A DNA stretch of 64,000 bases. Source: an uncultured Shimia sp. GTDB lineage: Bacteria; Pseudomonadota; Alphaproteobacteria; Rhodobacterales; Rhodobacteraceae. The DNA is taken from positions 1-64,000 of the forward strand of contig NZ_CANMJE010000014.1 of assembly GCF_947498095.1 (NCBI RefSeq). Direction: 5' to 3'. The stretch's first letter is position 1, and each line of letters opens with the position of its first letter. The position numbers and the translations under genes were made by a program. Positions 1 through 64,000 of the stretch are shown piece after piece. The notes beneath the pieces are model-generated. The model ran no database searches. It saw nothing but the letters and a program-made list of their open reading frames with translations, and was not told where the DNA came from.

Positions 1-57
1 AACCATCATACCAATGGAACCCAGGCCGATCATGCACTAACAATCAACTTGGACCCG
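1..57 (+). mobile_element. 3' end of an insertion-sequence-like element (fragment at window edge)
   Basis: The first 39 bases read as the end of a protein, TIIPMEPRPIMH, followed by TAA. Bases 3-57 match the reverse strand of 52969-53023 at 47 of 55 positions, and that copy also ends in ETIVPMEPRPIMH plus a stop. A diverged repeat that keeps a reading frame and has similar sequence beyond the stop suggests two ends of one transposable-element family. The rest of the left copy lies outside the window. The family is not identified. Confidence 0.45.
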
Positions 58-132
58 TCAGATAGGGCTGCTCAACGATAACCGTGGATAAACACGGACA
101 TTCATGGAATGTTTTTGAAACATTTTGTGAAG

Positions 133-168
133 AAAAAACCCCTCTAAGGGTTTGACCTTAAAGGGGTT
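133..168 (-). terminator. Rho-independent terminator after tRNA-Asn
   Basis: On the minus strand a 13-bp stem (AACCCCTTTAAGG paired with CCTTAGAGGGGTT, one G-T pair) with a 6-nt loop is followed by a T-run. It starts 6 bases beyond the CCA end of the tRNA-Asn gene, so it terminates that transcript. Confidence 0.85.
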
Positions 169-173
169 ATTTA

Positions 174-248
174 TGGCTCCGGCGGTAGGGATCGAACCTA
201 CGACCAATTGATTAACAGTCAACTGCTCTACCGCTGAGCTACGCCGGA
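174..248 (-). tRNA. tRNA-Asn (GTT)
   Basis: The minus strand folds as a tRNA with acceptor TCCGGCG paired to CGCCGGA, an encoded CCA end, and an anticodon loop CTGTTAA carrying GTT. T-arm TTCGATC is normal. It is 75 nt long and a strong terminator follows immediately. Confidence 0.95.
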
Positions 249-328
249 ACATGGGGCGTGATATAGCGATGGAAATTTCTGGCGTCCAGTGGATTTTGTC
301 ACATTTCCAAAGTTTTCCCGATTTTTTC

Positions 329-1243
329 TCAGAGCCTCTCAAACACGGCTTCGGATTCCAATGGACCTTGGGGGGAAACGATATTTTTTCCTGTAAGATC
401 AACAAGGTGTGCAAAGACGTTGCGAGTTGCCGCACCCATAAGAGCGGTGGGGGTTTCAGTGTAAATTCGGCAAGCGAGATCATAGGCACGCGCGGGGCCG
501 TCTTGGAGGGCAGCCAATATCTCAGCCTCTCGGCCCAATCGATGATCTATCAACCAATCAAGCCGCGCATTGGGTTCCGTGATTGGCGCGCCATGGCCTG
601 CGTGAAAAACCGACCATTGCCGTGCATTCAACCGGTGGCATGACGCCATAAAGTCCGTCAGGTCTCCGTCCGGGGGGGAGACCAGCGAGCTGGCCCAACC
701 CATCACGTGATCTCCTGTGAGGCAGATATCGTTCCACGCAAACGACACATGGTTGCCGAAATGGCCCGGCGTGTGCAGCGTTTCCAGCTGCCAGCCATCA
801 CCCATTACCAACTCACCGTCAGCCAGAGTGTGGTCCGGACGAAAGGATGCGTCCACGCCTTCTCCACCGCCGGCAAGCCCCTGTGCTGCAAGTTCTTGCA
901 TCACGGCACTGCGCCCGGCAAGGGCATCTCCGAACGCCCAGATGTCAGCACCGCATCGCTGGGACAGGCGGGCCGCAAGCGGGGAATGGTCCACATGTGC
1001 ATGTGTCACAAGGATGTGGCTGATGCTCTGGCCCGGTTCAAGAGCGGCAAGAATCGCCTCGAGGTGCGCGTCGCTGTCGGGGCCGGGATCAATCACAGCG
1101 ATCTCGCGTGTACCAACAAGGTAGGTGTTGGTACCACGAAAGGTCATCGGCGAAGGGTTGGTTGCAAGCACACGTCGCAGGCCCGGTGACAGAGCTTCGG
1201 GTTGCCCGGGCGTGGGGTCAAATTCAAGAATTTCCGGTGTCAT
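329..1243 (-). CDS. MBL-fold metallo-hydrolase (LACTB2/glyoxalase II-like)
   Basis: A 304-residue protein with the metallo-beta-lactamase signature THAHVDHS near residue 80, the zinc-binding HxHxDH motif. The second-half ligands TPGHFGNH, LTGDHVM and HAGHGAPI follow in the normal order. The tail after about residue 230 (DHRLGREAEILAAL...) resembles the winged-helix domain of the LACTB2 subgroup. That subgroup includes hydrolases of thioesters and nucleic acids, so the substrate cannot be read from sequence. The ATG at 1243 has AAGGA at a suitable distance. It is divergent from the histidine kinase gene with about 40 bases between the starts, so promoters must be close or overlapping. Confidence 0.85.
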   Translation of the reverse strand: MTPEILEFDPTPGQPEALSPGLRRVLATNPSPMTFRGTNTYLVGTREIAVIDPGPDSDAHLEAILAALEPGQSISHILVTHAHVDHSPLAARLSQRCGADIWAFGDALAGRSAVMQELAAQGLAGGGEGVDASFRPDHTLADGELVMGDGWQLETLHTPGHFGNHVSFAWNDICLTGDHVMGWASSLVSPPDGDLTDFMASCHRLNARQWSVFHAGHGAPITEPNARLDWLIDHRLGREAEILAALQDGPARAYDLACRIYTETPTALMGAATRNVFAHLVDLTGKNIVSPQGPLESEAVFERL

Positions 1244-1282
1244 GGGCTTTCCTTTAGGGCCGTGTCACGGCAAGGTTTAACC

Positions 1283-2596
1283 ATGATGTTCAATTGGCTC
1301 AAACGCTATATGCCCCGCAGCCTCTATGCGCGGGCCGCCCTGATCCTGATCCTGCCGATCGTGATGCTGCAACTTGTGGTGACGACGGCCTTTATTCAAC
1401 GGCATTTTGAGGGCGTCACAGACCAGATGACACGTGCGGTTTCGCGCGAGATTAATCTGGTGGTGGATGCGGTGAACGATCTTGATCAAGGCCCGCCACA
1501 AGATGCCGAGTTGGCAGAGGTTCTGGATCTTCTTGACATTGATCTGCGGTTCGATGTGCCGGATCCGGGCGAGAACCTGCGACGGTGGTTCGATTTTTCT
1601 GGAATCGTCGTCATTCGCACGCTGAACGAGTATGTCCCGGGGGTGGTGCGGGTCGATTTGCCCAACAACCGGCGCATGCGTGTCTATGTCGAAACCAATC
1701 GCGGGCTGGCTCAGATCGAATTTGAACGCAAGCGCGCCTCGGCCCGCAATCCACATCAGATGCTGGTCGTTATGGTCTCCTTTGGCATTTTGATGACGGT
1801 GATTTCTTTTCTCTACATGCGCAATCAACTGCGCCCGATCACGCGATTGTCTCGCGCTGCCGAAGCCTTTGGCCGCGGCCGCCATGTCGCCTATAGCCCC
1901 GGAGGAGCCATCGAAGTGCGCGCGGCTGGCAATGCGTTTCTGGACATGAGGTCGAGGATCGAGCGTCAAATCGAACAGCGCACGATGATGTTGTCGGGCG
2001 TAAGCCATGACCTGCGCACGCCTTTGACGCGGCTTAAGCTGGGGCTCAGCCTGTTAGATGACGAGGATGTTGAGCCTTTGGTGCGCGACGTCGAAGACAT
2101 GCAACGGCTTCTGGACGAGTTCTTGAGTTTTGCCAAAGGCGCCTCGGAAGGGGATGTTGAGGATATTGACCCCGTAGCTTTGGTGCGCGGATTGGTCGAG
2201 GACAGTGCGCGGGGCGGCAGCAAGATCACGCTAGGGAACGTATCTGGCGAAGGCAATTTGCCGCTTCGAGAAATCGGGTTGAAACGGGCGATCGAAAACC
2301 TGATTGGCAATGCCGTGCGCTATGGCACGAATGCCAAAGTGTCTGTCGAGCTTTCAAACAAGTTTCTGCGCATTCGGGTTGAGGATGACGGACCGGGCAT
2401 TCCACCGGAAGATCGCGAAGAAGCAGTAAAACCCTTTGCCAGACTAGAGCCCGCCCGCAATCAGAACCGCGGCTTGGGTGTTGGGCTGGGCTTGGCGATT
2501 GCGGCCGACATCGCACGTGCGCATGGCGGCGTTTTGCGATTGGGTGAAAGCGAGACCATGGGTGGGCTCTGCGCCGACATCGTTATCGCACGCTAG
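1283..2596 (+). CDS. Sensor histidine kinase, EnvZ-like
   Basis: About 437 residues from the ATG at 1283. Earlier in-frame starts lie inside the divergent neighbour and would add a non-hydrophobic tail, so I reject them. Order: transmembrane segment 1 (about 10-35), a periplasmic loop, transmembrane segment 2 (about 160-180), a HAMP linker, a dimerisation helix with phospho-acceptor His242 in SHDLRTPLTRL, then an HATPase domain with the N box (NLIGNAVRYG), G1 box (DDGPGIP) and G2 box (GLGVGLGLAI). The arrangement and H-box match the OmpR-partnered EnvZ type. No response regulator gene is adjacent, so it is an orphan locally. Its stop codon overlaps the stop of the convergent dehydrogenase gene. 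Confidence 0.9.
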   Translation: MMFNWLKRYMPRSLYARAALILILPIVMLQLVVTTAFIQRHFEGVTDQMTRAVSREINLVVDAVNDLDQGPPQDAELAEVLDLLDIDLRFDVPDPGENLRRWFDFSGIVVIRTLNEYVPGVVRVDLPNNRRMRVYVETNRGLAQIEFERKRASARNPHQMLVVMVSFGILMTVISFLYMRNQLRPITRLSRAAEAFGRGRHVAYSPGGAIEVRAAGNAFLDMRSRIERQIEQRTMMLSGVSHDLRTPLTRLKLGLSLLDDEDVEPLVRDVEDMQRLLDEFLSFAKGASEGDVEDIDPVALVRGLVEDSARGGSKITLGNVSGEGNLPLREIGLKRAIENLIGNAVRYGTNAKVSVELSNKFLRIRVEDDGPGIPPEDREEAVKPFARLEPARNQNRGLGVGLGLAIAADIARAHGGVLRLGESETMGGLCADIVIAR

Positions 2597-3528
2597 TATC
2601 CTTGGGCACGATCGACTTCGTGAAGCAAAGACTCTCCGGCGACAAGGCTGCGGTAATTCCGGGCCACGTCCGCAAAAGCGTCCCCCAAGTGCCAGCCAGA
2701 CACATGCGGGGTGATGGTCACGCAGGGATGTTGCCACAGAGGGCTGGAGGCGGGCAGGGGCTCTTGGTTCAGAACGTCCAGCACCGCGTGGCCGGGGCGC
2801 TCTTTGTCCAACGCTGCGACCAGGGCGCCTTCATCTACCAGATCCCCGCGCCCTGCATTTAGAAACGTGCTGCCGGGCTTCATGGCCGCGAACATCTTTG
2901 CATCAAACAGGCCTCGCGTCGCCTCGGTTGAAGGCAGAATGGCGGCTACGTGATCTGAGCGGCCTAAGAGGTCAAGTAAGCCGTCAATTCCGTGCAGGCA
3001 TTCAATGCCATTTACCGACTTGGGGCTGCGACTCCAGCCCAGCACATTGAATCCGAGTTTGTGAAACAAGTCAGCCGTATAGCCGCCAATGTGGCCAAGC
3101 CCCAAAACACCAACTGTGGTTTTGTGGGTCTCGCGCGGCGCAACGGACGTCCAGCGGCTGGCTTCTTGCTCGGCTGCATAAAACCGCATGTTGCGTTGTT
3201 CGCGCATTACGTATGCCAGACAGTACTCTGCAATCTCGCGGGCCGGGGCCTCGGGTTTCAATCGAGCGACGCGCACATGTGGTGGCAAGGCCGGGTGCGC
3301 AACAATGGTTTCGACCCCGGCACCCAGTTTCTGAACCAACTCGAGATTCGGCAGGCGCGCGGGAAGATCAGGACGCAGACGTGACACGGCCACCATACGG
3401 ATCGCTGAAGGGTCCCAAGCATCTTCATGGGTCACGATGTCGAGGTCGGGGTCGAACCTGCGCACTTCGGCCCGCAATTCTGAGTCGGAAAACCAACCGG
3501 ATGTTGCAGCATCGATCAACAAAGTCAT
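2593..3528 (-). CDS. D-2-hydroxyacid dehydrogenase, GhrA-like (glyoxylate/hydroxypyruvate reductase A)
   Basis: A 311-residue NAD(P)-dependent oxidoreductase with the Rossmann signature GVLGLGHIGG, the substrate-contacting AGRGDLVDEGAL segment, and a C-terminal His-Trp (SGWHLGDAF) in place of the usual SAxT sequence. These traits fit the GhrA subgroup, which reduces glyoxylate and hydroxypyruvate. Start: ATG 3528 has AGGA 8 bases upstream. An in-frame GTG further out would run into the att core at 3549-3568. The stop codon shares CTAG with the stop of the convergent kinase gene. This is the last core gene before the integrated elements. Confidence 0.82.
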   Translation of the reverse strand: MTLLIDAATSGWFSDSELRAEVRRFDPDLDIVTHEDAWDPSAIRMVAVSRLRPDLPARLPNLELVQKLGAGVETIVAHPALPPHVRVARLKPEAPAREIAEYCLAYVMREQRNMRFYAAEQEASRWTSVAPRETHKTTVGVLGLGHIGGYTADLFHKLGFNVLGWSRSPKSVNGIECLHGIDGLLDLLGRSDHVAAILPSTEATRGLFDAKMFAAMKPGSTFLNAGRGDLVDEGALVAALDKERPGHAVLDVLNQEPLPASSPLWQHPCVTITPHVSGWHLGDAFADVARNYRSLVAGESLLHEVDRAQGY

Positions 3529-3548
3529 GGGAATATCCTGAAAAGGGC

Positions 3549-3568
3549 GGAATTTGGTAGGCCCGGCA
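3549..3568. repeat. att core copy 1 (outer end of distal element)
   Basis: The 20-bp sequence ggaatttggtaggcccggca also occurs at 8148-8167 and 20419-20438. At the last site it covers the CCA end and the 3' acceptor strand of a tRNA gene. This copy has no tRNA around it, so it is an attachment-site scar. It marks the left limit of the tandem insertions. Confidence 0.9.
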
Positions 3569-3718
3569 TTCACCGGACTGTCGGCCTAGAATGTCTTTGG
3601 GTTTGTTGCAAGCCCCGTAAAAAAGGATAGTGGGCACCCTCTACGAATTAATCGTCCAAGGACATCTCCGCATACGCACCCGAAAACCGGTATCAATCCT
3701 GTACCGTGGAGAATTGAC

Positions 3719-4653
3719 ATGAAGCTCAAGGACGCAGAAATCCCCGCCAAGAAGGTCGGTTCCAAACCCATTCGAATGTCGGATGGTCGAAGGCTATCAT
3801 TGATGATCCGCTTACGCGGGTCTCGCAGCTGGCAACTCGGCTACACGCGCTCGAACGGCAAGGCCGCGACCGCTTCCTTGGGAACTTACCCTGAAGTCAG
3901 CCTGAAGAAGGCGCGCTAACTGGCTGAGAAGACCAGTGCGCAGATCCGGCGGGGTCTTGATCCCTTCGCTGAGAAGCGCCGGGACGGGGCGCAAGGTGAG
4001 TCGGTTGACTCTTCCAGAAGGTCACCTAGGACTTTCTTGCCAAGCGCACCAATTGAAGTGACTGCCATATGGAGTGCTTTCGTAACCGGATGCGGAATGA
4101 CGTCTGGCCCCGTATTGGCGGCCTGCCTGTCGGAGACATTCAAGCCATCGATGTCATGTCGGCAATCCAGCCCATCCTCGACCGTGGCGCGGCGAATACC
4201 GCCAAGCGCGCCGTGGGCATAATTGGGCAGATCATGTCCTACGCTGTGGTCATCGGTCTGGCATTATCCAACTCTACGCAAGGGCTGACCATTGCACTGG
4301 ACGACCCTATTCCAACCAAGCACCGCGCGGCCGCCACCAACGACCACTATACCCTCGGCAAGATTCTTGATGAGATCTGGTCGTGGGAAGTTGGCTCGAT
4401 GGCGCAGCGGCTCTTGCCGATGTACGCTTTGATCTTGGCGCGTGCCGGTGAAATCCTGAACATGCGCTGGCCTGAGATCGACGGTGATCTCTTGCGCTAG
4501 AAGGTCAGCAAGACCGGCGTCATCCAGATCGCGCCACTTTCCTGGCAGGCTCTGGAGGTCATTGAGGGCGTTCGGGCTTTCATTGGTCATCGCGAGTTCT
4601 TGTTTGCGAATCCTAGAGGATCCGGAAACAGGAGCGACTGTGACGGTGTTTAA
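3719..4653 (+). pseudogene. P4-type tyrosine integrase, disrupted
   Basis: The ATG at 3719 begins a DUF4102-type arm-binding domain (MKLKDAEIPAKK...LGTYPEVSLKKAR) that hits TAA at 3917. Homology resumes in another frame from about 4069 (ECFRNRMRNDVWPRIGGLPVGDI) and contains the first catalytic Arg in ILARAGEILNMRW. It hits TAG at 4498, then continues in frame (KVSKTGVIQIAPLSW...) to TAA at 4651. The order matches the intact integrase at 8310-9488 segment by segment. The C-terminal HxxR, His and Tyr block is absent. At least one frameshift, two internal stops and a 3' truncation make it inactive, so this island cannot excise with its own enzyme. Confidence 0.88.
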
Positions 4654-4930
4654 TCCCGAGTGCTGGCTCCTTGATATCAATCAAGAAGACAGGTTTGGAC
4701 TATCATCAGCGGGAAAGCTTGCCCCAAATTCGTTGTGACAACGCTCGATCACATCGAATGGCAATTTTCAGAAACATTTTGGCAGGCTCTCACAAGTGAT
4801 TTGCCCAATTGCCTCCCATTTACAGCTTTATAAGGTAGCCAAAAGTGTTGCCTCAGTTAGGTGATGATTGCCAAATTTACAGCGACCTCATGCCCCACCC
4901 GGCTCGTTGTAGAACATGAGTGAAGACTAA

Positions 4931-4963
4931 CCCGGCAAGCGTTAAGTTTGTCGGGCCTTTTTT
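4931..4963 (+). terminator. Rho-independent terminator, orphan
   Basis: CCCGGCAA and TTGTCGGG form an 8-bp stem (one G-T pair) with a loop of about 9 nt, followed by CCTTTTTT. No intact gene ends just upstream. The rest of 4654-5176 holds no reading frame I can support. The terminator probably belonged to a gene lost from this decayed island. Confidence 0.65.
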
Positions 4964-5176
4964 AGGGTGGAGTTATTCATTTTGCACTTAACCGGCAGAT
5001 TTTTTTGGTTTCACAACTAGCTATTCGCCTCATCCGCAGGTGCGATGCCCAGCTAGAATTTCCAAGCTGGCTAAATTGATCTTAGAAGTTTGATCTACGA
5101 AAAACATTTGTGCGACTTGTGCTTTTCTGCCAGAGTTGTCGACATTGAAATCGCTCCCTTCTTTGGTGCTTCCTTC

Positions 5177-6178
5177 ATGCAGGCCAACAATTTTCGACTA
5201 AAGCATATTTTTGAATACGTTCAGCGGCAAGACAGACCTTTGGCTAATAAGTGTCTTGCTGAGGTAGGATTATCAAAAGCCGACCTGCATTCTGATAAAG
5301 TCGTAATTGACACCATCAAAGAGGCTCAGTTCTTGAGACTGGCGTTTCATGAATTAGGCGACCCCACAATTGGTGCGAAGGTTGGCCTCAAATATTTTTC
5401 TTCGGCTACATTGCCCGGCTACATCGCTCGCTACTCGGAGAACACGGCGGCAGCGATTGAAACTTCCGCGCGTTTTTACTCCCAAACAGACACCTATTAT
5501 AGATACTCACTCCGAAGGTCGGGAAACGCTGCTGCATTTGAGATTGAAGCAGCGGACGCAAGGGTTGCAAAATACCATCGGCATAACGAATTCTTGCTGT
5601 ATGGATCGTTGACCTATTTGCGAAGCATCACAGAAAGTAATTTCTTTCCACTGGAGATGAGGTTCGCGCATGAGCACAGGTCAGAAGTGAAGTCCTTCGC
5701 GCGCCTTGCTGGTTGTTCCGTAAAATTCGGGTGCGAAAAAACTGAGATGATTTTGTCGAATAGTACGCTTCAAATCCCAATCCCCACTTATGATCCGAGA
5801 TTGCGAAAACATTTAACAGAGTACGGTGAGCGATTGCGTCAGGAGGCTCCAGAAGAGCTTCCTAGTTTGCAGGCACTTATCGAAGGTGTTCTCACCAAGG
5901 GCTTACCCAATCGACTGGAACCTTCCGATGAAGTTGCGGCCAGTCTGGGTCTAAGTTCCAGAACAATGGCGAGACGCCTGACTGAAGAAGGTACTACCTT
6001 TAGGACAATTGTTGATGACCTTAGATTTGAGCTCGCAAAGTCTTACCTCAAAGACAAAATCAGCGTTACGGAGATTGCCTATTTGTTGGGTTACTCGGAC
6101 ACGGCGGCATTTTCTTCAGCTTTCAAACGTTGGTCTGGCGAAGCTCCAAGTGGATATCAGAAGAGAAAAAGCTGGTAG
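5177..6178 (+). CDS. AraC-family transcriptional regulator (OruR/ArgR-like type)
   Basis: About 333 residues. The N-terminal two-thirds resembles the arabinose-binding-like domain of the AraC subgroup typified by OruR: LGDPTIGAKVGLKYF, LPGYIARYSENTAAAIE, FARLAGCSVKFG. The C-terminal 100 residues hold two helix-turn-helix motifs, LEPSDEVAASLGLSSRTMARRL and ISVTEIAYLLGYSDTAAFSSAFKRWSGEAPSGYQ, the second being the AraC consensus. The start is uncertain: ATG 5177 gives a normal length, while longer forms from a TTG near 5090 are possible and no clear ribosome site decides. It is convergent with the LysR gene. The effector is unknown. Confidence 0.8.
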   Translation: MQANNFRLKHIFEYVQRQDRPLANKCLAEVGLSKADLHSDKVVIDTIKEAQFLRLAFHELGDPTIGAKVGLKYFSSATLPGYIARYSENTAAAIETSARFYSQTDTYYRYSLRRSGNAAAFEIEAADARVAKYHRHNEFLLYGSLTYLRSITESNFFPLEMRFAHEHRSEVKSFARLAGCSVKFGCEKTEMILSNSTLQIPIPTYDPRLRKHLTEYGERLRQEAPEELPSLQALIEGVLTKGLPNRLEPSDEVAASLGLSSRTMARRLTEEGTTFRTIVDDLRFELAKSYLKDKISVTEIAYLLGYSDTAAFSSAFKRWSGEAPSGYQKRKSW

Positions 6179-6230
6179 TTTGCTTGCTCGTTGGGGCAAA
6201 GACCTAGATTGCTACAATTCTCCCTGCTTC

Positions 6231-7115
6231 TCAATCCAAGTTATTGGCAAGAAAATCAATGAATGCTCGAATTTTTGAGGGAGTGTGCTGGGTTGCTGAG
6301 TGAAGCGCAAGCACGCCAATTCGCCTTGTTGGAAGCGTGGGCAGTATCTCAACAACCTCAGCGTTTCCTAATGCTTCCGAACATAAAAAGTCTGGTAAAT
6401 GAGCAATGCCCAAACCAGCACGGGCGGCCATGAGTTGTGAAGTTCCATCGTTAACAACTAGTTTTCCTACATTGCGAACGTGCCGTGGTTGACCTATCGT
6501 AGAGGACAATAGCCATCTCGCTTCAGCGGAACTTCCGGAGGAGTGAATAAGCTGATGGTCTTTGAGATCATCAATAGTGTCTGGTTTCCCATTGATCGCG
6601 ATGTAATCATGGCTGGCTACTAGCCGCATCGTCGTTTCTCCAACCTTTCTGCAGCGTAATTCACAGTCGCCCAATGGCCCTAATCGGAGGGAGACATCCC
6701 AACCGCGTTCTATCATGTTCGCCCCGCCCCTATTCAACTCTATGTCCAGACAAACTAGAGGATATTGGTCGCTAAAGGATTTCACCAATGGCATGAGTCT
6801 ATGAACCGCAAAATCGGCTTGGCATCCGACTTTCAGCATTCCAATTGGTTCAGACTGCATATCTAACACCACCGCATCGGCTTCATGTGCGTCGCTGAGC
6901 ACGCGCCGAATGCGGTCATAATAAATGTTACCAACTTCCGTTGGCGAAACTCTGCGCGTGCTTCGGTTCAAGAGGCGTGCACCCAACCGAGATTCGAGTG
7001 CGGCCACGTGTTTGGAAACTGAAGATTTTGAAACGCCCATTAACTTTGCGGCATCAGTAAATCCTCCTTGATCCACAACAGCTGCAAAAGCCTCTAGTTC
7101 GCAGAATTTGTCCAT
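6231..7115 (-). CDS. LysR-family transcriptional regulator
   Basis: About 294 residues from ATG 7115, which has AGAGGAC 8 bases upstream. An earlier in-frame ATG adds 23 residues without domain support. The N-terminal winged helix reads FCELEAFAAVVDQGGFTDAAK...SVSKHVAALESRLGARLLNRSTRRVSPTEVG, the CrgA/DsdC-like form. A periplasmic-binding-fold effector domain follows from about residue 90. No divergent target gene survives: the upstream kilobase is decayed. As cargo of a degraded island it may act elsewhere or be a leftover. The inducer is unknown. Confidence 0.85.
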   Translation of the reverse strand: MDKFCELEAFAAVVDQGGFTDAAKLMGVSKSSVSKHVAALESRLGARLLNRSTRRVSPTEVGNIYYDRIRRVLSDAHEADAVVLDMQSEPIGMLKVGCQADFAVHRLMPLVKSFSDQYPLVCLDIELNRGGANMIERGWDVSLRLGPLGDCELRCRKVGETTMRLVASHDYIAINGKPDTIDDLKDHQLIHSSGSSAEARWLLSSTIGQPRHVRNVGKLVVNDGTSQLMAARAGLGIAHLPDFLCSEALGNAEVVEILPTLPTRRIGVLALHSATQHTPSKIRAFIDFLANNLD

Positions 7116-7184
7116 TGTTTTGTCCTCTTGATACGATTGGGATTTAAGGACATCGGCACTTGATGGTTTGTGATTTTCCGACAA

Positions 7185-8147
7185 TTTTATGTTGGGACTT
7201 GCAAGCCCTTTCTGCCCACTTAAGCCAAGGAACAGATCTCTGGCATTGAATGGCCAAGAGATTTAGGAAACCCACTCGGTCAGTTGATGCTGGCCGCGTC
7301 ATCGCTTACAAGAACCTGTCCGGCCCCTGCGCGGCCAGTGCACCCGCTAAGGCCTCCGGGGGCATCTTCCAAGCAATATGGGCAGCGTCCCACTTTGGCG
7401 CGGGCAAATCAGCGTCGGTAACCGTGCGCAAAGGGAATGCCCCCTGTAAGCCTGCCCTGATCAGAGACCTCAAAAGGTAGCCCTCGCCACCGGACCCAGA
7501 GCGGCCAAGGTCCACGGCCACAATCGTGGTCTTGCAACCCAGTTGCCCGTTCATCCGACCATAACCCCGAGCATCGCAGAACGAAGGCGAAATCCGAGTT
7601 TTCTGTTCCTCGAATGCCCACCCTGCGCAGATGTACTTCATGCACCTACCCGTGACCGATGATCTGACGCCCGATCGCGCGTGGGATTATGAACGCAAGT
7701 GCTTGATACTCACTGACGACCACGCTGACGAGCTCATTGAGCTCAACATCGATGACCTGCCGCAGGACGATCCCATCTAGCGCAAGGTGAAGTCCAACTG
7801 ATGGGAGCCGTGACAGCATGTCGCTAGTGTACCCATCCGATTGACGGTGGGTACGAGCACCACTCATAGGCTAGGTTCTGCTGCCTTTAGGGGAGTACGT
7901 TCAGGATCTCGAGATCGAGAAACGTCTGGGTGAGGAATGGAAAGATTACAACGAACCAGACTCATCGGCTGATGAGAAGCATGTCCAGACACTGGAGAAC
8001 GCGGTCTATTGGTCGAACTTCTATTCGAAGCCTGATGCGTGAGAAAATGAGTACAAAAAGCACCAATTCTCCCAGATGTGTTTAATGGTTGTGAGTACCG
8101 GTTCCGGGTCAGGGAACAAATAGCCACATAAAAAATAGTTTTGCGGT
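7185..8147. other. Decayed coding region of the distal island
   Basis: I find no intact gene. Two stretches read like broken coding sequence. One at 7631-7780 (+) begins MYFMHLPVTDDLTPDRAW and ends at TAG. The other at 7880-8042 (+) reads LPLGEYVQDLEIEKRLGEEW onward and ends at TGA. They are in different frames and could be pieces of one or two lost genes. A 111-codon frame at 7306-7641 (minus) is possible but has no recognisable motif. An imperfect copy (tcagggaaca at 8109) of the integrase arm repeat lies about 40 bases inside the att core. Confidence 0.5.
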
Positions 8148-8167
8148 GGAATTTGGTAGGCCCGGCA
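8148..8167. repeat. att core copy 2 (junction between the two elements)
   Basis: This copy is identical over 20 bp to copies 1 and 3. With copy 3 the identity extends to 23 bp (ggtggaatttggtaggcccggca). It is the right end of the distal island and the left end of the capsid-encoding element. Confidence 0.9.
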
Positions 8168-8285
8168 ACTAACATACCCCCTGTCTCATGCCATCTCAAG
8201 AAGTATCATAAATCATTGTATATATTAGCTTTTATTATATAACTTGCCATTTCCTGTCTCACCAAATATCAGCGTGTCTCAAGAA

Positions 8286-8307
8286 ATCAGGGCACAATCA
8301 GGGCACA
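8286..8307 (+). repeat. Tandem 11-bp repeat, probable integrase arm-binding sites (left)
   Basis: Two adjacent copies of atcagggcaca lie about 120 bp inside the left core and directly before the integrase ATG at 8310. The same pair recurs at 20346-20368 near the other end. Placement at both ends inside the cores fits arm-type integrase sites. Here they would also let the integrase repress its own gene. Confidence 0.7.
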
Positions 8308-8309
8308 GC

Positions 8310-9488
8310 ATGGCACTTTCAGAAAGCAAAATCCGCACCGCAAAACCCCGCGATAAACGCTATCGGATGACCGACGGTGGTGGGCTGGTGATGGACGTCA
8401 CACCAGCAGGCAAGAAGGTCTGGCGCTACCGCCTACAGGCGGACGGGAAGGACCGCACCGTCACCTTGGGCGAATATCCTGCTATGGGGCTGCTGGACGC
8501 CCGTCAGACCGCCTTGGACCTCAAGCGTGACGATGTGGACCCCAAGGTCGCTGTGGCACGTCAGCAGGCCGCACAGGCTACGACGTTCCGCGATCTGGCC
8601 GAAGCCTACATGGAACGCGAGAAACCACATTGGGCCGATGGTCATCACCTGAGATTTAGAAACCGAATGGTCAACGATGTCTTTCCGGTCCTCGGTGACA
8701 TGGCACCGCGCGACATCCAGCCCGTCGATGTGATCCGCGCCGTTACCGGTATTCAAGACCGTGGGGCCACAGACACGGCTGTCAGGGTGGTCGGCATGAT
8801 AGGGCAGGTGATGCGCTACTGCGTGGCCCGAGGACAGGCGGACAGGGACGTCACAGCCGATCTAAAGGGTGGTCTGGACCGTCCACCCCCTGTGAAGCAC
8901 ATGGCCGCTGTGATCGACCGTGACGACCTCGGGCGCATGCTTGTCGACATTTGGGACTGGGCAGGGAATTCCTACGGCAAGCCACTCCTGCAATTGGCCG
9001 CGTATCTGTTCCAACGCCCCGGCGAGATACAGGCGATGCGTTGGGCCGACATCGATCTGGACAAAGCGCTCTGGACCTACACCGTCAGCAAGGTCGGCGT
9101 GGAGCATGCCGTGCCATTGCCAGCGCAGGCGGTCGAGATATTGCGGGAACTGCACAAACAGACCGGACGGTTTGAGTTCGTGTTCTACAGCCACAGCGCC
9201 AAAAGCGGACACGTCAGTCCACAGATCGCGGTCAAGCTATTGGACAAGATCGGTTGGCGGGATCGTCAAACGGTTCACGGGTTTCGCGCTATCGCCCGCA
9301 CGGTCATAGCCGAAGACTTAGGGGCCGAGCCGCGACTGATCGAACAGCAGTTGTCACACAGCGTTCCAGAGGTTCACGGCAAAGCCTACAACCGCACCAG
9401 ATTCATCAACGAACGGCGCAAAATGGTGCAGGAATATGCCGATCACCTGGACAAAATTCGCGCTAAAAATACGGGTGTATGCGCGTAG
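8310..9488 (+). CDS. int: Tyrosine-type site-specific integrase (P4/CP4-57 family)
   Basis: 392 residues from ATG 8310. The track-like longer frame from about 8244 would read through the arm repeats and adds residues unlike the family, whose proteins begin MALsesKIrtAKP. Order: DUF4102-type arm-binding domain (1-90), SAM-like core-binding domain (about 95-180), catalytic domain with Arg in LFQRPGEIQAMRW, HGFRAIARTV (HxxR), LSHSVPEVHGKAYNRT (His and nucleophile Tyr). All catalytic residues are present. It should recombine the 20-bp core with the tRNA 3' end. It is homologous to the dead integrase at 3719-4653 and both sit next to a core. Confidence 0.95.
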   Translation: MALSESKIRTAKPRDKRYRMTDGGGLVMDVTPAGKKVWRYRLQADGKDRTVTLGEYPAMGLLDARQTALDLKRDDVDPKVAVARQQAAQATTFRDLAEAYMEREKPHWADGHHLRFRNRMVNDVFPVLGDMAPRDIQPVDVIRAVTGIQDRGATDTAVRVVGMIGQVMRYCVARGQADRDVTADLKGGLDRPPPVKHMAAVIDRDDLGRMLVDIWDWAGNSYGKPLLQLAAYLFQRPGEIQAMRWADIDLDKALWTYTVSKVGVEHAVPLPAQAVEILRELHKQTGRFEFVFYSHSAKSGHVSPQIAVKLLDKIGWRDRQTVHGFRAIARTVIAEDLGAEPRLIEQQLSHSVPEVHGKAYNRTRFINERRKMVQEYADHLDKIRAKNTGVCA

Positions 9489-9628
9489 TTTTTTGGCATG
9501 TCATTGTTCGCACTGGTTTATTGGATATAAGAATTTCTATATATAAAACTAAGCAATAACAAGGGGTTGTGGAATCTTCCTCAAGTGAATTAGTGTTTCT
9601 CCAGATGTCACTATCAATGGAGAAAGAC

Positions 9629-9850
9629 ATGCAAAAAGCCGTACCAATGTTGCGTATGCCGCGCGTTCTGGAACTCACTGGCCTTAGTCGGCCTGTCCTT
9701 TACCGTCTTGTTAAAAAGGGCAAGTTCCCAAAGCCCAAACAGGTTAGCCCGAATGTCATCGCGTGGCCTGAATCTGTGATTGCCGAATGGCAGGCAAACC
9801 TGCCCGAAAGCACCATTAAATCCTGCAATCCGAAGGTGGGTGCGGTATGA
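9629..9850 (+). CDS. AlpA-family DNA-binding regulator / excisionase-like
   Basis: About 73 residues from ATG 9629, with GGAG six bases upstream. An MerR-like winged helix of AlpA type is visible: MLRMPRVLELTGLSRPVLYRLVKKGKFPKP followed by VIAWPESVIAEW. In P4-like elements AlpA proteins activate integrase expression or assist excision, and I infer the same here from its place right after int. The stop overlaps the start of the DUF3102-like gene (ATGA), so the two are translationally coupled. Confidence 0.85.
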   Translation: MQKAVPMLRMPRVLELTGLSRPVLYRLVKKGKFPKPKQVSPNVIAWPESVIAEWQANLPESTIKSCNPKVGAV

Positions 9851-10734
9851 CCCGTCTCGCTACGGTATCCCACGTGACGGACCGGGCTATCATTGAGGCG
9901 GCACAGGCGTTTGTGCGTGAAGCCGAGTCCGTGGTGGTCCGTGGCGTCAAGCTGGGTCACATGCTGAACGAACGTAAACGGGACACCCCGCACGGTCAGT
10001 GGACCCCGTGGGTGGAAGAAAACCTGCCGTTCGGTATCAGCTTTGCACAGAAGTTGATGAAGCTGGCCGACAACGAACAGGTCATTACATCAAATGCCGC
10101 ATCGGTTCCGCTTTTGACCATCAACGATGCGCTGGCGGTTGCGCGCGGTAAACCCGCACCGAAGCCACAACCACAGCCGCAGCCGAAGCCCGCACCAGCA
10201 CAGCCACAGGCCACGCTTGGGGACTTGGAAGCCACGTTGTCAGCATCGGCCAAGGTGCGGCTGGACAAGACCGTCGAGGCGCACAAGGCCGCGCTGGATG
10301 AAGCCCATGACATGGTGTTGCGGACCGTTGAGAAAAAACACAAAGCCGAAATCGACCGACTGGCATGGGAACGCCTTGATGCCATATTGCCCGGTTTCGA
10401 AGAACGGGTGAAGAAAGCGGAACGGTGGATGCGCAAGGATAAGCCGTTCACACAAGCCGAATTCAAATTGCTGACGATGGCAACACACCCCGACAAGTTT
10501 GGTGATAAGAAGCAAGCTGCCGCATCGGACCTTCACAAGAGGTTGCGGGACATGGGTGATGCGCTGGTAACCAAGCCAAGATCATTGCCTGATCGAATGC
10601 CGTCGCTGGATGAAATCCGTGCCAGTCACGCGTCACGGATCGAACAGAAAATGACCAAGCGTGAACGTCACGCACGGGGCTTGGCGTTCGACATGCTGCG
10701 TCGGCTGTATCCCGATTTTTACGGTGACACCTGA
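9847..10734 (+). CDS. DUF3102-like protein with Pro/Gln linker and J-domain-like HPD segment
   Basis: 295 residues in three parts. Residues 1-100 resemble DUF3102 (VVRGVKLGHMLNERKRDTPHGQWTPWVEENLPFGISFAQKLMKLAD), a domain common near plasmid and phage replication genes. Residues about 103-125 are a low-complexity KPxPQPQPQPKPAPAQPQ linker. The C-terminal half is helical and contains FKLLTMATHPDKFGDKKQAAASDLHKRL, which has the HPD tripeptide and flanking helices of a DnaJ J domain. The gene sits between alpA and the RepA-like ATPase, so I infer a role in replication control or helicase loading. Function is not demonstrated for the family. Confidence 0.6.
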   Translation: MTRLATVSHVTDRAIIEAAQAFVREAESVVVRGVKLGHMLNERKRDTPHGQWTPWVEENLPFGISFAQKLMKLADNEQVITSNAASVPLLTINDALAVARGKPAPKPQPQPQPKPAPAQPQATLGDLEATLSASAKVRLDKTVEAHKAALDEAHDMVLRTVEKKHKAEIDRLAWERLDAILPGFEERVKKAERWMRKDKPFTQAEFKLLTMATHPDKFGDKKQAAASDLHKRLRDMGDALVTKPRSLPDRMPSLDEIRASHASRIEQKMTKRERHARGLAFDMLRRLYPDFYGDT

Positions 10735-10790
10735 ACGACCCTGACACACTTGAATAACTGATCCTTGCCGAGTGTGTCGGCCAAAAGAAA

Positions 10791-10819
10791 ACCCGTCGCG
10801 CTGCGAGGGCGCGACGGGT
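10791..10819 (-). terminator. Strong hairpin with T-run on the minus strand
   Basis: A perfect 10-bp stem ACCCGTCGCG/CGCGACGGGT with a 9-nt loop. The minus strand reads into TTTTCTTTT, so it is terminator-like in that direction. On the plus strand there is no T-run, so it may instead attenuate or protect mRNA between the DUF3102-like gene and repA. No minus-strand gene lies nearby to need it. Confidence 0.45.
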
Positions 10820-10856
10820 CCAACAACAACCCGCGATCTGCAAGGAACAGGCCGTC

Positions 10857-12050
10857 ATGAATGACATAGTACAATACCCACCGGGAGTGGTACAGCAACC
10901 GACTCTGTCTTACGAAGAAACCATTGCCCGCGAACGGGCGATTTTCGCAAGCATGAAGGCTGAAGCACAAGTTCGGCAATTGACCACCGCAACAGACTTG
11001 CCCCGAAACTGGCCGCACATTGGAACTTGGGAAGATCGGGTCAGGGATCACGAAGGTGATGTCGAATACCTGGTGCCTGACCTGATACCGCGTGGCCTGA
11101 TCACAACGCTGTTCGGGCGCGACGGGATCGGTAAGTCGTTTCTGATGATGTACGTGAGCATGTGTCTTGCCGTAGGCAGATGCCCTCTGACCAACGACTC
11201 AGGGGGCACACCACTGCGCGTGTGGTTCTTGTCCACCGAAGACCCCGAACGCGCCATTGTGAGCCGTTTCAAGGCGATCAGTGAATCCCTATGCCTCGAC
11301 CCATACGAGGAATCCCAACTGTCTCAGAACTTCGTCATGCCGCAGATGAAGGGCATAGACACCTGTTTGCAGATCACCGGGAAAGGTGGCCAACCAACTG
11401 CGTCACAATATGCGCGGATGTTGGAACGTGCGCTTGACCAAGGCGCACCCGATCTTCTGGCAATGGACCCGATCAGCGATCTGTTCAGGGGCAACCAGAA
11501 CGCGGCAAACGATGTCGCCCCGTTCCTCTGGTACTGTGAGACGCTGGCCGACCGGTACAACATGGCACTTGCCCTGATCGGTCACCCTGCCAAGGACGAA
11601 GAATCGCGGTACGCTGGGCACTCGCTGTGGTCCAGCAAGTCCCGTAGTCGGCTGTTCCTGTTCTGCGAGAAAAACGTCACGTGGTTGGAACAGGACAAGC
11701 GCACCAACGGCCCGAAGGCGAAACCGATCAGATTGAAGTGGAACGATGGTGTTCTTGCCCCGGTGTCCGAACTGGAACAAGGCGACACGGACCGTGCGAT
11801 CCGTCAGGCCATTGAGGAAGGATTGCCCCACTGGGCCGCTCGTGGCGAAGTGGTCTCTGTGGCCAACACCGCGCCGAACAAGATGCACAAGATGTTACCC
11901 GACTATGATGAAGCCGATGTGCGCCGTATAACGGGCCAACTATGTGCCGACGGCACGTTACGGACCGTTGAGTTTGATGGCACCGATAATGTTCCAGACA
12001 TACGTAACAAGCGTAACGTAGCCAAGAAAGGTGTGTGGTGGAACAAGTGA
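10857..12050 (+). CDS. RepA-like hexameric AAA ATPase (AAA_25), replication helicase type
   Basis: 397 residues. Walker A is GRDGIGKSFLMMY (about residue 90), Walker B is DLLAMDPISDLF, and LALIGHPAKD is the sensor-like strand. The overall shape is that of the RecA-fold family that includes RSF1010 RepA and many satellite and integrative-element helicases. The C-terminal 110 residues (after about 285) look like a winged-helix region. It should unwind DNA at the element origin, for which the repeat cluster at 12301-12430 is a candidate. No primase gene is recognisable, so priming would rely on the host or an unknown partner. Confidence 0.8.
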   Translation: MNDIVQYPPGVVQQPTLSYEETIARERAIFASMKAEAQVRQLTTATDLPRNWPHIGTWEDRVRDHEGDVEYLVPDLIPRGLITTLFGRDGIGKSFLMMYVSMCLAVGRCPLTNDSGGTPLRVWFLSTEDPERAIVSRFKAISESLCLDPYEESQLSQNFVMPQMKGIDTCLQITGKGGQPTASQYARMLERALDQGAPDLLAMDPISDLFRGNQNAANDVAPFLWYCETLADRYNMALALIGHPAKDEESRYAGHSLWSSKSRSRLFLFCEKNVTWLEQDKRTNGPKAKPIRLKWNDGVLAPVSELEQGDTDRAIRQAIEEGLPHWAARGEVVSVANTAPNKMHKMLPDYDEADVRRITGQLCADGTLRTVEFDGTDNVPDIRNKRNVAKKGVWWNK

Positions 12051-12144
12051 AGAACTACTGCTGAACAACTGCTGAACTACTTCCCAGTGGTTCTTTGCAC
12101 CTTACAAAGACGGTTCGTTGGCTGGTGTCCTTGCGCTCCGCTGA

Positions 12145-12172
12145 ACTACTACCCCCTGTAAGGGGGAGTAGT
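12145..12172. other. GC-rich hairpin in the 12.05-12.63 kb gene gap
   Basis: ACTACT-A-CCCCCT pairs with AGGGGG-AGTAGT (12 pairs, one bulged A, 3-nt loop). It lies 95 bases after the ATPase gene and before the iteron-like repeats. Several copies of CTGAACTACT-like words surround it. No T-run follows, so an origin structure is as likely as a terminator. Confidence 0.5.
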
Positions 12173-12300
12173 AGCAGCAGCGTCACCGGACAACCAACAC
12201 GACATTGTTAACGCAGTAGCGTTGGTGTGATGAACCACTATCCACCCGCAAGTATGTCACGCACCGCACGCATATAACCGTCACACCATATGCCCACCAC

Positions 12301-12430
12301 GCAACGACAGCGTCCCATCACGCAACGACAGCCCAACCACCAACGACAAGCAACGACACGACCTGCCACACCACCAGCATCATCACATCCGCAACGGCAC
12401 GACCTGCACCGTCATCGTCACGCAACGGCC
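12301..12430 (+). repeat. Iteron-like repeat cluster, candidate replication origin
   Basis: Six copies of (g)caacg(a/g)c(a/c) occur at 12301, 12322, 12340, 12350, 12391 and 12422. The gaps of 21, 18, 10, 41 and 31 bp are close to whole helical turns, so most copies face the same side of the helix. The cluster lies downstream of the RepA-like ATPase gene in a gap with no supported gene. These properties fit initiator-binding iterons. A 96-codon frame over it is Thr/Gln/Arg/His-rich purely because of the repeats. Confidence 0.6.
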
Positions 12431-12626
12431 TATAACGGGTCGGCTATATCCATCAGGGGCGGGGTGTTCCGTAACTTCGACTTGGGGGTCACCACCGCAC
12501 AGGGGAGAGAGATTCTAGAACTAATCCGAAAAATGACCCCCCTGTACCAACCTTCCAGTTACTGGAATCTTGCGCTATAATAGGCCGTCCGCGCGCCCCG
12601 ACGGGTGTCCTTGTTTGTGGGGAATC

Positions 12627-12845
12627 ATGATCGAAGACCGTGAATTTATGCGTCGAATCCGCCTAGAAGCGATGATCCGTCACGCTCGACGGTGTATTGC
12701 CAGAACCGCTGGCAGACCGACCACGTATGAGACGGATGGCGTCGAGCATTTCATCACCTGCGCTGGTGTTCACATCCACGTCGCCCCGGACAGCAAATCC
12801 AGCAAGCAAATCCTGCAACAGTGGTGCAATGAGGCGAACATATGA
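12627..12845 (+). CDS. Small hypothetical protein
   Basis: 72 residues from ATG 12627, preceded by GTGGGGA. It is basic at the N-terminus (FMRRIRLEAMIRHARRCIARTAGRP) with a predicted beta-rich C-terminal half. I do not recognise the family. The stop overlaps the start of the next gene (ATGA), which supports it as a real first gene of a coupled pair after the candidate origin. Confidence 0.55.
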   Translation: MIEDREFMRRIRLEAMIRHARRCIARTAGRPTTYETDGVEHFITCAGVHIHVAPDSKSSKQILQQWCNEANI

Positions 12846-13102
12846 GATTGAACCCCGCGCTTTTGGCTGACGCCGCTGACTGCAATCGACACCTGCGGTG
12901 GATTGAAGGTGAGACGATCCCCAAAGTGGCACGTGCTGGCCCTCGTATGGGTGAAGGTATCCAGCGCAGGGCCAAAACGTGCTGTGCGTCCTGCGACAAA
13001 CTCATGGCTCCGGGGTTTAAGAAATACCGAGGTGATCCGTGGTGCGGTCGACAATCTTGCGCGGTTCGTTTGGACCGTTGGTGGAATAAAAGTACGACAT
13101 AA
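12842..13102 (+). CDS. Small protein with zinc-binding-type cysteine pairs
   Basis: 86 residues. CCASC and, about 25 residues on, WCGRQSC form a CxxC...CxxxxC arrangement like a compact zinc ribbon. The family is not recognised. It is coupled to the preceding gene by a 4-bp overlap. In satellites, small zinc proteins in this position are often regulators or DNA-binding factors, but that is only inference. Confidence 0.55.
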   Translation: MRLNPALLADAADCNRHLRWIEGETIPKVARAGPRMGEGIQRRAKTCCASCDKLMAPGFKKYRGDPWCGRQSCAVRLDRWWNKSTT

Positions 13103-13195
13103 ACCACTGATTTATTTCGTTTTTGTCGTACCTAAAATCTATACAGACGCAAAATCCATGAGCATACTTGTCGACAACCAAGGATGGATCGACGT

Positions 13196-13729
13196 ATGCC
13201 CAGCATCAAAACAGCCCCCACAGCATCCCGAAAACTGATTAAGTCGCTGGCCTTTCGCCGCCGCGAACTATTCCTGACGGCCAAACAGGCTCGTGATGGT
13301 GTAGCAGGCGCGGACCGTGAGACGGACACCCAGATCGCGCGTATCCGCAAACACGTCCATCGAGCCACCGAGGCCACCGAGGCCGCACAAGCTGCCGCTG
13401 ATGACTTCAACACCGCATCCCTCATTCTGAAATCTGGTACCGACTGTGGACCCCTTTCCAGTCCGGTATCCAGACTCGCAGCGCTTTCTGTCCGGTTGGG
13501 AGGGAGTTCGGCCCTGACCGATCTGGTGGAAAGCGCTGCACACCAAGCCCGAGATGCCGCAACCCTGTCGCAAGATCGCCTCGACAATTTTAGCGACGAC
13601 ATCGCGGCATCACTGGCCGCTTGTGATCTGGTCGAGGCGCAACGTGACGGTGATGACGCCCGCGTCCGCCGCACTCGACGCAAATACCAATTCCACAAAG
13701 ACGCACACTCCGAGAGGACCGCCCGATGA
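13196..13729 (+). CDS. Hypothetical helical protein upstream of capsid genes
   Basis: 177 residues from ATG 13196 (GGATGG nine bases upstream); ATG 13184 would add four. The protein is Ala/Asp/Arg-rich and predicted almost wholly helical, with coiled-coil-like stretches (RATEATEAAQAAADDF, QDRLDNFSDDIAASLAAC). No motif is recognised. It overlaps the next gene by ATGA and begins the run that leads into the major capsid gene. A scaffold, small-terminase-like or head-size role is possible but cannot be argued from sequence. Confidence 0.6.
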   Translation: MPSIKTAPTASRKLIKSLAFRRRELFLTAKQARDGVAGADRETDTQIARIRKHVHRATEATEAAQAAADDFNTASLILKSGTDCGPLSSPVSRLAALSVRLGGSSALTDLVESAAHQARDAATLSQDRLDNFSDDIAASLAACDLVEAQRDGDDARVRRTRRKYQFHKDAHSERTAR

Positions 13730-14163
13730 CCAACCCCTTTAAAGACACGGGAACCAATCCATACGATTTACCTGGTGGCCCCTCTGCGACCCGATCTGCC
13801 AACTCTGACGGCATGATCGGCATCGGTGGGGGTGTTGGTATCAAGGGTGACCAGATCGTCACGATGGATGCTGCCGCTGGCACCGTGAACCCCGCTGGCC
13901 AAGCCCTTTTGCGCTTCATTCTCGGTCGTGTGGACCAGCGCGAAGCGGCAATGGCCGAAGTGATCGGCAAGCTGATCGCCAAACACATCCAGCCTTATGA
14001 ACGCCGGATCGATGAACTGGAAAAAGCCCTCGACCAAGCCCGGTCCGATGTGTCCGACGCGATCCGCACCAGCGTGGTCGGATACTTGGATGACGCCCCG
14101 ACGCTGGATGAACTCGACAAGATGGCCAAGCGCCACAAGAAAACGATGGAGCAAAACCAATGA
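13726..14163 (+). CDS. Hypothetical protein directly before the major capsid gene
   Basis: 145 residues, coupled at both ends by 4-bp overlaps. The N-terminal 60 residues are Gly/Pro/Asn-rich and probably disordered (MTNPFKDTGTNPYDLPGGP, GIGGGVGIKGDQ). The rest is helical with a heptad-like segment (YERRIDELEKALDQARSDV). The slot just before an HK97-type capsid gene normally holds a protease or scaffold. No protease motif is seen, so a scaffold-like role is the more plausible guess. Confidence 0.6.
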   Translation: MTNPFKDTGTNPYDLPGGPSATRSANSDGMIGIGGGVGIKGDQIVTMDAAAGTVNPAGQALLRFILGRVDQREAAMAEVIGKLIAKHIQPYERRIDELEKALDQARSDVSDAIRTSVVGYLDDAPTLDELDKMAKRHKKTMEQNQ

Positions 14164-15533
14164 CCCTTTTCCAAGGCAACACCACCGCCGACCGCAAGGC
14201 TCGCACAGCCCTCGAAAACGAGACCAAGGCCGCTGCTTTTGACGATGCTCTGGCAATGGCCAAAGACGCGCCGAAGACGGCCCGAGAACTGGCCGCAACC
14301 AAGGCTGAACTGGCCGCACTGCGCAAAACGGTTGATCGTCCCGTCCATGTGACTGTCCGACCGCCTGCCGAGCCTAAGAAGGCCGCGAAACAGGCCCAGC
14401 TATCATCCCTGCGTCTTCTGTCTGCGGCTGCTTATGGCGGCATGAAACAGCACGCCGATCAGGGCCATATCCACGCCCATGTCGAAAAGCTATTCGGGGA
14501 TCGCAACACGCACCAGCATGTGATCCGCGATGCGACATCCGTGGCGACCACAACGTCCGCTGGTTGGGGTGCAGAACTCACCAATTCCATGAGCGTGGGT
14601 TTCATCCGTGATCTGGCACAAACGTCCTGTGCTGCCCAACTGATCGCCCGTGCTGGTATCCAGCCGTTCAACGGTGCCAACTCGCTCACATGGGGCATGC
14701 GTGCTGACGACGCCAAAGGCGACATGAAACCCTCTTGGGTGGCTGAAGGCGCGACCATCCCTGTGATGCAATCTCGGTTTAGTTCCGTGACCCTTGCCCG
14801 TCACAAGCTGGGTGCGATTGCTACGGCATCGGACGAACTGATCCGTGTATCAAATCCGGCGATCCTGAACCTGATCGAAGAATTTGTCAGGGAAGATGCC
14901 AGCACCGGACTCGATGACAGCATGTTCAATCCGAACCTTGCGGAAATTGCTGCGGTTCGTCCGTCCAGCCTGACCTACAATGCCACCAACGACGCCAGTG
15001 ATGGCGGCTCGACCCTTGCCGACATCCTGAAGGACATAAAATGGCTGCGGTCGGAAATGTCTGCGGTCAACGCTGTCGACCCGGTAATCCTAATCCACAG
15101 CGACCGCTACATGGCGCTGCAAATGGTGACCAGCACCGACGGCAACAGCTTCCCGCTGCGTGACGAACTGGCCAGCACTGGTGGTTTGTTCGGTGTGCCG
15201 ATCATGCACAGCCCGTACATGAACGCACAGCACGCCATTGCGCTTGATGCTGCCCGTCTGGTCGTCGCAATGGATGGTGTCCACGTGGACACATCCAGCG
15301 CTGTGACGCTTGTGATGGCTGATGCGGATGGTGTTGCCCCGACAATGCTTGATGCGGGTGCTGTGAACGACAGTGGCGGATCGATCCACGTGTCCGATGC
15401 GGCTGGTACCACACCACCCCCACAGGTGCGCGGCATGTTCCAGACATCCTCGACCGCGATCCGGTTGGTCATCCCGATGACCTACAAGATGTTGAAACCG
15501 TCCGTCGCGTACCTAACGAACGTGCTTTGGTGA
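14160..15533 (+). CDS. Phage major capsid protein, HK97-fold type
   Basis: 457 residues. The first 100 are helical (ALENETKAAAF, ELAATKAELAALRKTVDRP) and look like the delta or scaffolding domain that HK97-type capsid proteins carry before cleavage. The body has family hallmarks: TTTSAGWGAELTN, PSWVAEGATIPVMQSRFSSVTLARHKLGAIATASDELIRVSNPAILNLIEEFVREDASTGLDDSMF (the spine-helix region), a P-domain with ILIHSDRYMALQMV, and LFGVPIMHSPYMN. It lies in an element without portal, terminase or protease. It may build a satellite-specific (perhaps smaller) head, as capsid-forming satellites do. That is inference. Confidence 0.9.
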   Translation: MTLFQGNTTADRKARTALENETKAAAFDDALAMAKDAPKTARELAATKAELAALRKTVDRPVHVTVRPPAEPKKAAKQAQLSSLRLLSAAAYGGMKQHADQGHIHAHVEKLFGDRNTHQHVIRDATSVATTTSAGWGAELTNSMSVGFIRDLAQTSCAAQLIARAGIQPFNGANSLTWGMRADDAKGDMKPSWVAEGATIPVMQSRFSSVTLARHKLGAIATASDELIRVSNPAILNLIEEFVREDASTGLDDSMFNPNLAEIAAVRPSSLTYNATNDASDGGSTLADILKDIKWLRSEMSAVNAVDPVILIHSDRYMALQMVTSTDGNSFPLRDELASTGGLFGVPIMHSPYMNAQHAIALDAARLVVAMDGVHVDTSSAVTLVMADADGVAPTMLDAGAVNDSGGSIHVSDAAGTTPPPQVRGMFQTSSTAIRLVIPMTYKMLKPSVAYLTNVLW

Positions 15534-15537
15534 TCTG

Positions 15538-15840
15538 ATGGGTATGCGTATCGTAAAAGCCAATCCTGATCCGCTGACCGCAAGCGTGGTGACGGTCAAC
15601 GCCTGTACTGCGGACGTCACGATCCGTGCGGGCGATCAGGTGCGTATCTCGGACACTGGCGACATCCGCACTGCAATTGGCCTCTATCTGATCGACAATG
15701 GTTTCACCGGAAACGAGACGATTCACATCCGCACTTTGCAGCGGTCCGAGTGGGCTTGTCAGTCGAACGAATACACCAACCTTGCGTCCGGTCTGACGAA
15801 GACCAAGGCGGCGAAACTCAGGAAGGCGTCCCGCCCATGA
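15538..15840 (+). CDS. Small protein downstream of the capsid gene (head-associated?)
   Basis: 100 residues starting 4 bases after the capsid stop (ATG 15538; ATG 15544 is an alternative). The first 75 residues are beta-rich (VVTVNACTADVTIRAGDQVRI), the tail is basic. I do not recognise a family. Immediate position after the major capsid gene suggests a head decoration or head-completion protein. The stop overlaps the next ATG. Confidence 0.6.
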   Translation: MGMRIVKANPDPLTASVVTVNACTADVTIRAGDQVRISDTGDIRTAIGLYLIDNGFTGNETIHIRTLQRSEWACQSNEYTNLASGLTKTKAAKLRKASRP

Positions 15841-16037
15841 GTGAGCGCATCCCGATCTACACGAAACAAGGCGTAGCCACCGGCCAGACGGTCGATCCGT
15901 CACGGTACGACATGCGGTCGATCCCTAGTCGCGGTCTGGTGGCGCTTGGACATCGTGTCGGTCGGGACGGTCTGCCCGAGTGGTCGCGGATATTTGTGAA
16001 ACAAGGAGACCTGCCCGATGACACCCCAACGGAATAA
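15837..16037 (+). CDS. Small protein, paralogue A of a tandem pair
   Basis: 66 residues. It aligns with the next gene product along nearly its whole length: GxxTGQTxDxxRxD, then GLVxxG about 10 residues on, an aromatic W, and a final DLP. The family is unknown. The start is coupled to the preceding gene (ATGA) and the next gene begins inside its last 20 bases. A duplicated small structural protein is the simplest reading. Confidence 0.65.
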   Translation: MSERIPIYTKQGVATGQTVDPSRYDMRSIPSRGLVALGHRVGRDGLPEWSRIFVKQGDLPDDTPTE

Positions 16038-16200
16038 ATACGGCACCCTGACGGGCCAGACGTTCGATGAAACCCGCTTTGATCTGCAAAAGACCGTGGT
16101 ACCTGGACTCGTCCAGATGGGCCGATCACAGGCCATGCACGGCAGGGCCGATGATGCCGACTGGTGGCCTGTCTATGCTCTGGCGACCGACTTGCCGTGA
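16018..16200 (+). CDS. Small protein, paralogue B of a tandem pair
   Basis: 60 residues. LTGQTFDETRFD, GLVQMG, DADWW and the C-terminal DLP repeat the pattern of the preceding protein. The start lies 20 bases inside the preceding gene in another frame. The duplication with retained pattern shows both are translated proteins under selection rather than chance frames. Confidence 0.65.
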   Translation: MTPQRNKYGTLTGQTFDETRFDLQKTVVPGLVQMGRSQAMHGRADDADWWPVYALATDLP

Positions 16201-16223
16201 CCCGCAAAAAGAGGACCAAAAAG

Positions 16224-16391
16224 ATGCCTTTGGACATGACCGGACAACCAGACCGACCGCAAGTCGACCGTGATGCGGTTGCGCTGGCCCTACAGCGAGA
16301 ACTGGGCCGACCCTTGGCGTGGTCCGAGTATGTCCGCATCTGGAACGTGACGACCGACAAGATGGGTCGGTCGGATTTTATCCGCGACTGA
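16224..16391 (+). CDS. Small hypothetical protein
   Basis: 55 residues from ATG 16224, which has AGAGGA upstream. A GTG at 16197 overlapping the preceding stop is a possible longer start that adds a basic TRKKRTKK tail. The core (DRDAVALALQRELGRPLAWSEYVRIWN) is helical. Unrecognised. The stop overlaps the next ATG as TGATG. Confidence 0.5.
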   Translation: MPLDMTGQPDRPQVDRDAVALALQRELGRPLAWSEYVRIWNVTTDKMGRSDFIRD

Positions 16392-16678
16392 TGACGATCC
16401 GTGATCAGATACTCGCCGCGCTTGATCCCTTTGTCGCGCTCGGTCTGCCGGTCAATGTAGGCGTGGTGGACCTGAGTGGGTCACGGGTGGAAGTGGTTGC
16501 CCAGATCGGCCCTCTGACGGTCCTGTCTGGTCGGATACCGGCGACGTCTCAGGCTGTGGATGACCTCTTGGCGCGGCAGGGATGGATGTTGGCGGCACTC
16601 TATCGCCTTCAAGGTGGGCCACGCTCACCAACCAGTCTGCAAACCAATGTCCCGCCATATCTGACCCCCGTCGCATAA
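16391..16678 (+). CDS. Small hypothetical protein, last of the capsid-region run
   Basis: 95 residues from ATG 16391, coupled to the previous stop. It is a compact alpha/beta-like sequence (IRDQILAALDPFVALGLPVNVGVVDL, VEVVAQIGPLTVLSG). No family is recognised. It ends the overlapping gene series that starts at 12627; about 260 bases follow before the next gene. Confidence 0.55.
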   Translation: MTIRDQILAALDPFVALGLPVNVGVVDLSGSRVEVVAQIGPLTVLSGRIPATSQAVDDLLARQGWMLAALYRLQGGPRSPTSLQTNVPPYLTPVA

Positions 16679-16815
16679 CCTAGCCGATACGGTCCGTTGT
16701 GTCATTGTGGCTGGTACCTGGTATCTGGTGGCCGGGGGTATGCCGAGACCTAAGCCCGACAGATCGCCACCGCACACCGAAGCACGGAAAGTTACACAGC
16801 GGGGCTTAATGCTCT

Positions 16816-16883
16816 TTTTGTAACGAGTATTTAAGCCTATTCGCCATTATGATGGCCAATTAATAAAAATAACCGTTACAAAA
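16816..16883. promoter_or_regulatory. Inverted repeat upstream of the SprT-like gene
   Basis: TTTTGTAACG (16816-16825) and CGTTACAAAA (16874-16883) are exact inverses 48 bp apart, in the AT-rich gap before the gene at 16938. They look like two operator half-sites or two binding sites for a regulator. A 27-codon frame at 16740-16823 overlaps the left arm and I do not call it a gene. Confidence 0.45.
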
Positions 16884-16937
16884 GCGCTTGCACATACCGC
16901 GTTTCGCTCCTATTTCGGTCTCGAAAAGGGGAAACAG

Positions 16938-17594
16938 ATGCGCAAGAAAGCCACAACACGGGAAGTTATCCGGGCCGAAGCCTTGGGTAAAACCGTATCC
17001 AAACAAACAATGATCAAGACGGAACGCTTTGTTGAAGGCGTGTTCTCTGAACTGACGGACCTGCCTATTTCCCTTCGTCACGATTGGACTATCCGGTCTT
17101 TGACCGCGAAGAAGTCAGTGAGCAAAGGCGGGAAATACAAGGCGCGGTTCCGTAACTATGAGTTGGACGCCGCCGATCAGTTTGGTGAAGACGGTGCAGG
17201 TGTTGCGCTGCGTCTGATCCGCTATGTTGATGACGATACGGATTTTGACGCTTTGGTCGATTGGACTGAATATCCTTCGTTTGCCGCCGATCCCGAAATC
17301 GGAAGCCTGTTTCGCATAACCACATGGGACTCCCTGCGCTGCCTTGTGGCGCACGAAGTGGCCCATGCTGTCGATTTCCACCAAGGTGGCGATGGTGGTC
17401 ATCGTGAAAGCTGGAAGGCGATCTATCGCGACTATCGCAAGCGTCTGGGATTGGTCCGTGTCGCCCCGTTAACCTCAACGGCGACAGACACAACCTGCAA
17501 CCACTGCGGAGAACTTTTCATCCCCGCCCGTAAGAATACAAAGTATTGCAGCACCAAGTGCCGTGTCGCAGCGCACCGGGAGTCGAAGCGATGA
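16938..17594 (+). CDS. SprT-like zinc metalloprotease domain protein with C-terminal zinc finger
   Basis: 218 residues. The HExxH motif is VAHEVAHAVDFHQ near residue 140, with the third His in GGHRESWKAIYRDYRKRLG about 15 residues on, as in the SprT family (bacterial SprT, eukaryotic Spartan). The tail CNHCGELFIPARKNTKYCSTKC is a CxxC...CxxxC zinc finger. SprT-type proteins act on DNA-protein crosslinks or bind DNA, so a role in element replication or host interference is possible. A GC-matched start ATG 16938 follows GGGGAAACAG. Its stop overlaps the next start (ATGA). Confidence 0.8.
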   Translation: MRKKATTREVIRAEALGKTVSKQTMIKTERFVEGVFSELTDLPISLRHDWTIRSLTAKKSVSKGGKYKARFRNYELDAADQFGEDGAGVALRLIRYVDDDTDFDALVDWTEYPSFAADPEIGSLFRITTWDSLRCLVAHEVAHAVDFHQGGDGGHRESWKAIYRDYRKRLGLVRVAPLTSTATDTTCNHCGELFIPARKNTKYCSTKCRVAAHRESKR

Positions 17595-17875
17595 CCAGCA
17601 TCACCCGCAAGATCGGCGCGAACCGTGGCAAGCCCCGGCTCTGGCTGGAAGGCAAGGTGCTGGTGTCGGCTGGTCTGGACCATGGCAACCGCTGGAACCT
17701 CGTTCCGGTGGAAGGTGGTCTTGATCTGGTCCGAAGCGATGACGGCAAGCGCAAGATCGCCGGAAAGCCCGGTCGACCCATCATCGATCTGGCTGGCGCA
17801 TCGGTCCCTTGGCCCACTGGTACCGTCGTGACGCTGACCTTTAAGCAAGGCAAAGGAGTCATCCATGTCAGATAA
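17591..17875 (+). CDS. Small beta-rich protein resembling the N-terminal region of some cytosine methyltransferases
   Basis: 94 residues from ATG 17591. The sequence KIGANRGKPRLWLEGKVLVSAG, LVPVEGGLDLV, KRKIAGKPGRPIIDL and VTLTFKQGKGVIHV resembles, from memory, the accessory N-terminal segment (NRG.pRiWLEG...sGk...PviD...GvI.l) of some Dcm-type methyltransferases. Here it stands alone with no methyltransferase after it. A role in DNA binding is conceivable. Confidence in the comparison is modest. Confidence 0.5.
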   Translation: MTSITRKIGANRGKPRLWLEGKVLVSAGLDHGNRWNLVPVEGGLDLVRSDDGKRKIAGKPGRPIIDLAGASVPWPTGTVVTLTFKQGKGVIHVR

Positions 17876-18047
17876 TATCGTCCAGTTTCCGACCGCATAT
17901 GAGCCATACGAGGCCCAGCCACAGCCCGTCTCGGTCCGAGTGGTCCTGACACCACCCCCTGCGCCTTTCCTGACGCCTTTGGGCGTACTGGTGGCTGTGT
18001 TGGCTGGTGTGGTGACGTTTGTCGCGGTGTCGGCTTTGATAGGGTAG
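17865..18047 (+). CDS. Small single-pass membrane protein
   Basis: 60 residues. A Pro/Gln-rich cytoplasmic-like N-terminus is followed by one hydrophobic helix (FLTPLGVLVAVLAGVVTFVAVSALIG) that ends at the C-terminus. AAAGGAGTC precedes ATG 17865, and the start overlaps the previous gene by 11 bases. Tail-anchored small proteins in phages can be holin-like or superinfection-exclusion factors; nothing here distinguishes these. Confidence 0.55.
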   Translation: MSDNIVQFPTAYEPYEAQPQPVSVRVVLTPPPAPFLTPLGVLVAVLAGVVTFVAVSALIG

Positions 18048-18059
18048 TGCTTGGCAGGA

Positions 18060-18635
18060 TCAGCGCTCAGAAATGGCCTTCGCCACCGAAGAAATGATAG
18101 CTTCTATATTGTCGTCAGACTGACGGCAGTCGAACGTCATTACATAAACGCTTTGTAGCGCTTGGCCCGGTTCCATGATGGAAATCCCGAGGCTCGATAC
18201 ATACATTCCCTGCCAGTCATTCTTGTAATATCTTCTCAAGGAAAGTGTTCGATTCCCCAGGAATTGCTTCGACATTTTGATGGTATCTGGGCTGAATAAT
18301 GAATCAGAGAAATGGTCGCTGAAAACCAATCTGGTGGAGTTTACTTCCACAATACCATCTCCACTCATAGCCGAGTCGATTAGGATGTCTTGATATGTGT
18401 TTCCAAAATTTACGGATAAGGTCATGCTGTCGCTGCCATGAGTGGAATAAGTAACTCTCAAGCTATCACCAAGACTGAGACTATCTTCGTAACCAGAATA
18501 TTCTACTGGTTTGCCCTCCTCAATTCCGATGATCTTTTGGCTGTTGATGGTGCAATCCATTGAGCCTTCAATGTACTCAGCAAAAGCGGGTGTCGAGCAA
18601 AGGGCGAAGCAAACGGCCAGAAATGTCTCTTTCAT
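18060..18635 (-). CDS. Secreted hypothetical protein (cargo)
   Basis: 191 residues from ATG 18635. A signal peptide is clear (MKETFLAVCFALCSTPAFA) with likely cleavage at AFA-E. Two Cys (MDCTINS near the start and TFDCRQS near the end) could pair in the periplasm. No domain recognised. It is the first of the minus-strand genes at the right end of the satellite, so probably cargo with its own promoter. Base composition is less GC-rich than the neighbouring structural genes, suggesting a different origin. Confidence 0.65.
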   Translation of the reverse strand: MKETFLAVCFALCSTPAFAEYIEGSMDCTINSQKIIGIEEGKPVEYSGYEDSLSLGDSLRVTYSTHGSDSMTLSVNFGNTYQDILIDSAMSGDGIVEVNSTRLVFSDHFSDSLFSPDTIKMSKQFLGNRTLSLRRYYKNDWQGMYVSSLGISIMEPGQALQSVYVMTFDCRQSDDNIEAIISSVAKAISER

Positions 18636-18820
18636 AAAATCATCCAATCATGCGTTCTAGGCTTATGAATAAAGCCTGACGGCGAAATCAATCTTTGAGG
18701 TTCGCCACATCGACAGCCGACAATCCGCCGCCCTGACTGACCTCAGAACTGAGCTTCGCGCAATGAAATCTCCAACGTCGCCTGCACATCGATCCTGCAT
18801 TGGTTTTCCCTGCAAGGGAT

Positions 18821-19351
18821 CTATGTTGAGGCTCGTGCGCGGCGAGATTTCCTGCGCGCGGCGATTGCGCCAAAACACCCTAGACCACCTATTAAGAGCA
18901 TTCCCGCAGCGGGAAGTGGTACTGGAGCGGGTGCTTCGATGCCTTCGGCCTCAAAGCTATAACCAACCAAGAAAAAGTGAGCACTGAACCAAGCCCCCAT
19001 TCGATGCCACCCGTCGACATCCCAATCAACACTGACTTTATAATTTTCGCCATCGGGATTAAACGTGACATAACGTGGATCAGGGTACCTTGGGTCGCTA
19101 TAGTCGTAATTGTAAATCGTGCGATCACCATTGAAGTATGGGATGTTGAAAAACAGTTCGGTGATTTTTCCCTTGCCCAAGTTCCATTCGATTGGTTGGA
19201 TGTAGCTGATTTCCATGCCCAGACCTTCCCAATAGCGATTGTGCTGACTGAAAACGGCCGGGTTATCCTCGTCGATCATGTATGTTGTCGCGGACGCAGT
19301 ACCGGCAAAAGCCAATAGTGCAATCAGAGAAGTCGTAGTTAAGCTTTTCAA
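18821..19351 (-). CDS. VPLPA-CTERM sorting-domain surface protein (cargo)
   Basis: 176 residues. Signal peptide MKSLTTTSLIALLAFAGTASA, a Tyr/Asp-rich middle (YNYDYSDPRYPDPRYVTF), then PVPLPAAGMLLIGGLGCFGAIAARRK. The end is the VPLPA motif, a transmembrane helix and a basic cluster, the tripartite VPLPA-CTERM signal known from Rhodobacteraceae and processed by an exosortase. It should be exported and released or anchored at the surface. No exosortase gene is in the window, so a host enzyme would act. An unusual passenger for a satellite. Confidence 0.8.
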   Translation of the reverse strand: MKSLTTTSLIALLAFAGTASATTYMIDEDNPAVFSQHNRYWEGLGMEISYIQPIEWNLGKGKITELFFNIPYFNGDRTIYNYDYSDPRYPDPRYVTFNPDGENYKVSVDWDVDGWHRMGAWFSAHFFLVGYSFEAEGIEAPAPVPLPAAGMLLIGGLGCFGAIAARRKSRRARAST

Positions 19352-19461
19352 ATCTTTTCTCCAAAAACATCGTCTTTGGATTTTACTTAATGTTTCTCGC
19401 TCAACAGTATTTTCGAATGGTGGTCAAAAGCTTGCTTTATTACGCCAAAGCAAGTTGGGCT

Positions 19462-19755
19462 TCATTTCAACCGCTCGACCTTATCACCACCCCGATTGAT
19501 GTCAGCGCCAAGCATGGCGTCCTGTGCCGCTCCGTCGCCGTGATAGACCAGCCGGTAATCTTTGACCTTATGCTGTCCACAGCGGCGACACCGCGCCCGC
19601 TCAACGGCCTGTGCGACCGTCTCGGGTGGTTTGCTCAATGCGAGCAATACCGGTACTGGCAGGCTGGCATGGTGACCGCAGGCACACTCGCACCAGATCA
19701 AATGTTTCGGGATACTGGTCAGGCGTGTTCCGCCAGCTTTGAGTCGTGCCACCAT
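19462..19755 (-). CDS. Small protein with a zinc-ribbon-like Cys/His pattern
   Basis: 97 residues from ATG 19755. WCECACGHHASLPV and RCRRCGQHK give CxCxxHH...CxxC, likely one zinc site. The end is basic and polar. Unrecognised. It is on the minus strand between the XRE regulator and the surface protein. No overlap supports translation, so confidence is moderate. Confidence 0.5.
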   Translation of the reverse strand: MVARLKAGGTRLTSIPKHLIWCECACGHHASLPVPVLLALSKPPETVAQAVERARCRRCGQHKVKDYRLVYHGDGAAQDAMLGADINRGGDKVERLK

Positions 19756-19788
19756 GTTTTTGGGTGTACTGGAAGTGAAACGGTACGG

Positions 19789-20121
19789 CTACCTTGATTG
19801 CTTCGCCCGCTTTGCGATGAGAAACTCAATTTGCGCTGCGAGTGCCTCAGCTTCGGATGGTTCCAGCAATTCTACTAAGTTTAGCAATTTGTTGTCTTCG
19901 AGGACTATCTCACACTTCAAAAACTGTTCGAGAGTTTTGCCGTAACAATGAGCTACACGTAGAGCGTTCTCGACTGTTGTGGTAGCTCCAGCACGTAATT
20001 TGACCTTGGTTAAAGCGCCCCGTGAGACGCCAGAGTGACGACACACTTCTGCAAGTGTCAGTCCCTCGTTTTCCAAGTGCCAAATCAAGGCGTTTTTGAA
20101 TAGGCCGTCCACAAATTCCAC
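19789..20121 (-). CDS. XRE-family transcriptional regulator (repressor-like)
   Basis: 110 residues from a GTG at 20121; no ATG is available. The helix-turn-helix is LTLAEVCRHSGVSRGALTKVK followed by TTTVENALRVAHCYGKTLEQFL. The C-terminal 40 residues are helical and acidic and may dimerise. Located at the end of the satellite and transcribed against int and the structural genes, it is the best candidate for the element's maintenance repressor. Its operator is not obvious. Confidence 0.75.
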   Translation of the reverse strand: MEFVDGLFKNALIWHLENEGLTLAEVCRHSGVSRGALTKVKLRAGATTTVENALRVAHCYGKTLEQFLKCEIVLEDNKLLNLVELLEPSEAEALAAQIEFLIAKRAKQSR

Positions 20122-20345
20122 ACACTTTTTGGTTGCTAAAACATTTATGTGCAGAAGGGCGATTGTTGGTCAATGTTTCCAATAGCCGCCTATACCTCAG
20201 TTTCTTTCTGGCAAAACGTAAAACGGCCCGCACAAGACGGACCGTTTAGTGAGACATCATCGCAAGCCATAACTGGGACTGCATCATCCAGCCTGACCGC
20301 TCCGTCTCGGGTGGACAATGGCACGGGCAGGGCGGAACGTAAAGA

Positions 20346-20368
20346 ATCAGGGCACACATCAGGGCACA
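20346..20368 (+). repeat. Two 11-bp repeats, probable integrase arm-binding sites (right)
   Basis: Two copies of atcagggcaca with a 1-bp spacer lie 50 bp inside att copy 3. They match the pair at 8286-8307. The rest of the gap 20122-20418 holds no gene I can support. Confidence 0.7.
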
Positions 20369-20418
20369 GATTTCTCCGTGATCCACCTAAGTGATTGTTT
20401 TAGAGGTGATATTATGGT

Positions 20419-20438
20419 GGAATTTGGTAGGCCCGGCA
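20419..20438. repeat. att core copy 3 (overlaps the tRNA 3' end)
   Basis: The 20-bp core covers the CCA end and the last acceptor bases of the tRNA gene. Integration here keeps the tRNA whole, as is usual for tRNA-targeting tyrosine recombinases. Confidence 0.9.
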
Positions 20439-20501
20439 GGACTTGAACCCGCAACCAAAGCGTTATGAGCGCTCTGCTCTAACCAATTGAGCTACAGGCC
20501 C
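20425..20501 (-). tRNA. tRNA with CAT anticodon (Ile2 or elongator Met), integration target
   Basis: 77 nt on the minus strand: acceptor GGGCCTG, D-arm GCTCAATTGGTTAGAGC, anticodon loop CTCATAA, T-arm TTCAAGTC, encoded CCA. The acceptor has a G1-T72 wobble and no C-A mismatch, so it is not the initiator. CAT can be read as Met, or as Ile2 when lysidine is added. The GGGCCtG acceptor and AGCGC anticodon stem favour Ile2 slightly, but tilS-type identity needs comparison. Both mobile elements entered at its 3' end. Confidence 0.92.
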
Positions 20502-20610
20502 ACCGTTTAGGCCCTTTTGCTAACATAAGGCACGCCCGCGTCAAGAGTTACCGTTGCCTGTTGTCAAATGATGGTCTAGTGCCTCTGCAAGTCCTGAAAT
20601 GGAGTGGATT

Positions 20611-21657
20611 ATGAGCGACGGCAAGAACGGCATCACCTATGCAGATGCAGGTGTGGACATCGATGCAGGCAATGCGCTTGTGGACCGGATCAAACCTGCT
20701 GCCAAGCGCACCACGCGCTCAGGCGTGATGGCGGGGCTTGGCGGGTTCGGCGCATTGTTTGACCTGAAAGACGCAGGCTATGTCGATCCGATCCTTGTGG
20801 CGGCCACCGATGGTGTGGGCACCAAGCTGCGGATTGCGATCGATACCGGCAATGTTGACGGCGTGGGGATCGACTTAGTCGCGATGTGCGTCAATGATCT
20901 GGTGTGTCAGGGTGCCGAGCCTCTGTTCTTTCTGGACTATTTCGCAACTGGAAAACTGGAAACAGATCAGGCCGCACGGATCATCGAAGGCATTGCCGAG
21001 GGGTGTTATCAATCCGGCTGCGCACTGATTGGTGGCGAAACCGCCGAGATGCCCGGCATGTACGAAGCGGGTGACTTTGATTTGGCCGGTTTCTCGGTTG
21101 GCGCGATGGAGCGTGGCGCGGATCTGCCGGCTGATGTCGCCGAGGGCGATGTCCTCTTGGGACTGGCGTCTAGCGGCGTGCATTCCAACGGCTACAGCCT
21201 TGTGCGCAAATTGGTTGAGATCTCGGGCCTTGCTTGGGGTGATGAGTGCCCCTGGGCCGAAGGCACTTTGGGAGCGGCTCTGCTGGCCCCCACAAGGCTC
21301 TATGTGAAACAAGCGCTGGCAGCGGTGCGGGCAGGGGGCGTGCATGCTCTGGCCCATATCACTGGCGGTGGGTTGACCGAAAACCTCCCACGGGTTCTGC
21401 CTGATGATCTGGGCGCCGACATAGATCTTAGTGCCTGGGATTTGCCGCCTGTGTTCAAGTGGCTCGCCGCCACGGGCGGTATGGCCGAGGCGGAAATGCT
21501 CAAAACCTTCAACTGCGGTGTAGGCATGATCCTTTCAGTGGCACCTGACCGCGCCGAGGCCGTTGAGGCGCTGCTGCTAGAGCAGGGCGAAACTGTGTAC
21601 CGACTGGGTACTGTGACGTCCGGTGCTGGCATGCGTTACGCGGGTAAGCTGCTGTGA
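20611..21657 (+). CDS. purM: Phosphoribosylformylglycinamidine cyclo-ligase (AIR synthetase)
   Basis: 348 residues from ATG 20611, with GGAG 6 bases upstream; an ATG at 20599 adds four residues. PurM converts FGAM to AIR with ATP in purine synthesis. Family motifs are [43 protein letters not shown], and [16 protein letters not shown]. Length is normal. It overlaps purN by 4 bases (GTGA), a conserved purMN operon. The gene lies 110 bases from the tRNA target. Confidence 0.97.
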
Positions 21658-22247
21658 TCCAACGGGTTGCCATCTTTATCTCGGGTGGCGGCTCGAACAT
21701 GGTCAGCCTTGTGCAGGACATGTTGTCGGGTGGCCACCCAGCGACTCCTGTGCTGGTGCTGGCCAACGACGCAGATGCAGGCGGGCTGAAGAAGGCCGCT
21801 GATATGGGTGTTGCAACTGCCGTGGTTGATCACCGCCCTTTCAAAGGTGACCGCCCAGCATTTGAGGCTGCTTTGCAATTGGAACTGGACAAGGTGCAGC
21901 CTGACATCCTGTGCCTGGCCGGCTTCATGCGCGTTCTGACTGAAGGATTTGTCGCCCCTTGGGAAGGGCGCATGTTGAACATTCACCCGTCGCTTTTACC
22001 GAAATACAAAGGGTTGCAAACCCATGCCCGTGCGCTTGAGGCTGGTGAAACGGAGCATGGCTGTTCAGTACATCTGGTGACACCTGCATTGGATGATGGC
22101 CCAATCCTTGGTCAGGCACGCGTGCCAGTATTGGCGGATGACACGCCTGATACCCTTGCGGCGCGGGTTCTTGAGCAGGAACATCGCTTGTATCCGGCCG
22201 CGTTGCGCCGCTTTGCGGCAGGGGATCGCACCCGCTTTGATCTCTGA
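21654..22247 (+). CDS. purN: Phosphoribosylglycinamide formyltransferase
   Basis: 197 residues from GTG 21654, overlapping the purM stop. It transfers a formyl group from 10-formyl-THF to GAR. Motifs: [12 protein letters not shown] for phosphate binding, [42 protein letters not shown] with the catalytic Asn-His, and [13 protein letters not shown] with the catalytic Asp. Translationally coupled to purM. Confidence 0.97.
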
Positions 22248-22340
22248 CCGCAGCACCTTACTTAAGGTGATTTGCAATTTGACCTATTTCCCCGTAATCC
22301 CTCGGGACCGGGCAGAATTTGAACAAAAAGACACGCTGCA

Positions 22341-23498
22341 ATGAAAACACTGACTACGACCGAGGAACTGGCCTCCTTCTGCGAGATGGCTGCGAGCAAA
22401 CCCTATGTCACAATCGATACCGAATTTCTGCGCGAACGCACCTATTACTCCAAGCTATGCCTGATTCAGCTGGCCGTGCCGGATCACGATGGGGATGATG
22501 CCGTACTTGTTGATCCTCTGGTCAATGGCTTGTCGCTTGAGCCGCTCTATGACCTGTTCCGCAATACAGATGTGGTCAAAGTGTTCCACGCCGCGCGGCA
22601 AGACCTCGAAATCTTTTTTGTCGAAGCGAAGGTGTTCCCCGAACCCTTGTTTGACACGCAGGTTGCCGCCATGGTTTGCGGCTTTGGAGATCAGGTCGGG
22701 TATGAAACGCTGGTGCGAAAGATCGCACGTGAAAGTGTTGATAAATCAAGCCGTTTTACCGATTGGTCGCGTCGTCCGCTGACCGAGGCGCAGCAGCGAT
22801 ACGCGCTGGCAGACGTCACACATTTGCGCCAGATTTACGAGTTTCTCGCGAAAAAGCTGGAAGAAACCGGACGCGCGCATTGGGTGCGGGAAGAGCTGCA
22901 GATTCTGACCCATGAAGACACCTATATCATCAAACCTTCTGAGGCTTGGCGGCGGATCAAAACGCGTACCACAACACCAAAATTCCTGGCCATTGTGCGG
23001 GAATTGGCGCGTTTCCGCGAAGGCTATGCCCAGAGCCGCAACGTGCCGCGCAACCGGGTTTTCAAAGATGATGCGCTGATTGAGCTGGCTTCGACCAAGC
23101 CACAATCGATGCAGGACCTTGGGCGCTCACGCCTATTGTTGCGAGAAGCCCGCAAAGGCGAAATCGCAGACGGGATTCTGAACGCGGTGACACAGGGTCA
23201 GGCTTGCCCGCAGGACCAGATGCCAAAGGTCGTGAATGGCCGCGACAAACAGCAGGTTAATCCGGCATTGGCCGACCTTTTGCGGGTCCTGCTCAAAGCC
23301 AAGACCGAAAGCTCGGGCGTGGCGTCAAAACTGATTGCGCCGGCAGCTGATCTGGATGCAATTGCTTCAGGCGATCGCGATGTTCCGGCACTGAGTGGAT
23401 GGCGCAAAGAGGTCTTTGGCGACGACGCGCTGCGCCTGTGCAATGGTGAGATTGCTCTTGCAGCCAAAGGCAAGAACGTCAAAGTCATCTCTATCTGA
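22341..23498 (+). CDS. rnd: Ribonuclease D
   Basis: 385 residues. A DEDDy 3'-5' exonuclease that trims tRNA and other small RNA ends. Exo I is TIDTEFLRE, Exo II is VFHAARQDLE, and Exo III is YALADVTHLRQIY with the catalytic Tyr and Asp. An HRDC domain follows (FLAIVRELARFREGYAQSRNVPRNRVFKDDALIELA). It is 93 bases from purN and may be transcribed from its own promoter. It faces the lipoprotein gene, with 6 bases between the stops and no evident terminator. Confidence 0.95.
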   Translation: MKTLTTTEELASFCEMAASKPYVTIDTEFLRERTYYSKLCLIQLAVPDHDGDDAVLVDPLVNGLSLEPLYDLFRNTDVVKVFHAARQDLEIFFVEAKVFPEPLFDTQVAAMVCGFGDQVGYETLVRKIARESVDKSSRFTDWSRRPLTEAQQRYALADVTHLRQIYEFLAKKLEETGRAHWVREELQILTHEDTYIIKPSEAWRRIKTRTTTPKFLAIVRELARFREGYAQSRNVPRNRVFKDDALIELASTKPQSMQDLGRSRLLLREARKGEIADGILNAVTQGQACPQDQMPKVVNGRDKQQVNPALADLLRVLLKAKTESSGVASKLIAPAADLDAIASGDRDVPALSGWRKEVFGDDALRLCNGEIALAAKGKNVKVISI

Positions 23499-23504
23499 TT
23501 TGGT

Positions 23505-24002
23505 TTAGCGGCGACGCGCCTGGCGTGCGTTGTCGGCTGCGACGACCTTGATCGTGCGCACGCCTTCCAGCTGTTGATCTGTCAGGTTGTGCGCCACGGT
23601 AACTGTGCGCGCCTGATCGGTCCCACCACGCGTGCCCCATGAGGGATGAACTGCCAACAGTTCATACGTCAGAACGCCATTTTCCGGCTTGCCTTCGTTC
23701 AGGGGCTGCAGTTTCACGCTGAACGCGCCTTGCACGTAAGCCACGCCACTGGCCCGGATCAACGCGCCATCATCCAAGCGTTCGACAACAAGTTCCGTCA
23801 CCTTTTGAACGGGAACGCCCGGGTAGACTTCTTCAGGCCGTGTCGCCAAGGCGTTTTCTTCAGGAATAAGGGGATTACGCTCAGTGGTAGAGCCTGTCGC
23901 CACTTCTTGCGAATTCCCAAACCAGTTCCGCGGATTCAACCGTGTGCTACACGCGCTCAGCACGATTGCCGCTATGGCTAGGCTAAAAGCAATTTTCCGC
24001 AT
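23505..24002 (-). CDS. Conserved lipoprotein of unknown function
   Basis: 165 residues from ATG 24002 (GAGGGTGAGCC upstream). The signal peptide ends in a lipobox, IAAIVLSACSTR, so Cys19 is lipidated; the following Thr/Arg gives no inner-membrane-retention Asp. The mature part is a single alpha/beta-like domain (VTELVVERLDDGALIRASGVAYVQGAFSVKLQPL). Not matched to a named family. It is divergent from sufE. Confidence 0.75.
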   Translation of the reverse strand: MRKIAFSLAIAAIVLSACSTRLNPRNWFGNSQEVATGSTTERNPLIPEENALATRPEEVYPGVPVQKVTELVVERLDDGALIRASGVAYVQGAFSVKLQPLNEGKPENGVLTYELLAVHPSWGTRGGTDQARTVTVAHNLTDQQLEGVRTIKVVAADNARQARRR

Positions 24003-24128
24003 TGGCTCACCCTCATTCTCTTTTCCATCAATTAACGGATTGTGATTGCATTGAAAAGCATCAAGGCAGGGCTGGACCTTTGTCTCTGTGCATCCTAGTT
24101 GATTTGTGCGGAGTAAGGAGAGCCCGGA

Positions 24129-24539
24129 ATGGCCAGCGCGGCGTTTGAAGAGATTGTCGAAGACTTTGAGTTCATGGATGACTGGGAGGACCGGTATCGC
24201 CACGTGATTGATCTGGGCAAGGACATGGACGCGCTGGATGATGCGTTGAAAGTACCAGCAACCAAGGTTGACGGGTGTGCCAGTCAGGTTTGGCTACATC
24301 CCCGGATCGAAGGCGGTGTGTTCTCATTTGACGGTGACAGCGATGCCATGATCGTACGTGGGTTGATCGCGGTTTTGCGTCGTCTTTACAACGGTTTGAC
24401 CCTGGCCGAAGTCGGCAGTGTCGACGCGCGTGCCGAAATGGAACGGCTGGGTATGAATGAGCATTTGTCGTCGCAACGCTCAAACGGTTTGCGGGCCATG
24501 ATTGAGCGCATTCATCAGGTGGCCGCCGACGCGGTTTGA
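24129..24539 (+). CDS. sufE: SufE-family sulfur acceptor protein
   Basis: 136 residues. SufE accepts persulfide sulfur from SufS and passes it on for iron-sulfur cluster assembly. The acceptor Cys is in KVDGCASQVWLHP (about residue 50) and the family pattern DWEDRYRHVIDLGK opens the protein. TAAGGAG lies upstream of the ATG. No suf operon genes are nearby, so this is a detached copy. It converges on the RHH-domain gene. Confidence 0.93.
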   Translation: MASAAFEEIVEDFEFMDDWEDRYRHVIDLGKDMDALDDALKVPATKVDGCASQVWLHPRIEGGVFSFDGDSDAMIVRGLIAVLRRLYNGLTLAEVGSVDARAEMERLGMNEHLSSQRSNGLRAMIERIHQVAADAV

Positions 24540-24545
24540 ACCGCG

Positions 24546-24776
24546 TTACTGGTCCTTGGTTGCACGGTCGCGAAAGTGCGCCAATACATGCAGACGGATG
24601 GCCGAGGCCAAACCTGTTTCAAAGCCGCGTTCTGCATCAATTTCGGCAGCCAAGACGTTGATTGGTTTCGATTTTTCTTCCGCAATTTCTCGAAAGGCGC
24701 GCCAGAATTCGTCCTCTAGAGAGACACTGGTCCGGTGACCTTTCAACGTCAGGGAACGTTTGACGGGTCGATTCAT
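24546..24776 (-). CDS. Ribbon-helix-helix domain protein
   Basis: 76 residues. KRSLTLKGHRTSVSLEDEFWRAFREIAEEKSKPINVLAAEIDAE is a ribbon-helix-helix of the RHH_4 type common in alphaproteobacteria. It overlaps the DUF4169 gene by 4 bases, forming a small operon with it and with the MsrQ-like gene. Target unknown. Confidence 0.85.
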   Translation of the reverse strand: MNRPVKRSLTLKGHRTSVSLEDEFWRAFREIAEEKSKPINVLAAEIDAERGFETGLASAIRLHVLAHFRDRATKDQ

Positions 24777-24946
24777 TCGCGTTCTTTTCCGTCAAGATCG
24801 CGCCGGGCCTTATCCGTTCGAGCATCCTCCAGAGATTTCTGGGCCTTCGTTCGTCCGAATTTCACAGTGTTTTCATCCGCCCGTGCTTTCTGATCCCGAC
24901 GGGATTTGGCTTTGCGAAACTGATTAAGGTTGGTGACATTGCTCAT
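24773..24946 (-). CDS. DUF4169 family protein
   Basis: 57 residues, from ATG 24946. Highly charged, with the family opening NVTNLNQFRKAKSRRDQKARADENTVKFGRTKAQK. Function unknown. Overlaps at both ends (4 bases each) with the RHH gene and the MsrQ-like gene, so all three are likely one transcript. Confidence 0.87.
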   Translation of the reverse strand: MSNVTNLNQFRKAKSRRDQKARADENTVKFGRTKAQKSLEDARTDKARRDLDGKERE

Positions 24947-25581
24947 GGGGTGAGTGTATCGGCAATCGCGGGCTTTTCCACCGTTTCCTTTGATCTGCGA
25001 CGCGACGGGCGCAAATACCAATACCATATCCGGTAGGCCTCAAGGGCGATCAAGGGCCCAAAATGCACCATTGCAGGCACCACACCGCTCCATTTGTGCA
25101 GCGCGGCCCAATGCACCAGCGTCAACACCGCGGCCACATAGGTTGTTCGTTGCAAGGTCTTCCAGTTTGGCCCCAGGATTCGCATGAAACAGTCCATGCT
25201 GGTCACTGCGAGGGGAATGAAAATGGCAAAGGCCAGCCATCCGGTCCAGATGTAAAGCCGGGGCAATTCCATAAGAATGCGATCGAGCGAAGCCTTGTCG
25301 ATCAGGTAAAAAATCGTGTGCGCGGCAGCGTAGGCAAAGGCAGCCACTCCAAAGTAACGACGGTTCTTACGCAGCCATCGCGGCCCGCGCCAGCCTTTGA
25401 ACAGCAGCATAAGCGGTGTGGCCATCATAGAGATGATCATGAAGCGGGCCGAAAACTCACCCGTTGGATGCACAAGAATGTGGTAAATGCGAGGGCTGTT
25501 GGAGGTCAGCAATTCATTTGTCATCGCCAATGCGGGCAAGGCGAGCACCAGCCAAAGCCAATAGGGAGAGAGACGGGACAT
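24943..25581 (-). CDS. MsrQ-like ferric-reductase-type heme membrane protein
   Basis: 212 residues from ATG 25581 (AGGAGTTTGCC upstream). About six membrane helices. Candidate heme-ligand His residues sit in RIYHILVHPTGE, AFAYAAAHTIFYLI and LVHWAALHKWSG. This fits the ferric-reductase-like transmembrane domain of MsrQ, which passes electrons to the periplasmic methionine sulfoxide reductase MsrP. No msrP is adjacent, so the partner is elsewhere or different. Confidence 0.8.
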   Translation of the reverse strand: MSRLSPYWLWLVLALPALAMTNELLTSNSPRIYHILVHPTGEFSARFMIISMMATPLMLLFKGWRGPRWLRKNRRYFGVAAFAYAAAHTIFYLIDKASLDRILMELPRLYIWTGWLAFAIFIPLAVTSMDCFMRILGPNWKTLQRTTYVAAVLTLVHWAALHKWSGVVPAMVHFGPLIALEAYRIWYWYLRPSRRRSKETVEKPAIADTLTP

Positions 25582-25650
25582 GGCAAACTCCTGATTTCCA
25601 GCCGCTTGATACCTGTTCAAACGCGCGTAACCAGGCATTCCGTCGCTCGA

Positions 25651-25678
25651 AAAACAAAAAAGAGCGCCGAAGCGCTCT
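25651..25678 (-). terminator. Rho-independent terminator of fumC
   Basis: On the minus strand AGAGCGC-TTCG-GCGCTCT, a 7-bp stem with a stable TTCG loop, is followed by TTTTTGTTTT. It begins 24 bases after the fumC stop. Confidence 0.9.
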
Positions 25679-25702
25679 CTCTCGTAGTTCGTTTTTTCAG
25701 GA

Positions 25703-27097
25703 TCAGTCTTTGGGACCTATCATCTGTTCGGGTCGCACAACGGCGTCAAAGGTTTCGGCGTCAACAAAGCCCAGCGCGATAGCCTCTTCTTTCAGTGTCG
25801 TGCCGTTCTTATGCGCGGTCTTGGCCACTTTGGTGGCGTTGTCATACCCAATCGTTGGTGCGAGCGCTGTGACCAGCATCAGCGATTCTTTCATCAGCTT
25901 GTCGATGCGGGGCTCATTGGCCTGAATGCCGTTTAGCATACGGGTGGTAAAGCTGTCGGCCACGTCACCCAAAAGCTGGATCGACTGCAGCAGGTTGTAG
26001 GACATCATCGGGTTGTAGACGTTCAACTCAAAATGACCTTGCGAGCCGGCAAAGGTCATGGCGGCATTGTTGCCCATCACGTGCGCGGCAACCTGTGTCA
26101 TGGCCTCAGCCTGAGTTGGGTTCACCTTGCCGGGCATGATAGATGAGCCGGGTTCGTTTTCCGGCAGGATCAGCTCGCCCAGACCGGAACGTGGTCCGGA
26201 GCCCAAGAAACGGATGTCGTTGGCGATCTTGTACATCGCGCCCGCTACAGTGGCCAAGGCGCCCGACATGAACACCATGGCGTCATGCGCGGCCAGCGAT
26301 TCAAACTTGTTGGGGGCCGTCACGAACGGCAGGTCAGTGATCCCGGCCATATGGGCAGCCACCGCTTCGCTCCAGCCGTGTTGGGTGTTCAGACCGGTGC
26401 CAACTGCTGTGCCACCCTGTGCCAGTTCGTAAATGCCGGGCAGGGCGGCCTCAACGCGGGCGATGCCCATGCGGATCTGGTGGGCATAGCCGCCAAATTC
26501 CTGACCCAATGTCAGCGGGGTCGCATCCTGAGTGTGGGTCCGGCCAATCTTGATGATGTCTTTGAATTCTTCAGACTTTGCTTCAAGCCCTTCGGCCAGC
26601 TTGGTCAGGCCGGGCATCAGCACATCACGCACGCTCATCGCAGTGGCGATATGCATGGCGGTGGGGAAGGTGTCGTTAGACGACTGGCCCATGTTGCAGT
26701 GATCGTTGGGGTGCACGGGGTCTTTCGACCCAATCACGCCGCCAAGGATTTCAATGGCACGGTTGGCGATGACCTCGTTCGAGTTCATGTTCGATTGCGT
26801 GCCCGAGCCGGTTTGCCAAACGACCAGAGGGAAGTTGTCGTCAAACTTTCCGGCGACCACTTCGCTGGCGGCCTGAATGACCGCATCGGCAATCGTGGCG
26901 TCCAGTTTGCCGGTCGCCTTGTTCTGCATAGCGCAGGCTTGCTTGATCACGCCCAGCGCGCGCACGATGGCGACCGGTTGTTTTTCCCATCCGATGGGGA
27001 AGTTCATGATCGAGCGTTGGGTCTGTGCGCCCCAATACTTGTCAGAAGGCACTTCCAATGGGCCAAAGCTGTCGGTTTCTGTGCGGGTCTGGGTCAT
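25703..27097 (-). CDS. fumC: Fumarate hydratase class II
   Basis: 464 residues from ATG 27097. Converts fumarate and malate in the TCA cycle; iron-free, oxidant-resistant class. Motifs: [19 protein letters not shown], catalytic His in [32 protein letters not shown], and the superfamily signature [11 protein letters not shown]. Normal length. Followed by a strong terminator, so transcribed alone or with little downstream. Confidence 0.97.
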
Positions 27098-27275
27098 GCG
27101 AGGCTCCGTGTCAAAAATCACGTTCCTCTTATCGGAATCCGTGGAAAGTTCAATAAGTATACAATTGAATACCGTCGAAATCGCTCTGTCTGCGAAAGGA
27201 TGCCGCGGCAAAGACCGCTCAACAAGTTCGAGTTAGCGCAATCATGTCGCTTTGGCAGTTGCGCTCGACCGCGAC

Positions 27276-27746
27276 TTACCGGCGGAAGCTGTCCAAGCTG
27301 ACGATCTCGGCGTCTTTCTTGGGCTCATCTTCATCGTCGATCTCAGCGATTGGGGCCTCTGGAACCTCATCGCCGTCCTCGGGGTCATCATCATCCTGGG
27401 TTTCGAACCGCAGGCCAAACTCAACAGACGGATCAACAAAGGTCTTGATTGCGTCATAAGGAATATAGAGAGGCTCTGGCGCGTCTCCGAAGTTCAGTGT
27501 CACCTGGAACCCTGTATCTGTAACGTTCAGGTTCTCGTACCAATGTTGCATCACAACCGTCATCTCACCGGGATAACGATCCACCAGCCAATCCGCGATG
27601 TTCACGTCTGGATGGTGCGTGTCGAAGGTGATGAAGAAATGGTGTTCGCCGGGCAATCCGTTGGCTTGCACATCGCTCAGGACCTCTTGGATGAGGCTGC
27701 GCATGGCGCGGTGCATCAGGTTTCCATAGTCGATCGTGCGCGGCAT
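27276..27746 (-). CDS. sspB: ClpXP adaptor SspB (alphaproteobacterial type)
   Basis: 156 residues from ATG 27746. The folded domain (YGNLMHRAMRSLIQEVLSDVQANGLPGEHHFFITFDTHHPDVNIADWL...MTVVMQHWYENLNVTDTGFQVTLNFG) is the alpha-class SspB. An acidic linker of about 35 residues leads to a C-terminal tail (EIVSLDSFRR), the ClpX-docking part. SspB tethers ssrA-tagged proteins to ClpXP. The ssrA gene lies 3 kb away in the same window. Confidence 0.92.
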   Translation of the reverse strand: MPRTIDYGNLMHRAMRSLIQEVLSDVQANGLPGEHHFFITFDTHHPDVNIADWLVDRYPGEMTVVMQHWYENLNVTDTGFQVTLNFGDAPEPLYIPYDAIKTFVDPSVEFGLRFETQDDDDPEDGDEVPEAPIAEIDDEDEPKKDAEIVSLDSFRR

Positions 27747-27834
27747 GGGTCCACCCCTGTTCATTCGTCTCGACAATAATAGATTCGTCGGGAAACAAAA
27801 GACGTGACGGCAATTTTCAGCAATTCGTTTTGTG

Positions 27835-29106
27835 TCACATCAACGGCGCGGCAAAGATTGCCGCAACGGCTGTGATGACAAGTACAATCACGAGGGGCAG
27901 GCGCAAGCCCAGTAGCAAGCCGCATCCCAAAAGAACCAGAAGTGCTGGCAGAAGCTCAAAACTGCTGAGGTTCGGGAGCGTGACAGGGCCGACGCTCTGG
28001 TGTTTGGAAAACAGAACGTGGAGCGCGAACCATAGCCCGAGGTTCGCAATGACCCCAACGACAGACGCAGAAATCATGCGCAATGCGTTTCCAAGTCGAG
28101 GTGCATGCAAAAGGCGCTCAACATAGGGCGCACCGGCAAAAATCCACAGAAAACAAGGGGTAAAGGTGCACCATAAGGTGACCAGACCTGCCAATACGGC
28201 CAACCCAGTACCACCGGCTTGATATCCAGCAAGATGCCCAACAAATTGGGTGACCAGTATCAGTGGCCCCGGTGTGGTTTCCGCCAGTCCCAGCGCGTCC
28301 ATCATCTGGGGCGTTGTCAGCCACTGATGCTCTTGCACCACGGCCTGCACCATATAGGCCAGAACCGCATAGGCCCCGCCAAACGTCACCACGGCGAGTT
28401 TGGAAAAGAACAAGGCCAAATCGATCAGGAACTGTGCCTGTAAGACGATAAGCAGAGCCACAGGCGCGGCCCACAAGAGACCCCAAATAAGAACTGTTCT
28501 GGCTGTGCGTTTAAACGGGACCGAGGCTGGTTTTGGACTGTTGGTTGGTTGTAACGCGGGCAGGGTGGCCCCGGCCAAAGCTGCCAGCAAGATCACCGCC
28601 GGAAAAGGCAACATCTGTGTGAACAATGCTGCAAAGGCGACCATGGCGGCAAGCCAGGCCGCCTTGTCGTTCAGAACTTTGCCAGAGAGGCGGATCAACG
28701 CTTGCAGCACCACAGCCACAACCGCGGCCTGCACGCCCACAAAGGCATGTTGTACCGCGCTGACCTCGCCAAATGCCACATAGAGGGCGGCTAGTGCTGC
28801 AATAATGAGTGCGCCGGGCAAAACGAACAGCAACCCACCGATCAAGCCGCCCAAAGTGCCGCGCAGCTTCCAGCCCGTGTATGTCGCGAGCTGCATGGCT
28901 TCGGGCCCCGGCAACATCATGCAAAACGACAGTGCACCAAGGAACTCTTTTTCCTCAAGCCAGGGGCGTTGCTCGACCAGCTCCCGGTGCATCAGGCTGA
29001 TCTGCGCGGCTGGCCCGCCAAAGGACAACAGGCCAATGCGGCCAAAAACGCGGACGAGTTGCGAGAGTGAGATTTGCTCCATTTTACTGCTCTTAGACAT
29101 GCTCAT
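27835..29106 (-). CDS. chrA: Chromate transporter, long-chain CHR family
   Basis: About 423 residues from ATG 29106 (GAGG upstream); ATGs at 29100 and 29082 are alternatives. Two homologous CHR halves are visible: FGRIGLLSFGGPAAQISLMHRELVEQRPWL...LPGPEAMQLATYTG, and FFSKLAVVTFGGAYAVLAYMVQAVVQEHQWL...ETTPGPLILVTQFVG. ChrA exports chromate by proton exchange in characterised cases. It overlaps the ChrB-like gene by 14 bases. The pair is the usual chrBA order. Confidence 0.9.
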   Translation of the reverse strand: MSMSKSSKMEQISLSQLVRVFGRIGLLSFGGPAAQISLMHRELVEQRPWLEEKEFLGALSFCMMLPGPEAMQLATYTGWKLRGTLGGLIGGLLFVLPGALIIAALAALYVAFGEVSAVQHAFVGVQAAVVAVVLQALIRLSGKVLNDKAAWLAAMVAFAALFTQMLPFPAVILLAALAGATLPALQPTNSPKPASVPFKRTARTVLIWGLLWAAPVALLIVLQAQFLIDLALFFSKLAVVTFGGAYAVLAYMVQAVVQEHQWLTTPQMMDALGLAETTPGPLILVTQFVGHLAGYQAGGTGLAVLAGLVTLWCTFTPCFLWIFAGAPYVERLLHAPRLGNALRMISASVVGVIANLGLWFALHVLFSKHQSVGPVTLPNLSSFELLPALLVLLGCGLLLGLRLPLVIVLVITAVAAIFAAPLM

Positions 29107-29890
29107 GGACCTCATTGGCCCCGTCTCGGGCCCAGCGATAAAGGGCATCATAAAGCGGCAAACCTGCAGTCAATTGCGCCTGATCTTCTTTGTAAAGTCT
29201 TGATAAACCTACCGAAAGCGCCAAGAGCCCCGCGGCTTGTGGAACCTTGGTAAGGTGGTTGGTGTCGGCGGCACGCACGACCTCAGCCAGCCGCTCCAAT
29301 GGGTCGTGGGTCAGGCCAAAGCCTTTGACCATCGCGTCAAAGCTGCATTGGTCCGCGACGTGGCCCCAAGGGGCGTCGGGAGTGTCAAAGGCGATGGCTT
29401 GAAATCGGTCCGCAACATCCAAAACTTCGGACGGCGGGACAAACAAAAATCGGGCTTTGGGGTCAATGAAGCGGCGGATGAGCCACGGACAGGCGATGCG
29501 ATCGACTTTCGGGCGGTGGCGCGTCACCCAAAGCGAGCCTGCGTCGGAACAGGGAGGCAAGGCTGTAATAGGCGTGCACGGCAACTCCGCGGCCTGCCAC
29601 GCGAGGATACCTCCGGCCAGTACTTCGGCAGCAATTCCATGGGTTCGTAGCAGCGCCGCAGCCCCGTGGCTAAGTTTCTTGCCCTTGTGGCAGATCACAA
29701 CGGCCTTTTGCCGAACAAGCTCTGGGGCGAGTGCGGCGACTTGAGTGTGTGCCACACGGCGCGCGGTAGGAACAACAAAGGGGTGGGTGGCAAGATCGCC
29801 ATCGATCCGCACATCCAGAATAACTGGCGCGTCCGGTCCGCCAAGCTGGCGCATCAGGTTTGCAGGGGAAATCTCGTTCAAAGACGGCAC
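29093..29890 (-). CDS. Rhodanese/ChrB-domain protein
   Basis: 265 residues. Residues 1-105 are a rhodanese domain with the Cys in VVICHKGKKLSHGAAALLR. Residues about 120-260 match the ChrB C-terminal domain (VTRHRPKVDRIACPWLIRRFIDPKARFLFVPPSEV...DAPWGHVADQCSFDAMVKGFGLTHDPLERLAEVVRAAD). ChrB proteins accompany ChrA and sense chromate or support resistance. Fused or paired in this way in many proteobacteria. Confidence 0.88.
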   Translation of the reverse strand: MPSLNEISPANLMRQLGGPDAPVILDVRIDGDLATHPFVVPTARRVAHTQVAALAPELVRQKAVVICHKGKKLSHGAAALLRTHGIAAEVLAGGILAWQAAELPCTPITALPPCSDAGSLWVTRHRPKVDRIACPWLIRRFIDPKARFLFVPPSEVLDVADRFQAIAFDTPDAPWGHVADQCSFDAMVKGFGLTHDPLERLAEVVRAADTNHLTKVPQAAGLLALSVGLSRLYKEDQAQLTAGLPLYDALYRWARDGANEVHEHV

Positions 29891-30013
29891 AAGGCATCCT
29901 TTCTGAAAAGGGTCAGTGGATGCGATCCTTGAGCCAAAGCCTCACGGGGTGGTCGCGCGACCCCATAAGACGAATGTGCCCAATCGTGTGTGTTCCGTCA
30001 ATCGGTTTGCAAA

Positions 30014-30442
30014 CTAGGCGCCGATACGCTGCCCTGTCAGGCATAGCGCGAGGGATTGTTCCGGCAGCAGGCCAATTTGTTCAAAAAAGCTCATGAAATC
30101 GAAACTGTTATAGGTTTCAACCATCTTGTCGCCGTCAAAGCGGGCGAACAGCTGGCCCGTACCCATCAACGGTTTGCCCGTCGCTGCAACGGTGACGTGC
30201 ACGGAATAGAGTGCTGAGGCCCAATCGCCATCTTCCATCACCATGTCGAGTGATACGGTGGGGTTTTCAACCACGTTCAGAAACATCGGCACCAGTTCGC
30301 GAAACTCATCCGGGCCCATCTGCATTTCCGGAATTACTCCGGCGGCCTGCGTGACTGGTGTAAACAACTCGTCAATCGCGTCCAGATCGCCATTGATCCA
30401 AACCCTTTGATACCAATCTTCCAGCAGTTGGCGCTTGTCCAT
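30014..30442 (-). CDS. SnoaL-like ester cyclase/NTF2-fold protein
   Basis: 142 residues from ATG 30442. YQRVWINGDLDAIDELFTP, ELVPMFLNVVENPTVSLDMVMEDGDWASALYSV and TGQLFARFDGDKMVETYNSFDFMSFFEQIGLLP follow the SnoaL-like cone fold. Substrate unknown; such proteins are often small-molecule isomerases. No clear operon. Confidence 0.75.
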   Translation of the reverse strand: MDKRQLLEDWYQRVWINGDLDAIDELFTPVTQAAGVIPEMQMGPDEFRELVPMFLNVVENPTVSLDMVMEDGDWASALYSVHVTVAATGKPLMGTGQLFARFDGDKMVETYNSFDFMSFFEQIGLLPEQSLALCLTGQRIGA

Positions 30443-30514
30443 GATGTCATCCCCTCGGTTCAGTGACACTGCGAGCATGCGGGCCAGAGGCGAAGATTCG
30501 GTTAATGTGGGAAA

Positions 30515-30840
30515 GTGCAGGCTTCTGTTGCCAGGTGCCTGCGAACCCCGCCTTAGGTCGCTAAACCCAAGGAGTTAGTTTCGGCGACATTTACAGCTTA
30601 CGCTGCAACTGCCATTGCCGGAGCACGATTGTCATTTGCAATTGTACAAGTTTCGCCGGTAACGGTGGCAGACAGCCGAGACAAAGCTAACACCTTTAGA
30701 CGTTCGTCGATCCTATTTCGTCCCCATCGATCCCCAAATGAAGGATGTGTTGGTGGAGACGCCGGGTACCGCCCCCGGGTCCGATCCGCTTATTACGAGC
30801 GCGTTTATGTCCATAGTTCCCGAGGGAACGACACAAACAT
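30515..30840 (-). ncRNA. ssrA: tmRNA, circularly permuted two-piece form
   Basis: On the minus strand the acceptor piece comes first and ends ...GGCGTCTCCACCA at 30751. The coding piece begins GGGGACG at 30725 and pairs with CGTCTCC of the acceptor (7 bp, one G-T). The tag frame at 30639-30598 is GCA..., encoding ANDNRAPAMAVAA and TAA. A stem GCAGGC/GCCTGC at about 30514-30541 marks the 3' side. The acceptor side shows the hairpin GTTCCC-TC-GGGAAC. This matches alphaproteobacterial two-piece tmRNA, where about 25 nt between the pieces is removed. End positions are estimates. Confidence 0.93.
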
Positions 30841-30929
30841 AAGGGGTTTAGAGAGTGATTTAAAGAGCGAAACGACGGGTGCTGACAAAATGTGAAAAGT
30901 TATTATTAGTACGTGCGTGCAGCCTCTAG

Positions 30930-31295
30930 CTAATGTTGTTTGTACTGAATCGACTGGTAGATGCCCTCGGGAATACCATATCGCAGGGCTGCGCGCGCCG
31001 CTTTGCATCTCCAGTTGGGTGACTTTTGGCGTGCCGGTGGCAAAAAAGCCAGCCCCGCCAGTGCCCATACCCAGGTTCGGGCAGGTGCAGCGACATGCGA
31101 GGTTTTGTCATCACGGTCCATACGAAAGCTGCGTAGTTCTTCGTAGATCGAGAAGAACCGGGTTTGGCAGGTTTCACATCGCCCGCGTTGGATGGCTTTC
31201 TCGTCCCAATGGGGCGGGTTGCGGCCAAGTTCGACGCTATCGACGATGTTGTATGTCCCGGTTTTACACTTTGGACAGACAAGCGATTTGGACAC
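30930..31295 (-). CDS. Small zinc-ribbon protein
   Basis: 121 residues from GTG 31295, which has AGGAG 7 bases upstream. LVCPKCKTGTYNIVD and GRCETCQTRFFSIYE give two CxxC pairs about 32 residues apart, a zinc ribbon. The rest has one weakly hydrophobic stretch (TWVWALAGLAFLPP). Unrecognised family. Confidence 0.6.
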   Translation of the reverse strand: MSKSLVCPKCKTGTYNIVDSVELGRNPPHWDEKAIQRGRCETCQTRFFSIYEELRSFRMDRDDKTSHVAAPARTWVWALAGLAFLPPARQKSPNWRCKAARAALRYGIPEGIYQSIQYKQH

Positions 31296-31313
31296 GGGTG
31301 TCTCCTGACCGCT

Positions 31314-31799
31314 CTATGGGTAGGACTTGATGGTGAAGCCTTCGGCTGGATCTGGCGCAAGGAAGTGCGCGGTGATCCAGTCAAATTGCTCGTCCGTGAC
31401 GGTGAAAGGAGGGTCACCTGTATCGTTGCGGGCCTTTAGCCGGGCGCGGCAGACATCGTCAGGCACGTCGAGATAATGCAAAAGGTGCGGGCACTTAGCG
31501 TCCTTGGCGATTTCCATCATCCATGCGCGTTGATCGGGAGTGTTCGCGGCAAAATCCATCACCACGGTCGTACCAGCCCGCAACAAGTTCAGTACATGGT
31601 TCGTCAGCCCCGCCCGCAATCGCGCAGAATTGCGCACATAGTCGCTGACATCTTTCATCTCGCCCTCATAAAGCGTCGCCAGTAACGTGTCTTCGCTCAG
31701 AACCACCGTATGAGGTGCCGCAGCCAGTTGCGAGGCAAGCGTGGACTTGCCCGAAGCGATCTTACCGCAAAGAATGTGCAGGGTGGGTGGGGACATCAT
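31314..31799 (-). CDS. P-loop ATP-binding protein / small kinase (AAA_33 type)
   Basis: 161 residues (ATG 31799 or 31796). Walker A is LCGKIASGKSTLASQL, then SEDTLLATLYEG with a likely substrate-contacting Asp, VVMDFAAN as Walker-B-like, and the lid CRARLKARND. The shape is that of AAA_33 small-molecule or nucleotide kinases. Substrate not known. Ends 9 bases before the GntR gene end on the same strand, so downstream in one transcript is likely. Confidence 0.75.
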   Translation of the reverse strand: MMSPPTLHILCGKIASGKSTLASQLAAAPHTVVLSEDTLLATLYEGEMKDVSDYVRNSARLRAGLTNHVLNLLRAGTTVVMDFAANTPDQRAWMMEIAKDAKCPHLLHYLDVPDDVCRARLKARNDTGDPPFTVTDEQFDWITAHFLAPDPAEGFTIKSYP

Positions 31800-31808
31800 G
31801 GTGGGCCG

Positions 31809-32546
31809 TTACTCCGGCGCTTTGGCCGCGCGCGCCGCCATAGCCTGTTGGCCCAGTTCCAACGTGTATGACGTCAGCTCAGCCAAAGCCGCGTCTGCCT
31901 GATCTGCAGCATGAGTCTCAATGGCGTCAGCGATACGGCTGTGTAGACTAACAATCATGTCGCGGTTGCGTTGGGTAAATGTGATCATGTTCATCAGCGG
32001 CTGCATGGCTTCAACAGCGCCGGCCAGTTGGTAAGACAGCACAGGATTCTCAGCGCCATCGACCAGGGCACGGTGAAAGGCGACGTCGCTGTCGCAAAAA
32101 CTCTCATCAGACAGGCCCGGTTGACCCTGACGATGAATTTCGGCGCGCATGGTGGCCAATTGGTCCGGCGTCCGGCGCTTGGCAGACAAAGGTGCACAGG
32201 CACGTTCCAGTGCAAAGCGTGCCTCGCAGGCGGTTTCAAAATCGACCGCGTTCATCGACAACAACAGCGTCGAGGTGGTGATGTGGTTGGCGTAGGCGTC
32301 CTGATAGCTCAGCCGCCGCACAAAGGCGCCCCCCGTCGCGCCACGTTGTGTGCGGATCAAGTTCTGGGCTGCCAGACGTTTCAATGCCTCGCGCACCGTG
32401 GAACGGGACACGTCAAACTGTTCGCTCAACTCAGTTTCCGAGGGCAGGCGGGCATCGACATCCATATCCCCGGAAATGATTGAATCCCGGATGGCTTTGG
32501 CAATTTGTGCCGGCAGGTCGGCCTTACTTTTGGGGTCTATTTTCAT
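31809..32546 (-). CDS. GntR/FadR-family transcriptional regulator (candidate regulator of the dmd cluster)
   Basis: 245 residues. Winged helix at the N-terminus (IISGDMDVDARLPSETELSEQFDVSRSTVREALKRLAAQNLIRTQRGATGGAFV) and a helical FCD effector domain from about residue 95, with Asp/His metal-site candidates (DSDVAFHRALVDGAENPVL). It is divergent from the DUF2182-to-acuI run. A palindrome TGTCTGACA lies directly upstream of its ATG and a second one 33 bp further, so it probably represses itself and the divergent genes. A DMSP catabolite such as acrylate is a reasonable effector by analogy with known dmdA-linked GntR regulators; this is inference. Confidence 0.82.
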   Translation of the reverse strand: MKIDPKSKADLPAQIAKAIRDSIISGDMDVDARLPSETELSEQFDVSRSTVREALKRLAAQNLIRTQRGATGGAFVRRLSYQDAYANHITTSTLLLSMNAVDFETACEARFALERACAPLSAKRRTPDQLATMRAEIHRQGQPGLSDESFCDSDVAFHRALVDGAENPVLSYQLAGAVEAMQPLMNMITFTQRNRDMIVSLHSRIADAIETHAADQADAALAELTSYTLELGQQAMAARAAKAPE

Positions 32547-32547
32547 T

Positions 32548-32589
32548 TGTCTGACATTTAATGTTTGATCGAAGTTTAAATGTCTGACA
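32548..32589. promoter_or_regulatory. Pair of GntR-type operators
   Basis: TGTCTGACA occurs at 32548-32556 and 32581-32589, each a TGTC-N-GACA palindrome within AT-rich flanks. Spacing of 33 bp is three helical turns. They lie between the divergent GntR gene and the DUF2182 gene. Confidence 0.75.
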
Positions 32590-32629
32590 ATTTACTTGCA
32601 AGGAATGAGTCGCCCAAAGGAGTGACGAC

Positions 32630-33391
32630 GTGTTTGCTGCCCGTATCCGAGCCATGACCGGATTGCACTGGATCGCGCTGTTTGCTGCGATCCTTGGGGC
32701 GTGGAGTATTCTTTATATGATGTCGCTACCTGCGGACCTTCGGGACGCGGGGCGTATTTATGGCGCGGATTTCTGGGTCGCGCTTTGCACAGTGACACCA
32801 GATACTGCTGGCTATCTGCGGGTTTTAACTATGTGGGCGCTGATGTCTGCAGCGATGATGGCCCCGACGGCTTTGCCCGCGTTCGCCACCTACGACGATC
32901 TGGGGCATTCCACCACCGGAACACGGTTTTCGCATCTGGTGTTGGGGTATCTGGCTGTCTGGTTGGGCTTTTCGGTCTTGGCAGCCGCCGTGCAAATGGC
33001 GCTGTTTCAGGCTGATCTGATCAGCGCCTTTGGTGACAGCCGCTCGACATGGCTTTCGGCGTTTCTGCTGGCCGTCGCTGGTTTGTACCAATTCTCGTCC
33101 GTGAAAGAAGCCTGCCTCAGCAAATGCCGCATGCCTCTGACGTTCTTCATGCAGCATTGGGACGAAGGCCCGTGGCGCAATGGGGTGCGCTTGGGGCTGG
33201 TTTGTCTGGGCTGCTGTTGGGCGCTGATGCTGCTCGCGTTTGTCGGTGGCGTCATGAACATCGCCTTTATGGGGCTCGCGACCATCATCATGGTTCTGGA
33301 AAAACTGCCCGAGATCGGGCGTTACATCACGCGGCCCTTGGGGGCCGTGTTGCTGGCATCCGCCGCCGCACTTGTGGCGACAACATTTTGA
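32630..33391 (+). CDS. DUF2182 integral membrane protein
   Basis: 253 residues from GTG 32630, supported by AAAGGAG 6 bases upstream. Six or so membrane helices. The family signature is WALMSAAMMAPTALP in helix 2 and CLSKCRMPLTFFMQHW in the middle, a potential metal site. DUF2182 proteins commonly neighbour DUF1326 proteins, as here. First gene after the GntR operators. Confidence 0.85.
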   Translation: MFAARIRAMTGLHWIALFAAILGAWSILYMMSLPADLRDAGRIYGADFWVALCTVTPDTAGYLRVLTMWALMSAAMMAPTALPAFATYDDLGHSTTGTRFSHLVLGYLAVWLGFSVLAAAVQMALFQADLISAFGDSRSTWLSAFLLAVAGLYQFSSVKEACLSKCRMPLTFFMQHWDEGPWRNGVRLGLVCLGCCWALMLLAFVGGVMNIAFMGLATIIMVLEKLPEIGRYITRPLGAVLLASAAALVATTF

Positions 33392-33413
33392 AATTTGAAA
33401 CGGAGGAATTCTA

Positions 33414-34043
33414 ATGGCTTTGGACCAAGTGGGCACAGTGCCCTGGACGATCAAAGGGGAGCTGATCCTCAACTGCAACTGCACCGTGTTTTGCCCTTGC
33501 GTGGTAAGTCTGGGCAAGCACCCGCCCACAGAAGGTCACTGTCAGGCCTGGGCCGGTGTGCGCATCGACGAAGGCCAGTACGGCGATGAGGACCTGTCGG
33601 GTTTGAACGTCGGCCTGTTCCTTGAGATTCCGGGGAACATGGGTCGCGGCAACTGGAAAGCAGCGGCATTTATTGACGATCGCGCCTCTGAGGCGGCCTA
33701 TGAAGGCCTGGTCAATATCTTCAGTGGCGCCGCGCGCGGAACCACCGGGCTGTTTGGCTTGTTGGTCAGCGAATTTCTCGGCGCCGAGCGTGAAGAAGTG
33801 GTGTTTGAGACCGAAGGCAATGAACGTCGCCTGATGGTCGGCAAAAAGATCCAAGGTGCCGTTGTGCCGGTCGAGGGCAAGGGCGGTGAAGACATCGTTG
33901 TGACGAACACCGAGTACTGGATGGGGCCGGACATCACCGTTGCGACCGCCACCAAAGGCAAGGTTCGCGCCTTTGGCCGGGTCTGGGATTTTGATGGCCG
34001 CTCAGCCGAGATTTGCCAGATCGATTGGAAAGGCCCGCGCTGA
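33414..34043 (+). CDS. DUF1326 domain protein
   Basis: 209 residues with GGAGGAATT before the ATG. ELILNCNCTVFCPCVVSLGKHPPTEGHCQAW gives the family Cys cluster (CNCxxxCPC), a likely metal or redox site. A beta-rich body follows. Function unknown; association with DUF2182 suggests a joint metal-handling or thiol role. The stop overlaps the next ATG (TGATG). Confidence 0.87.
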   Translation: MALDQVGTVPWTIKGELILNCNCTVFCPCVVSLGKHPPTEGHCQAWAGVRIDEGQYGDEDLSGLNVGLFLEIPGNMGRGNWKAAAFIDDRASEAAYEGLVNIFSGAARGTTGLFGLLVSEFLGAEREEVVFETEGNERRLMVGKKIQGAVVPVEGKGGEDIVVTNTEYWMGPDITVATATKGKVRAFGRVWDFDGRSAEICQIDWKGPR

Positions 34044-34558
34044 TGATCTCAGTCGGATACTGCCAGATGATGGCGCGCTACAACGCGTGGCAAAACGAGC
34101 AGGTCAAGGCTGCAGCTGAACGGCTGACCGAAGCAGAATTACGCGCTGATCGTGGCGCGTTTTTCAACTCGATCATGGGAACGCTGAATCATCTCTTGTG
34201 GGGCGATCTCTTGTGGATGTCGCGGTTTGATGGCGGTGAAGGGCCGAGCGTTGGGCCAGAGGGCCACACGACGCTTGCGCCCACGTTGGCGGTCTGGAGT
34301 GCAGAGCGGTTCCGGACCGATGGACGCATCCGTCTATGGGCAGACAGGCTTCACGAGATTGACCTTACGGGTGACATGTCCTGGGTTTCCACTTCTGATA
34401 ACCAGGATGTCACATTTCCGATGGCGCAGGTCGTCGCGGGTTTCTTCAACCACCAGACCCATCATCGCGGGCAGGTTCATGCCATGCTGACCGCAGCGGG
34501 TCAGGATCCGGGTAACACGGATCTTACTTTTATGCCTGAGGAGCCGACATGGCGGTAA
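34043..34558 (+). CDS. DinB-family protein
   Basis: 171 residues from ATG 34043. A four-helix-bundle DinB fold with His ligands in GTLNHLLWGDLLW and FFNHQTHHRGQVHAML, the normal three-His metal site. DinB-fold enzymes include thiol-dependent transferases (bacillithiol and mycothiol users). It overlaps dmdA by 10 bases, so is translated together with it. Its link to DMSP use is not established. Confidence 0.87.
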   Translation: MISVGYCQMMARYNAWQNEQVKAAAERLTEAELRADRGAFFNSIMGTLNHLLWGDLLWMSRFDGGEGPSVGPEGHTTLAPTLAVWSAERFRTDGRIRLWADRLHEIDLTGDMSWVSTSDNQDVTFPMAQVVAGFFNHQTHHRGQVHAMLTAAGQDPGNTDLTFMPEEPTWR

Positions 34559-35646
34559 TTGTTCCTTCGCGCCGCGTGCGCAAAACCCCCTTTTCCCCCG
34601 GCGTCGAGGCGGCGGGCGTTAAGGGCTATACGGTTTACAACCACATGCTGTTGCCGGTGGTGTTTGAAAGCGTCGAAGCCGACGCGGCACATCTGAAAGA
34701 ACATGTGCAGGTCTGGGACGTGGCGGTCGAGCGTCAGGTGTCGATCAAAGGGCCGGATGCATTGCGGTTGATGAAACTGATCAGCCCACGGGACATGGAC
34801 AAGATGGCGCCGGATCAGTGTTATTATGTTCCAACAGTGGATCACAACGGCGGCATGTTGAATGATCCTGTGTCGATCAAGCTGGCTGAAGATCACTATT
34901 GGCTTAGCATCGCCGATGGCGACGCGCTGCAGTTCGCTTTGGGACTGGCGATTGCCAAGGGTTTTAACGTCGAAATCGACGAACCTGATGTGTCTCCGCT
35001 GGCAGTGCAGGGGCCGAAAGCCGATGACCTGATGGCGCGTGTGTTTGGCGACGTGGTGCGCGACATTCGATTTTTCCGGTACAAGCGACTGACCTTTCAG
35101 GACACGTCTTTTGTGGTGGCGCGCTCAGGCTGGTCGAAGCAGGGTGGCTTTGAGATTTATGTTGAGGGCAGCGAGTATGGCATGCCCTTGTGGGATGCTC
35201 TGTTTGCGGCTGGTGAAGACTTGAACGTACGAGCAGGCTGTCCGAACAATATCGAGAGGATCGAAAGCGGCTTGCTGTCCTACGGTTCGGATATGCGGCG
35301 CGAAAACACCCCGGTCGAATGCGGTCTGGGCAAGTTTTGCAACAGCCCCGAAGACTACATCGGCCGTGCCGCGATCGAGGTGCAGCTTCGTGATGGGCCG
35401 CCGCGTCAGATCAGGGCGGTGGCGATCTCGGGGGATGAGATTCAGTCCTGCACCGAAGGTTGGCCAATGTTGGCGGGGGGCAAGCAGGTCGGTCTGGTGG
35501 CCAGTGCTGTCTGGTCGCCGCAGTTCCAGACAAATGTGGCCATTGGCATGGTCGATCGCAGCCATTGGGATGCGGGTACGGTGACAGAGATCGCAACCGA
35601 GCACGGCATGAGGTCTGCGACTGTTCAGAAATCATTCTGGCGGTAG
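34549..35646 (+). CDS. dmdA: Dimethylsulfoniopropionate demethylase
   Basis: 365 residues, normal length. DmdA transfers a methyl group from DMSP to tetrahydrofolate, giving methylmercaptopropionate. The GcvT-type fold is evident: PFSPGVEAAGVKGYTVYNHMLLPVVFES, HLKEHVQVWDVAVERQVSIKGPDA, CYYVPTVDHNGGMLNDPV, SPLAVQGPKADDLMARVFG, and ARSGWSKQGGFEIYVEG. The N-terminal pattern and the SPLAVQGPK and SKQGGFEIY segments separate it from GcvT and match Roseobacter DmdA. acuI follows, as in other roseobacters. Regulated by the divergent GntR protein, by inference. Confidence 0.93.
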   Translation: MAVIVPSRRVRKTPFSPGVEAAGVKGYTVYNHMLLPVVFESVEADAAHLKEHVQVWDVAVERQVSIKGPDALRLMKLISPRDMDKMAPDQCYYVPTVDHNGGMLNDPVSIKLAEDHYWLSIADGDALQFALGLAIAKGFNVEIDEPDVSPLAVQGPKADDLMARVFGDVVRDIRFFRYKRLTFQDTSFVVARSGWSKQGGFEIYVEGSEYGMPLWDALFAAGEDLNVRAGCPNNIERIESGLLSYGSDMRRENTPVECGLGKFCNSPEDYIGRAAIEVQLRDGPPRQIRAVAISGDEIQSCTEGWPMLAGGKQVGLVASAVWSPQFQTNVAIGMVDRSHWDAGTVTEIATEHGMRSATVQKSFWR

Positions 35647-35733
35647 CGTAAGCGGCGGGGGCAAGGTGCCTCCGGCGGGAGTATTTTTGGCAATACGAAG
35701 CCCGGTTTGGGTTTTGGTGAAATGGAGAAGAAC

Positions 35734-36726
35734 ATGTTCAACGCTTTGGTGATGGAACAGAACGAAGACGGGCTGGCCTCGGCCAACATTAAGCAAATTG
35801 GGGATGACGCGCTGCCCGAAGGCGATGTCACGGTGGCCGTTGAGTATTCCACGGTAAACTACAAAGACGGTCTGTGCCTCTCGGCCAAAGGGGGCGGTCT
35901 TGTGCGCAATTACCCGCATGTGCCGGGCATCGATTTTGCCGGAACCGTCGAGGCCTCTGACGATGATCGCTACAAGCCGGGCGACAAGGTTGTATTGACC
36001 GGCTGGCGCGTTGGCGAAATGCACTGGGGTGGCTATGCCCAAAAAGCGCGGGTCAAAGCCGATTGGCTGGTGCCGCTGCCCGAGGGCGTCAGCGCCAAGC
36101 AAGCGATGGCTGTCGGCACGGCGGGCTTTACCTCGATGTTGGCGGTGATGGCGCTGGAAGATCATGGGCTGAAGCCGGGACAGGGGCCGGTTTTGGTGAC
36201 CGGGGCCGCCGGCGGTGTTGGCTCTGTTGCAACCGCCATTCTTGCCAATCTTGGCTATGAGGTGGCGGGTGTCACAGGGCGTCCCGAGTCAGGGGATTAC
36301 CTGAAATCTCTGGGAGCCACGACGATTGTGCCACGCGAAGAACTGAATGAGACCACCAAACGCCCGCTTGAGGCGGAAACCTGGGCGGGGTGTGTGGACG
36401 CCGTAGGTGGCGACATGCTGGCGCGTGTTCTGGGGCAGATGAAATACGGTGCGTCTGTTTCAGCCGTCGGACTTGCCGGGGGGGCAGGGCTTCCGGCAAC
36501 TGTGATCCCGTTCCTGCTGCGAGGTGTTAACCTCTTGGGCATCGACTCGGTCATGCAGCCTTATGACAACCGTCTGCGGGCTTGGCAGCGGATTGCCAGC
36601 GATCTGCCAATGGACAAGCTCGAGGCGATGATCCGCCCGGCGACCCTGTCAGATCTGCCGCAATTGGGCGCCGATATCCTTAAGGGGCAGGTGCAGGGCC
36701 GCGTGTTGGTTGACGTCAACGCCTGA
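35734..36726 (+). CDS. acuI: Acrylyl-CoA reductase (AcuI/YhdH family)
   Basis: 330 residues from ATG 35734 (GGAGAAG upstream). An NADPH-dependent medium-chain reductase without the zinc-binding Cys set: VNYKDGLCLSAKGG, VPGIDFAGTVE, MAVGTAGFTSMLAVMALEDHG, and GAAGGVGSVATAILANLGYEVAGVTGR. AcuI turns acrylyl-CoA to propionyl-CoA, detoxifying an intermediate of DMSP breakdown. It is 87 bases after dmdA with a terminator behind it, closing the operon. Confidence 0.93.
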   Translation: MFNALVMEQNEDGLASANIKQIGDDALPEGDVTVAVEYSTVNYKDGLCLSAKGGGLVRNYPHVPGIDFAGTVEASDDDRYKPGDKVVLTGWRVGEMHWGGYAQKARVKADWLVPLPEGVSAKQAMAVGTAGFTSMLAVMALEDHGLKPGQGPVLVTGAAGGVGSVATAILANLGYEVAGVTGRPESGDYLKSLGATTIVPREELNETTKRPLEAETWAGCVDAVGGDMLARVLGQMKYGASVSAVGLAGGAGLPATVIPFLLRGVNLLGIDSVMQPYDNRLRAWQRIASDLPMDKLEAMIRPATLSDLPQLGADILKGQVQGRVLVDVNA

Positions 36727-36749
36727 TCCAAGCTCACGGTGACAAATCG

Positions 36750-36778
36750 AAAAGGCGGATCCGTGTGATCCGCCTTTT
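36750..36778 (+). terminator. Bidirectional terminator between acuI and the SRPBCC gene
   Basis: AAAAGGCGGATC and GATCCGCCTTTT form a perfect 12-bp stem with a 5-nt loop. T-run on both strands, 24 bases after acuI and 11 bases after the end of the convergent gene. Confidence 0.9.
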
Positions 36779-36788
36779 GCATTATGAT

Positions 36789-37187
36789 CTAGGGGTTTTG
36801 ATGAAGAAGGTCGGTCAGGCCGGCGACATAGCTATCCCAGCCTGCGGCATGGTTTTGAAAGCTCTCTTGCGTTTCAAAGCCTAGGTGACGCACCGTGAGC
36901 TTTGTGCCCGAACCGTCATCGTGAAAGGTGACAGTGATCTCTGTTTTTTCCGGATCTCCAGACCATTGCCAGCTGCAACGCAGCAGCTCTCTGGGTCGAA
37001 CCTCAGCAAATCGACCCTCGCAATCCGGTTCGGCGCTCGTGCCGGTCATAAACAGCTGGTACGCACCGCCAATGACTGGCTCGACAAACATGCGTTTTGC
37101 CGGCGCGATAACCGTGTCCGAAGACACCCAGGCTGCGTAGACATCCGCGGGTTTGGCCGGGACAACATATGATTTTTCAAAATCCAT
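36789..37187 (-). CDS. SRPBCC / AHSA1-like domain protein
   Basis: 132 residues. YVVPAKPADVYAAWVSSDTVIAPAKRMFVEPVIGGAYQLF, GRFAEVRPRELLRCSWQW and EITVTFHDDGSGTKLTVRHLGF follow the Bet v1-like fold with an AHSA1-type C-terminal helix. Ligand unknown. Converges on acuI. Confidence 0.83.
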   Translation of the reverse strand: MDFEKSYVVPAKPADVYAAWVSSDTVIAPAKRMFVEPVIGGAYQLFMTGTSAEPDCEGRFAEVRPRELLRCSWQWSGDPEKTEITVTFHDDGSGTKLTVRHLGFETQESFQNHAAGWDSYVAGLTDLLHQNP

Positions 37188-37334
37188 AAGGAGAGGGTAG
37201 CAGCAATCCTGATTTCGCCCAAATTGGCGCCGAAACCCAAGGCGATAAATCCGACCCGAGACGCAATTTATACTCTGTCAGAGGCAGAAGTGTTGAGCTA
37301 ACCTGCGCCAAAGATCACCTGAGGAGCCGCGCGT

Positions 37335-37754
37335 ATGGCCTACGACACCGACAACATTTTCGCAAAGATTCTGCGTGGAGAAATCCCGTCTGAAAGGCTG
37401 TATGAAGACGACGAAACATATGCGTTGATGGATATCATGCCGCGCGCGGACGGTCATTGTCTGGTGATCCCCAAAACCCCGTGTCGCAATATGCTGGATG
37501 CATCGCACGGGCAGCTCAGCGCATGCATGAACACGGTGCAAAAACTCAGCGCTGCCTGTATGACCGGCTTTGACGCGGATGGCATTACTCTGCAGCAGTT
37601 TAACGAGGCCCCCGGAGGGCAGGAAATCTTTCACCTGCATTTCCATATCTTGCCGCGTTACGAGGGGATCAAGCTACGCCCACCGGGTCAGATGGCGGAT
37701 TTCGCGGTGCTTAAGACGCAAGCGGACAAAATTCGCGCCGCGCTGGCCGGCTGA
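37335..37754 (+). CDS. HIT-family nucleotide-binding protein
   Basis: 139 residues with GAGGAGC before the ATG. The histidine triad is FHLHFHILPR around residue 100, and NIFAKILRGEIPSERLYEDDETYALMDIMPRADGHCLVIPK is the Hint/HIT opening. Probably a purine nucleotide phosphoramidase. Six bases from the transporter gene. Confidence 0.92.
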   Translation: MAYDTDNIFAKILRGEIPSERLYEDDETYALMDIMPRADGHCLVIPKTPCRNMLDASHGQLSACMNTVQKLSAACMTGFDADGITLQQFNEAPGGQEIFHLHFHILPRYEGIKLRPPGQMADFAVLKTQADKIRAALAG

Positions 37755-37759
37755 TCCCT

Positions 37760-38650
37760 TTGCCTGTTCGAACACCAACCACGGGCTTTGCATCGGCTGC
37801 GGTGTTCATTTCCGCTTCGGCTTGGGGGCTCTATTGGATTCCGCTAAGGTTTCTTGAGGATCAAGGTGTAGGCGGCAGCTGGGCCGTCGCGCTGTTGAAC
37901 GCCCCTGCAGCACTGCTGTTGGGTGTGGTTCTGTTATTCCAGCTCGCAGCGCATCGTGGCCACATGCGAGAGGCCGCCGCCATTGGCGTCATCACCGGGT
38001 TGGGGTTAGCGCTTTATGGTTTGGGACTGGTGTTTTCATCGGTTATGCGGGCGACGCTGTTGTTTTACCTGACGCCTGTCTGGGCCACCCTGATCGGTAT
38101 TGTCTGGCTGGAAGAAAAGGCAACATGGTTGCGTTGGGTCGCCATTGGCGTCGGGCTTATTGGTCTTTTGATGCTGGTGTCTGGAGGGGGCGCATCGGTG
38201 CCCCTTGGCATCGGCGATGTTTTTGCATTCTTCTCGGGTATCGCATGGGCCGTGGGGGCCGCGATGATTAAGAAATACAATGCGGTACCACTGGTCGGCA
38301 TGACCGTGTTTCAGTTTGCCTCCACCGCGTTCTTTGGCCTTTTGCTCGGGGCCGTCGCCGGGCTGTTGGTGCCACCGGACCTGTCGGTCATCGCAGCCTC
38401 TCTGCCATCTGCGGCTGGTATTTCGATCCTGTTCATCATTCCGGCCGTGATGGTCTTGTTCTGGGCCCAGAAATTTCTGTTTCCGGGGCGTGTTGGGCTG
38501 TTGATGATGTCCGAAGTCTTGGTGGCTGCCATCACCGCCAGCCTGTTCCTGCCGCATGAGCGGATGAATGGTATTGAATGGCTGGGAGCAGCTCTGATCA
38601 TCGGGGCCTGTTTGGTTGAGGTCTTGCTGGCGCCAAGCGATAAGGTGTGA
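37760..38650 (+). CDS. EamA/DMT-superfamily transporter
   Basis: 296 residues from a TTG at 37760; no ATG near. Ten membrane helices in two EamA repeats (VFISASAWGLYWIPLRFLEDQGVGGSW...; FAFFSGIAWAVGAAMIKKYNAVPLV...). Metabolite exporter or permease of unknown substrate. Directly after the HIT gene on the same strand. Confidence 0.83.
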   Translation: MPVRTPTTGFASAAVFISASAWGLYWIPLRFLEDQGVGGSWAVALLNAPAALLLGVVLLFQLAAHRGHMREAAAIGVITGLGLALYGLGLVFSSVMRATLLFYLTPVWATLIGIVWLEEKATWLRWVAIGVGLIGLLMLVSGGGASVPLGIGDVFAFFSGIAWAVGAAMIKKYNAVPLVGMTVFQFASTAFFGLLLGAVAGLLVPPDLSVIAASLPSAAGISILFIIPAVMVLFWAQKFLFPGRVGLLMMSEVLVAAITASLFLPHERMNGIEWLGAALIIGACLVEVLLAPSDKV

Positions 38651-38723
38651 CCAAAGCGCTTTCGACTTGTGTTTAAAAATAACCTGACGCACCTTTTTGC
38701 CGAGCATCTGAGTGAGGGGTTTC

Positions 38724-39947
38724 ATGCAGCTTGATATCGACTTTGTCCGTGACCAGTTTCCGGCCTTTGAGGAACCGTCATTGGCGGGACAGGCGTTCTT
38801 TGAAAACGCGGGGGGGTCTTATACTTGCAAGCCCGTGATTGATCGCCTCACGCGGTTTTATCACCAACGCAAAGTGCAGCCCTATGCGCCCTACGCCGCC
38901 GCCCAATTGGCGGGCGCTGAGATGGATGAGGCGCGCACGCGTCTTGCCCAACTCATGGGGGTGGACACCGATGAGGTGAGCTTTGGGCCGTCGACCACGC
39001 AGAATACCTATGTTTTGGCGCAGGCATTTCGCCAATGGCTGAATCCCGGAGATGCCATCATCGTTACCAATCAGGATCACGAGGCCAACACAGGGCCGTG
39101 GCGACGCCTGGCCGACGAAGGCATTGAGGTTCGCGAGTGGCAGATCGACCCTGAAACCGGCAAGCTGGACACTGACAAATTGGAAAACCTATTGGATGAC
39201 GATGTGCGTCTGGTGTGTTTCCCGCATTGCTCGAACGTCGTGGGTGAGATCAACCCTGTGGCTGAAATCTCGGCCCGTGCCCATGCTGCTGGTGCCTTTG
39301 TTTGCGTGGACGGGGTCAGCTACGCACCGCACGGGTTGCCGGATGTCGGGGCGATGGGGGCGGACATCTACCTGTTTTCAAGTTATAAAACCTATGGTCC
39401 GCACCAAGGCATCATGGTGATGCGCCGGGCGTTGGGGATGACACTGCCGAACCAAGGGCATTACTTCAACGCTGACTCGCTTTATAAGCGTTTTACACCT
39501 GCTGGGCCGGATCACGCCCAAATTGCGGCCTGTGCGGGCATGGCGGATTACGTCGAGGCGTTGGCCGATCACCACGGCGTTGCGCATTTTGGCCCAACCG
39601 AACGTGGTGTCGCCGTGCACAATTTGATGCGCGATCACGAAAACCGCCTTTTGCAACCGGTGTTGGACTTTGCCGCAAGCCGTAATTCTGTCCGGTTGTT
39701 GGGACCAACAGAGGCCGAAAACCGTGCGCCGACAGTGGCGCTGGCCTGCGAAAAATCCGGAGAGGCGCTGGCCGCGGCCCTTGCCGAACACGGGATCATG
39801 GCAGGCGGTGGCGACTTTTATGCGGTACGGGCTTTGCAGGCTCAGGGCATCGACCCTGACAAAGGTGTGCTGCGTCTCAGCTTTGTGCATTACACGTCGC
39901 AAGCCGAAATCGACAAGTTGCTCTCCGCGTTGGAATCCGTTCTTTAG
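38724..39947 (+). CDS. Class V aminotransferase (cysteine-desulfurase-like)
   Basis: 407 residues from ATG 38724 (GAGGGG upstream). PLP-dependent: FGPSTTQNTYVLAQAF, DQDHEANTGPWRRLADEGIEV, the cofactor-binding VCVDGVSYAPHGLPDVGAMGADIYLFSSYKTYGPHQG with Lys near 221. Resembles the CsdA/SufS-like group but the active-site Cys loop is not obvious, so desulfurase activity is unclear. Alone on its strand segment. Confidence 0.85.
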   Translation: MQLDIDFVRDQFPAFEEPSLAGQAFFENAGGSYTCKPVIDRLTRFYHQRKVQPYAPYAAAQLAGAEMDEARTRLAQLMGVDTDEVSFGPSTTQNTYVLAQAFRQWLNPGDAIIVTNQDHEANTGPWRRLADEGIEVREWQIDPETGKLDTDKLENLLDDDVRLVCFPHCSNVVGEINPVAEISARAHAAGAFVCVDGVSYAPHGLPDVGAMGADIYLFSSYKTYGPHQGIMVMRRALGMTLPNQGHYFNADSLYKRFTPAGPDHAQIAACAGMADYVEALADHHGVAHFGPTERGVAVHNLMRDHENRLLQPVLDFAASRNSVRLLGPTEAENRAPTVALACEKSGEALAAALAEHGIMAGGGDFYAVRALQAQGIDPDKGVLRLSFVHYTSQAEIDKLLSALESVL

Positions 39948-40057
39948 GGTTTGATTTCAGACTGTTAAGTCTTGCTGCTTTGCAGCAGATGAAACTCTTG
40001 CTCAAACGACAAAGGCTGGATTAGCATTTCAGCATCAGTCGCGAGGGGAGAGTGCGG

Positions 40058-41266
40058 ATGATCCTGACCAGCACAGAGGGGCAAAACGACCTGCCGCGTT
40101 ATTTTGCCAGGGTTTTTGACATTGCCACCCGGATCAACCGGGGTCGCTTGGACTTTGTCTTAGAGGACGGGCGCCGGTTTCGTGCCGAGGGGGAGCATCC
40201 CGGACCCGTGACCGAGCTTTGGATCCATAACGCGGACACATTTGCACGGTTGATGCGCGAAGGTGACCTGGGATTTTGTGATGCCTACATCGAAGGTTGG
40301 TGGAGCACACCTGACCTGCAGGCGTTTTTGGATTTTCTGAGATCAGACAATGATGTGCTCTATGACGGATTCCCCGGCATGGCATTTGTACGCGTTTACG
40401 AGCGGATGCGCCATTGGATGAATAGGAACACGCGTGCACAGGCCAAGAAAAACATCAGTTTCCACTATGATCTTGGTAATGAGTTCTATGGGTTGTGGCT
40501 GGATAACACGATGACCTATTCCTCGGCGCTGTTTCGCACGGGGCAAGAAAGCCTTGAGATAGCACAAACCCAGAAATATGCCTCGATGGTGGATCAGATG
40601 GGGGCCGAGCCGGGGGACCACGTGCTAGAAATCGGCTGCGGCTGGGGAGGGTTTGCAGAATACGCAGCAAGAGAGAGGGGACTGAAAGTCACCTGCCTGA
40701 CAATCAGTCAGGAACAATTTAACTTTGCCAAAGAACGTATTGAAAGAGCGGGATTATCTGATCGCGTGACGTTTAAGCTTCAGGATTACCGGGACGAAAT
40801 CGGCCACTATGATGGGATCGCGAGTATCGAGATGTTCGAAGCTGTTGGCGAAAAATACTGGCCGGTGTACTTCGACAATGTCCGTGATCGCTTGAAACCG
40901 GGCAAAGCGGCGACTTTGCAGATTATCACTTTAGCCGAGGAACGCTTTGAGTCCTATCGTAAAGGCGTTGATTTCATCCAGAAGTACATTTTTCCCGGCG
41001 GCATGTTGCCCAGCCCCGGTGCTTTGCGAACTGAAGTCCAAAGGGCAGGGTTGGAGTTTCTGCGCTCGGTGGAATTTGGCGAAAGCTACAGCCAAACTCT
41101 GCGGCGCTGGCACGACACGTTTAATGCCAAGTGGAATGACGTTCAGATGCTGGGGTTTGACGAACGTTTCCAACGCATGTGGAATTTCTATCTCACCTCT
41201 TGCGCTGCCGCCTTTCACAGCGGAAACTGCGATGTGACACAGATTACAATACGCAGGCCAAATTAA
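40058..41266 (+). CDS. cfa: Cyclopropane-fatty-acyl-phospholipid synthase family
   Basis: 402 residues from ATG 40058, preceded by GAGGGGAGAG. AdoMet-binding motif is HVLEIGCGWGGFAEYAA. Family segments: KKNISFHYDLGNEFYGLWLDNTMTYSSALF, LTISQEQFNFAKERI, GIASIEMFEAVGEKYWPVYF, and FIQKYIFPGGMLPSP. Methylates unsaturated acyl chains of membrane lipids. The stop overlaps trgA start by one base (TAATG). Confidence 0.92.
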   Translation: MILTSTEGQNDLPRYFARVFDIATRINRGRLDFVLEDGRRFRAEGEHPGPVTELWIHNADTFARLMREGDLGFCDAYIEGWWSTPDLQAFLDFLRSDNDVLYDGFPGMAFVRVYERMRHWMNRNTRAQAKKNISFHYDLGNEFYGLWLDNTMTYSSALFRTGQESLEIAQTQKYASMVDQMGAEPGDHVLEIGCGWGGFAEYAARERGLKVTCLTISQEQFNFAKERIERAGLSDRVTFKLQDYRDEIGHYDGIASIEMFEAVGEKYWPVYFDNVRDRLKPGKAATLQIITLAEERFESYRKGVDFIQKYIFPGGMLPSPGALRTEVQRAGLEFLRSVEFGESYSQTLRRWHDTFNAKWNDVQMLGFDERFQRMWNFYLTSCAAAFHSGNCDVTQITIRRPN

Positions 41267-41709
41267 TGCCCACCGGATCCAAACTCATTGGCGCTCTTTG
41301 TCTCGGCATTCTGGGCGCCGTTATTGCTGAAATGGTCAAGCCGTTGTTTCCGGAAGGCACTGGGTTTGGCTATTTCACCTATGTCAGCTTTGCCGTGGGC
41401 TTGTTTGTCGGCTGGAAGTTTCTGGGCGCACGGGCTGCAGGTCGGGGCCTGACCGAAGCGATCAACAACGGTCTCACCTCGGTCATAGTTCAGGTGTTTT
41501 TGGCGCTGTTTGTTTTCGGCTCGTACGAAATGATCATTCAGGCGCTTGGCCATCGCTACAGTGAGCCGATGGAAGCGCTACGAGGTATCTTGGAATTAGG
41601 CATGTTCTACGGCGCCTTTTTGCTGAATGCTCAGGTGATTATGACCCTGGTTGTTGGGGCAATTGTCTCAGGTATCATCACAGATTTTGCCTATCGGCAC
41701 TGGAGATAA
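41266..41709 (+). CDS. trgA: TrgA-family tellurite-resistance membrane protein
   Basis: 147 residues, four membrane helices (LIGALCLGILGAVIAEMV; YFTYVSFAVGLFVGWKFL; SVIVQVFLALFVFGSYEMI; QVIMTLVVGAIVSGIITDF). The sequence matches the TrgA family of Rhodobacter, where trgA-trgB-cysK confers tellurite resistance. The same three genes follow here in order. Coupled to cfa by TAATG. Confidence 0.85.
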   Translation: MPTGSKLIGALCLGILGAVIAEMVKPLFPEGTGFGYFTYVSFAVGLFVGWKFLGARAAGRGLTEAINNGLTSVIVQVFLALFVFGSYEMIIQALGHRYSEPMEALRGILELGMFYGAFLLNAQVIMTLVVGAIVSGIITDFAYRHWR

Positions 41710-41713
41710 CATT

Positions 41714-42838
41714 TTGAAATCCCTGTTTTTTTTCGGCACGTTGCGATACGTGCCGCTTCTGTCTCTGGTGCTTGGTCGTGATGCGGAAGCGCTTGATGTG
41801 ACGCAGGCCAGTTTGCCGGGGCATCAGGTGCATTGGGCCAAGGATCAGGCCTTTCCGATGATCGTCAAAGGGGCCGGTGTTGCTCAGGGTCTTCTGGTTG
41901 AAGGCCTTAGCGATGAGGACGTCGCGCGGCTCAATTATTACGAGGGCGGGTTTGACTATACATTGCGGGATGTGACGCTTGAAGCCGGATCTGGCACTCG
42001 CACCAGTCAGGTGTATTTTCCGACAGAAGGTGTCTGGGTGGCTGGAGATCCTTGGGTTTTAGAAGATTGGGTGCAGCGATGGGGAGAAATGACCCTCTAT
42101 GCTGCAATCGAGGTCATGAGCTACCTCGGCACGCTCAACGCTGACCAAGTCGCGGCGATGTTCCCGATGATACGGGCGCGGGCGACAGCGCGGGTTAATG
42201 CACGGCAGTCCAATCCGGCCCTGTCACCAAGCGGTTTTTCTGACCAGGATGTCACGGTCACCGCAGTCTCACGTCGATATGTGAATTTCTTTGCTCTCGA
42301 CGAATACGACCTGTCTTTCCGGCGCTATGATGGCGGGGCCAGCAATATGGTTCTGCGCGCGGTGTTTCAGGGCAGTGATGCGGCGATTGTGCTGCCTTAT
42401 GATCCGGTCCGAGATCGGGTCTTGTTGATTGAGCAATTCCGCCCCGGTCCCTTTGCAAGAGGGGACGAAAAACCTTGGCAACTTGAACCAATTGCCGGCC
42501 GTGTTGATGCAGGCGAAACACCCAAGGAAACGGCGCATCGAGAAACCCGGGAAGAAGCGGGGTTATCGCTCAGGGAATTGCACGATGTTTCGCATTGCTA
42601 TGCCAGCCCCGGCTGCACGACCGAATACTATCATATCTACCTTGGCATCTGTGACTTGCCCGATGACGTGACCGGCATCAGTGGTATCGAGTCCGAGGCC
42701 GAGGACATCCGGTCTTATCTGTTTGATTTTGATGAGCTGATGGACATGGTCGACAAGATGCAGGCGGTGAATGCGCCGCTTGTTCTGGCGGCTTTGTGGC
42801 TTGCACGACATCGTGAACGGTTGCGCGCGGGCGCTTGA
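41714..42838 (+). CDS. trgB: TrgB-like protein with gamma-glutamylcyclotransferase-like and Nudix domains
   Basis: About 374 residues. The likely start is TTG 41714 (LKSLFFFGTLRYVPLL); an in-frame ATG upstream lies inside trgA. Residues 1-120 resemble the AIG2/gamma-glutamylcyclotransferase fold (FFGTLRYVPLLSLVLGR). The C-terminal part is a Nudix hydrolase with the complete box GRVDAGETPKETAHRETREEAGL, similar to ADP-ribose pyrophosphatase. Both halves and the position match TrgB. Four bases after trgA. Confidence 0.87.
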   Translation: MKSLFFFGTLRYVPLLSLVLGRDAEALDVTQASLPGHQVHWAKDQAFPMIVKGAGVAQGLLVEGLSDEDVARLNYYEGGFDYTLRDVTLEAGSGTRTSQVYFPTEGVWVAGDPWVLEDWVQRWGEMTLYAAIEVMSYLGTLNADQVAAMFPMIRARATARVNARQSNPALSPSGFSDQDVTVTAVSRRYVNFFALDEYDLSFRRYDGGASNMVLRAVFQGSDAAIVLPYDPVRDRVLLIEQFRPGPFARGDEKPWQLEPIAGRVDAGETPKETAHRETREEAGLSLRELHDVSHCYASPGCTTEYYHIYLGICDLPDDVTGISGIESEAEDIRSYLFDFDELMDMVDKMQAVNAPLVLAALWLARHRERLRAGA

Positions 42839-42893
42839 GTTCCCTTGATGTGCGTCCTACACAGGATATCAAGGAATTTGGAAGGAAAACGCG

Positions 42894-43925
42894 ATGCGAA
42901 TTGCCGCTGATTTGGCCGCCGCTGTAGGCAACACTCCCTTGATCCGTTTGCGCAAGGCCAGCGAGGCCACAGGCTGCGAGATTTACGGCAAAGCCGAGTT
43001 CATGAACCCCGGTCAGTCGGTCAAGGACCGTGCGGCTTTGTTCATCATTCGGGACGCCATTGCACGCGGTGACCTCAAGCCCGGTGGATCCATCGTTGAA
43101 GGCACGGCCGGCAATACCGGCATCGGTCTGGCGCTGGTTGGCGCCTCGATGGGCTTTAAGACGGTGATCGTGATCCCCGAAACTCAAAGCCAAGAAAAGA
43201 AAGATATGCTGCGTCTTGCGGGGGCTGAACTAGTTCAGGTGCCTGCGGCGCCATATTCAAATCCCAACAATTACGTTCGATATTCGGGTCGTTTGGCGGA
43301 GGAAATTGCAAAAACTGAACCAAATGGTGCGATATGGGCCAATCAGTTCGACAACGTTGCGAACCGTCAGGCGCATGTGGAAACCACTGGGCCAGAATTG
43401 TGGGCGCAGACCGAAGGTAAGATCGACGGCTTTACCTGCGCGGTGGGGTCGGGTGGCACGCTGGCTGGTGTCGGTGAGGCCCTACAGAGCAAAGGGGTCA
43501 AGGTGGCGCTGTCGGATCCCGGTGGCTCGGGCATGTTCAAGCTTTATACTGGCGTGGATCACGGTGGAGATTCGATCACCGAAGGCATCGGGCAGGGGCG
43601 TATCACCGCCAACCTCGAAGGCTTTACGCCCGATATGTGCTATAAGATTCCCGACGACGAGGCCTTGCCGATTGTCTTTGATCTCTTGAGTGAAGAGGGT
43701 CTGTGTCTGGGTGGGTCCTCTGGCGTCAACGTCGGCGGTGCCATGCAAATGGCGCGCGAGATGGGGCCAGGACATACCATCGTTACCGTGCTTTGTGACT
43801 ATGGCACGCGCTATCAGTCAAAACTGTTTAACCCGGCTTTCCTCAAGGAAAAGGGGTTGCCAAGCCCATCGTGGCTTGGAAACGAAGGTCCAAGCAGTAT
43901 CCCCGGCGTATTCGAGGACTTCTAA
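42894..43925 (+). CDS. cysK: Cysteine synthase A (O-acetylserine sulfhydrylase)
   Basis: 343 residues. PLP Lys lies in FMNPGQSVKDRAALFIIRDA; substrate loop EGTAGNTGIGLALVGASMGFK; cofactor phosphate loop AVGSGGTLAGVG; SSGVNVGGA near the end. Makes cysteine from O-acetylserine and sulfide. Placed third after trgAB as in the Rhodobacter tellurite locus. An imperfect inverted repeat (TTCCCTTGAT/ATCAAGGAA, 42840-42876) lies just upstream and could be an operator. Confidence 0.95.
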   Translation: MRIAADLAAAVGNTPLIRLRKASEATGCEIYGKAEFMNPGQSVKDRAALFIIRDAIARGDLKPGGSIVEGTAGNTGIGLALVGASMGFKTVIVIPETQSQEKKDMLRLAGAELVQVPAAPYSNPNNYVRYSGRLAEEIAKTEPNGAIWANQFDNVANRQAHVETTGPELWAQTEGKIDGFTCAVGSGGTLAGVGEALQSKGVKVALSDPGGSGMFKLYTGVDHGGDSITEGIGQGRITANLEGFTPDMCYKIPDDEALPIVFDLLSEEGLCLGGSSGVNVGGAMQMAREMGPGHTIVTVLCDYGTRYQSKLFNPAFLKEKGLPSPSWLGNEGPSSIPGVFEDF

Positions 43926-43928
43926 ACC

Positions 43929-46370
43929 ATGTTCATCCTGCGCACTTTGCTCTTTCTGTTGGTTCTGGCCTTTACGACAGGATCACAAACAGCTTGGGCG
44001 CAGGACGAGACCACCGCAATTGACTATGAAGAATGGCGCAAGGTTGCCACGCGCGCCGAGAACGCGATCGAAGCCGGGCGAGCTTCGGGTGCAGCGATGG
44101 ATGAGCTTCGAAATCAGCTTGCCGATTGGAGTGCACGGTTCGCCGAAGCCAAAACCCGATCAACGATTTCTGAGGCGACACTTCAGGCGCGTCTTGATGC
44201 GTTAGGCCCCGAGCCAGAAGAAGGATTTACCGAACCCGACGAGATTACTGAAGGTCGAAATACCCTGAAAAAGCTCTTGTCCCAGGCACGAGTTCCTGCG
44301 GTTCGGGCTGAGGTTTCAAATGTTGAGGCGGATCGGTTGATCGAGGGGATCGATGCGCTGCTGCGGGATCGGTACACAAGTGAGCTGTTGAAACGGGGGC
44401 CCGTTCCCATTTCTCTGGCGAGTGTGAGATCTGGATTTGACAACTTAATCATGTCCTTCTCGCATGTCATCGGCGAGGTCAGAACCGCATGGGCCTATGA
44501 GCGCCACTCGAGGGAAATAGGGCAAAACCTGCTGCGCTTTGTGGTCTTTATGGCCATCGGCCTGACTTTCTTGATCCGGGGTGGCAAGTGGACAACCAGC
44601 GTTCAGAGGGTGGTGATACGGGGACAACTAGGCCCTGCGGTGGAAATTGCAGCGTTCTTGCTATCACTTGGATTTCTGGTGTTCCCGTTAATCGGTATCT
44701 TTTTCGTATCAGAAGCCTTCTATGCCACGGATTTGGCAGGTCTGCGTGGTGACCGAGTGCTTTCGACGCTTCCTCAAGCGCTGTTCTCATTTATTGTGCC
44801 GGTTTGGATTGGCCGGCGCATTTTTGATCCAGCTGAAGCCTTGCCGGAAACCGGTATTCTAAACGCCCGACAACGTAGAGTGGGGCTACGGTCCTTTTAC
44901 GGGATTGGCATTGTTGTCGCGTTGTATCAGATGGTCCGTGCGGTCGCTGGCTACGATGGTTGGAACACCGAGGCAAGATCTGTGGTCTTGTATCCTTTGA
45001 TCGTTTTGTCGTGCTACTTTTTGCTGCGTGTGGCGCATGTATTTCGCAAACGCACCATCGCGAGCGTTGAAAAACAACAGGGCGACGCGCGTTATTACGA
45101 CCACTTCCCTAGTTTCGTCGCACGGTTCTTTCAGATCGCCGCGATCGTCGGAATTCTGTTGGCCACTGCAGGATATACGCGTGCCTCTGAGGCTCTGGTT
45201 TTTCCGGCGATTTACACCGTTCAGATGATCGCGTTTTTGGTGCTTCTGCATCGTTTTTACAACCGGCTTTTTGCCTATGGCCGTCCTGAAGGCAGCGACG
45301 ACAAAACGCTTTGGCCATTGGTGTTGTCAGCCTCCTCAATTCTTCTCGCAAGCCCAGTGTTTCTGCTCATTTGGGGTATGAGGGCGCAGGAGATAGCAGG
45401 CTTGTATCAGCGCGCAATCGCTGGTTTCAGGGTTGGTGAAATCACGATTTCGCCCTCTGAAGTTATTATTTTCGTTGCTTTCTTCTCGGTCGGCTATGCG
45501 CTGACACGGTTGGTTCAATCCTTCCTACGGAACACATTCTTGCCGCGCACACGTTTGGATATGGGCGGGCAAAACGCCATTGTCGCAGGCGTGGGCTATG
45601 TCGGGATCACCGTGGCCGCAATTGTTGCCTTGAACAACACTGGTATCGATCTCGGATCCATTGCACTGGTTGCCTCGGCACTCTCGGTCGGCATTGGTTT
45701 TGGTCTTCAGACAATCGTCTCTAACTTTGTGAGCGGTATCATCCTTTTGATTGAGCGCCCCATCGCTGAAGGGGATTGGATCGAGGTCAACGGCCAGATG
45801 GGCTATGTGCGCGACATCTCAGTCCGGTCTACGCGTGTTGAGACCTTTGACCGGACGGACGTCATTGTTCCGAACAGTGATCTCGTTGCGGGCACAGTGA
45901 CAAACTATACCCGAGGCAACACGGTTGGGCGGGTGATCGTGCCCGTTGGCGTGGCCTATGGCACGGACCCGCGTCTTGTCGAACAAATCCTTTTGGATGT
46001 CGCCAATGCACATCCTATGGTCCTGGCGGCCCCGGCTCCTTATGTGGTGTTCCAGGGGTTTGGGGCCAGCTCGCTCGATTTCGAAATCCGCGCCATCCTA
46101 AGGGACGTAAATTGGGTTTTGTCGGTGCGGTCTGACATGAATTACGAGATTACCAAACGCTTTATGGATGCTGGAATTGAGATTCCTTTCCCGCAACAAG
46201 ATATCTGGCTACGCAATCCTGAAACCATCGGTCGGGATCACAAGGTCGAAGTTGAACCGCTCAACGAGGCAGAGTTACGCGAAGCGACGCAAGCCATGCG
46301 GCCCTCGCGTAAGGGGCAGCCAGACGCACCCGACAGTGGTGACGGCGGCGGCGGTGATGGAGACCGATAA
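43929..46370 (+). CDS. Mechanosensitive ion channel, MscS family with DUF3772
   Basis: 813 residues. Signal peptide ([21 protein letters not shown]), a periplasmic DUF3772-like helical domain to about 180, then some ten membrane helices. The pore-lining helix and beta domain of MscS follow: [72 protein letters not shown] and [22 protein letters not shown]. Releases solutes on osmotic downshock. The tail is Asp/Gly-rich. Three bases from cysK and directly abutting alaX. Confidence 0.93.
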
Positions 46371-47090
46371 ATGACTGAGTTGTTGTTCCGCGAAGACGCT
46401 TACTTGCGCGACACACAAGCGACTGTCACAGCGCATACGCCCGAAGGCGGGATCGTTCTGGATCGCGCCTTGTTTTATCCAACGGGTGGTGGTCAGCCCG
46501 GCGACAGCGGCGCCATCCATTGGGATCAAACCACGCTGAAGATTGCCACCACAGTCAAGGGTGAGAAGGAACCTGTGGTTCTGGTTCCGGCTGAGCCCGC
46601 GGCATTGCCACCGATCGGGGCCGAGGTGGCGCAAACACTCGATTGGGACCGTCGTTATCGCCACATGCGCATTCACACCGCACTGCATTTGTTGTCGGTG
46701 GTTGTTCCGTTGCCTGTCACTGGTGGCTCTATCAGCTCTGAAAAGGGGCGACTGGACTTTGACATGCCCGAGGCCCCGGAGGACAAAGAGGCTTTGACCG
46801 ACGCCTTGAATGCCTTGATCGAACAGGATCTTGTGGTCAGTGAAAGCTGGATTACGGATGAAGAGCTCGTGGCAAATCCAGGCCTGGTAAAAACCATGTC
46901 GGTCAAGCCGCCGATGGGGGCTGGTCAGGTCCGTTTGGTGCGGATCGGGCAGGGGGACGATCAGGTCGATCTGCAACCCTGTGGTGGCACCCATGTTGCC
47001 CGCACAGGCGAGATTGGGCGCGTCCGCATTGGCAAGATCGAAAAGAAGGGTCGCCAGAACCGTCGCGTCAATCTTTTGCTCGACGATTGA
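46371..47090 (+). CDS. Alanyl-tRNA editing protein (AlaX)
   Basis: 239 residues. Free-standing editing domain that hydrolyses Ser or Gly wrongly attached to tRNA-Ala. [19 protein letters not shown] is the glycine-rich N-terminal motif, [11 protein letters not shown] supplies HxxxH, and [15 protein letters not shown] supplies CxxxH for zinc. Starts directly at the preceding stop (TAAATG). Confidence 0.93.
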
Positions 47091-47157
47091 GAATTGCGAT
47101 CTTGCGCGGTTTGCCCCTTGCGAGTCGCCTCTGATGCGGGCTAAAGAGCGCTCTAAC

Positions 47158-47247
47158 GGAGCGGTGGCCGAGTGGTCGAAGGCGCACGCCTGGAAAGTGT
47201 GTAGGCGGGAGACCGTCTCCAGGGTTCGAATCCCTGTCGCTCCGCCA
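47158..47247 (+). tRNA. tRNA-Ser (GGA)
   Basis: 90 nt with the long variable arm of class II tRNA. Acceptor GGAGCGG with TCGCTCC, anticodon loop CTGGAAA (GGA), T-arm TTCGAAT, encoded CCA. It borders the accessory region that begins at about 47.25 kb. I do not find a second copy of its 3' end. Confidence 0.95.
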
Positions 47248-47279
47248 CCCACCCCAGTCTCTGTCATCAAAGTCGCTAT

Positions 47280-47585
47280 TTCCCTGTTTTATCCCGACTT
47301 TACGGGGGCTTGTGCTGTGCCATCTGCGTGGGAGACACTCGTGATTCAGTTGATCAGGGCCAAATCACTCGGCCGTCTCTGCCGCCAGCATCACGCGCTT
47401 CGGTTAGGCCTGATTTTCCCTGCTAACAGGGAATTAACAGGGAAATTTTGCAAAATTGGCCTGATTTGATCCAAAACACCCGCTAATAACCACAAAATAT
47501 CAATGCGTTACGAGTGATTTCCCTACGCAAATTAACAGGGAACTTTTTAACAATTAACAGGGACATTTCCATCGGGAACAGGGAA
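47280..47585. repeat. Cluster of AACAGGGAA repeats before the serine recombinase end
   Basis: AACAGGGAA occurs at 47425, 47436, 47534 and 47577, and AACAGGGAC at 47556. Inverted copies TTCCCTG occur at 47280 and 47416. The 47416 and 47425 pair makes a short hairpin. The cluster occupies the gap 47248-47598 between tRNA-Ser and the recombinase stop; no gene is supported there. Confidence 0.75.
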
Positions 47586-47598
47586 TGAAGCGCACAGA

Positions 47599-49293
47599 TC
47601 AGGGATAGTTTAGATCTCGGCTGAATCCGTAAATCCGCGCCTGCATATCCCAGTCAAGCGGGATCGGTTTGCGGATAATTTTTTCCAGGGTCAGTTCTGG
47701 CGGATGGCGACCGTAGAGAATTGTTTTTTGGATCGCAGGCGAGAGGAAAGCGAGTTGGGCTCGCGTCCGAACGTATGACTCAGAGTGGCTGGTTGCGGCG
47801 GCGATGTCGTTCAATGATTTTCCCCGGCGCAGGTCCGCTGTCCAGATATGCGCGCGGGCCAGCGCACGCAGCATTGTTCTGTCCGGTTCAGGCTGGTGAT
47901 CGCCAGCGACGATCTTTCCCTCGACGCCCCGTCGGCGCAGTTCGAAGGGTGCCTGGATTTGCAGCGCGGACGGATCGATCTCGTCAGGTTTCAAGCCAAG
48001 TTCATTTGCTAACTCGGTCGCTTGCAGGTTCAGGATGATGCTCCTTTTGGCCAGTTGGCCTCCCGCTGTGAGATTTGCGAGAAGTCCGGGCGCCCCTTTC
48101 CGCAGCCTCTGTGTCAGATCCTGAGCCTTGGTATAAACCACGTCGCCAATCTGAAGATCTGGCATGACGCAAATCCGATGACGGCGAGCAAGATCGCTCA
48201 GATGCTGCGCGATGATGTTCGCAACTGCCTGCTCCAGTGCCACTGCGGGCAAGCGCCAGCCACTCGGATCGGTACCGCCTGAGATCAGGCGATTGGAGAC
48301 ATAGTAGCGTAGCCTTCGTCCATGACGCTTGGTATGTGTCGGCGTCAATCGGTCCCCGGTCTCGTCCCGGAGTTTACCGGTTAAAGGTGCAATCCCACCC
48401 TTTGAGGGACTGCTCACGGAGCCGACCTGCGATCTTGGCCGGGCGCTGGCGACCTGCAACCTGGACTGAACGCGATCCCAAAGCTCAATGTCAATGATGG
48501 CCTGATGCTGCCCGTCCCAGACATTTGCTTTGTGTCTGATTTTTCCGATGTAAATGGGATTGCGGAGCAGCGCGTAGATCTGGCCGCGGGAGAAGGAATT
48601 GCCGCCCTGGGTCCGCCCCAATTTGAAGTGATGCCGTTTTGACCGCAATCTCATTGTCGTTGTCTCGCGCATGACCTTGTTCAGGCAGCCAAGCTGGACA
48701 TAGAGTTGAAAGATTGCTTCCACGGTTTTCGCCTCGTTCTGATTCACCACAAGCCCTCTGGTTTTCGGATCGGGGTGCGGATCGTAGCCAAGGGGCGGCA
48801 CCCCACCCATCCAGAGGCCTTTCTTTTTGAACGCGGCAATCTTGTCGCGAATCCGCTCGGCCGTGACCTCTCGTTCAAACTGGGCAAAGGACAACAGTAC
48901 ATTGAGCGTCAACCTGCCCATTGACGAGGCCGTGTTGAAGGCCTGTGTTACAGAAACGAACGAACACCCCGCCGCGTCAAAACGCTCCACAAGCTTCGCG
49001 AAGTCGGCCAGAGAGCGGGTCAGGCGGTCGATCTTGTAAACCACCACCATCTGGATGCGACCCGCGTCAATGTCATCAAGCAAGCGCTGCATCGCGGGCC
49101 TGTCGAGCGTGCCTCCGGAGATGCCACCATCGTCATAGCGGGTCTTGTCAGGAACCCAACCTTCATGCCGTTGGCTTGCGATGTAGGCCCCGCAGGCCTC
49201 GTGTTGCGCGTCGAGCGAGTTGAAGTCCTGATCGAGCCCTTCGTCAGAGGATTTGCGGGTATAGATTGCACATCGGATCCGTGGTTTGGTCAT
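47599..49293 (-). CDS. Large serine recombinase
   Basis: 564 residues from ATG 49293. The resolvase domain (1-150) has catalytic Ser in YTRKSSDEGL and YDDGGISGGTLDRPAMQRLL, VVYKIDRLTRSLADF. A recombinase domain (FSRGQIYALLRNPIYIGKIRHK) follows and a long C-terminal part. The normal zinc-ribbon cysteines are missing at RRLRYYVSNRLI. It should act as an integrase or invertase. The start overlaps the DUF2924 stop (ATGA). Confidence 0.92.
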   Translation of the reverse strand: MTKPRIRCAIYTRKSSDEGLDQDFNSLDAQHEACGAYIASQRHEGWVPDKTRYDDGGISGGTLDRPAMQRLLDDIDAGRIQMVVVYKIDRLTRSLADFAKLVERFDAAGCSFVSVTQAFNTASSMGRLTLNVLLSFAQFEREVTAERIRDKIAAFKKKGLWMGGVPPLGYDPHPDPKTRGLVVNQNEAKTVEAIFQLYVQLGCLNKVMRETTTMRLRSKRHHFKLGRTQGGNSFSRGQIYALLRNPIYIGKIRHKANVWDGQHQAIIDIELWDRVQSRLQVASARPRSQVGSVSSPSKGGIAPLTGKLRDETGDRLTPTHTKRHGRRLRYYVSNRLISGGTDPSGWRLPAVALEQAVANIIAQHLSDLARRHRICVMPDLQIGDVVYTKAQDLTQRLRKGAPGLLANLTAGGQLAKRSIILNLQATELANELGLKPDEIDPSALQIQAPFELRRRGVEGKIVAGDHQPEPDRTMLRALARAHIWTADLRRGKSLNDIAAATSHSESYVRTRAQLAFLSPAIQKTILYGRHPPELTLEKIIRKPIPLDWDMQARIYGFSRDLNYP

Positions 49294-49700
49294 CGGGATG
49301 CCGATTTCTTGAGCCCGAAGAACCGAGGCCCGGACCATCTGGCGCCAGTGATCGCACGGGCGATCGCTGACAGTGAGGAATGGCGCTGACCGTCCCAGAT
49401 GAACCCACCTTCAACGACATCGACGGCATGCGTCACGCCGTTCCATTCCCTGATGAGCCGTCCGCCCGGTTTGAGCGCAGCGCTCTTGGTGTCAGCCTTT
49501 TCATTGGTCGCTTTTGCAAGCTTTTCCGCAAAGCCCTTTGGCAGCCCGCCGAACTGTCGCGCCTGAATTTCAAAGCCGAGGAATCGGCGTAGAAACGGGC
49601 TGCTAAGCCGCTTTGGGATCGGGGTGCCGAAGATCTCTGACCAGACGGTTATCAGGGCCGTCCGGTCCATCGCTTCCAGTTCTGTCACCAATGGCGTCAT
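49290..49700 (-). CDS. DUF2924 protein
   Basis: 136 residues. TELEAMDRTALITVWSEIFGTPIPKRLSSPFLRRFLGFEIQARQFGGLPKGFAEKL and GGRLIREWNGVTHAVDVVEGGFIWDGQRHSSLSAIARAITGARWSGPRFFGLK are family hallmarks. DUF2924 genes regularly sit just upstream of such recombinases. Function is unknown. Overlaps both neighbours by 4 bases. Confidence 0.9.
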   Translation of the reverse strand: MTPLVTELEAMDRTALITVWSEIFGTPIPKRLSSPFLRRFLGFEIQARQFGGLPKGFAEKLAKATNEKADTKSAALKPGGRLIREWNGVTHAVDVVEGGFIWDGQRHSSLSAIARAITGARWSGPRFFGLKKSASR

Positions 49701-49942
49701 CGGGCACCCGCCGGGCCGTCGGTGATGCGGTAGACGGGCCCATTGTCAGGTTTGGCGGCATCTGCGCGCTTGATGGTGTACCCGGCCTTCCTAAGCCCGC
49801 TGAGGCCCGCCCGAACTGAATGTGGCTGCCAGCCGGTGGCCGATTGCATGGCGGCAAGGTCGGCACCAGCCTTTCGGGCAAGAAGTCGGCGCAGGATTGC
49901 GGCTTTTGTTTCGCGCGCGGGTGTTTTTCTGGATGTTGGCAT
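49697..49942 (-). CDS. DUF3489 protein
   Basis: 81 residues. TKAAILRRLLARKAGADLAAMQSATGWQPHSVRAGLSGLRKAGYTIKR is a winged-helix-like DUF3489 domain, probably DNA binding. Part of the DUF3489-DUF2924-recombinase series, coupled by ATGA. Confidence 0.88.
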   Translation of the reverse strand: MPTSRKTPARETKAAILRRLLARKAGADLAAMQSATGWQPHSVRAGLSGLRKAGYTIKRADAAKPDNGPVYRITDGPAGAR

Positions 49943-50077
49943 ATCTGCTCCTCGGATCTGCCGGGCCAGCGGATTGCTGGCCCTGGTACCGAGGTGCGCC
50001 CGGGGACGCAGCCGGGCGTGGCATCAGTGACGCTCGTGTCGGCCCGGAAGTCCAGTGCGGAGTGAGCGACCCCGCGG

Positions 50078-50476
50078 CTATTCCGACGCCTCCGGAATAT
50101 CCACCCCCATCTTCCGCAAAAGAGCGTAGACCTGCAGCCTTTTTGTTTGCTCTCGCTCTTTATCGGCCTGAACAGCTGGGCCAACGTCCAGCATGATGCG
50201 GATCGCTTCGAGCAAAGACGTTTTGTGGCCCTTCAACCCTTTTTTGCAGAGCGCAAGATAAGCGGCCTCAATCCCATCAAGTTTGACCGTCCGGCCATCC
50301 AGTGTTCGAGCCTCAATCGGCTGAGTCAGGATTTTGGCCGCATCTTGCACCATCTCTGACTTTGACTTTGGCCGGCCCTTGGGATTGCCAGATTGGCCTT
50401 TCTTCCAACGGGTGGTTTTCGGGGGGGGTGAAAATCCAACTTTGTCTTCGGTTCGCAAGTTATTCACTTCTCCCAT
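50078..50476 (-). CDS. DUF5681 protein (copy 1)
   Basis: 132 residues. The basic segment TRWKKGQSGNPKGRPKSKSEM is the DUF5681 signature. A helical remainder follows. The family is frequent in prophages and integrative cassettes, with unknown function. Overlaps the second DUF5681 gene by 13 bases. Confidence 0.87.
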   Translation of the reverse strand: MGEVNNLRTEDKVGFSPPPKTTRWKKGQSGNPKGRPKSKSEMVQDAAKILTQPIEARTLDGRTVKLDGIEAAYLALCKKGLKGHKTSLLEAIRIMLDVGPAVQADKEREQTKRLQVYALLRKMGVDIPEASE

Positions 50477-50835
50477 TTCACAGGAACCCCCATATTCTCG
50501 AGCGCTTTTAGGAATTCTATTTTTTTTGCTTCCGGATCATGGGCATCGGTTTGATCGAGGCCGGCCTGTTCGATGATCCGTCGTTGCAGGGACAAAGCCT
50601 GTTTGTCGCCCTGCAAGGCCAGGTCACGCAGCCTCCAGATCAAGGCGTCGCGGATCGGGACCTTCCGCTCTTCGTCCCGGACCGGGACCTTGCGCTTTAA
50701 CACCCGCTCTAAAACCGTGTTCAGATCATCTCGCTTTCGAGGGCGACCGCGCGGATTGCCGGATTTGCCCTTTTGAAACTGCGTGTGTTTCGGCGGGTTC
50801 ATGAAGCCGGAAGTTGGAGTTTCACGATCAGTCAT
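50464..50835 (-). CDS. DUF5681 protein (copy 2)
   Basis: 123 residues. TQFQKGKSGNPRGRPRKRDDLNTV is the same signature as in copy 1, but the rest differs (VLKRKVPVRDEERKVPIRDALIWRL). Two adjacent diverged copies suggest an old duplication with separate roles. Overlaps the methyltransferase gene by 4 bases. Confidence 0.87.
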   Translation of the reverse strand: MTDRETPTSGFMNPPKHTQFQKGKSGNPRGRPRKRDDLNTVLERVLKRKVPVRDEERKVPIRDALIWRLRDLALQGDKQALSLQRRIIEQAGLDQTDAHDPEAKKIEFLKALENMGVPVKWEK

Positions 50836-52220
50836 TCGGCAGCCTCCTCAGATTGCGGTGCGATGTCAGCGGCACGATCTATCGCCACATTTCCAAAGGC
50901 CTGGTTGGTGCCGTCGAGATGGGCGCGTTGGCCAGTGATGGCTTCATAACGGCGGCAGATGACGTCGCAGTAAGGCGGGTCGAGTTCAATCAGGCGCGCG
51001 ATGCGGCCAGTGCGTTCGGCGGCCAGAAGCGTTGTGCCGGAGCCACCAAAGCCATCAAGTACGATCTCGCCGCGTTTCGTGACATCTTTGATCGCGTCAG
51101 CCACCAGTGCCACCGGCTTGACCGTTGGATGCAGCGCCAGGTCTTTCTGATTGGCACCAAAGCTGTTCACGCCAGGATAGTCCCAGACATTGGTGCGATA
51201 GCGCCCGGTGTCGCCAAGGCCAAAGGTGTTGGTGTGGGGCTCAGTGCCAACTTTATAGACAAAAACCAGCTCATGCTGGGAACGGTAGAATGTCCCCATG
51301 CCACCGTTAGATTTCTTCCAAACCACAAGATTCTTCAGCTCTGAATACACTTTGTCGCCAGTGGCCTGCAATTCGGGCATGTGGCGCCAATCCATACAGA
51401 CAAAGTGGATGGCACCATTGACGCTGACATTTGCCATCTCGCTAAGTGCACTTTCAAGAAAGGCGGTGAAACCGGCTTCATCCATCTCGCCGGACGCCAT
51501 GGCGAACTCGCGGTGCTGAATTGCGCCAGAGCCGCAAACATGGCCATCAATCTTCACGTTATAGGGCGGATCGGTGAACACAGCGCGGGCGCGATCAGAG
51601 TCCATAAGGGCCGCGTAAACATCGTGGTTCTGCGCATCTCCACAGATCAATCTGTGTTTGCCAAGCACCCAGATATCACCCAGTCTTGTCACTGCCGGGC
51701 CCATCTCAATGCCAGAGACATCGTCGTCGGGATCGGCTTCGTCTGTATCAGGGCCGTCAAGCAGGAAATCCAGTTCAGCGGTTTCAAAGCCTGTGATTTC
51801 GAGATCGAAGTCCAAATCCAGTTCAGACAAGGCCTGAAATTCAATCGCCAGAATTTCGTGATCCCAGCCAGCAAGCTCGGCCAGGCGATTGTCGGCAATG
51901 ATATATGCGCGGCGTTCGGTATCACTAAGATGCGAAAGTTGGATTGTCGGCACGTCGGCAATGCCGAGTGTACGGGCCGCAGCGACGCGGCCGTGTCCGG
52001 CGACAATGCCGCGCTTGCCGTCAATCAGCACGGGGTTGGTAAACCCAAATTGCCGGATCGACGCTGCAACTTGTGCAATCTGTTTGTCAGTATGTGTACG
52101 GGCATTGCCCGCATAAGGTAGAAGATCATCAATCTTGCGATATTCGATCTTCAACCGGAATGTCTCCGGCATTGCCAGAGCAGAAGCTCCGTTTTTTAAC
52201 GTTGGGGCCTCGGTGATCAT
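50832..52220 (-). CDS. ParB-like nuclease domain fused to an N6-adenine/N4-cytosine DNA methyltransferase
   Basis: 462 residues. Residues 25-120 form a ParB/Sulfiredoxin-type domain (NARTHTDKQIAQVAASIRQFGFTNPVLID...GIVAGHGRVAAARTLG). The rest is a methyltransferase with catalytic DPPY at 217-220 (FTDPPYNV) and the AdoMet motif DGFGGSGTTLLAAERTGR near 405, so class beta order. Methyltransferases of this kind in mobile elements are usually solitary. No restriction gene is adjacent. First gene of the cassette that runs to the recombinase. Confidence 0.92.
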   Translation of the reverse strand: MITEAPTLKNGASALAMPETFRLKIEYRKIDDLLPYAGNARTHTDKQIAQVAASIRQFGFTNPVLIDGKRGIVAGHGRVAAARTLGIADVPTIQLSHLSDTERRAYIIADNRLAELAGWDHEILAIEFQALSELDLDFDLEITGFETAELDFLLDGPDTDEADPDDDVSGIEMGPAVTRLGDIWVLGKHRLICGDAQNHDVYAALMDSDRARAVFTDPPYNVKIDGHVCGSGAIQHREFAMASGEMDEAGFTAFLESALSEMANVSVNGAIHFVCMDWRHMPELQATGDKVYSELKNLVVWKKSNGGMGTFYRSQHELVFVYKVGTEPHTNTFGLGDTGRYRTNVWDYPGVNSFGANQKDLALHPTVKPVALVADAIKDVTKRGEIVLDGFGGSGTTLLAAERTGRIARLIELDPPYCDVICRRYEAITGQRAHLDGTNQAFGNVAIDRAADIAPQSEEAAE

Positions 52221-52306
52221 GGTAAAGTTCCTTTCGTGCCTACCACATTGTCGCCACGCTCGTGTTGAATAGTGGCTCGAAGGAAACCTAAGGAATCATC
52301 GACAGC

Positions 52307-52783
52307 ATGGCAGTTGAGCAGGATCCAGATGATCTCAACTCGGGCACCGAAGAAGTTGGCGACGCGTTCATGGCATGGGCTGTGTTATCGACCAAGCTCG
52401 ACAAACTACCGGATTGGGTGCGCTCATACTTTGAAAAGCTGCTCGAACAGATTGACGCCTTTGACCCCCATTACGACGCGGAGATCGCGCTGACATGCGG
52501 ACTTGAGGTTCCAGAAATTCGGTCAAAGGCGTGCAAGCTACTAGGGGCCAAGTCGCCGCATGACTATGCAAGCATCTTCGATTGGGTCGCCGCAAGGCAA
52601 CAAAAACAGGGCGTCAATCTCGACACAGCGTTGTGGGATTATGTTGAGGATTTTGAACTTGATCCTGATGAGTATGAGACGATCAAGTCGGCATACCACA
52701 AGGTGCGCCGTGTCCGCCTTGCCAGCATGGATCAGGATCACCCAGCCTTTCAGAATCCAAAAGCTGAACCTGAACTAGGGTGA
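52307..52783 (+). CDS. Hypothetical acidic protein
   Basis: 158 residues. Acidic and helical (DAFMAWAVLSTKLDKLPDWVRSYFEKLLEQIDAFDPHYDAEIALTCGLEVPEIR). No motif recognised. Divergent from the ParB-methyltransferase gene. Confidence 0.6.
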   Translation: MAVEQDPDDLNSGTEEVGDAFMAWAVLSTKLDKLPDWVRSYFEKLLEQIDAFDPHYDAEIALTCGLEVPEIRSKACKLLGAKSPHDYASIFDWVAARQQKQGVNLDTALWDYVEDFELDPDEYETIKSAYHKVRRVRLASMDQDHPAFQNPKAEPELG

Positions 52784-52924
52784 ATAATGAGATGGGGCTG
52801 CCGTCTACCCAAAGCAAGAAAGAAATTCAAAACATATAAATCGCCTATATGGAATCAAACATATTCGAGCGATTGAGAGTATCCAGGCGGTAGAAGCTAC
52901 AAAACGGGCGGCAGCTCACAGCAA

Positions 52925-53160
52925 GGGAGCAAATCACGATTGGCTCGACTGATCAACCCCGCTTGAGTGGTCCAGTTTGAATGTTAGTGCATGATTGGCC
53001 TTGGTTCCATCGGGACGATGGTTTCATACACCGGCCTTGTCGAAAGAAACATGTATAGGCAGCGCGGCGGGCCGATCTAACCTGTGCTAAGACCAAATGC
53101 TCTTCTTTTCGATACTTCTAGATCACTCCGGAGTTCATCCGGTTCGCAGTGATGGTGTAC
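52925..53160 (-). mobile_element. Decayed insertion-sequence-like remnant
   Basis: On the minus strand 53023-52969 matches 3-57 of the window at 47 of 55 bases and ends in VPMEPRPIMH plus a stop. At the other end, 53119-53164 matches 57344-57389 at 31 of 46 bases (reading YTITANRMNSG and YIITAKRMISG). The remnant is the largest feature of the gap 52784-53253. The family is not identified. Confidence 0.45.
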
Positions 53161-53253
53161 ATCCGGATTAGGGCTATTCAGCTTGTCCAGAAATCGGTAC
53201 GGTAATGCCGTCAGAATTCGTCACAGTATTTCAAGGACATTAGGAGTAGCATC

Positions 53254-53640
53254 ATGAAGAACCTAGCCGCGGGTTTGTGTTGTCTGTTCTGCCCGCCCTC
53301 CGTTGTCACTGCAGATCCTGCGACCGAGTGTGGAGGAGGCAGTCAGGTCGAAATTGGTGACTGCGTCGCGGAAACGCTGGCTCGCGTTGATTCAACAATC
53401 GACATCTACTTGGGCTTTGCGGTGAGTGCTGCAGAAGAGCTAGATGCGGTAACGGGTCGAGAAGTTGCTGCTCTGGCTCTGGAAGCCGGGCAAGCTACGT
53501 GGGCGGCTTATCGAGAGGCGCATTGCGAGTTTGTCGGGGCGACGTTTGGAGGTGGCTCTGGGACAGGTATCGCAATCAATTCTTGCAGGATTGAGCTCGG
53601 CCGGGACCGAGCAGAAACGCTGATGCGCTACTCGCAATGA
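53254..53640 (+). CDS. LprI-family (DUF1311) secreted protein
   Basis: 128 residues. A signal peptide (MKNLAAGLCCLFCPPSVVTA) and the DUF1311 pattern of Cys and aromatic residues: CGGGSQVEIGDCVAETLARVD, ATWAAYREAHCEFVGA, and SCRIELGRDRAETL. Relatives include lysozyme inhibitors. AGGAGTAGC precedes the ATG. The stop overlaps the next start. Confidence 0.75.
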   Translation: MKNLAAGLCCLFCPPSVVTADPATECGGGSQVEIGDCVAETLARVDSTIDIYLGFAVSAAEELDAVTGREVAALALEAGQATWAAYREAHCEFVGATFGGGSGTGIAINSCRIELGRDRAETLMRYSQ

Positions 53641-54875
53641 CATTCAAATGGATGCGAAGGATTTCAGAGAAGATGATGAATAGGACCCGCGTCTTCCAAA
53701 ATGCATTGTCCTCGCTGGCCATCTGCATTGCATTATTCGCAATGCCACACGCAATGCACGCCCAACAAACCCAAATGGGTACTTGCGCTGCAATCTCAAA
53801 TTCAGCTTCTGACGTAAAGAAAGCTCTGGATGGCGTACTTGCACAGGCTCTCGACTCTCCGCTCGGTACAGCACCGGGCGCCGTGCTTTCAGTGCGCACA
53901 GGAGATTGGCAGTACATCGCTGCAGCCGGATATTCTGACCCTGCAACCGCCACGCCAATCGACTGCGCGATGCCATTCCAGATCGGAAGCAACACTAAGA
54001 TGATGACGGCGGTTGTCCTGCTGCAACTCATGGAGGAAGAGCGACTAAGAATCGACGATCCTTTGTTTGCGCATCTTCCAGAGATCGCGACACGGTTACC
54101 ATACGGAGACGCTATAACGTTGCGTCAACTTGCGCAGCACACATCCGGAGTCTTTAGCTATACCGACAATGCTCCCGACGGCACGCCGGGACTTATGGAA
54201 GGTGCTACTTCCAGCCGCGACGCCCTACTGCGCCCGCTTGACCCACCAGAGATGATCAACTTCGTAGTGGATCATGGCGAGCCGAACTTCGAGCCCGGTG
54301 CAGAAGGGTCCTGGAGCTACAGCAATACGGGATACGCGCTTCTTGGGATGGTCATCGAGAATTTGGAGGAAAGACCCATCGGCAAGTCGTTTGAAAATCG
54401 GATCTTTGGACCTCTCGATATGGATCACACCTATCTCTGGAACGGTATTCCGAGGCCCGAATTTGGCCTGCCCCGAGCATTCCTTAACGGCGAAGAATAT
54501 GAAACGACCGACTGGAACATGACGCAGGGGTGGGCAGCTGGCGCCGTGATTTCAACGGTCGCCGACATGCATACATTTATTGAAGCGCTTGTAGCAGGTG
54601 AACTCTTCCAGCAACCGGAAACTCTGTCAGAAATGATGAGGACGACTCAGACTAACCATCCGGCGCTATCTGGGTATGGACTGGGCCTAGCGATGAAAGG
54701 TGATAATCTTTGGGGCCACGGCGGTCAAACCCTTGGCTTTGAATCCGAGGTGGCCGCATTCACCGACAAAGACATGTCGATTGTGGCGTGGGCTACGTCT
54801 TCGAGTAACGCGCTCGGATTTGGTGCATTTCTGATTTCAGATGCCCTTCGGGAGACAAAGGCACTACCAGATTAG
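53637..54875 (+). CDS. Serine hydrolase of the beta-lactamase / D-Ala-D-Ala carboxypeptidase family
   Basis: 412 residues, or 400 from ATG 53673 if the signal peptide starts there. Signal region ...LAICIALFAMPHAMHA. Active site SNTK (IGSNTKMMTAVVLLQL), YSN in WSYSNTGYALLGMVIE, and HGGQTLGFESEV as the third motif. That is class C/Pbp4-like order. Periplasmic; substrate could be peptide, ester or lactam. Overlaps the LprI gene by 4 bases, so coexpressed. Confidence 0.85.
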   Translation: MTFKWMRRISEKMMNRTRVFQNALSSLAICIALFAMPHAMHAQQTQMGTCAAISNSASDVKKALDGVLAQALDSPLGTAPGAVLSVRTGDWQYIAAAGYSDPATATPIDCAMPFQIGSNTKMMTAVVLLQLMEEERLRIDDPLFAHLPEIATRLPYGDAITLRQLAQHTSGVFSYTDNAPDGTPGLMEGATSSRDALLRPLDPPEMINFVVDHGEPNFEPGAEGSWSYSNTGYALLGMVIENLEERPIGKSFENRIFGPLDMDHTYLWNGIPRPEFGLPRAFLNGEEYETTDWNMTQGWAAGAVISTVADMHTFIEALVAGELFQQPETLSEMMRTTQTNHPALSGYGLGLAMKGDNLWGHGGQTLGFESEVAAFTDKDMSIVAWATSSSNALGFGAFLISDALRETKALPD

Positions 54876-55248
54876 ATGTGCGGGAATGCTCAAATACCCA
54901 GCGATGCGCGCGCTACTAGTCGCATGGCATACTTTACTCACCTGGAATCAGCGTACGCTTCTCGCAATTTCGATCGTTTTCAAAAAGCTTGTCACAGGTA
55001 TAGCTAGCCCGGTCCGCGTTAACAGCCGAATGTAGTAAAACTCCCTCTCGAAACCTGACACTCAAGACCCCAATCGTGGCCCGAATTCTGAGAGAGAGGG
55101 CAAAGCCGACGTTCGCAACCCACAGTCCTGCAACTGACACATGCGGAACCAGACCTAACCAGTACGGGAAGTCCGCATGGACCTGAGCCCAAGATTTGGG
55201 CTACGCTAGTCGAAGCGAACGTTGGCTTCGCAGTTTTGGGAGAGAAAT
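54876..55248. other. Gene-free gap
   Basis: 373 bases between the serine hydrolase and the disrupted secreted gene. I see no supported gene, RNA or repeat here. Confidence 0.5.
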
Positions 55249-55710
55249 ATGAACCGCTGGGCATTGATGACATGCATATTGATGGGGATCTCGGGCAATC
55301 CGGCAGTATCACAACCGCTTGAAGAAGAACCAAGAGCCTTCAATCCCTATAGCGAAACGGCCTTGGCGATTACCGGGCCGGTGATTTTGTCGACCAGCCG
55401 AATGGTTTTCGAGACGGGTCAGGTTCTCGATCTCGATTTGGTCGACCAAGCAGCTTCGGGTGATTGGGGAGCGTCCGGCAATGTACCTGCTGCACAGGTG
55501 TTCCGGGTTTCAGGAGACGTGGGGCCTCTTCGGCAGCAAAACACGCTGTGTGGAGACCAGCCAGTCACGTACATGGCAGTCTGGGATGAGGAAAGCTCTG
55601 GGTCCTAGATCCTCGGAATCGCCATGTTCACTGGAACGGAAATACCGACGGGTGTTGCCCAAGAGAGTATCTGCGCAACCTATTTTTTTGCGACGAATGC
55701 AGCGAATTAG
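55249..55710 (+). pseudogene. Secreted protein gene interrupted by one TAG stop
   Basis: ATG 55249 starts a signal peptide (MNRWALMTCILMGISGNPAVS) and a 119-residue product ending ...YMAVWDEESSGS before TAG at 55606. The same frame continues without break for 34 more codons (ILGIAMFTGTEIPTGVAQESI...) to TAG at 55708. The continuation has an ordinary protein composition, so a single nonsense mutation is the likely cause, if it is not a recoded stop. Family unknown. Confidence 0.6.
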
Positions 55711-56070
55711 TCATTCCCCGCTTTGGTCCACGTGCAGGGATTGAGGATACTTATTTCAGTACGTTGTATGAATCCAACGGTCGTTCAGCGGCTGAGGGCT
55801 GCAGAAGAAACGGATGATGTTCGGCTCGATCTTGATCGTCAGGCCAGGTTCGATTTTCATAGCTCGAAGTTCAGTTCTGTCTGTGATGTATTGCTGCTGC
55901 GCGACTTGCTGACGTCCTCGGCCTGGTCGACATAGGTGGTGGTTTGTTCAGCGACACGTGGACAGGTTACAGGCGCTTGCTCACGCCGGGCTGTTTTCGG
56001 TCGATTGCCTTTGACGCTTGTGTGACCTGATCGTTCCAGAAGCACTGCTTTAATGAAAGAATGCTCCACC
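55711..56070. other. Gene-free gap with possible decayed coding sequence
   Basis: 360 bases. Pieces such as GLVDIGGGLFSDTWTGYRRL (+, near 55920-55980) look coding-like but are broken and cannot be assigned. No gene is supported. Confidence 0.4.
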
Positions 56071-57078
56071 ATGCACATTCCGCCAGAACTCTCCAGCTAT
56101 GTTCGAGACGCCTTGCAGTCCGGTCGCTCCGAAGATGACGTGCGCAGCAGCCTGAAATCCGCAAACTGGACCGAGACCGAAATCGTTACAGCCCTGTCAG
56201 GTTGGATGATCTGTGATGGTGCGGGTGCCGTACCCCGACCTGTTCGCTCCTCAGCGGCGCGAGACGCCTTGTTCTATGCATTGCTCTTCGTGGTGTTCGG
56301 AATGGTCGCCGGAAACACGCTCGCTTTGCTTTTCGCCCAGATCAACATCTGGTTGCCAGAACCGGATGAACTACACAGCTATTCGGGTTTGGCCGCGCTG
56401 CGCTGGTCGATGGCTGCGCTGATTGTATTTGTCCCTGTATTCTGGGCAATGGATCGAAAAGATCGGCATGCGGCTGCGTCAGATTCTTCGCGAAAACACG
56501 GAACGATGCGCCGGTGGCTGTCGGCCATCGCCATGCTGGTGGCGGTGATCACGCTCTTGGGCGATGCGCTCTATCTGATCTACAGTTGGCTCGATGGACA
56601 AATCACACTGCGGTTCCTTGTTAAATCCGTTGCGGTTGCCTTGATGTCTCTGATTGTGTTGGCATATTTTCGCGAGAACCGTGATTTCCCCTTTCGCTTT
56701 GCCCATCTCCCCGCGGCCTGGGTTCTGACGGGGTCGGCCATGATTGTCTTGGGTCTGACCCTGTGGACAGTGGGTGGTCCGGCCCAAGGCCAGATGGAAC
56801 AGCGCGACCGCTGGCGCATCTCCGATCTGCGCAGTCTCACGGCGGACGTCGCCGCCTGTACCCAGATCGACCGCGCAAACCTGCCGGGTATGCTTGACCC
56901 ATTGATCTGCGCGCGCAATCCAGTGCAGCTGACCGGGTATGCCACGGCAATCACGTACCAGCGCATCGCACCGACGGATTTTGAATTATGCACCGAGGTT
57001 GAATTTCCACCCGCCATCCAAGCCTATGACTTGCGGGTTGACGCAAACAGGGTCTGCCTGCAACGATCAATGGAGTGA
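56071..57078 (+). CDS. DUF5671-like membrane protein
   Basis: 335 residues from ATG 56071 (a start at 56053 is possible). The N-terminal 50 residues are a soluble helical segment (YVRDALQSGRSEDDVRSSLKSANWTETEIVTALSGW). Five membrane helices follow, beginning ARDALFYALLFVVFGMVAGNTLALLF as in DUF5671. The C-terminal 90 residues are periplasmic with several Cys (VAACTQIDRANLPGM; LICARN; LCTEVEF). Function unknown. Confidence 0.65.
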   Translation: MHIPPELSSYVRDALQSGRSEDDVRSSLKSANWTETEIVTALSGWMICDGAGAVPRPVRSSAARDALFYALLFVVFGMVAGNTLALLFAQINIWLPEPDELHSYSGLAALRWSMAALIVFVPVFWAMDRKDRHAAASDSSRKHGTMRRWLSAIAMLVAVITLLGDALYLIYSWLDGQITLRFLVKSVAVALMSLIVLAYFRENRDFPFRFAHLPAAWVLTGSAMIVLGLTLWTVGGPAQGQMEQRDRWRISDLRSLTADVAACTQIDRANLPGMLDPLICARNPVQLTGYATAITYQRIAPTDFELCTEVEFPPAIQAYDLRVDANRVCLQRSME

Positions 57079-57388
57079 CTGTCCGTCATCCCAAGAGCGT
57101 GGCCCCAAATGGATGCACGCCTGCCACATCCAAAACCAGCGGGTGATCCCATCTTCTAGGAGCTTCTGCTGCAGCCTCGATCTGGTCGCAGGGTGCTTCA
57201 ACTCGGATGACCGTGCTGTGGCAGAAAACTGCAGTTCAGGCTGGATATAAAAACAAAACGATTTCAGATAGTAGCACCGATTGATCCGGCTAAGTTAAAC
57301 CGGCTCCAGTTCCTTCCAGGATTACTTCCGTCACCCTTCAAGACTAGCCCAGAGATCATTCGCTTAGCGGTGATGATATATGCCCGGT

Positions 57389-57542
57389 GAAGCCATTCTG
57401 CTGCGGTTTGCCGGGGTCAATATAGTGCCAATCCACATCGTTATCGCCAGCCCATTTCAGGATCGCCCGACTGGTGAACTCCGTCCCATTGTCACTGACA
57501 ATGCAAATAGGCTTTCCGTAGACGTGAACAAGCGCATCAAGT
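57389..57542 (-). mobile_element. IS3-type transposase fragment
   Basis: The minus strand reads LDALVHVYGKPICIVSDNGT, then EFTSRAILKWAGDNDVDWHY and IDPGKPQQNGF. This is part of an IS3-family OrfB catalytic core with the second catalytic Asp (SDNGTEF). Homology stops after QQNGF, before the catalytic Glu, where it joins sequence like 53119-53164. The rest of the gap 57079-57595 holds no gene. Confidence 0.85.
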
Positions 57543-57595
57543 TACTGGCCTAGTAGATACTGGTTCGAATTTGTCTTACAACATGCCGACGGGTC

Positions 57596-58210
57596 TTAAT
57601 AAAGCCCCAATCGTTTGAGGGCAACGACACCTGGTGTTAGGTTCATGCGCCAGGTTTTCCAGTCACCGCCAGCGCCCATATATCCGGAATAAAGTTTTGC
57701 GACGAGCATCGGATCTGCCGCAATCTGAGACCAGTTCATGGCAGCAAGTTCGGGATGATCTTGCCTGAGCCATTCCAGATACACAGAGGCCTGCCAGTCA
57801 TTTAGCACCGGCTGTTCGGAGAAATATGCAATGGCATGTGTAAAATCTTCCTCTCGTATGTTTTTGAGGTCGAGATATTTTTGGTCGATTGCCCATGGCA
57901 ACAAGTCTTCGATTGTTTGGGCCTTCATGCGATATCGACCAACAGAGAAATTCAATCGATAGGCCAAGCCAGGCGAAGCAAAAACGAGAACATCCTGCGC
58001 TTCCTCCGCTGCTCTACGAATACGTGAGCGTTTGGCGTAAGAAGTCTGCTCGGCGGTTTGGATGTCTTGTAAAACAGAAAAGGGCACAGGTGGTGGGGTG
58101 AGCTCAAACTCCAGCGCTGCCAGCCAATGCGCACGTTGCTTCATCATGAATAAAGTGACCACCGCGCCGATAAGCGTGCCTATTAGAATAAGGAATAATG
58201 TCGATTTCAT
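57596..58210 (-). CDS. Membrane-anchored hypothetical protein
   Basis: 204 residues. One N-terminal hydrophobic helix (STLFLILIGTLIGAVVTLFMM), uncleaved, then a helical soluble domain with many aromatics (LLPWAIDQKYLDLKNIREEDFTHAIAYFSEQPVL; WKTWRMNLTPGVVALKRLGLY). No family recognised. Confidence 0.6.
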   Translation of the reverse strand: MKSTLFLILIGTLIGAVVTLFMMKQRAHWLAALEFELTPPPVPFSVLQDIQTAEQTSYAKRSRIRRAAEEAQDVLVFASPGLAYRLNFSVGRYRMKAQTIEDLLPWAIDQKYLDLKNIREEDFTHAIAYFSEQPVLNDWQASVYLEWLRQDHPELAAMNWSQIAADPMLVAKLYSGYMGAGGDWKTWRMNLTPGVVALKRLGLY

Positions 58211-58533
58211 TTGAGTTACTTAGTTCATTCAAACTGGTTTGTCGCACTGAATCCTTTTCAAATTAAAAATGTGCAGTGTCTAAAACCAAGCAGACCTGCA
58301 GCGACTTCACTGTATTCCTGTCATCTTTTCTCGTTACTTCAAACATTCGTATTTTTCAGAATGGATATAGGGCTCAACCTCGGAGTTTAGTCAACCATGG
58401 CTATGCCAGACGCATGGGGGTTTGAGCCCAATGGCCTTGGCTGTTTCAATCTGTTTGGTGAAGTAAACTCGGAAACAAACTCTGCAGCCCAAAAGGTGTT
58501 TCGGGTCACGGCCACTGGCGTGCCCCGAATTTC
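58211..58533. other. Gene-free gap
   Basis: 323 bases, AT-rich on the left, with no supported gene, RNA or clear terminator. Confidence 0.45.
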
Positions 58534-58830
58534 TTAAAGGGTGCCTTCGTTTGTTAAAGACATGATGCCTTCGGTCGTTCCATCTCCGTAGGTGATACAT
58601 TGCCAAGGTGCTGCATCTGGTCCAACGCCGACAATTACCAGGATATTGGCCTCGCGAGCCTCCGACGACAGAACCTTGACTTGACTATTGCCTGTCGTTT
58701 CGGCGACCGCCGCTAGACAATCTTGGTTCGCACGATTGGGAGACGAGGACGCGGAGCCAGTATCTTCCACGCATGCTGACAAAAAAGTGCCAAAGATCAC
58801 GCAGGAAGCCAGTTTAAATGTTGTGTTCAT
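58534..58830 (-). CDS. Small lipoprotein
   Basis: 98 residues. Signal peptide with lipobox GTFLSACVED, Cys20 lipidated and Val-Glu after it. The mature part has one domain (QDCLAAVAETTGNSQVKVLSSEAREANILVIVGVGPDAAPWQCITYGDGTTEGIMSL) with two Cys that may pair. The pattern resembles small YPEB-like or peptidase-inhibitor-like periplasmic domains. Unassigned. Confidence 0.68.
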   Translation of the reverse strand: MNTTFKLASCVIFGTFLSACVEDTGSASSSPNRANQDCLAAVAETTGNSQVKVLSSEAREANILVIVGVGPDAAPWQCITYGDGTTEGIMSLTNEGTL

Positions 58831-58942
58831 GTCTATTCCCTTTCTGGGTTTAATGGTGTCATTTTAGTAGAACGTATTAGAGGCGCGGCAAAAGAGATGA
58901 GACAGGCCAAATTCGAGACCGCAAGACACCGAGACCATCAAG

Positions 58943-59716
58943 TCAATTGCATTGGTTGTATTGGTAGTCTCCGTATTCGAGCCAGTTCTTGTTGCCATCT
59001 TTGAAGACCAGGAACTCGGACCGATCTTCTCCCAACAGCGCGACCACAAAACCCCGTGGTGGCTCTGCATTTCCAAAGTAGCTATAGGCCGTCATTGCGG
59101 ACATGGTTGTGCCGTTGACTGTTACCACCGCGTCCCATTGGCCCTGTGCCTTATCAAGGATCAGGTACTCGATCTGGCGTTTTACTTGGCCACCGCCGCA
59201 GTACACCACCCCCTCTGGGGCCTCCATGGTGCTGTTGGCTGCTTTTGGTGTAGAACCGCAAGAGGATCGCAGTGATCTAATGGCCTTGCCGGACCCTTTA
59301 AGGTCAAAAAGCCCATAGCTCACATCTTGATCCGCCATGGATAGATTGAGGACGGCGTTGGCTGCAATCTGATCCAGAATGAACTGGTAGTCAGCGGAGT
59401 CTTGGAACACAACTTCGACAGGATAGTTATCGACAATCCGCAGGGTGGCGTTCCCTTGACCCGCCTGAAACGCGCCAACCTCTGTTGCACCATTTTTCAT
59501 GAATCGGATGGAAAGGCCCTGCTTTTTGACCATGTCCTCACTGTCCTGATAACCGGCTGGGGCAAATCGAATGCGGTCACACTGCAACTCCAGCGTCATG
59601 TTGTTTGTCTGAATAAATGCATTTGGTAGTGGGCTACCGCTGAAGCCCCATTCGGCAAGTGCAGGGGCCGCCGACAGACAACACATCAGACACGCAGACC
59701 AGAAAGTGTTTTTCAT
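58943..59716 (-). CDS. Secreted hypothetical protein
   Basis: 257 residues, signal peptide MKNTFWSACLMCCLSAAPALA. Beta-rich mature domain with four Cys (LELQCDRIRF; SSCGSTP; VVYCGGGQVK; YQYNQCN), probably two disulfides. Resembles unassigned periplasmic proteins of roseobacters. Confidence 0.65.
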   Translation of the reverse strand: MKNTFWSACLMCCLSAAPALAEWGFSGSPLPNAFIQTNNMTLELQCDRIRFAPAGYQDSEDMVKKQGLSIRFMKNGATEVGAFQAGQGNATLRIVDNYPVEVVFQDSADYQFILDQIAANAVLNLSMADQDVSYGLFDLKGSGKAIRSLRSSCGSTPKAANSTMEAPEGVVYCGGGQVKRQIEYLILDKAQGQWDAVVTVNGTTMSAMTAYSYFGNAEPPRGFVVALLGEDRSEFLVFKDGNKNWLEYGDYQYNQCN

Positions 59717-59796
59717 ATTTAGCTCCTAAGGGTCCTCGTACGAGGAGGCAATAATGGTTCTCCAGCATTGAAGTGCCAGTGAGTGGTCATGTAATC

Positions 59797-60309
59797 CTAA
59801 GACGGTGCACCATATTCATTCGTGCCCTCTTGTGAAGGGCGCGAAAGCCACCAGATCATCAAGACAGAAAGCACAAGTTGAATCGCGTACATAACCATCA
59901 AACCGGTTGCACCAAGAAAGGCTGCGGGTCCTCGCAAAGTCTCAGGGTCTTCAACGCCGGTTTCGAGCGCTGAAAAAACTGCAACCCCGGTCAGCAGCAT
60001 GAACATCGTTGCGATACTGAAGGCCATTGGAAGCAAAAGGTACCATCCAGGACGACCTGTATCATGCAATCGACGCCACCCTGCGGCGAGCATCGGAAGC
60101 AGCATCGCCAGTTGGAAAACTGAGTTCAACACGTCGGATCCCTGTCCTGTTTCCGGATCAGTGCCAAAAAGGACCGAACTGAGTACCGCCAACCCGACGC
60201 TGACCAGGACGACGAACAGAACAAACCACCAATACTCTGATCTCTGCGCACGGCCCGAAAACACGACATATTTGGACAAGCAGGTCTTGACTGATTGCGT
60301 GAAACCCAT
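59797..60309 (-). CDS. DUF805 membrane protein
   Basis: 170 residues. CLSKYVVFSGRAQRSEYWWFVLFVVLVSVGLAVL opens with the DUF805 signature, then WRRLHDTGRPGWYLLLPMAF, the second signature. Four helices. Function unknown. Confidence 0.9.
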   Translation of the reverse strand: MGFTQSVKTCLSKYVVFSGRAQRSEYWWFVLFVVLVSVGLAVLSSVLFGTDPETGQGSDVLNSVFQLAMLLPMLAAGWRRLHDTGRPGWYLLLPMAFSIATMFMLLTGVAVFSALETGVEDPETLRGPAAFLGATGLMVMYAIQLVLSVLMIWWLSRPSQEGTNEYGAPS

Positions 60310-60450
60310 TGTGAAACCCCTCGTTTCGCTCTCGCCGTCATATTTTGCACTCTGAAATGTTTACGAAAAACCGCGGCAGTGCAAGTTTTATGTGGAAATG
60401 GGAAAATTCAGACTGGGAAACCACGCGGAAAGTGATTTAATTCAAGCAGC

Positions 60451-61050
60451 GTGTCCTCAAGCCGGGACGTGTCCCCTGACAACCCGCTTCCTCCATTAGC
60501 CGATTTCGACATCCTTTCAGCCCATTTGCTGCAGGATCATGCGCCAGAAGTTTGCATATGGGCGGGCGAGAATGCATCGGAGCGAACGTTTCTGGAGATG
60601 GCATGTCATGGCCTGCGCCTTTTCAAAGGTTCGGTGACCCGAGTTGGAACGACTGGCTTAAAGTCACTGCCCTATATAGGTCCGCAAACTCCGGCTTTAC
60701 TGGCGAGCCTTTTTGATCAGCGAGAAGCCGTAGACCCGATTACAAGAGCAGCGCTTTCTTCTGATTTTCTGCGTCTGCGAGGCAGTGGTGGTACGCTGCG
60801 TATATGGGAAGCAGGCAAGATCGTCGATGTTGCAGAGGATTACTATGACCATCTGCTCTTGGCTTGTTGCCCCGAAGACTGGACATCTGCCGCACACGTG
60901 GTCGGCACAACAATGGGTCGTTGCGACGAACACAATCTGTTGGGTGATGTATTCCTATCCGGAAGACTTCAGCATCTGATCGCGGATAATGCGATTGAGG
61001 CTTCCGGCCCTCAAACAAGCCTGCGTGACTATGATGTGCGACGTCAATGA
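60451..61050 (+). CDS. DUF3658-like protein
   Basis: 199 residues from GTG 60451. The C-terminal 70 residues (DYYDHLLLACCPEDWTSAAHVVGTTMGRCDEHNLLGDVFLSGRLQHLIADNAIEASG) fit DUF3658, which in relatives follows a DUF1835 domain. The N-terminal part is a shortened version of DUF1835 (CIWAGENASERTFLEMACHGLRLF). Function unknown. Confidence 0.6.
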   Translation: MSSSRDVSPDNPLPPLADFDILSAHLLQDHAPEVCIWAGENASERTFLEMACHGLRLFKGSVTRVGTTGLKSLPYIGPQTPALLASLFDQREAVDPITRAALSSDFLRLRGSGGTLRIWEAGKIVDVAEDYYDHLLLACCPEDWTSAAHVVGTTMGRCDEHNLLGDVFLSGRLQHLIADNAIEASGPQTSLRDYDVRRQ

Positions 61051-61144
61051 CATTGCCCTACATCTGAGCAGTATAGAACAGTGATGCTGCGGTGGCTATG
61101 TGGCCCAGTGATATTGTAATTGAGCACTCCTTGAAGGATTTCGA

Positions 61145-61609
61145 ATGACAAGAAATAACATGACGGCCATTGCAGCAGTCGCATTGGCAGCAGCCATGTC
61201 GTTCTGGGCTGGGTCAGAATTTCGGAAGGCGCAATATGATGACGTGTGCCTTGATCTTGGCGGGGGGCGAAATCCGGGGCAATACCCTATTTGCGTCGTT
61301 GAGCAGCAAAACGCAGCGCTTTGGCTGGGGCCGATCAGGGTTACTCAAAATGATGTGGTCGAACTAGAGATTCAACGCGGGGAGGATGGGCAGTCGCAGG
61401 TTCGACTTGAGTTGACACCTGAGATCACAAGCCCTCTGGCTGCCTTCACAGAGCAATCTATTGGCAAGAATATGGACATTCGTATTGGTGGCCAATTGGT
61501 CAACTCTGTGCAAATCGCCGGTGCGATCCAGGGCACGAACTTCATCTTGGCACTTTCTGATGCACAGGCCGAAAAACTAAAATTATTACTAACTCGAAAC
61601 ACCAACTGA
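61145..61609 (+). CDS. Membrane-anchored protein with a SecDF P1-head-like domain
   Basis: 154 residues. N-terminal hydrophobic helix (MTAIAAVALAAAMSFWAGSEF), a Cys pair (VCLDLGGGRNPGQYPICVV), then VRLELTPEITSPLAAFTEQSIGKNMDIRIGGQLVNSVQIAGAIQGTNFILALSDAQAEKL. The last part resembles the P1 head subdomain of SecD, which is periplasmic. It stands alone without SecD membrane helices. Confidence 0.65.
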   Translation: MTRNNMTAIAAVALAAAMSFWAGSEFRKAQYDDVCLDLGGGRNPGQYPICVVEQQNAALWLGPIRVTQNDVVELEIQRGEDGQSQVRLELTPEITSPLAAFTEQSIGKNMDIRIGGQLVNSVQIAGAIQGTNFILALSDAQAEKLKLLLTRNTN

Positions 61610-61671
61610 CCCAGAGGTGTTCCTATAGGTTAGCTGTCTGATATCAAAATTTAATACAGATTGGAAAGATT

Positions 61672-61875
61672 ATGACCAATTCTAGACTTCGAATTGCAGG
61701 TATTATTGCTTTGGTTCTCGCTGGCCTGTCGTGGTTGGCTGAGATGGCTTTTTACGGCGACATAGATCCGAACGGTGTCCTGCAGGAGAGTTTTTTTCTT
61801 CCGCTGACCTTCATTCTGGCTGCACTGGGCGTAATTTTGATGCTTGTTTCACTTTTGGTTAAGCGGCGTAAATGA
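61672..61875 (+). CDS. Small membrane protein (DUF3955-like)
   Basis: 67 residues, two helices. The segment DPNGVLQESFFLPLTFILAALGVILMLVSL follows the DUF3955 pattern (GxLxExFFLxPL). A weak ribosome site (TTGGAAAG) precedes the ATG. Confidence 0.65.
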   Translation: MTNSRLRIAGIIALVLAGLSWLAEMAFYGDIDPNGVLQESFFLPLTFILAALGVILMLVSLLVKRRK

Positions 61876-61938
61876 AATCCTCTTTGGTGTTCGATTGCCG
61901 ACTTCGTTCTATCATGACTTGGATGCCGACAAGGCAAT

Positions 61939-62227
61939 CAATGAAGCGTGAGCGCGTTCAAGTGATAGAGAAACGTGTTCGCCATTTTGTCATACCCATG
62001 GGCATGGGCATGGGCAGCGCATAGTCGGACTCGCCAAGGTGCCATTTGCCCATGAAGTGGGTGTTATAGTCGGCTTGCTTCAGCACCGACGCAAGCGTCC
62101 ATTCTGCCGCTGGTAGTCCTCCGCCTCGCTCCTGAAAGGCGACGGTTGTCATGCCCGAACTGTTCGGAAAGAGTCCAGTTTGCATCGCCGCCCGACCAGG
62201 TGTGCAGGAGGACTGTGCGTAGAAAAC
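61939..62227 (-). pseudogene. Arylsulfatase fragment, truncated and frameshifted
   Basis: The minus strand reads VFYAQSSCTPGRAAMQTGLF, then GGGLPAAEWTLASVLKQADY and GKWHLGESDYALP. CTPGRAA is the formylglycine (C-x-P-x-R) active site of sulfatases. At tandem ATGCCC units (about 61995-62018) the frame shifts, and GYDKMANTFLYHLNAL resumes in the next frame to a stop at 61939. The 5' part is missing and IS66-like sequence abuts it. Confidence 0.85.
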
Positions 62228-62330
62228 TGTCGCGACAGAACAAGGTCGCCAAGGCGATCAACTACCTGTTCGAGAAAGACGGCAGGGCGTCGTGTTCTTG
62301 GGCAGGCGGATCAGAACCGCGCCAACAACA
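62216..62330 (+). mobile_element. IS66-type transposase fragment
   Basis: The plus strand reads RKLSRQNKVAKAINYLFEKDGR, then RASCSWAGGSEP. This resembles the C-terminal part of IS66-family transposases (LSrkS.lAeAi.Y.l....GR..i..). It abuts the truncated 5' edge of the sulfatase fragment, so this insertion or a later deletion may have removed the rest. Confidence 0.6.
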
Positions 62331-62343
62331 ACTGAACAGCGGG

Positions 62344-63282
62344 TTACTTCACAAGGTCGAGCCGTTGCAGCGTGGCCTTGGGGGATATCACTTGCGGTGG
62401 CAAGCTGGATTGGTCGAGCAGCTCTCGAAAGCCAGGGCCCGTGTAAGCTTGCACTGAGCGTAGACCTTCGGTGCCGAACTCCAGTATCGTAAAGCTACGC
62501 TCACTTCGAACTGTATCCCCGATCAGAACCCGCGTGCCGCCCCCCAGACATGCCTGCGAGACATAGGCTACGCCATCCTTCCAGCCAAGATAAAAGGCGT
62601 GGTGGTGGCCCGACAGATGCAGATCGACATCCAGCTCGTGATAGAGTGCTTCTAGCGCTGGATCGCCGATAATTTCACGCTCACGGCTCTGGGCGAAGGG
62701 CCAAAGTGGCAGGTGGCTGAAGGTAACAGCTGGTCCTGAGCCCTTCATTGCCTTGGACAAACGCTTCATCTGATCGCCCCGAAGGGGGCCGAGCGTGGTA
62801 GCGTCGAGTGAAGCAAAACGTATGCCGCCCATTTCGAAGGCGTAGAAAAATGGATAGTCACCGTCGTCGATGTAGTCGAGCATGGGCTTCATCGCCCGCC
62901 ATTGCTCAGCGAAGATTGCGCGTTCCGCTTCGAATCCACCATAGGCGGATGCATCGTGGTTTCCCGGAGTGACGACCAGGGGAATGCCCACGCGGTTCAG
63001 CGGTTCGGTGACTTCGGCATGGAAGGCCTCCCACATCGCGCGCACTTCCGGTTCGCTCAGAACCGGGCGGCGCTGCCCCGCTACCATGTCGCCCGTGGAT
63101 ATGACCAGATCCGGGGCAAGCGCTATGATGCGATCAACCGCCGCAGCCACGCGGGGAGAGTAGCGCGTCGACCCGTATGACCCGTTAAGGTCAGAAATGA
63201 CTGCCACCCGCAAGTTCTGGGCAAATGCGGACCCGCAAAATATCAGCAGAAAGAGTGCGCTCAGGACTGCTCTAGCTGACAT
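62344..63282 (-). CDS. Secreted calcineurin-like metallophosphoesterase
   Basis: 312 residues from ATG 63282. Signal peptide ARAVLSALFLLIFCGSAFA. Metal-binding motifs in order: VISDLNGSYG, VISTGDMVAGQ, TPGNHDASAYGG, FSHLPLWP, and LSGHHHAFYLG. The first is usually DxH, here DLN. Periplasmic phosphoesterase, substrate unknown. Its start overlaps the stop of the next gene upstream by 11 bases, so the two are coexpressed. Confidence 0.88.
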   Translation of the reverse strand: MSARAVLSALFLLIFCGSAFAQNLRVAVISDLNGSYGSTRYSPRVAAAVDRIIALAPDLVISTGDMVAGQRRPVLSEPEVRAMWEAFHAEVTEPLNRVGIPLVVTPGNHDASAYGGFEAERAIFAEQWRAMKPMLDYIDDGDYPFFYAFEMGGIRFASLDATTLGPLRGDQMKRLSKAMKGSGPAVTFSHLPLWPFAQSREREIIGDPALEALYHELDVDLHLSGHHHAFYLGWKDGVAYVSQACLGGGTRVLIGDTVRSERSFTILEFGTEGLRSVQAYTGPGFRELLDQSSLPPQVISPKATLQRLDLVK

Positions 63283-64000
63283 CACAGGGGAACTCCTTTG
63301 CAACGACACTGCCGGTTTCGAAAAATTGCTTGGGTTCGAGATCAAAGATCAATTGGCCCTGTTCACAGCTTTGCCGCAGGATATCGGTAGCCAATGTGGT
63401 GTTTTTCACGACCTGTGCCACCTCGCGGTCGCTTAGACCGAAGGATGTTTCAAGCCATTGAAAAATCGGGCCGCCGCTTTGCAGATCCGCATTCAGCGCC
63501 ACAAGTTTGACGTAGGTGTTTGCGTTTAAATGTCGGAACTTTTCAAGCATTTGCGTACTTTTGGCAAAATTGGCATATTGCACCCGGCCACCGGCATCAT
63601 TGTCGTTCAGGTTGGTTCGCCGCAACAGAATTGCGTCTGCCGGAACCGACCCGTCACCGGCTTCGTGGTGCTTTGTCCGTTTGTGCGTCAGCTTTCCATC
63701 TTCAAGCCAATAATAATACGGTGTGAAATCGATATTTCCGACCCTGTCCTGCTGGCTGAAGATGAAGTCCAGCAGCACAATCTCGGTCAGTTCGGTCATC
63801 CAGAAGACCATCTGCTGCGGCGTCACGGACTGCCCCAGGTCCTTGGCGATCTGCCGGTCCTTTCGGCCCTCGGTCAGCCCGAATTCGATTGCTTGGGTCA
63901 ACGGCTTGTCTGAGCGCAGCGCCAGGAAAGCAGGTGTTTTCTGGAAATCCTGATTCTGACCCTTGCCCCAACCCGAGACGCGCGTGCCATTGATCTCCGA
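63272..64000 (-). CDS. Partial protein with kinase-like (DRxGN) motifs, continues past the window
   Basis: The last 242 codons of a gene that begins beyond 64000; an internal TTG at 63901 is not a real start. IVLLDFIFSQQDRVGNIDF has the catalytic DRxxN pattern of PI3/4-kinase-like, HipA-like and Fam20-like kinases. ILLRRTNLNDNDAGG could be the metal-binding Asp segment. A helical C-terminal part follows. Translated with the metallophosphoesterase (stop overlaps its start). Kinase activity is inference. Confidence 0.55.
   Translation of the reverse strand, partial: SEINGTRVSGWGKGQNQDFQKTPAFLALRSDKPLTQAIEFGLTEGRKDRQIAKDLGQSVTPQQMVFWMTELTEIVLLDFIFSQQDRVGNIDFTPYYYWLEDGKLTHKRTKHHEAGDGSVPADAILLRRTNLNDNDAGGRVQYANFAKSTQMLEKFRHLNANTYVKLVALNADLQSGGPIFQWLETSFGLSDREVAQVVKNTTLATDILRQSCEQGQLIFDLEPKQFFETGSVVAKEFPCDVS

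What the first reader, a model, noticed from the sequence alone, without database searches (positions are those of the whole stretch)
8168..20418. Satellite-like element that encodes its own HK97-type capsid protein but no packaging or tail genes
A complete integrase, AlpA regulator, RepA-like ATPase and repressor are joined to a major capsid gene inside a run of overlapping genes. No terminase, portal, maturation protease, tail or lysis gene is recognisable in 12 kb. Known satellites with own capsids (capsid-forming PICIs) also carry packaging genes, so this would be a leaner type. It suggests parasitism of a helper phage through the capsid.
Basis: partly seen in the sequence, partly recalled or inferred. 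Interest (0 to 1): 0.85.

Follow-up and report, generated by a model that had tools for sequence, protein, structure and literature searches.

The report
Phage satellite carrying its own capsid
A 12-kb piece of mobile DNA in a bacterium of the roseobacter group carries a gene for a virus shell but no recognisable gene for filling it or giving it a tail, and relatives in other bacteria suggest that it belongs to an old family of virus parasites, some of which also bring their own tail-length ruler.

Summary
Window 8145-20438 is a 12.27-kb integrative element in the 3' end of a tRNA-Met gene: 23-bp direct repeats, intact integrase, AlpA, AAA_25 ATPase, and an HK97-fold capsid gene in an overlapping gene run. 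No terminase, portal, protease or tail gene was found.

It is not a lone oddity. I fetched 13 such elements from 9 genomes of one Rhodobacterales family (a second copy in the same genome). Their capsid proteins, plus that of a decayed fourteenth, form one clade (100/99) apart from the protease-bearing phages. Profiles for large terminase, portal and protease hit none of the 13. Six of 13 carry a short tape-measure gene, four a probable small terminase, none both; the window has neither, but keeps the gene that follows the tape measure in two relatives.

Best reading: a satellite that supplies its own capsid and borrows packaging motor, portal, protease and tail from an incoming phage. No virion or helper was seen, and IMG/VR scans found no member. 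Satellites with a capsid homologue are known (SaPIbov5 Ccm; cf-PICIs), so this is a new variant; I found no report of a tape-measure-carrying satellite in the papers searched.

The parts
8145..8167 (+). attL, 23-bp direct repeat
   Evidence: exact match to 20416-20438
8285..8307 (+). two arm-type integrase sites (AATCAGGGCAC x2)
   Evidence: tandem repeat; the exact 10-mer occurs only at the two element ends; role inferred
8307..9488 (+). tyrosine integrase, intact (start codon uncertain)
   Evidence: PF22022 2.4e-25, PF13356, PF00589, phrog_1 7e-56; catalytic residues in place
9614..9850 (+). AlpA-type excisionase/regulator (start codon uncertain)
   Evidence: phrog_2790 6e-13
9847..10734 (+). 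DUF3102 protein, role unknown (replication or partition inferred)
   Evidence: PF11300 1.9e-7; L008 has a protein at the same position that hits the same phrog_15609
10857..12050 (+). AAA_25 RepA-like ATPase/helicase (replication inferred)
   Evidence: PF13481 2.3e-25
12051..12569 (.). repeat-bearing region, probably non-coding; candidate origin or packaging site
   Evidence: short direct repeats; function inferred
12570..12845 (+). small protein C24
   Evidence: homologues in L044, L047, L048, L049
12842..13102 (+). small protein C25
   Evidence: homologues in L008, L042, L044
13184..13729 (+). C5, all-helical 181-aa protein, candidate scaffold or minor head protein
   Evidence: in 10 of 13 elements; six-helix model, pLDDT 87.5; no confident fold match
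13726..14163 (+). C9, candidate scaffold directly upstream of the capsid gene
   Evidence: in 11 of 13 elements; the L046 member hits Phage_scaffold 9.1e-5, under the cut-off, and other coiled-coil families
14160..15533 (+). HK97-fold major capsid protein without a protease domain
   Evidence: PF05065, TIGR01554, phrog_617; HK97 prohead I Z 13.2; dN/dS about 0.10 against the L007 copy
15538..15840 (+). small protein following the capsid gene
   Evidence: homologues in 7 of the 12 other elements: L007, L008, L046-L049, L085
15828..16037 (+). small protein, paralogue of the next gene
   Evidence: its profile picks up 16018-16200
16018..16200 (+). small protein C45
   Evidence: homologues in L007, L042, L044
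16197..16391 (+). small protein C23
   Evidence: homologues in L007, L008, L042, L044
16388..16678 (+). C33, the gene that follows the tape-measure gene in L042 and L044
   Evidence: 2e-17 with the C33 profile
16938..17594 (+). SprT-like / zinc-ribbon protein
   Evidence: PF10263 1.1e-4, below cut-off; C10 homologues in L047, L049, L014
17591..18047 (+). two small proteins (17591-17875, 17865-18047)
   Evidence: ORFs; the second has a homologue in L008
18060..18647 (-). small protein, possible cargo
   Evidence: ORF; no family hit
18821..19351 (-). VPLPA-CTERM protein, probable cargo
   Evidence: TIGR03370 6.4e-8
19462..19755 (-). small protein shared with L008
   Evidence: 9e-55
19789..20121 (-). 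HTH repressor (weak assignment)
   Evidence: HTH_3 18.1 bits, cut-off 23
20346..20368 (+). two arm-type integrase sites
   Evidence: role inferred
20416..20438 (+). attR, overlapping the 3' end of tRNA-Met

Best explanation
A phage satellite of a distinct family found so far in one family of Rhodobacterales. It integrates at tRNA-Met with its own integrase and arm sites (shown by anatomy), is held by a repressor and AlpA, and replicates with its own AAA_25 ATPase (inferred from families). On infection by a helper phage it makes its own HK97-type capsid protein, with one or two helical proteins as likely scaffolds (inferred). These build, alone or mixed with the helper's capsid protein, a head of satellite size around the helper's portal; the helper's protease, terminase and tail complete it (inferred). 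Sister elements add either a small terminase (packaging choice) or a short tape-measure protein (tail length); the window's element has neither.
For: Mobile and intact: att repeats, empty sites in 4 of 7 relatives fetched, arm sites, intact integrase. Capsid under purifying selection, dN/dS about 0.10 between the two copies of this genome, dS near saturation. Recurrent: 13 elements in 9 genomes, one capsid clade at 98/98 with 12 elements and 100/99 with 13 plus decayed L086. Iterated profiles for large terminase, portal and protease hit 0 of 13 elements, but 12, 12 and 13 of 14 related phage-type loci from which they were grown. Portal PF04860 (8 genomes) and terminase PF03237 (the same 8): no hit lies inside a fetched element. 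97 ORFs of 11 elements scanned with Pfam (capsid strand, 75 aa or more, without the capsid, integrase and primase clusters): the only phage structural or packaging hits were tape measure, Terminase_4 and Phage_scaffold. A known satellite redirects its helper's head with a capsid homologue (PMC8569155).
Against: No particle, excision or helper was seen. Six pattern scans of IMG/VR gave only loci with terminase and/or protease, or nothing (gene checks in 74, 101, 121). The window's genome has no PF03354 or PF03237 terminase and no PF04860 portal, so no resident helper of these types was seen; other families were not tried. The terminase profile is not universal: it found none in L088, L090 or L091, which carry a related portal. 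The element itself has no recognised packaging-redirecting gene. L007 and L009 look partly decayed.
Confidence: 0.62

Rival explanations
1. Decayed prophage: a small remnant of a full phage that lost terminase, portal and tail, with the capsid left behind by chance.
For: Related phages do carry terminase, protease, capsid and portal together. Some family members are decayed (L086 capsid truncated; L007 and L009 truncated). A decayed integrase element lies next door (3546-8144).
Against: 13 elements lack the same genes and share one capsid clade apart from the phages. Strong purifying selection on the capsid. Intact integrase and overlapping genes. Accessory genes C5 and C9, in 10 and 11 of 13 elements, were found in none of the 14 phage-type loci.
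Confidence: 0.12
2. Capsid as a weapon only: the protein co-assembles with and poisons an invading phage's head, as defence for the host or the element, without packaging the element.
For: A lone capsid homologue with no packaging genes fits a dominant-negative part. Ccm of SaPIbov5 cannot form shells by itself (PMC8569155).
Against: The module travels with integrase and replication genes. Relatives add a small terminase or a tape measure, which point to particle production. No PADLOC hit at E 0.01 among 10 window proteins, though PADLOC would not list an unknown capsid decoy.
Confidence: 0.12
3. Parasite of the host's gene transfer agent (GTA), with the capsid protein replacing the GTA head protein.
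For: Strong portal and terminase hits about 1 kb apart, as in a GTA cluster (recalled layout), occur in G502, G526, G591, G636 and G213, 5 of the 8 carrier genomes searched.
Against: The window's genome has neither; G543 (two elements) and G240 lack the portal, although each has a PF03237 hit. GTA heads hold only a few kb (recalled), the element 12.3 kb.
Confidence: 0.05
4. Autonomous small phage whose terminase and portal are too divergent to recognise.
For: Many small genes are unassigned. The terminase profile misses some real phages (L088, L090).
Against: No unassigned window ORF exceeds 220 aa. The other 12 elements, in loci of 17-20 kb, also show none.
Confidence: 0.04
5. Encapsulin-like compartment on an island, not a virus head.
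For: The model also matches encapsulins at nearly the same Z.
Against: Sequence families and tree place it with phage capsids. It has an N-terminal helical region as phage delta domains do (comparison recalled).
Confidence: 0.02

Closest known systems
cos-type SaPI (SaPIbov5) with Ccm
   Same: An integrated satellite with an HK97-fold capsid homologue; [quoted passage not shown]
   Different: Different phylum. The capsid protein here belongs to another phage-related lineage, sits in a gene run with C5 and C9, and sister elements carry a tape measure or a small terminase. Whether it co-assembles with a helper capsid is unknown.
capsid-forming PICI (cf-PICI)
   Same: Own HK97-type capsid gene, integrated element, helper tail presumed. 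The cf-PICI EcCI2 capsid is among the fold matches (9gyi_B, Z 11.4).
   Different: cf-PICIs also encode protease, portal, head-tail connectors and both terminase subunits (PMC10690885, passages). Here large terminase, portal and protease were found in none of 13 elements.
P4-like satellites, PLE, PICI
   Same: Size, integrase plus AlpA-type regulator, own replication module (recalled for the known families).
   Different: They resize the helper's capsid with scaffold-type or other proteins instead of bringing a capsid protein (recalled; start of the PLE abstract seen).
PICMI, VEIME, tycheposon (marine satellites)
   Same: Marine integrative elements moved by phages.
   Different: PICMIs carry no capsid-remodelling genes (PMC10803314, passages). 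The VEIME and tycheposon papers did not come up in the library, so overlap with them is not excluded.
HK97-like phages L015-L018 (IMG/VR) and L012 (Bradyrhizobium)
   Same: 28-33% identical capsid protein. The L015, L016, L018 and L019 small terminases are homologous to those of four family members.
   Different: They carry a large terminase, a protease fused to the capsid or just before it (L016), and, except in the 4.35-kb contig L015, a portal.

Membership tests
cf-PICI | own major capsid protein | tested here: met
cf-PICI | own portal, maturation protease and large terminase | tested here: not met
   0 of 13 elements by iterated profiles; no unassigned window ORF long enough
cf-PICI | borrows helper tail | not testable with these tools
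   needs a helper phage and particles
Ccm-type (cos SaPI) satellite | satellite-encoded capsid homologue | tested here: met
Ccm-type (cos SaPI) satellite | capsid homologue mixed into a helper's shell | not testable with these tools
   no helper known; closest phages found 28-33% identical to the window's protein
Ccm-type (cos SaPI) satellite | staphylococcal SaPI backbone | not tested
   host family is in Rhodobacterales; no SaPI models were run
phage satellite (general) | discrete integrated element with integrase and att repeats | tested here: met
phage satellite (general) | lacks genes for an autonomous virion | tested here: met
phage satellite (general) | mobilised in helper-phage particles | not testable with these tools
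   no particle data; IMG/VR pattern scans found no member
prophage | terminase, portal, tail and lysis genes | tested here: not met
GTA-dependent element | GTA present in the carrier genome | tested here: not met
   G000 has no PF04860 or PF03237 match
P4-like satellite | P4 marker set (psu, delta, sid, alpha primase; recalled) | not tested
   no P4-specific models were run; 20 window proteins gave no such name in PHROGs

The most novel reading that the evidence does not exclude
An old satellite family that replaces the two size-setting parts of a tailed virion, the shell protein and, in about half of its known members, the tape measure, while borrowing motor, portal, protease and the rest of the tail, so that it dictates both head and tail size of chimeric particles. 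Capsid and tape-measure genes are swapped between co-resident elements.
Probability: 0.35. Interest if true: 0.8.

Novelty: new variant of a known kind. Interest (0 to 1): 0.63.

Why it matters
It fills the gap between satellites that only reshape a helper's head and cf-PICIs that bring the whole head and motor: here the shell protein (and in sisters a tape measure or small terminase) seems to have been kept for a long time without portal, motor or protease. If true, a capsid protein only about 30% like the phage capsids found here must still fit a helper's portal and protease, which makes the question of which contacts fix head and tail compatibility testable in culturable bacteria. It also warns that a lone 'phage major capsid protein' gene in this group need not mean a dead prophage.

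Tried and rejected
GTA as helper: rejected as a general rule, because the window's genome has no PF04860 portal or PF03237 terminase. Undetected terminase or portal in the window: rejected on ORF size and profiles. Deletion remnant of a near relative: rejected on the capsid clade and selection.

Searches that led nowhere or only to distant hits: megablast of the element against phages and plasmids, no match. tblastn of the window capsid: 22 phage and 26 plasmid records, all under 60% identity, none covering 80% of it; of the L042 capsid against plasmids: 15 records, 10 listed, 8 of these annotated as phage capsid. Tape measure against phages: 412 records, none covering 80%, in the rows listed mostly its C-terminal part. 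Single-protein IMG/VR scans with three queries, no relative; alignment scans gave loci with terminase and/or protease only. Fold searches for C5 gave no match at E 0.001 or better. Terminator-like sites 14 against 12.2 expected, promoter-like 3 against 6.4: not informative. PADLOC on 10 window proteins gave nothing at E 0.01. Two literature ideas (Charybdis elements PMC12324425; tycheposon mention in PMC10187409) turned out to be other things.

Controls and rows to know about. The terminase, portal and protease profiles were grown from the same phage-type loci that serve as control. The terminase profile missed L021 and gave nothing significant in L088, L090 and L091, which have a related portal. 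The PHROG scan of 97 ORFs shows only the first 25 of 106 families, so I lean on the Pfam scan (all 20 families shown); both leave out the window, L085, minus-strand ORFs, ORFs under 75 aa and some L047 genes. The tree left out four capsid-cluster entries: the separate protease ORFs of L016 and L019, the near-copy L023, and L014; one search adds L014 and seven new loci. There L014, L087 and L089 also look like capsid genes without terminase or portal but fall among phages, not in this family; they were not resolved. 'Satellite' and 'phage' labels were given by gene content before the trees; sampling started from satellite queries, which may favour the clade. The capsid model is of modest confidence (mean pLDDT 58.3). 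Element ends other than the window's were not fixed by att repeats.


Full report
What is there. The element spans 8145-20438: a 23-bp exact direct repeat, the right copy in the 3' end of tRNA-Met 20425-20501. Two copies of ATCAGGGCAC lie just inside each end and nowhere else exactly in 64 kb (TRF rows at 8285 and 20346). All 25 genus genomes searched match the tRNA region; I fetched 7, and in 4 of them (L066, L067, L069, L070) the gene that ends at window 2596 lies about 20 bp from this tRNA; the other 3 carry other DNA there. A third repeat copy at 3546 (22 of 23) bounds a 4.6-kb neighbour with an integrase fragment at 4069-4500 (read from the sequence). So the site is an integration hotspot with two elements in tandem, and the right one looks intact.

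Gene content. Integrase, AlpA, DUF3102 protein and AAA_25 ATPase form the left arm. After a 520-bp stretch with short repeats comes a run of mostly overlapping genes from 12570 to 16678 with the capsid gene in the middle, then a SprT-like protein and small genes, and on the minus strand two possible cargo genes, a small gene and a weakly assigned HTH repressor. The capsid assignment rests on PF05065 7e-10, TIGR01554 2.8e-12 and phrog_617 1.3e-22; the family profile also finds solved capsid proteins (best 9d9w 1.6e-7). The AlphaFold model (mean pLDDT 58.3) matches HK97 prohead I at Z 13.2, rmsd 3.8 over 234 residues. Encapsulins match at nearly the same Z, so the fold alone does not separate them; sequence and tree do.

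Relatives. The capsid gene was searched in 394 genomes of the family (5 with a match), 390 of the order (11), 385 of the class (8), 25 of the genus (5) and 398 of the phylum (13); these samples overlap, and many of the weaker matches are ordinary phage capsids or were not followed. From them I fetched 13 elements in 9 genomes: the window; a second copy in the same genome (L007, capsid 76% identical); L008 (also found as L013, titled Phaeobacter marinintestinus, now Falsiphaeobacter, Roseobacteraceae, Rhodobacterales); L009; L042 and L044 in one genome; L043; L045; L046; L047, L048 and L049 in one genome; and L085. All carriers are in the window's family in the search tool's grouping. L086 is a decayed fourteenth. 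In the window's own genome the two elements hold the only two PF05065 capsid genes, and PF03354, PF03237, PF04860 and PF09718 have no match there; other terminase families were not tried.

Absent genes, with a control. Profiles grown from the related phages found large terminase, portal and protease in 0 of 13 elements, against 12, 12 and 13 of 14 phage-type loci (the misses are L014 for all three, L021 for terminase and L015, a 4.35-kb contig, for portal). The control is partly circular, as the profiles come from these loci, and the terminase profile gave nothing significant in three further loci with a related portal (L088, L090, L091). Genome-wide portal and terminase hits in the 8 carrier genomes searched never fell inside a fetched element (G651 was not in those searches). 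In 11 of the 13 phage-type loci with a detected protease, protease and capsid lie in one open frame of 636-832 aa (stop to stop); in L016 and L019 they are two neighbouring ORFs. The capsid ORFs of the first 12 elements are 437-502 aa, without a protease match.

Variable genes. Tape measure: 6 of 13 (L042, L044, L046-L049), by PHROG 'tail length tape measure' down to 3.7e-25 and Pfam Tape_meas_lam_C in 4 of the 97 ORFs scanned. Five are 535-596 aa, short for this protein class (lambda's is about 850 aa, recalled). Small terminase: 4 of 13 (L007, L008, L043, L045); the L043 member hits Terminase_4 at 4e-5, just below the cut-off, L045 0.0091, L008 0.057, but the family profile also joins the genes directly upstream of the large terminase in L015, L016, L018 and L019. 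No element has both; window, L009 and L085 have neither. With so few, partly related elements this exclusion may be chance. In L042 and L044 the tape-measure gene is followed by C33; the window has a C33 homologue (2e-17) overlapping the end of C23 by 4 bp, as if the tape measure (with C13 in L044) had been lost or never inserted. C5 is in 10 and C9 in 11 of 13 elements, and in none of the 14 phage-type loci. C5 is modelled as six helices (pLDDT 87.5) without a fold match.

Evolution. With 12 elements and 13 phages the element capsids are one side of a branch at 98/98; with more rows the 13 elements plus decayed L086 are one clade at 100/99. Members are as little as 30% identical, so the lineage is probably old. 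Capsid dN/dS between window and L007 is 0.10 with dS 1.9, near saturation. In the genome with three elements, L047 and L049 share 97% of the capsid protein but 60% of the tape measure, while L048 and L049 share 63% and 86%: the two genes appear to be exchanged separately, which a set of dead remnants would not be expected to show.

How it probably works. Shown: a discrete, intact-looking, recurrent integrative element with a conserved capsid gene under selection and no recognisable motor, portal or protease. Inferred: induction by a helper phage, replication by its own ATPase, assembly of a head with its own capsid protein around the helper's portal, and use of helper terminase, protease and tail. 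The closest worked precedent is SaPIbov5 Ccm, a capsid homologue that changes head shape by taking the pentamer positions and cannot form shells alone (PMC8569155, passages). cf-PICIs carry the whole head and packaging set (PMC10690885, passages).

Novelty. Nine searches of the paper library (listings and abstract starts seen) gave no description of Rhodobacterales satellites with a capsid gene but no motor, nor of a satellite with its own tape measure. The library lacks most subscription papers, and the VEIME and tycheposon papers did not come up in it, so this is weak evidence of absence. PMC12324425 (abstract and passages), PMC10803314 (passages), PMC11389934 (passages) and PMC10187409 (passages) were consulted and describe other elements.

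Weak points. No member was found in IMG/VR and no helper is known. Assignment of small terminase and scaffold is weak. The element ends were established only for the window. Sampling was seeded with satellite capsids.

Noticed in passing
window 3546-8144: A second, decayed integrative element in tandem at the same tRNA-Met, bounded by a 22/23 copy of the att repeat, with an integrase fragment at 4069-4500.
   Followed up: partly
whole genome G000: The window's genome shows no PF04860 portal and no PF03237 terminase, while genus mates G502 and G526 have strong hits of both about 1 kb apart; it may have lost its gene transfer agent.
   Followed up: no
L047, L048, L049 (G502): Three elements of the family in one genome, with capsid and tape-measure genes apparently exchanged separately (97% vs 60%, 63% vs 86% identity).
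   Followed up: partly
L014, L087, L089: Other alphaproteobacterial loci with an integrase-like gene and a capsid gene but no terminase or portal found by these profiles; they fall in other branches of the tree, so lone-capsid elements may have arisen more than once. L087 has a weak small-terminase hit (7.6e-3).
   Followed up: partly
window 18821-19351: VPLPA-CTERM (exosortase-type sorting, recalled) protein as probable cargo; L007 also carries a PEP-CTERM protein at 6817-7515.
   Followed up: no
window 15828-16200: Two neighbouring small genes look like tandem paralogues of one family found in L007, L042 and L044.
   Followed up: no
L044:11529-12047 (-): By its sequence an HNH-type homing endonuclease gene inside the element next to C5; one search lists one HNH_3 and one AP2 hit without naming the ORF.
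   Followed up: no
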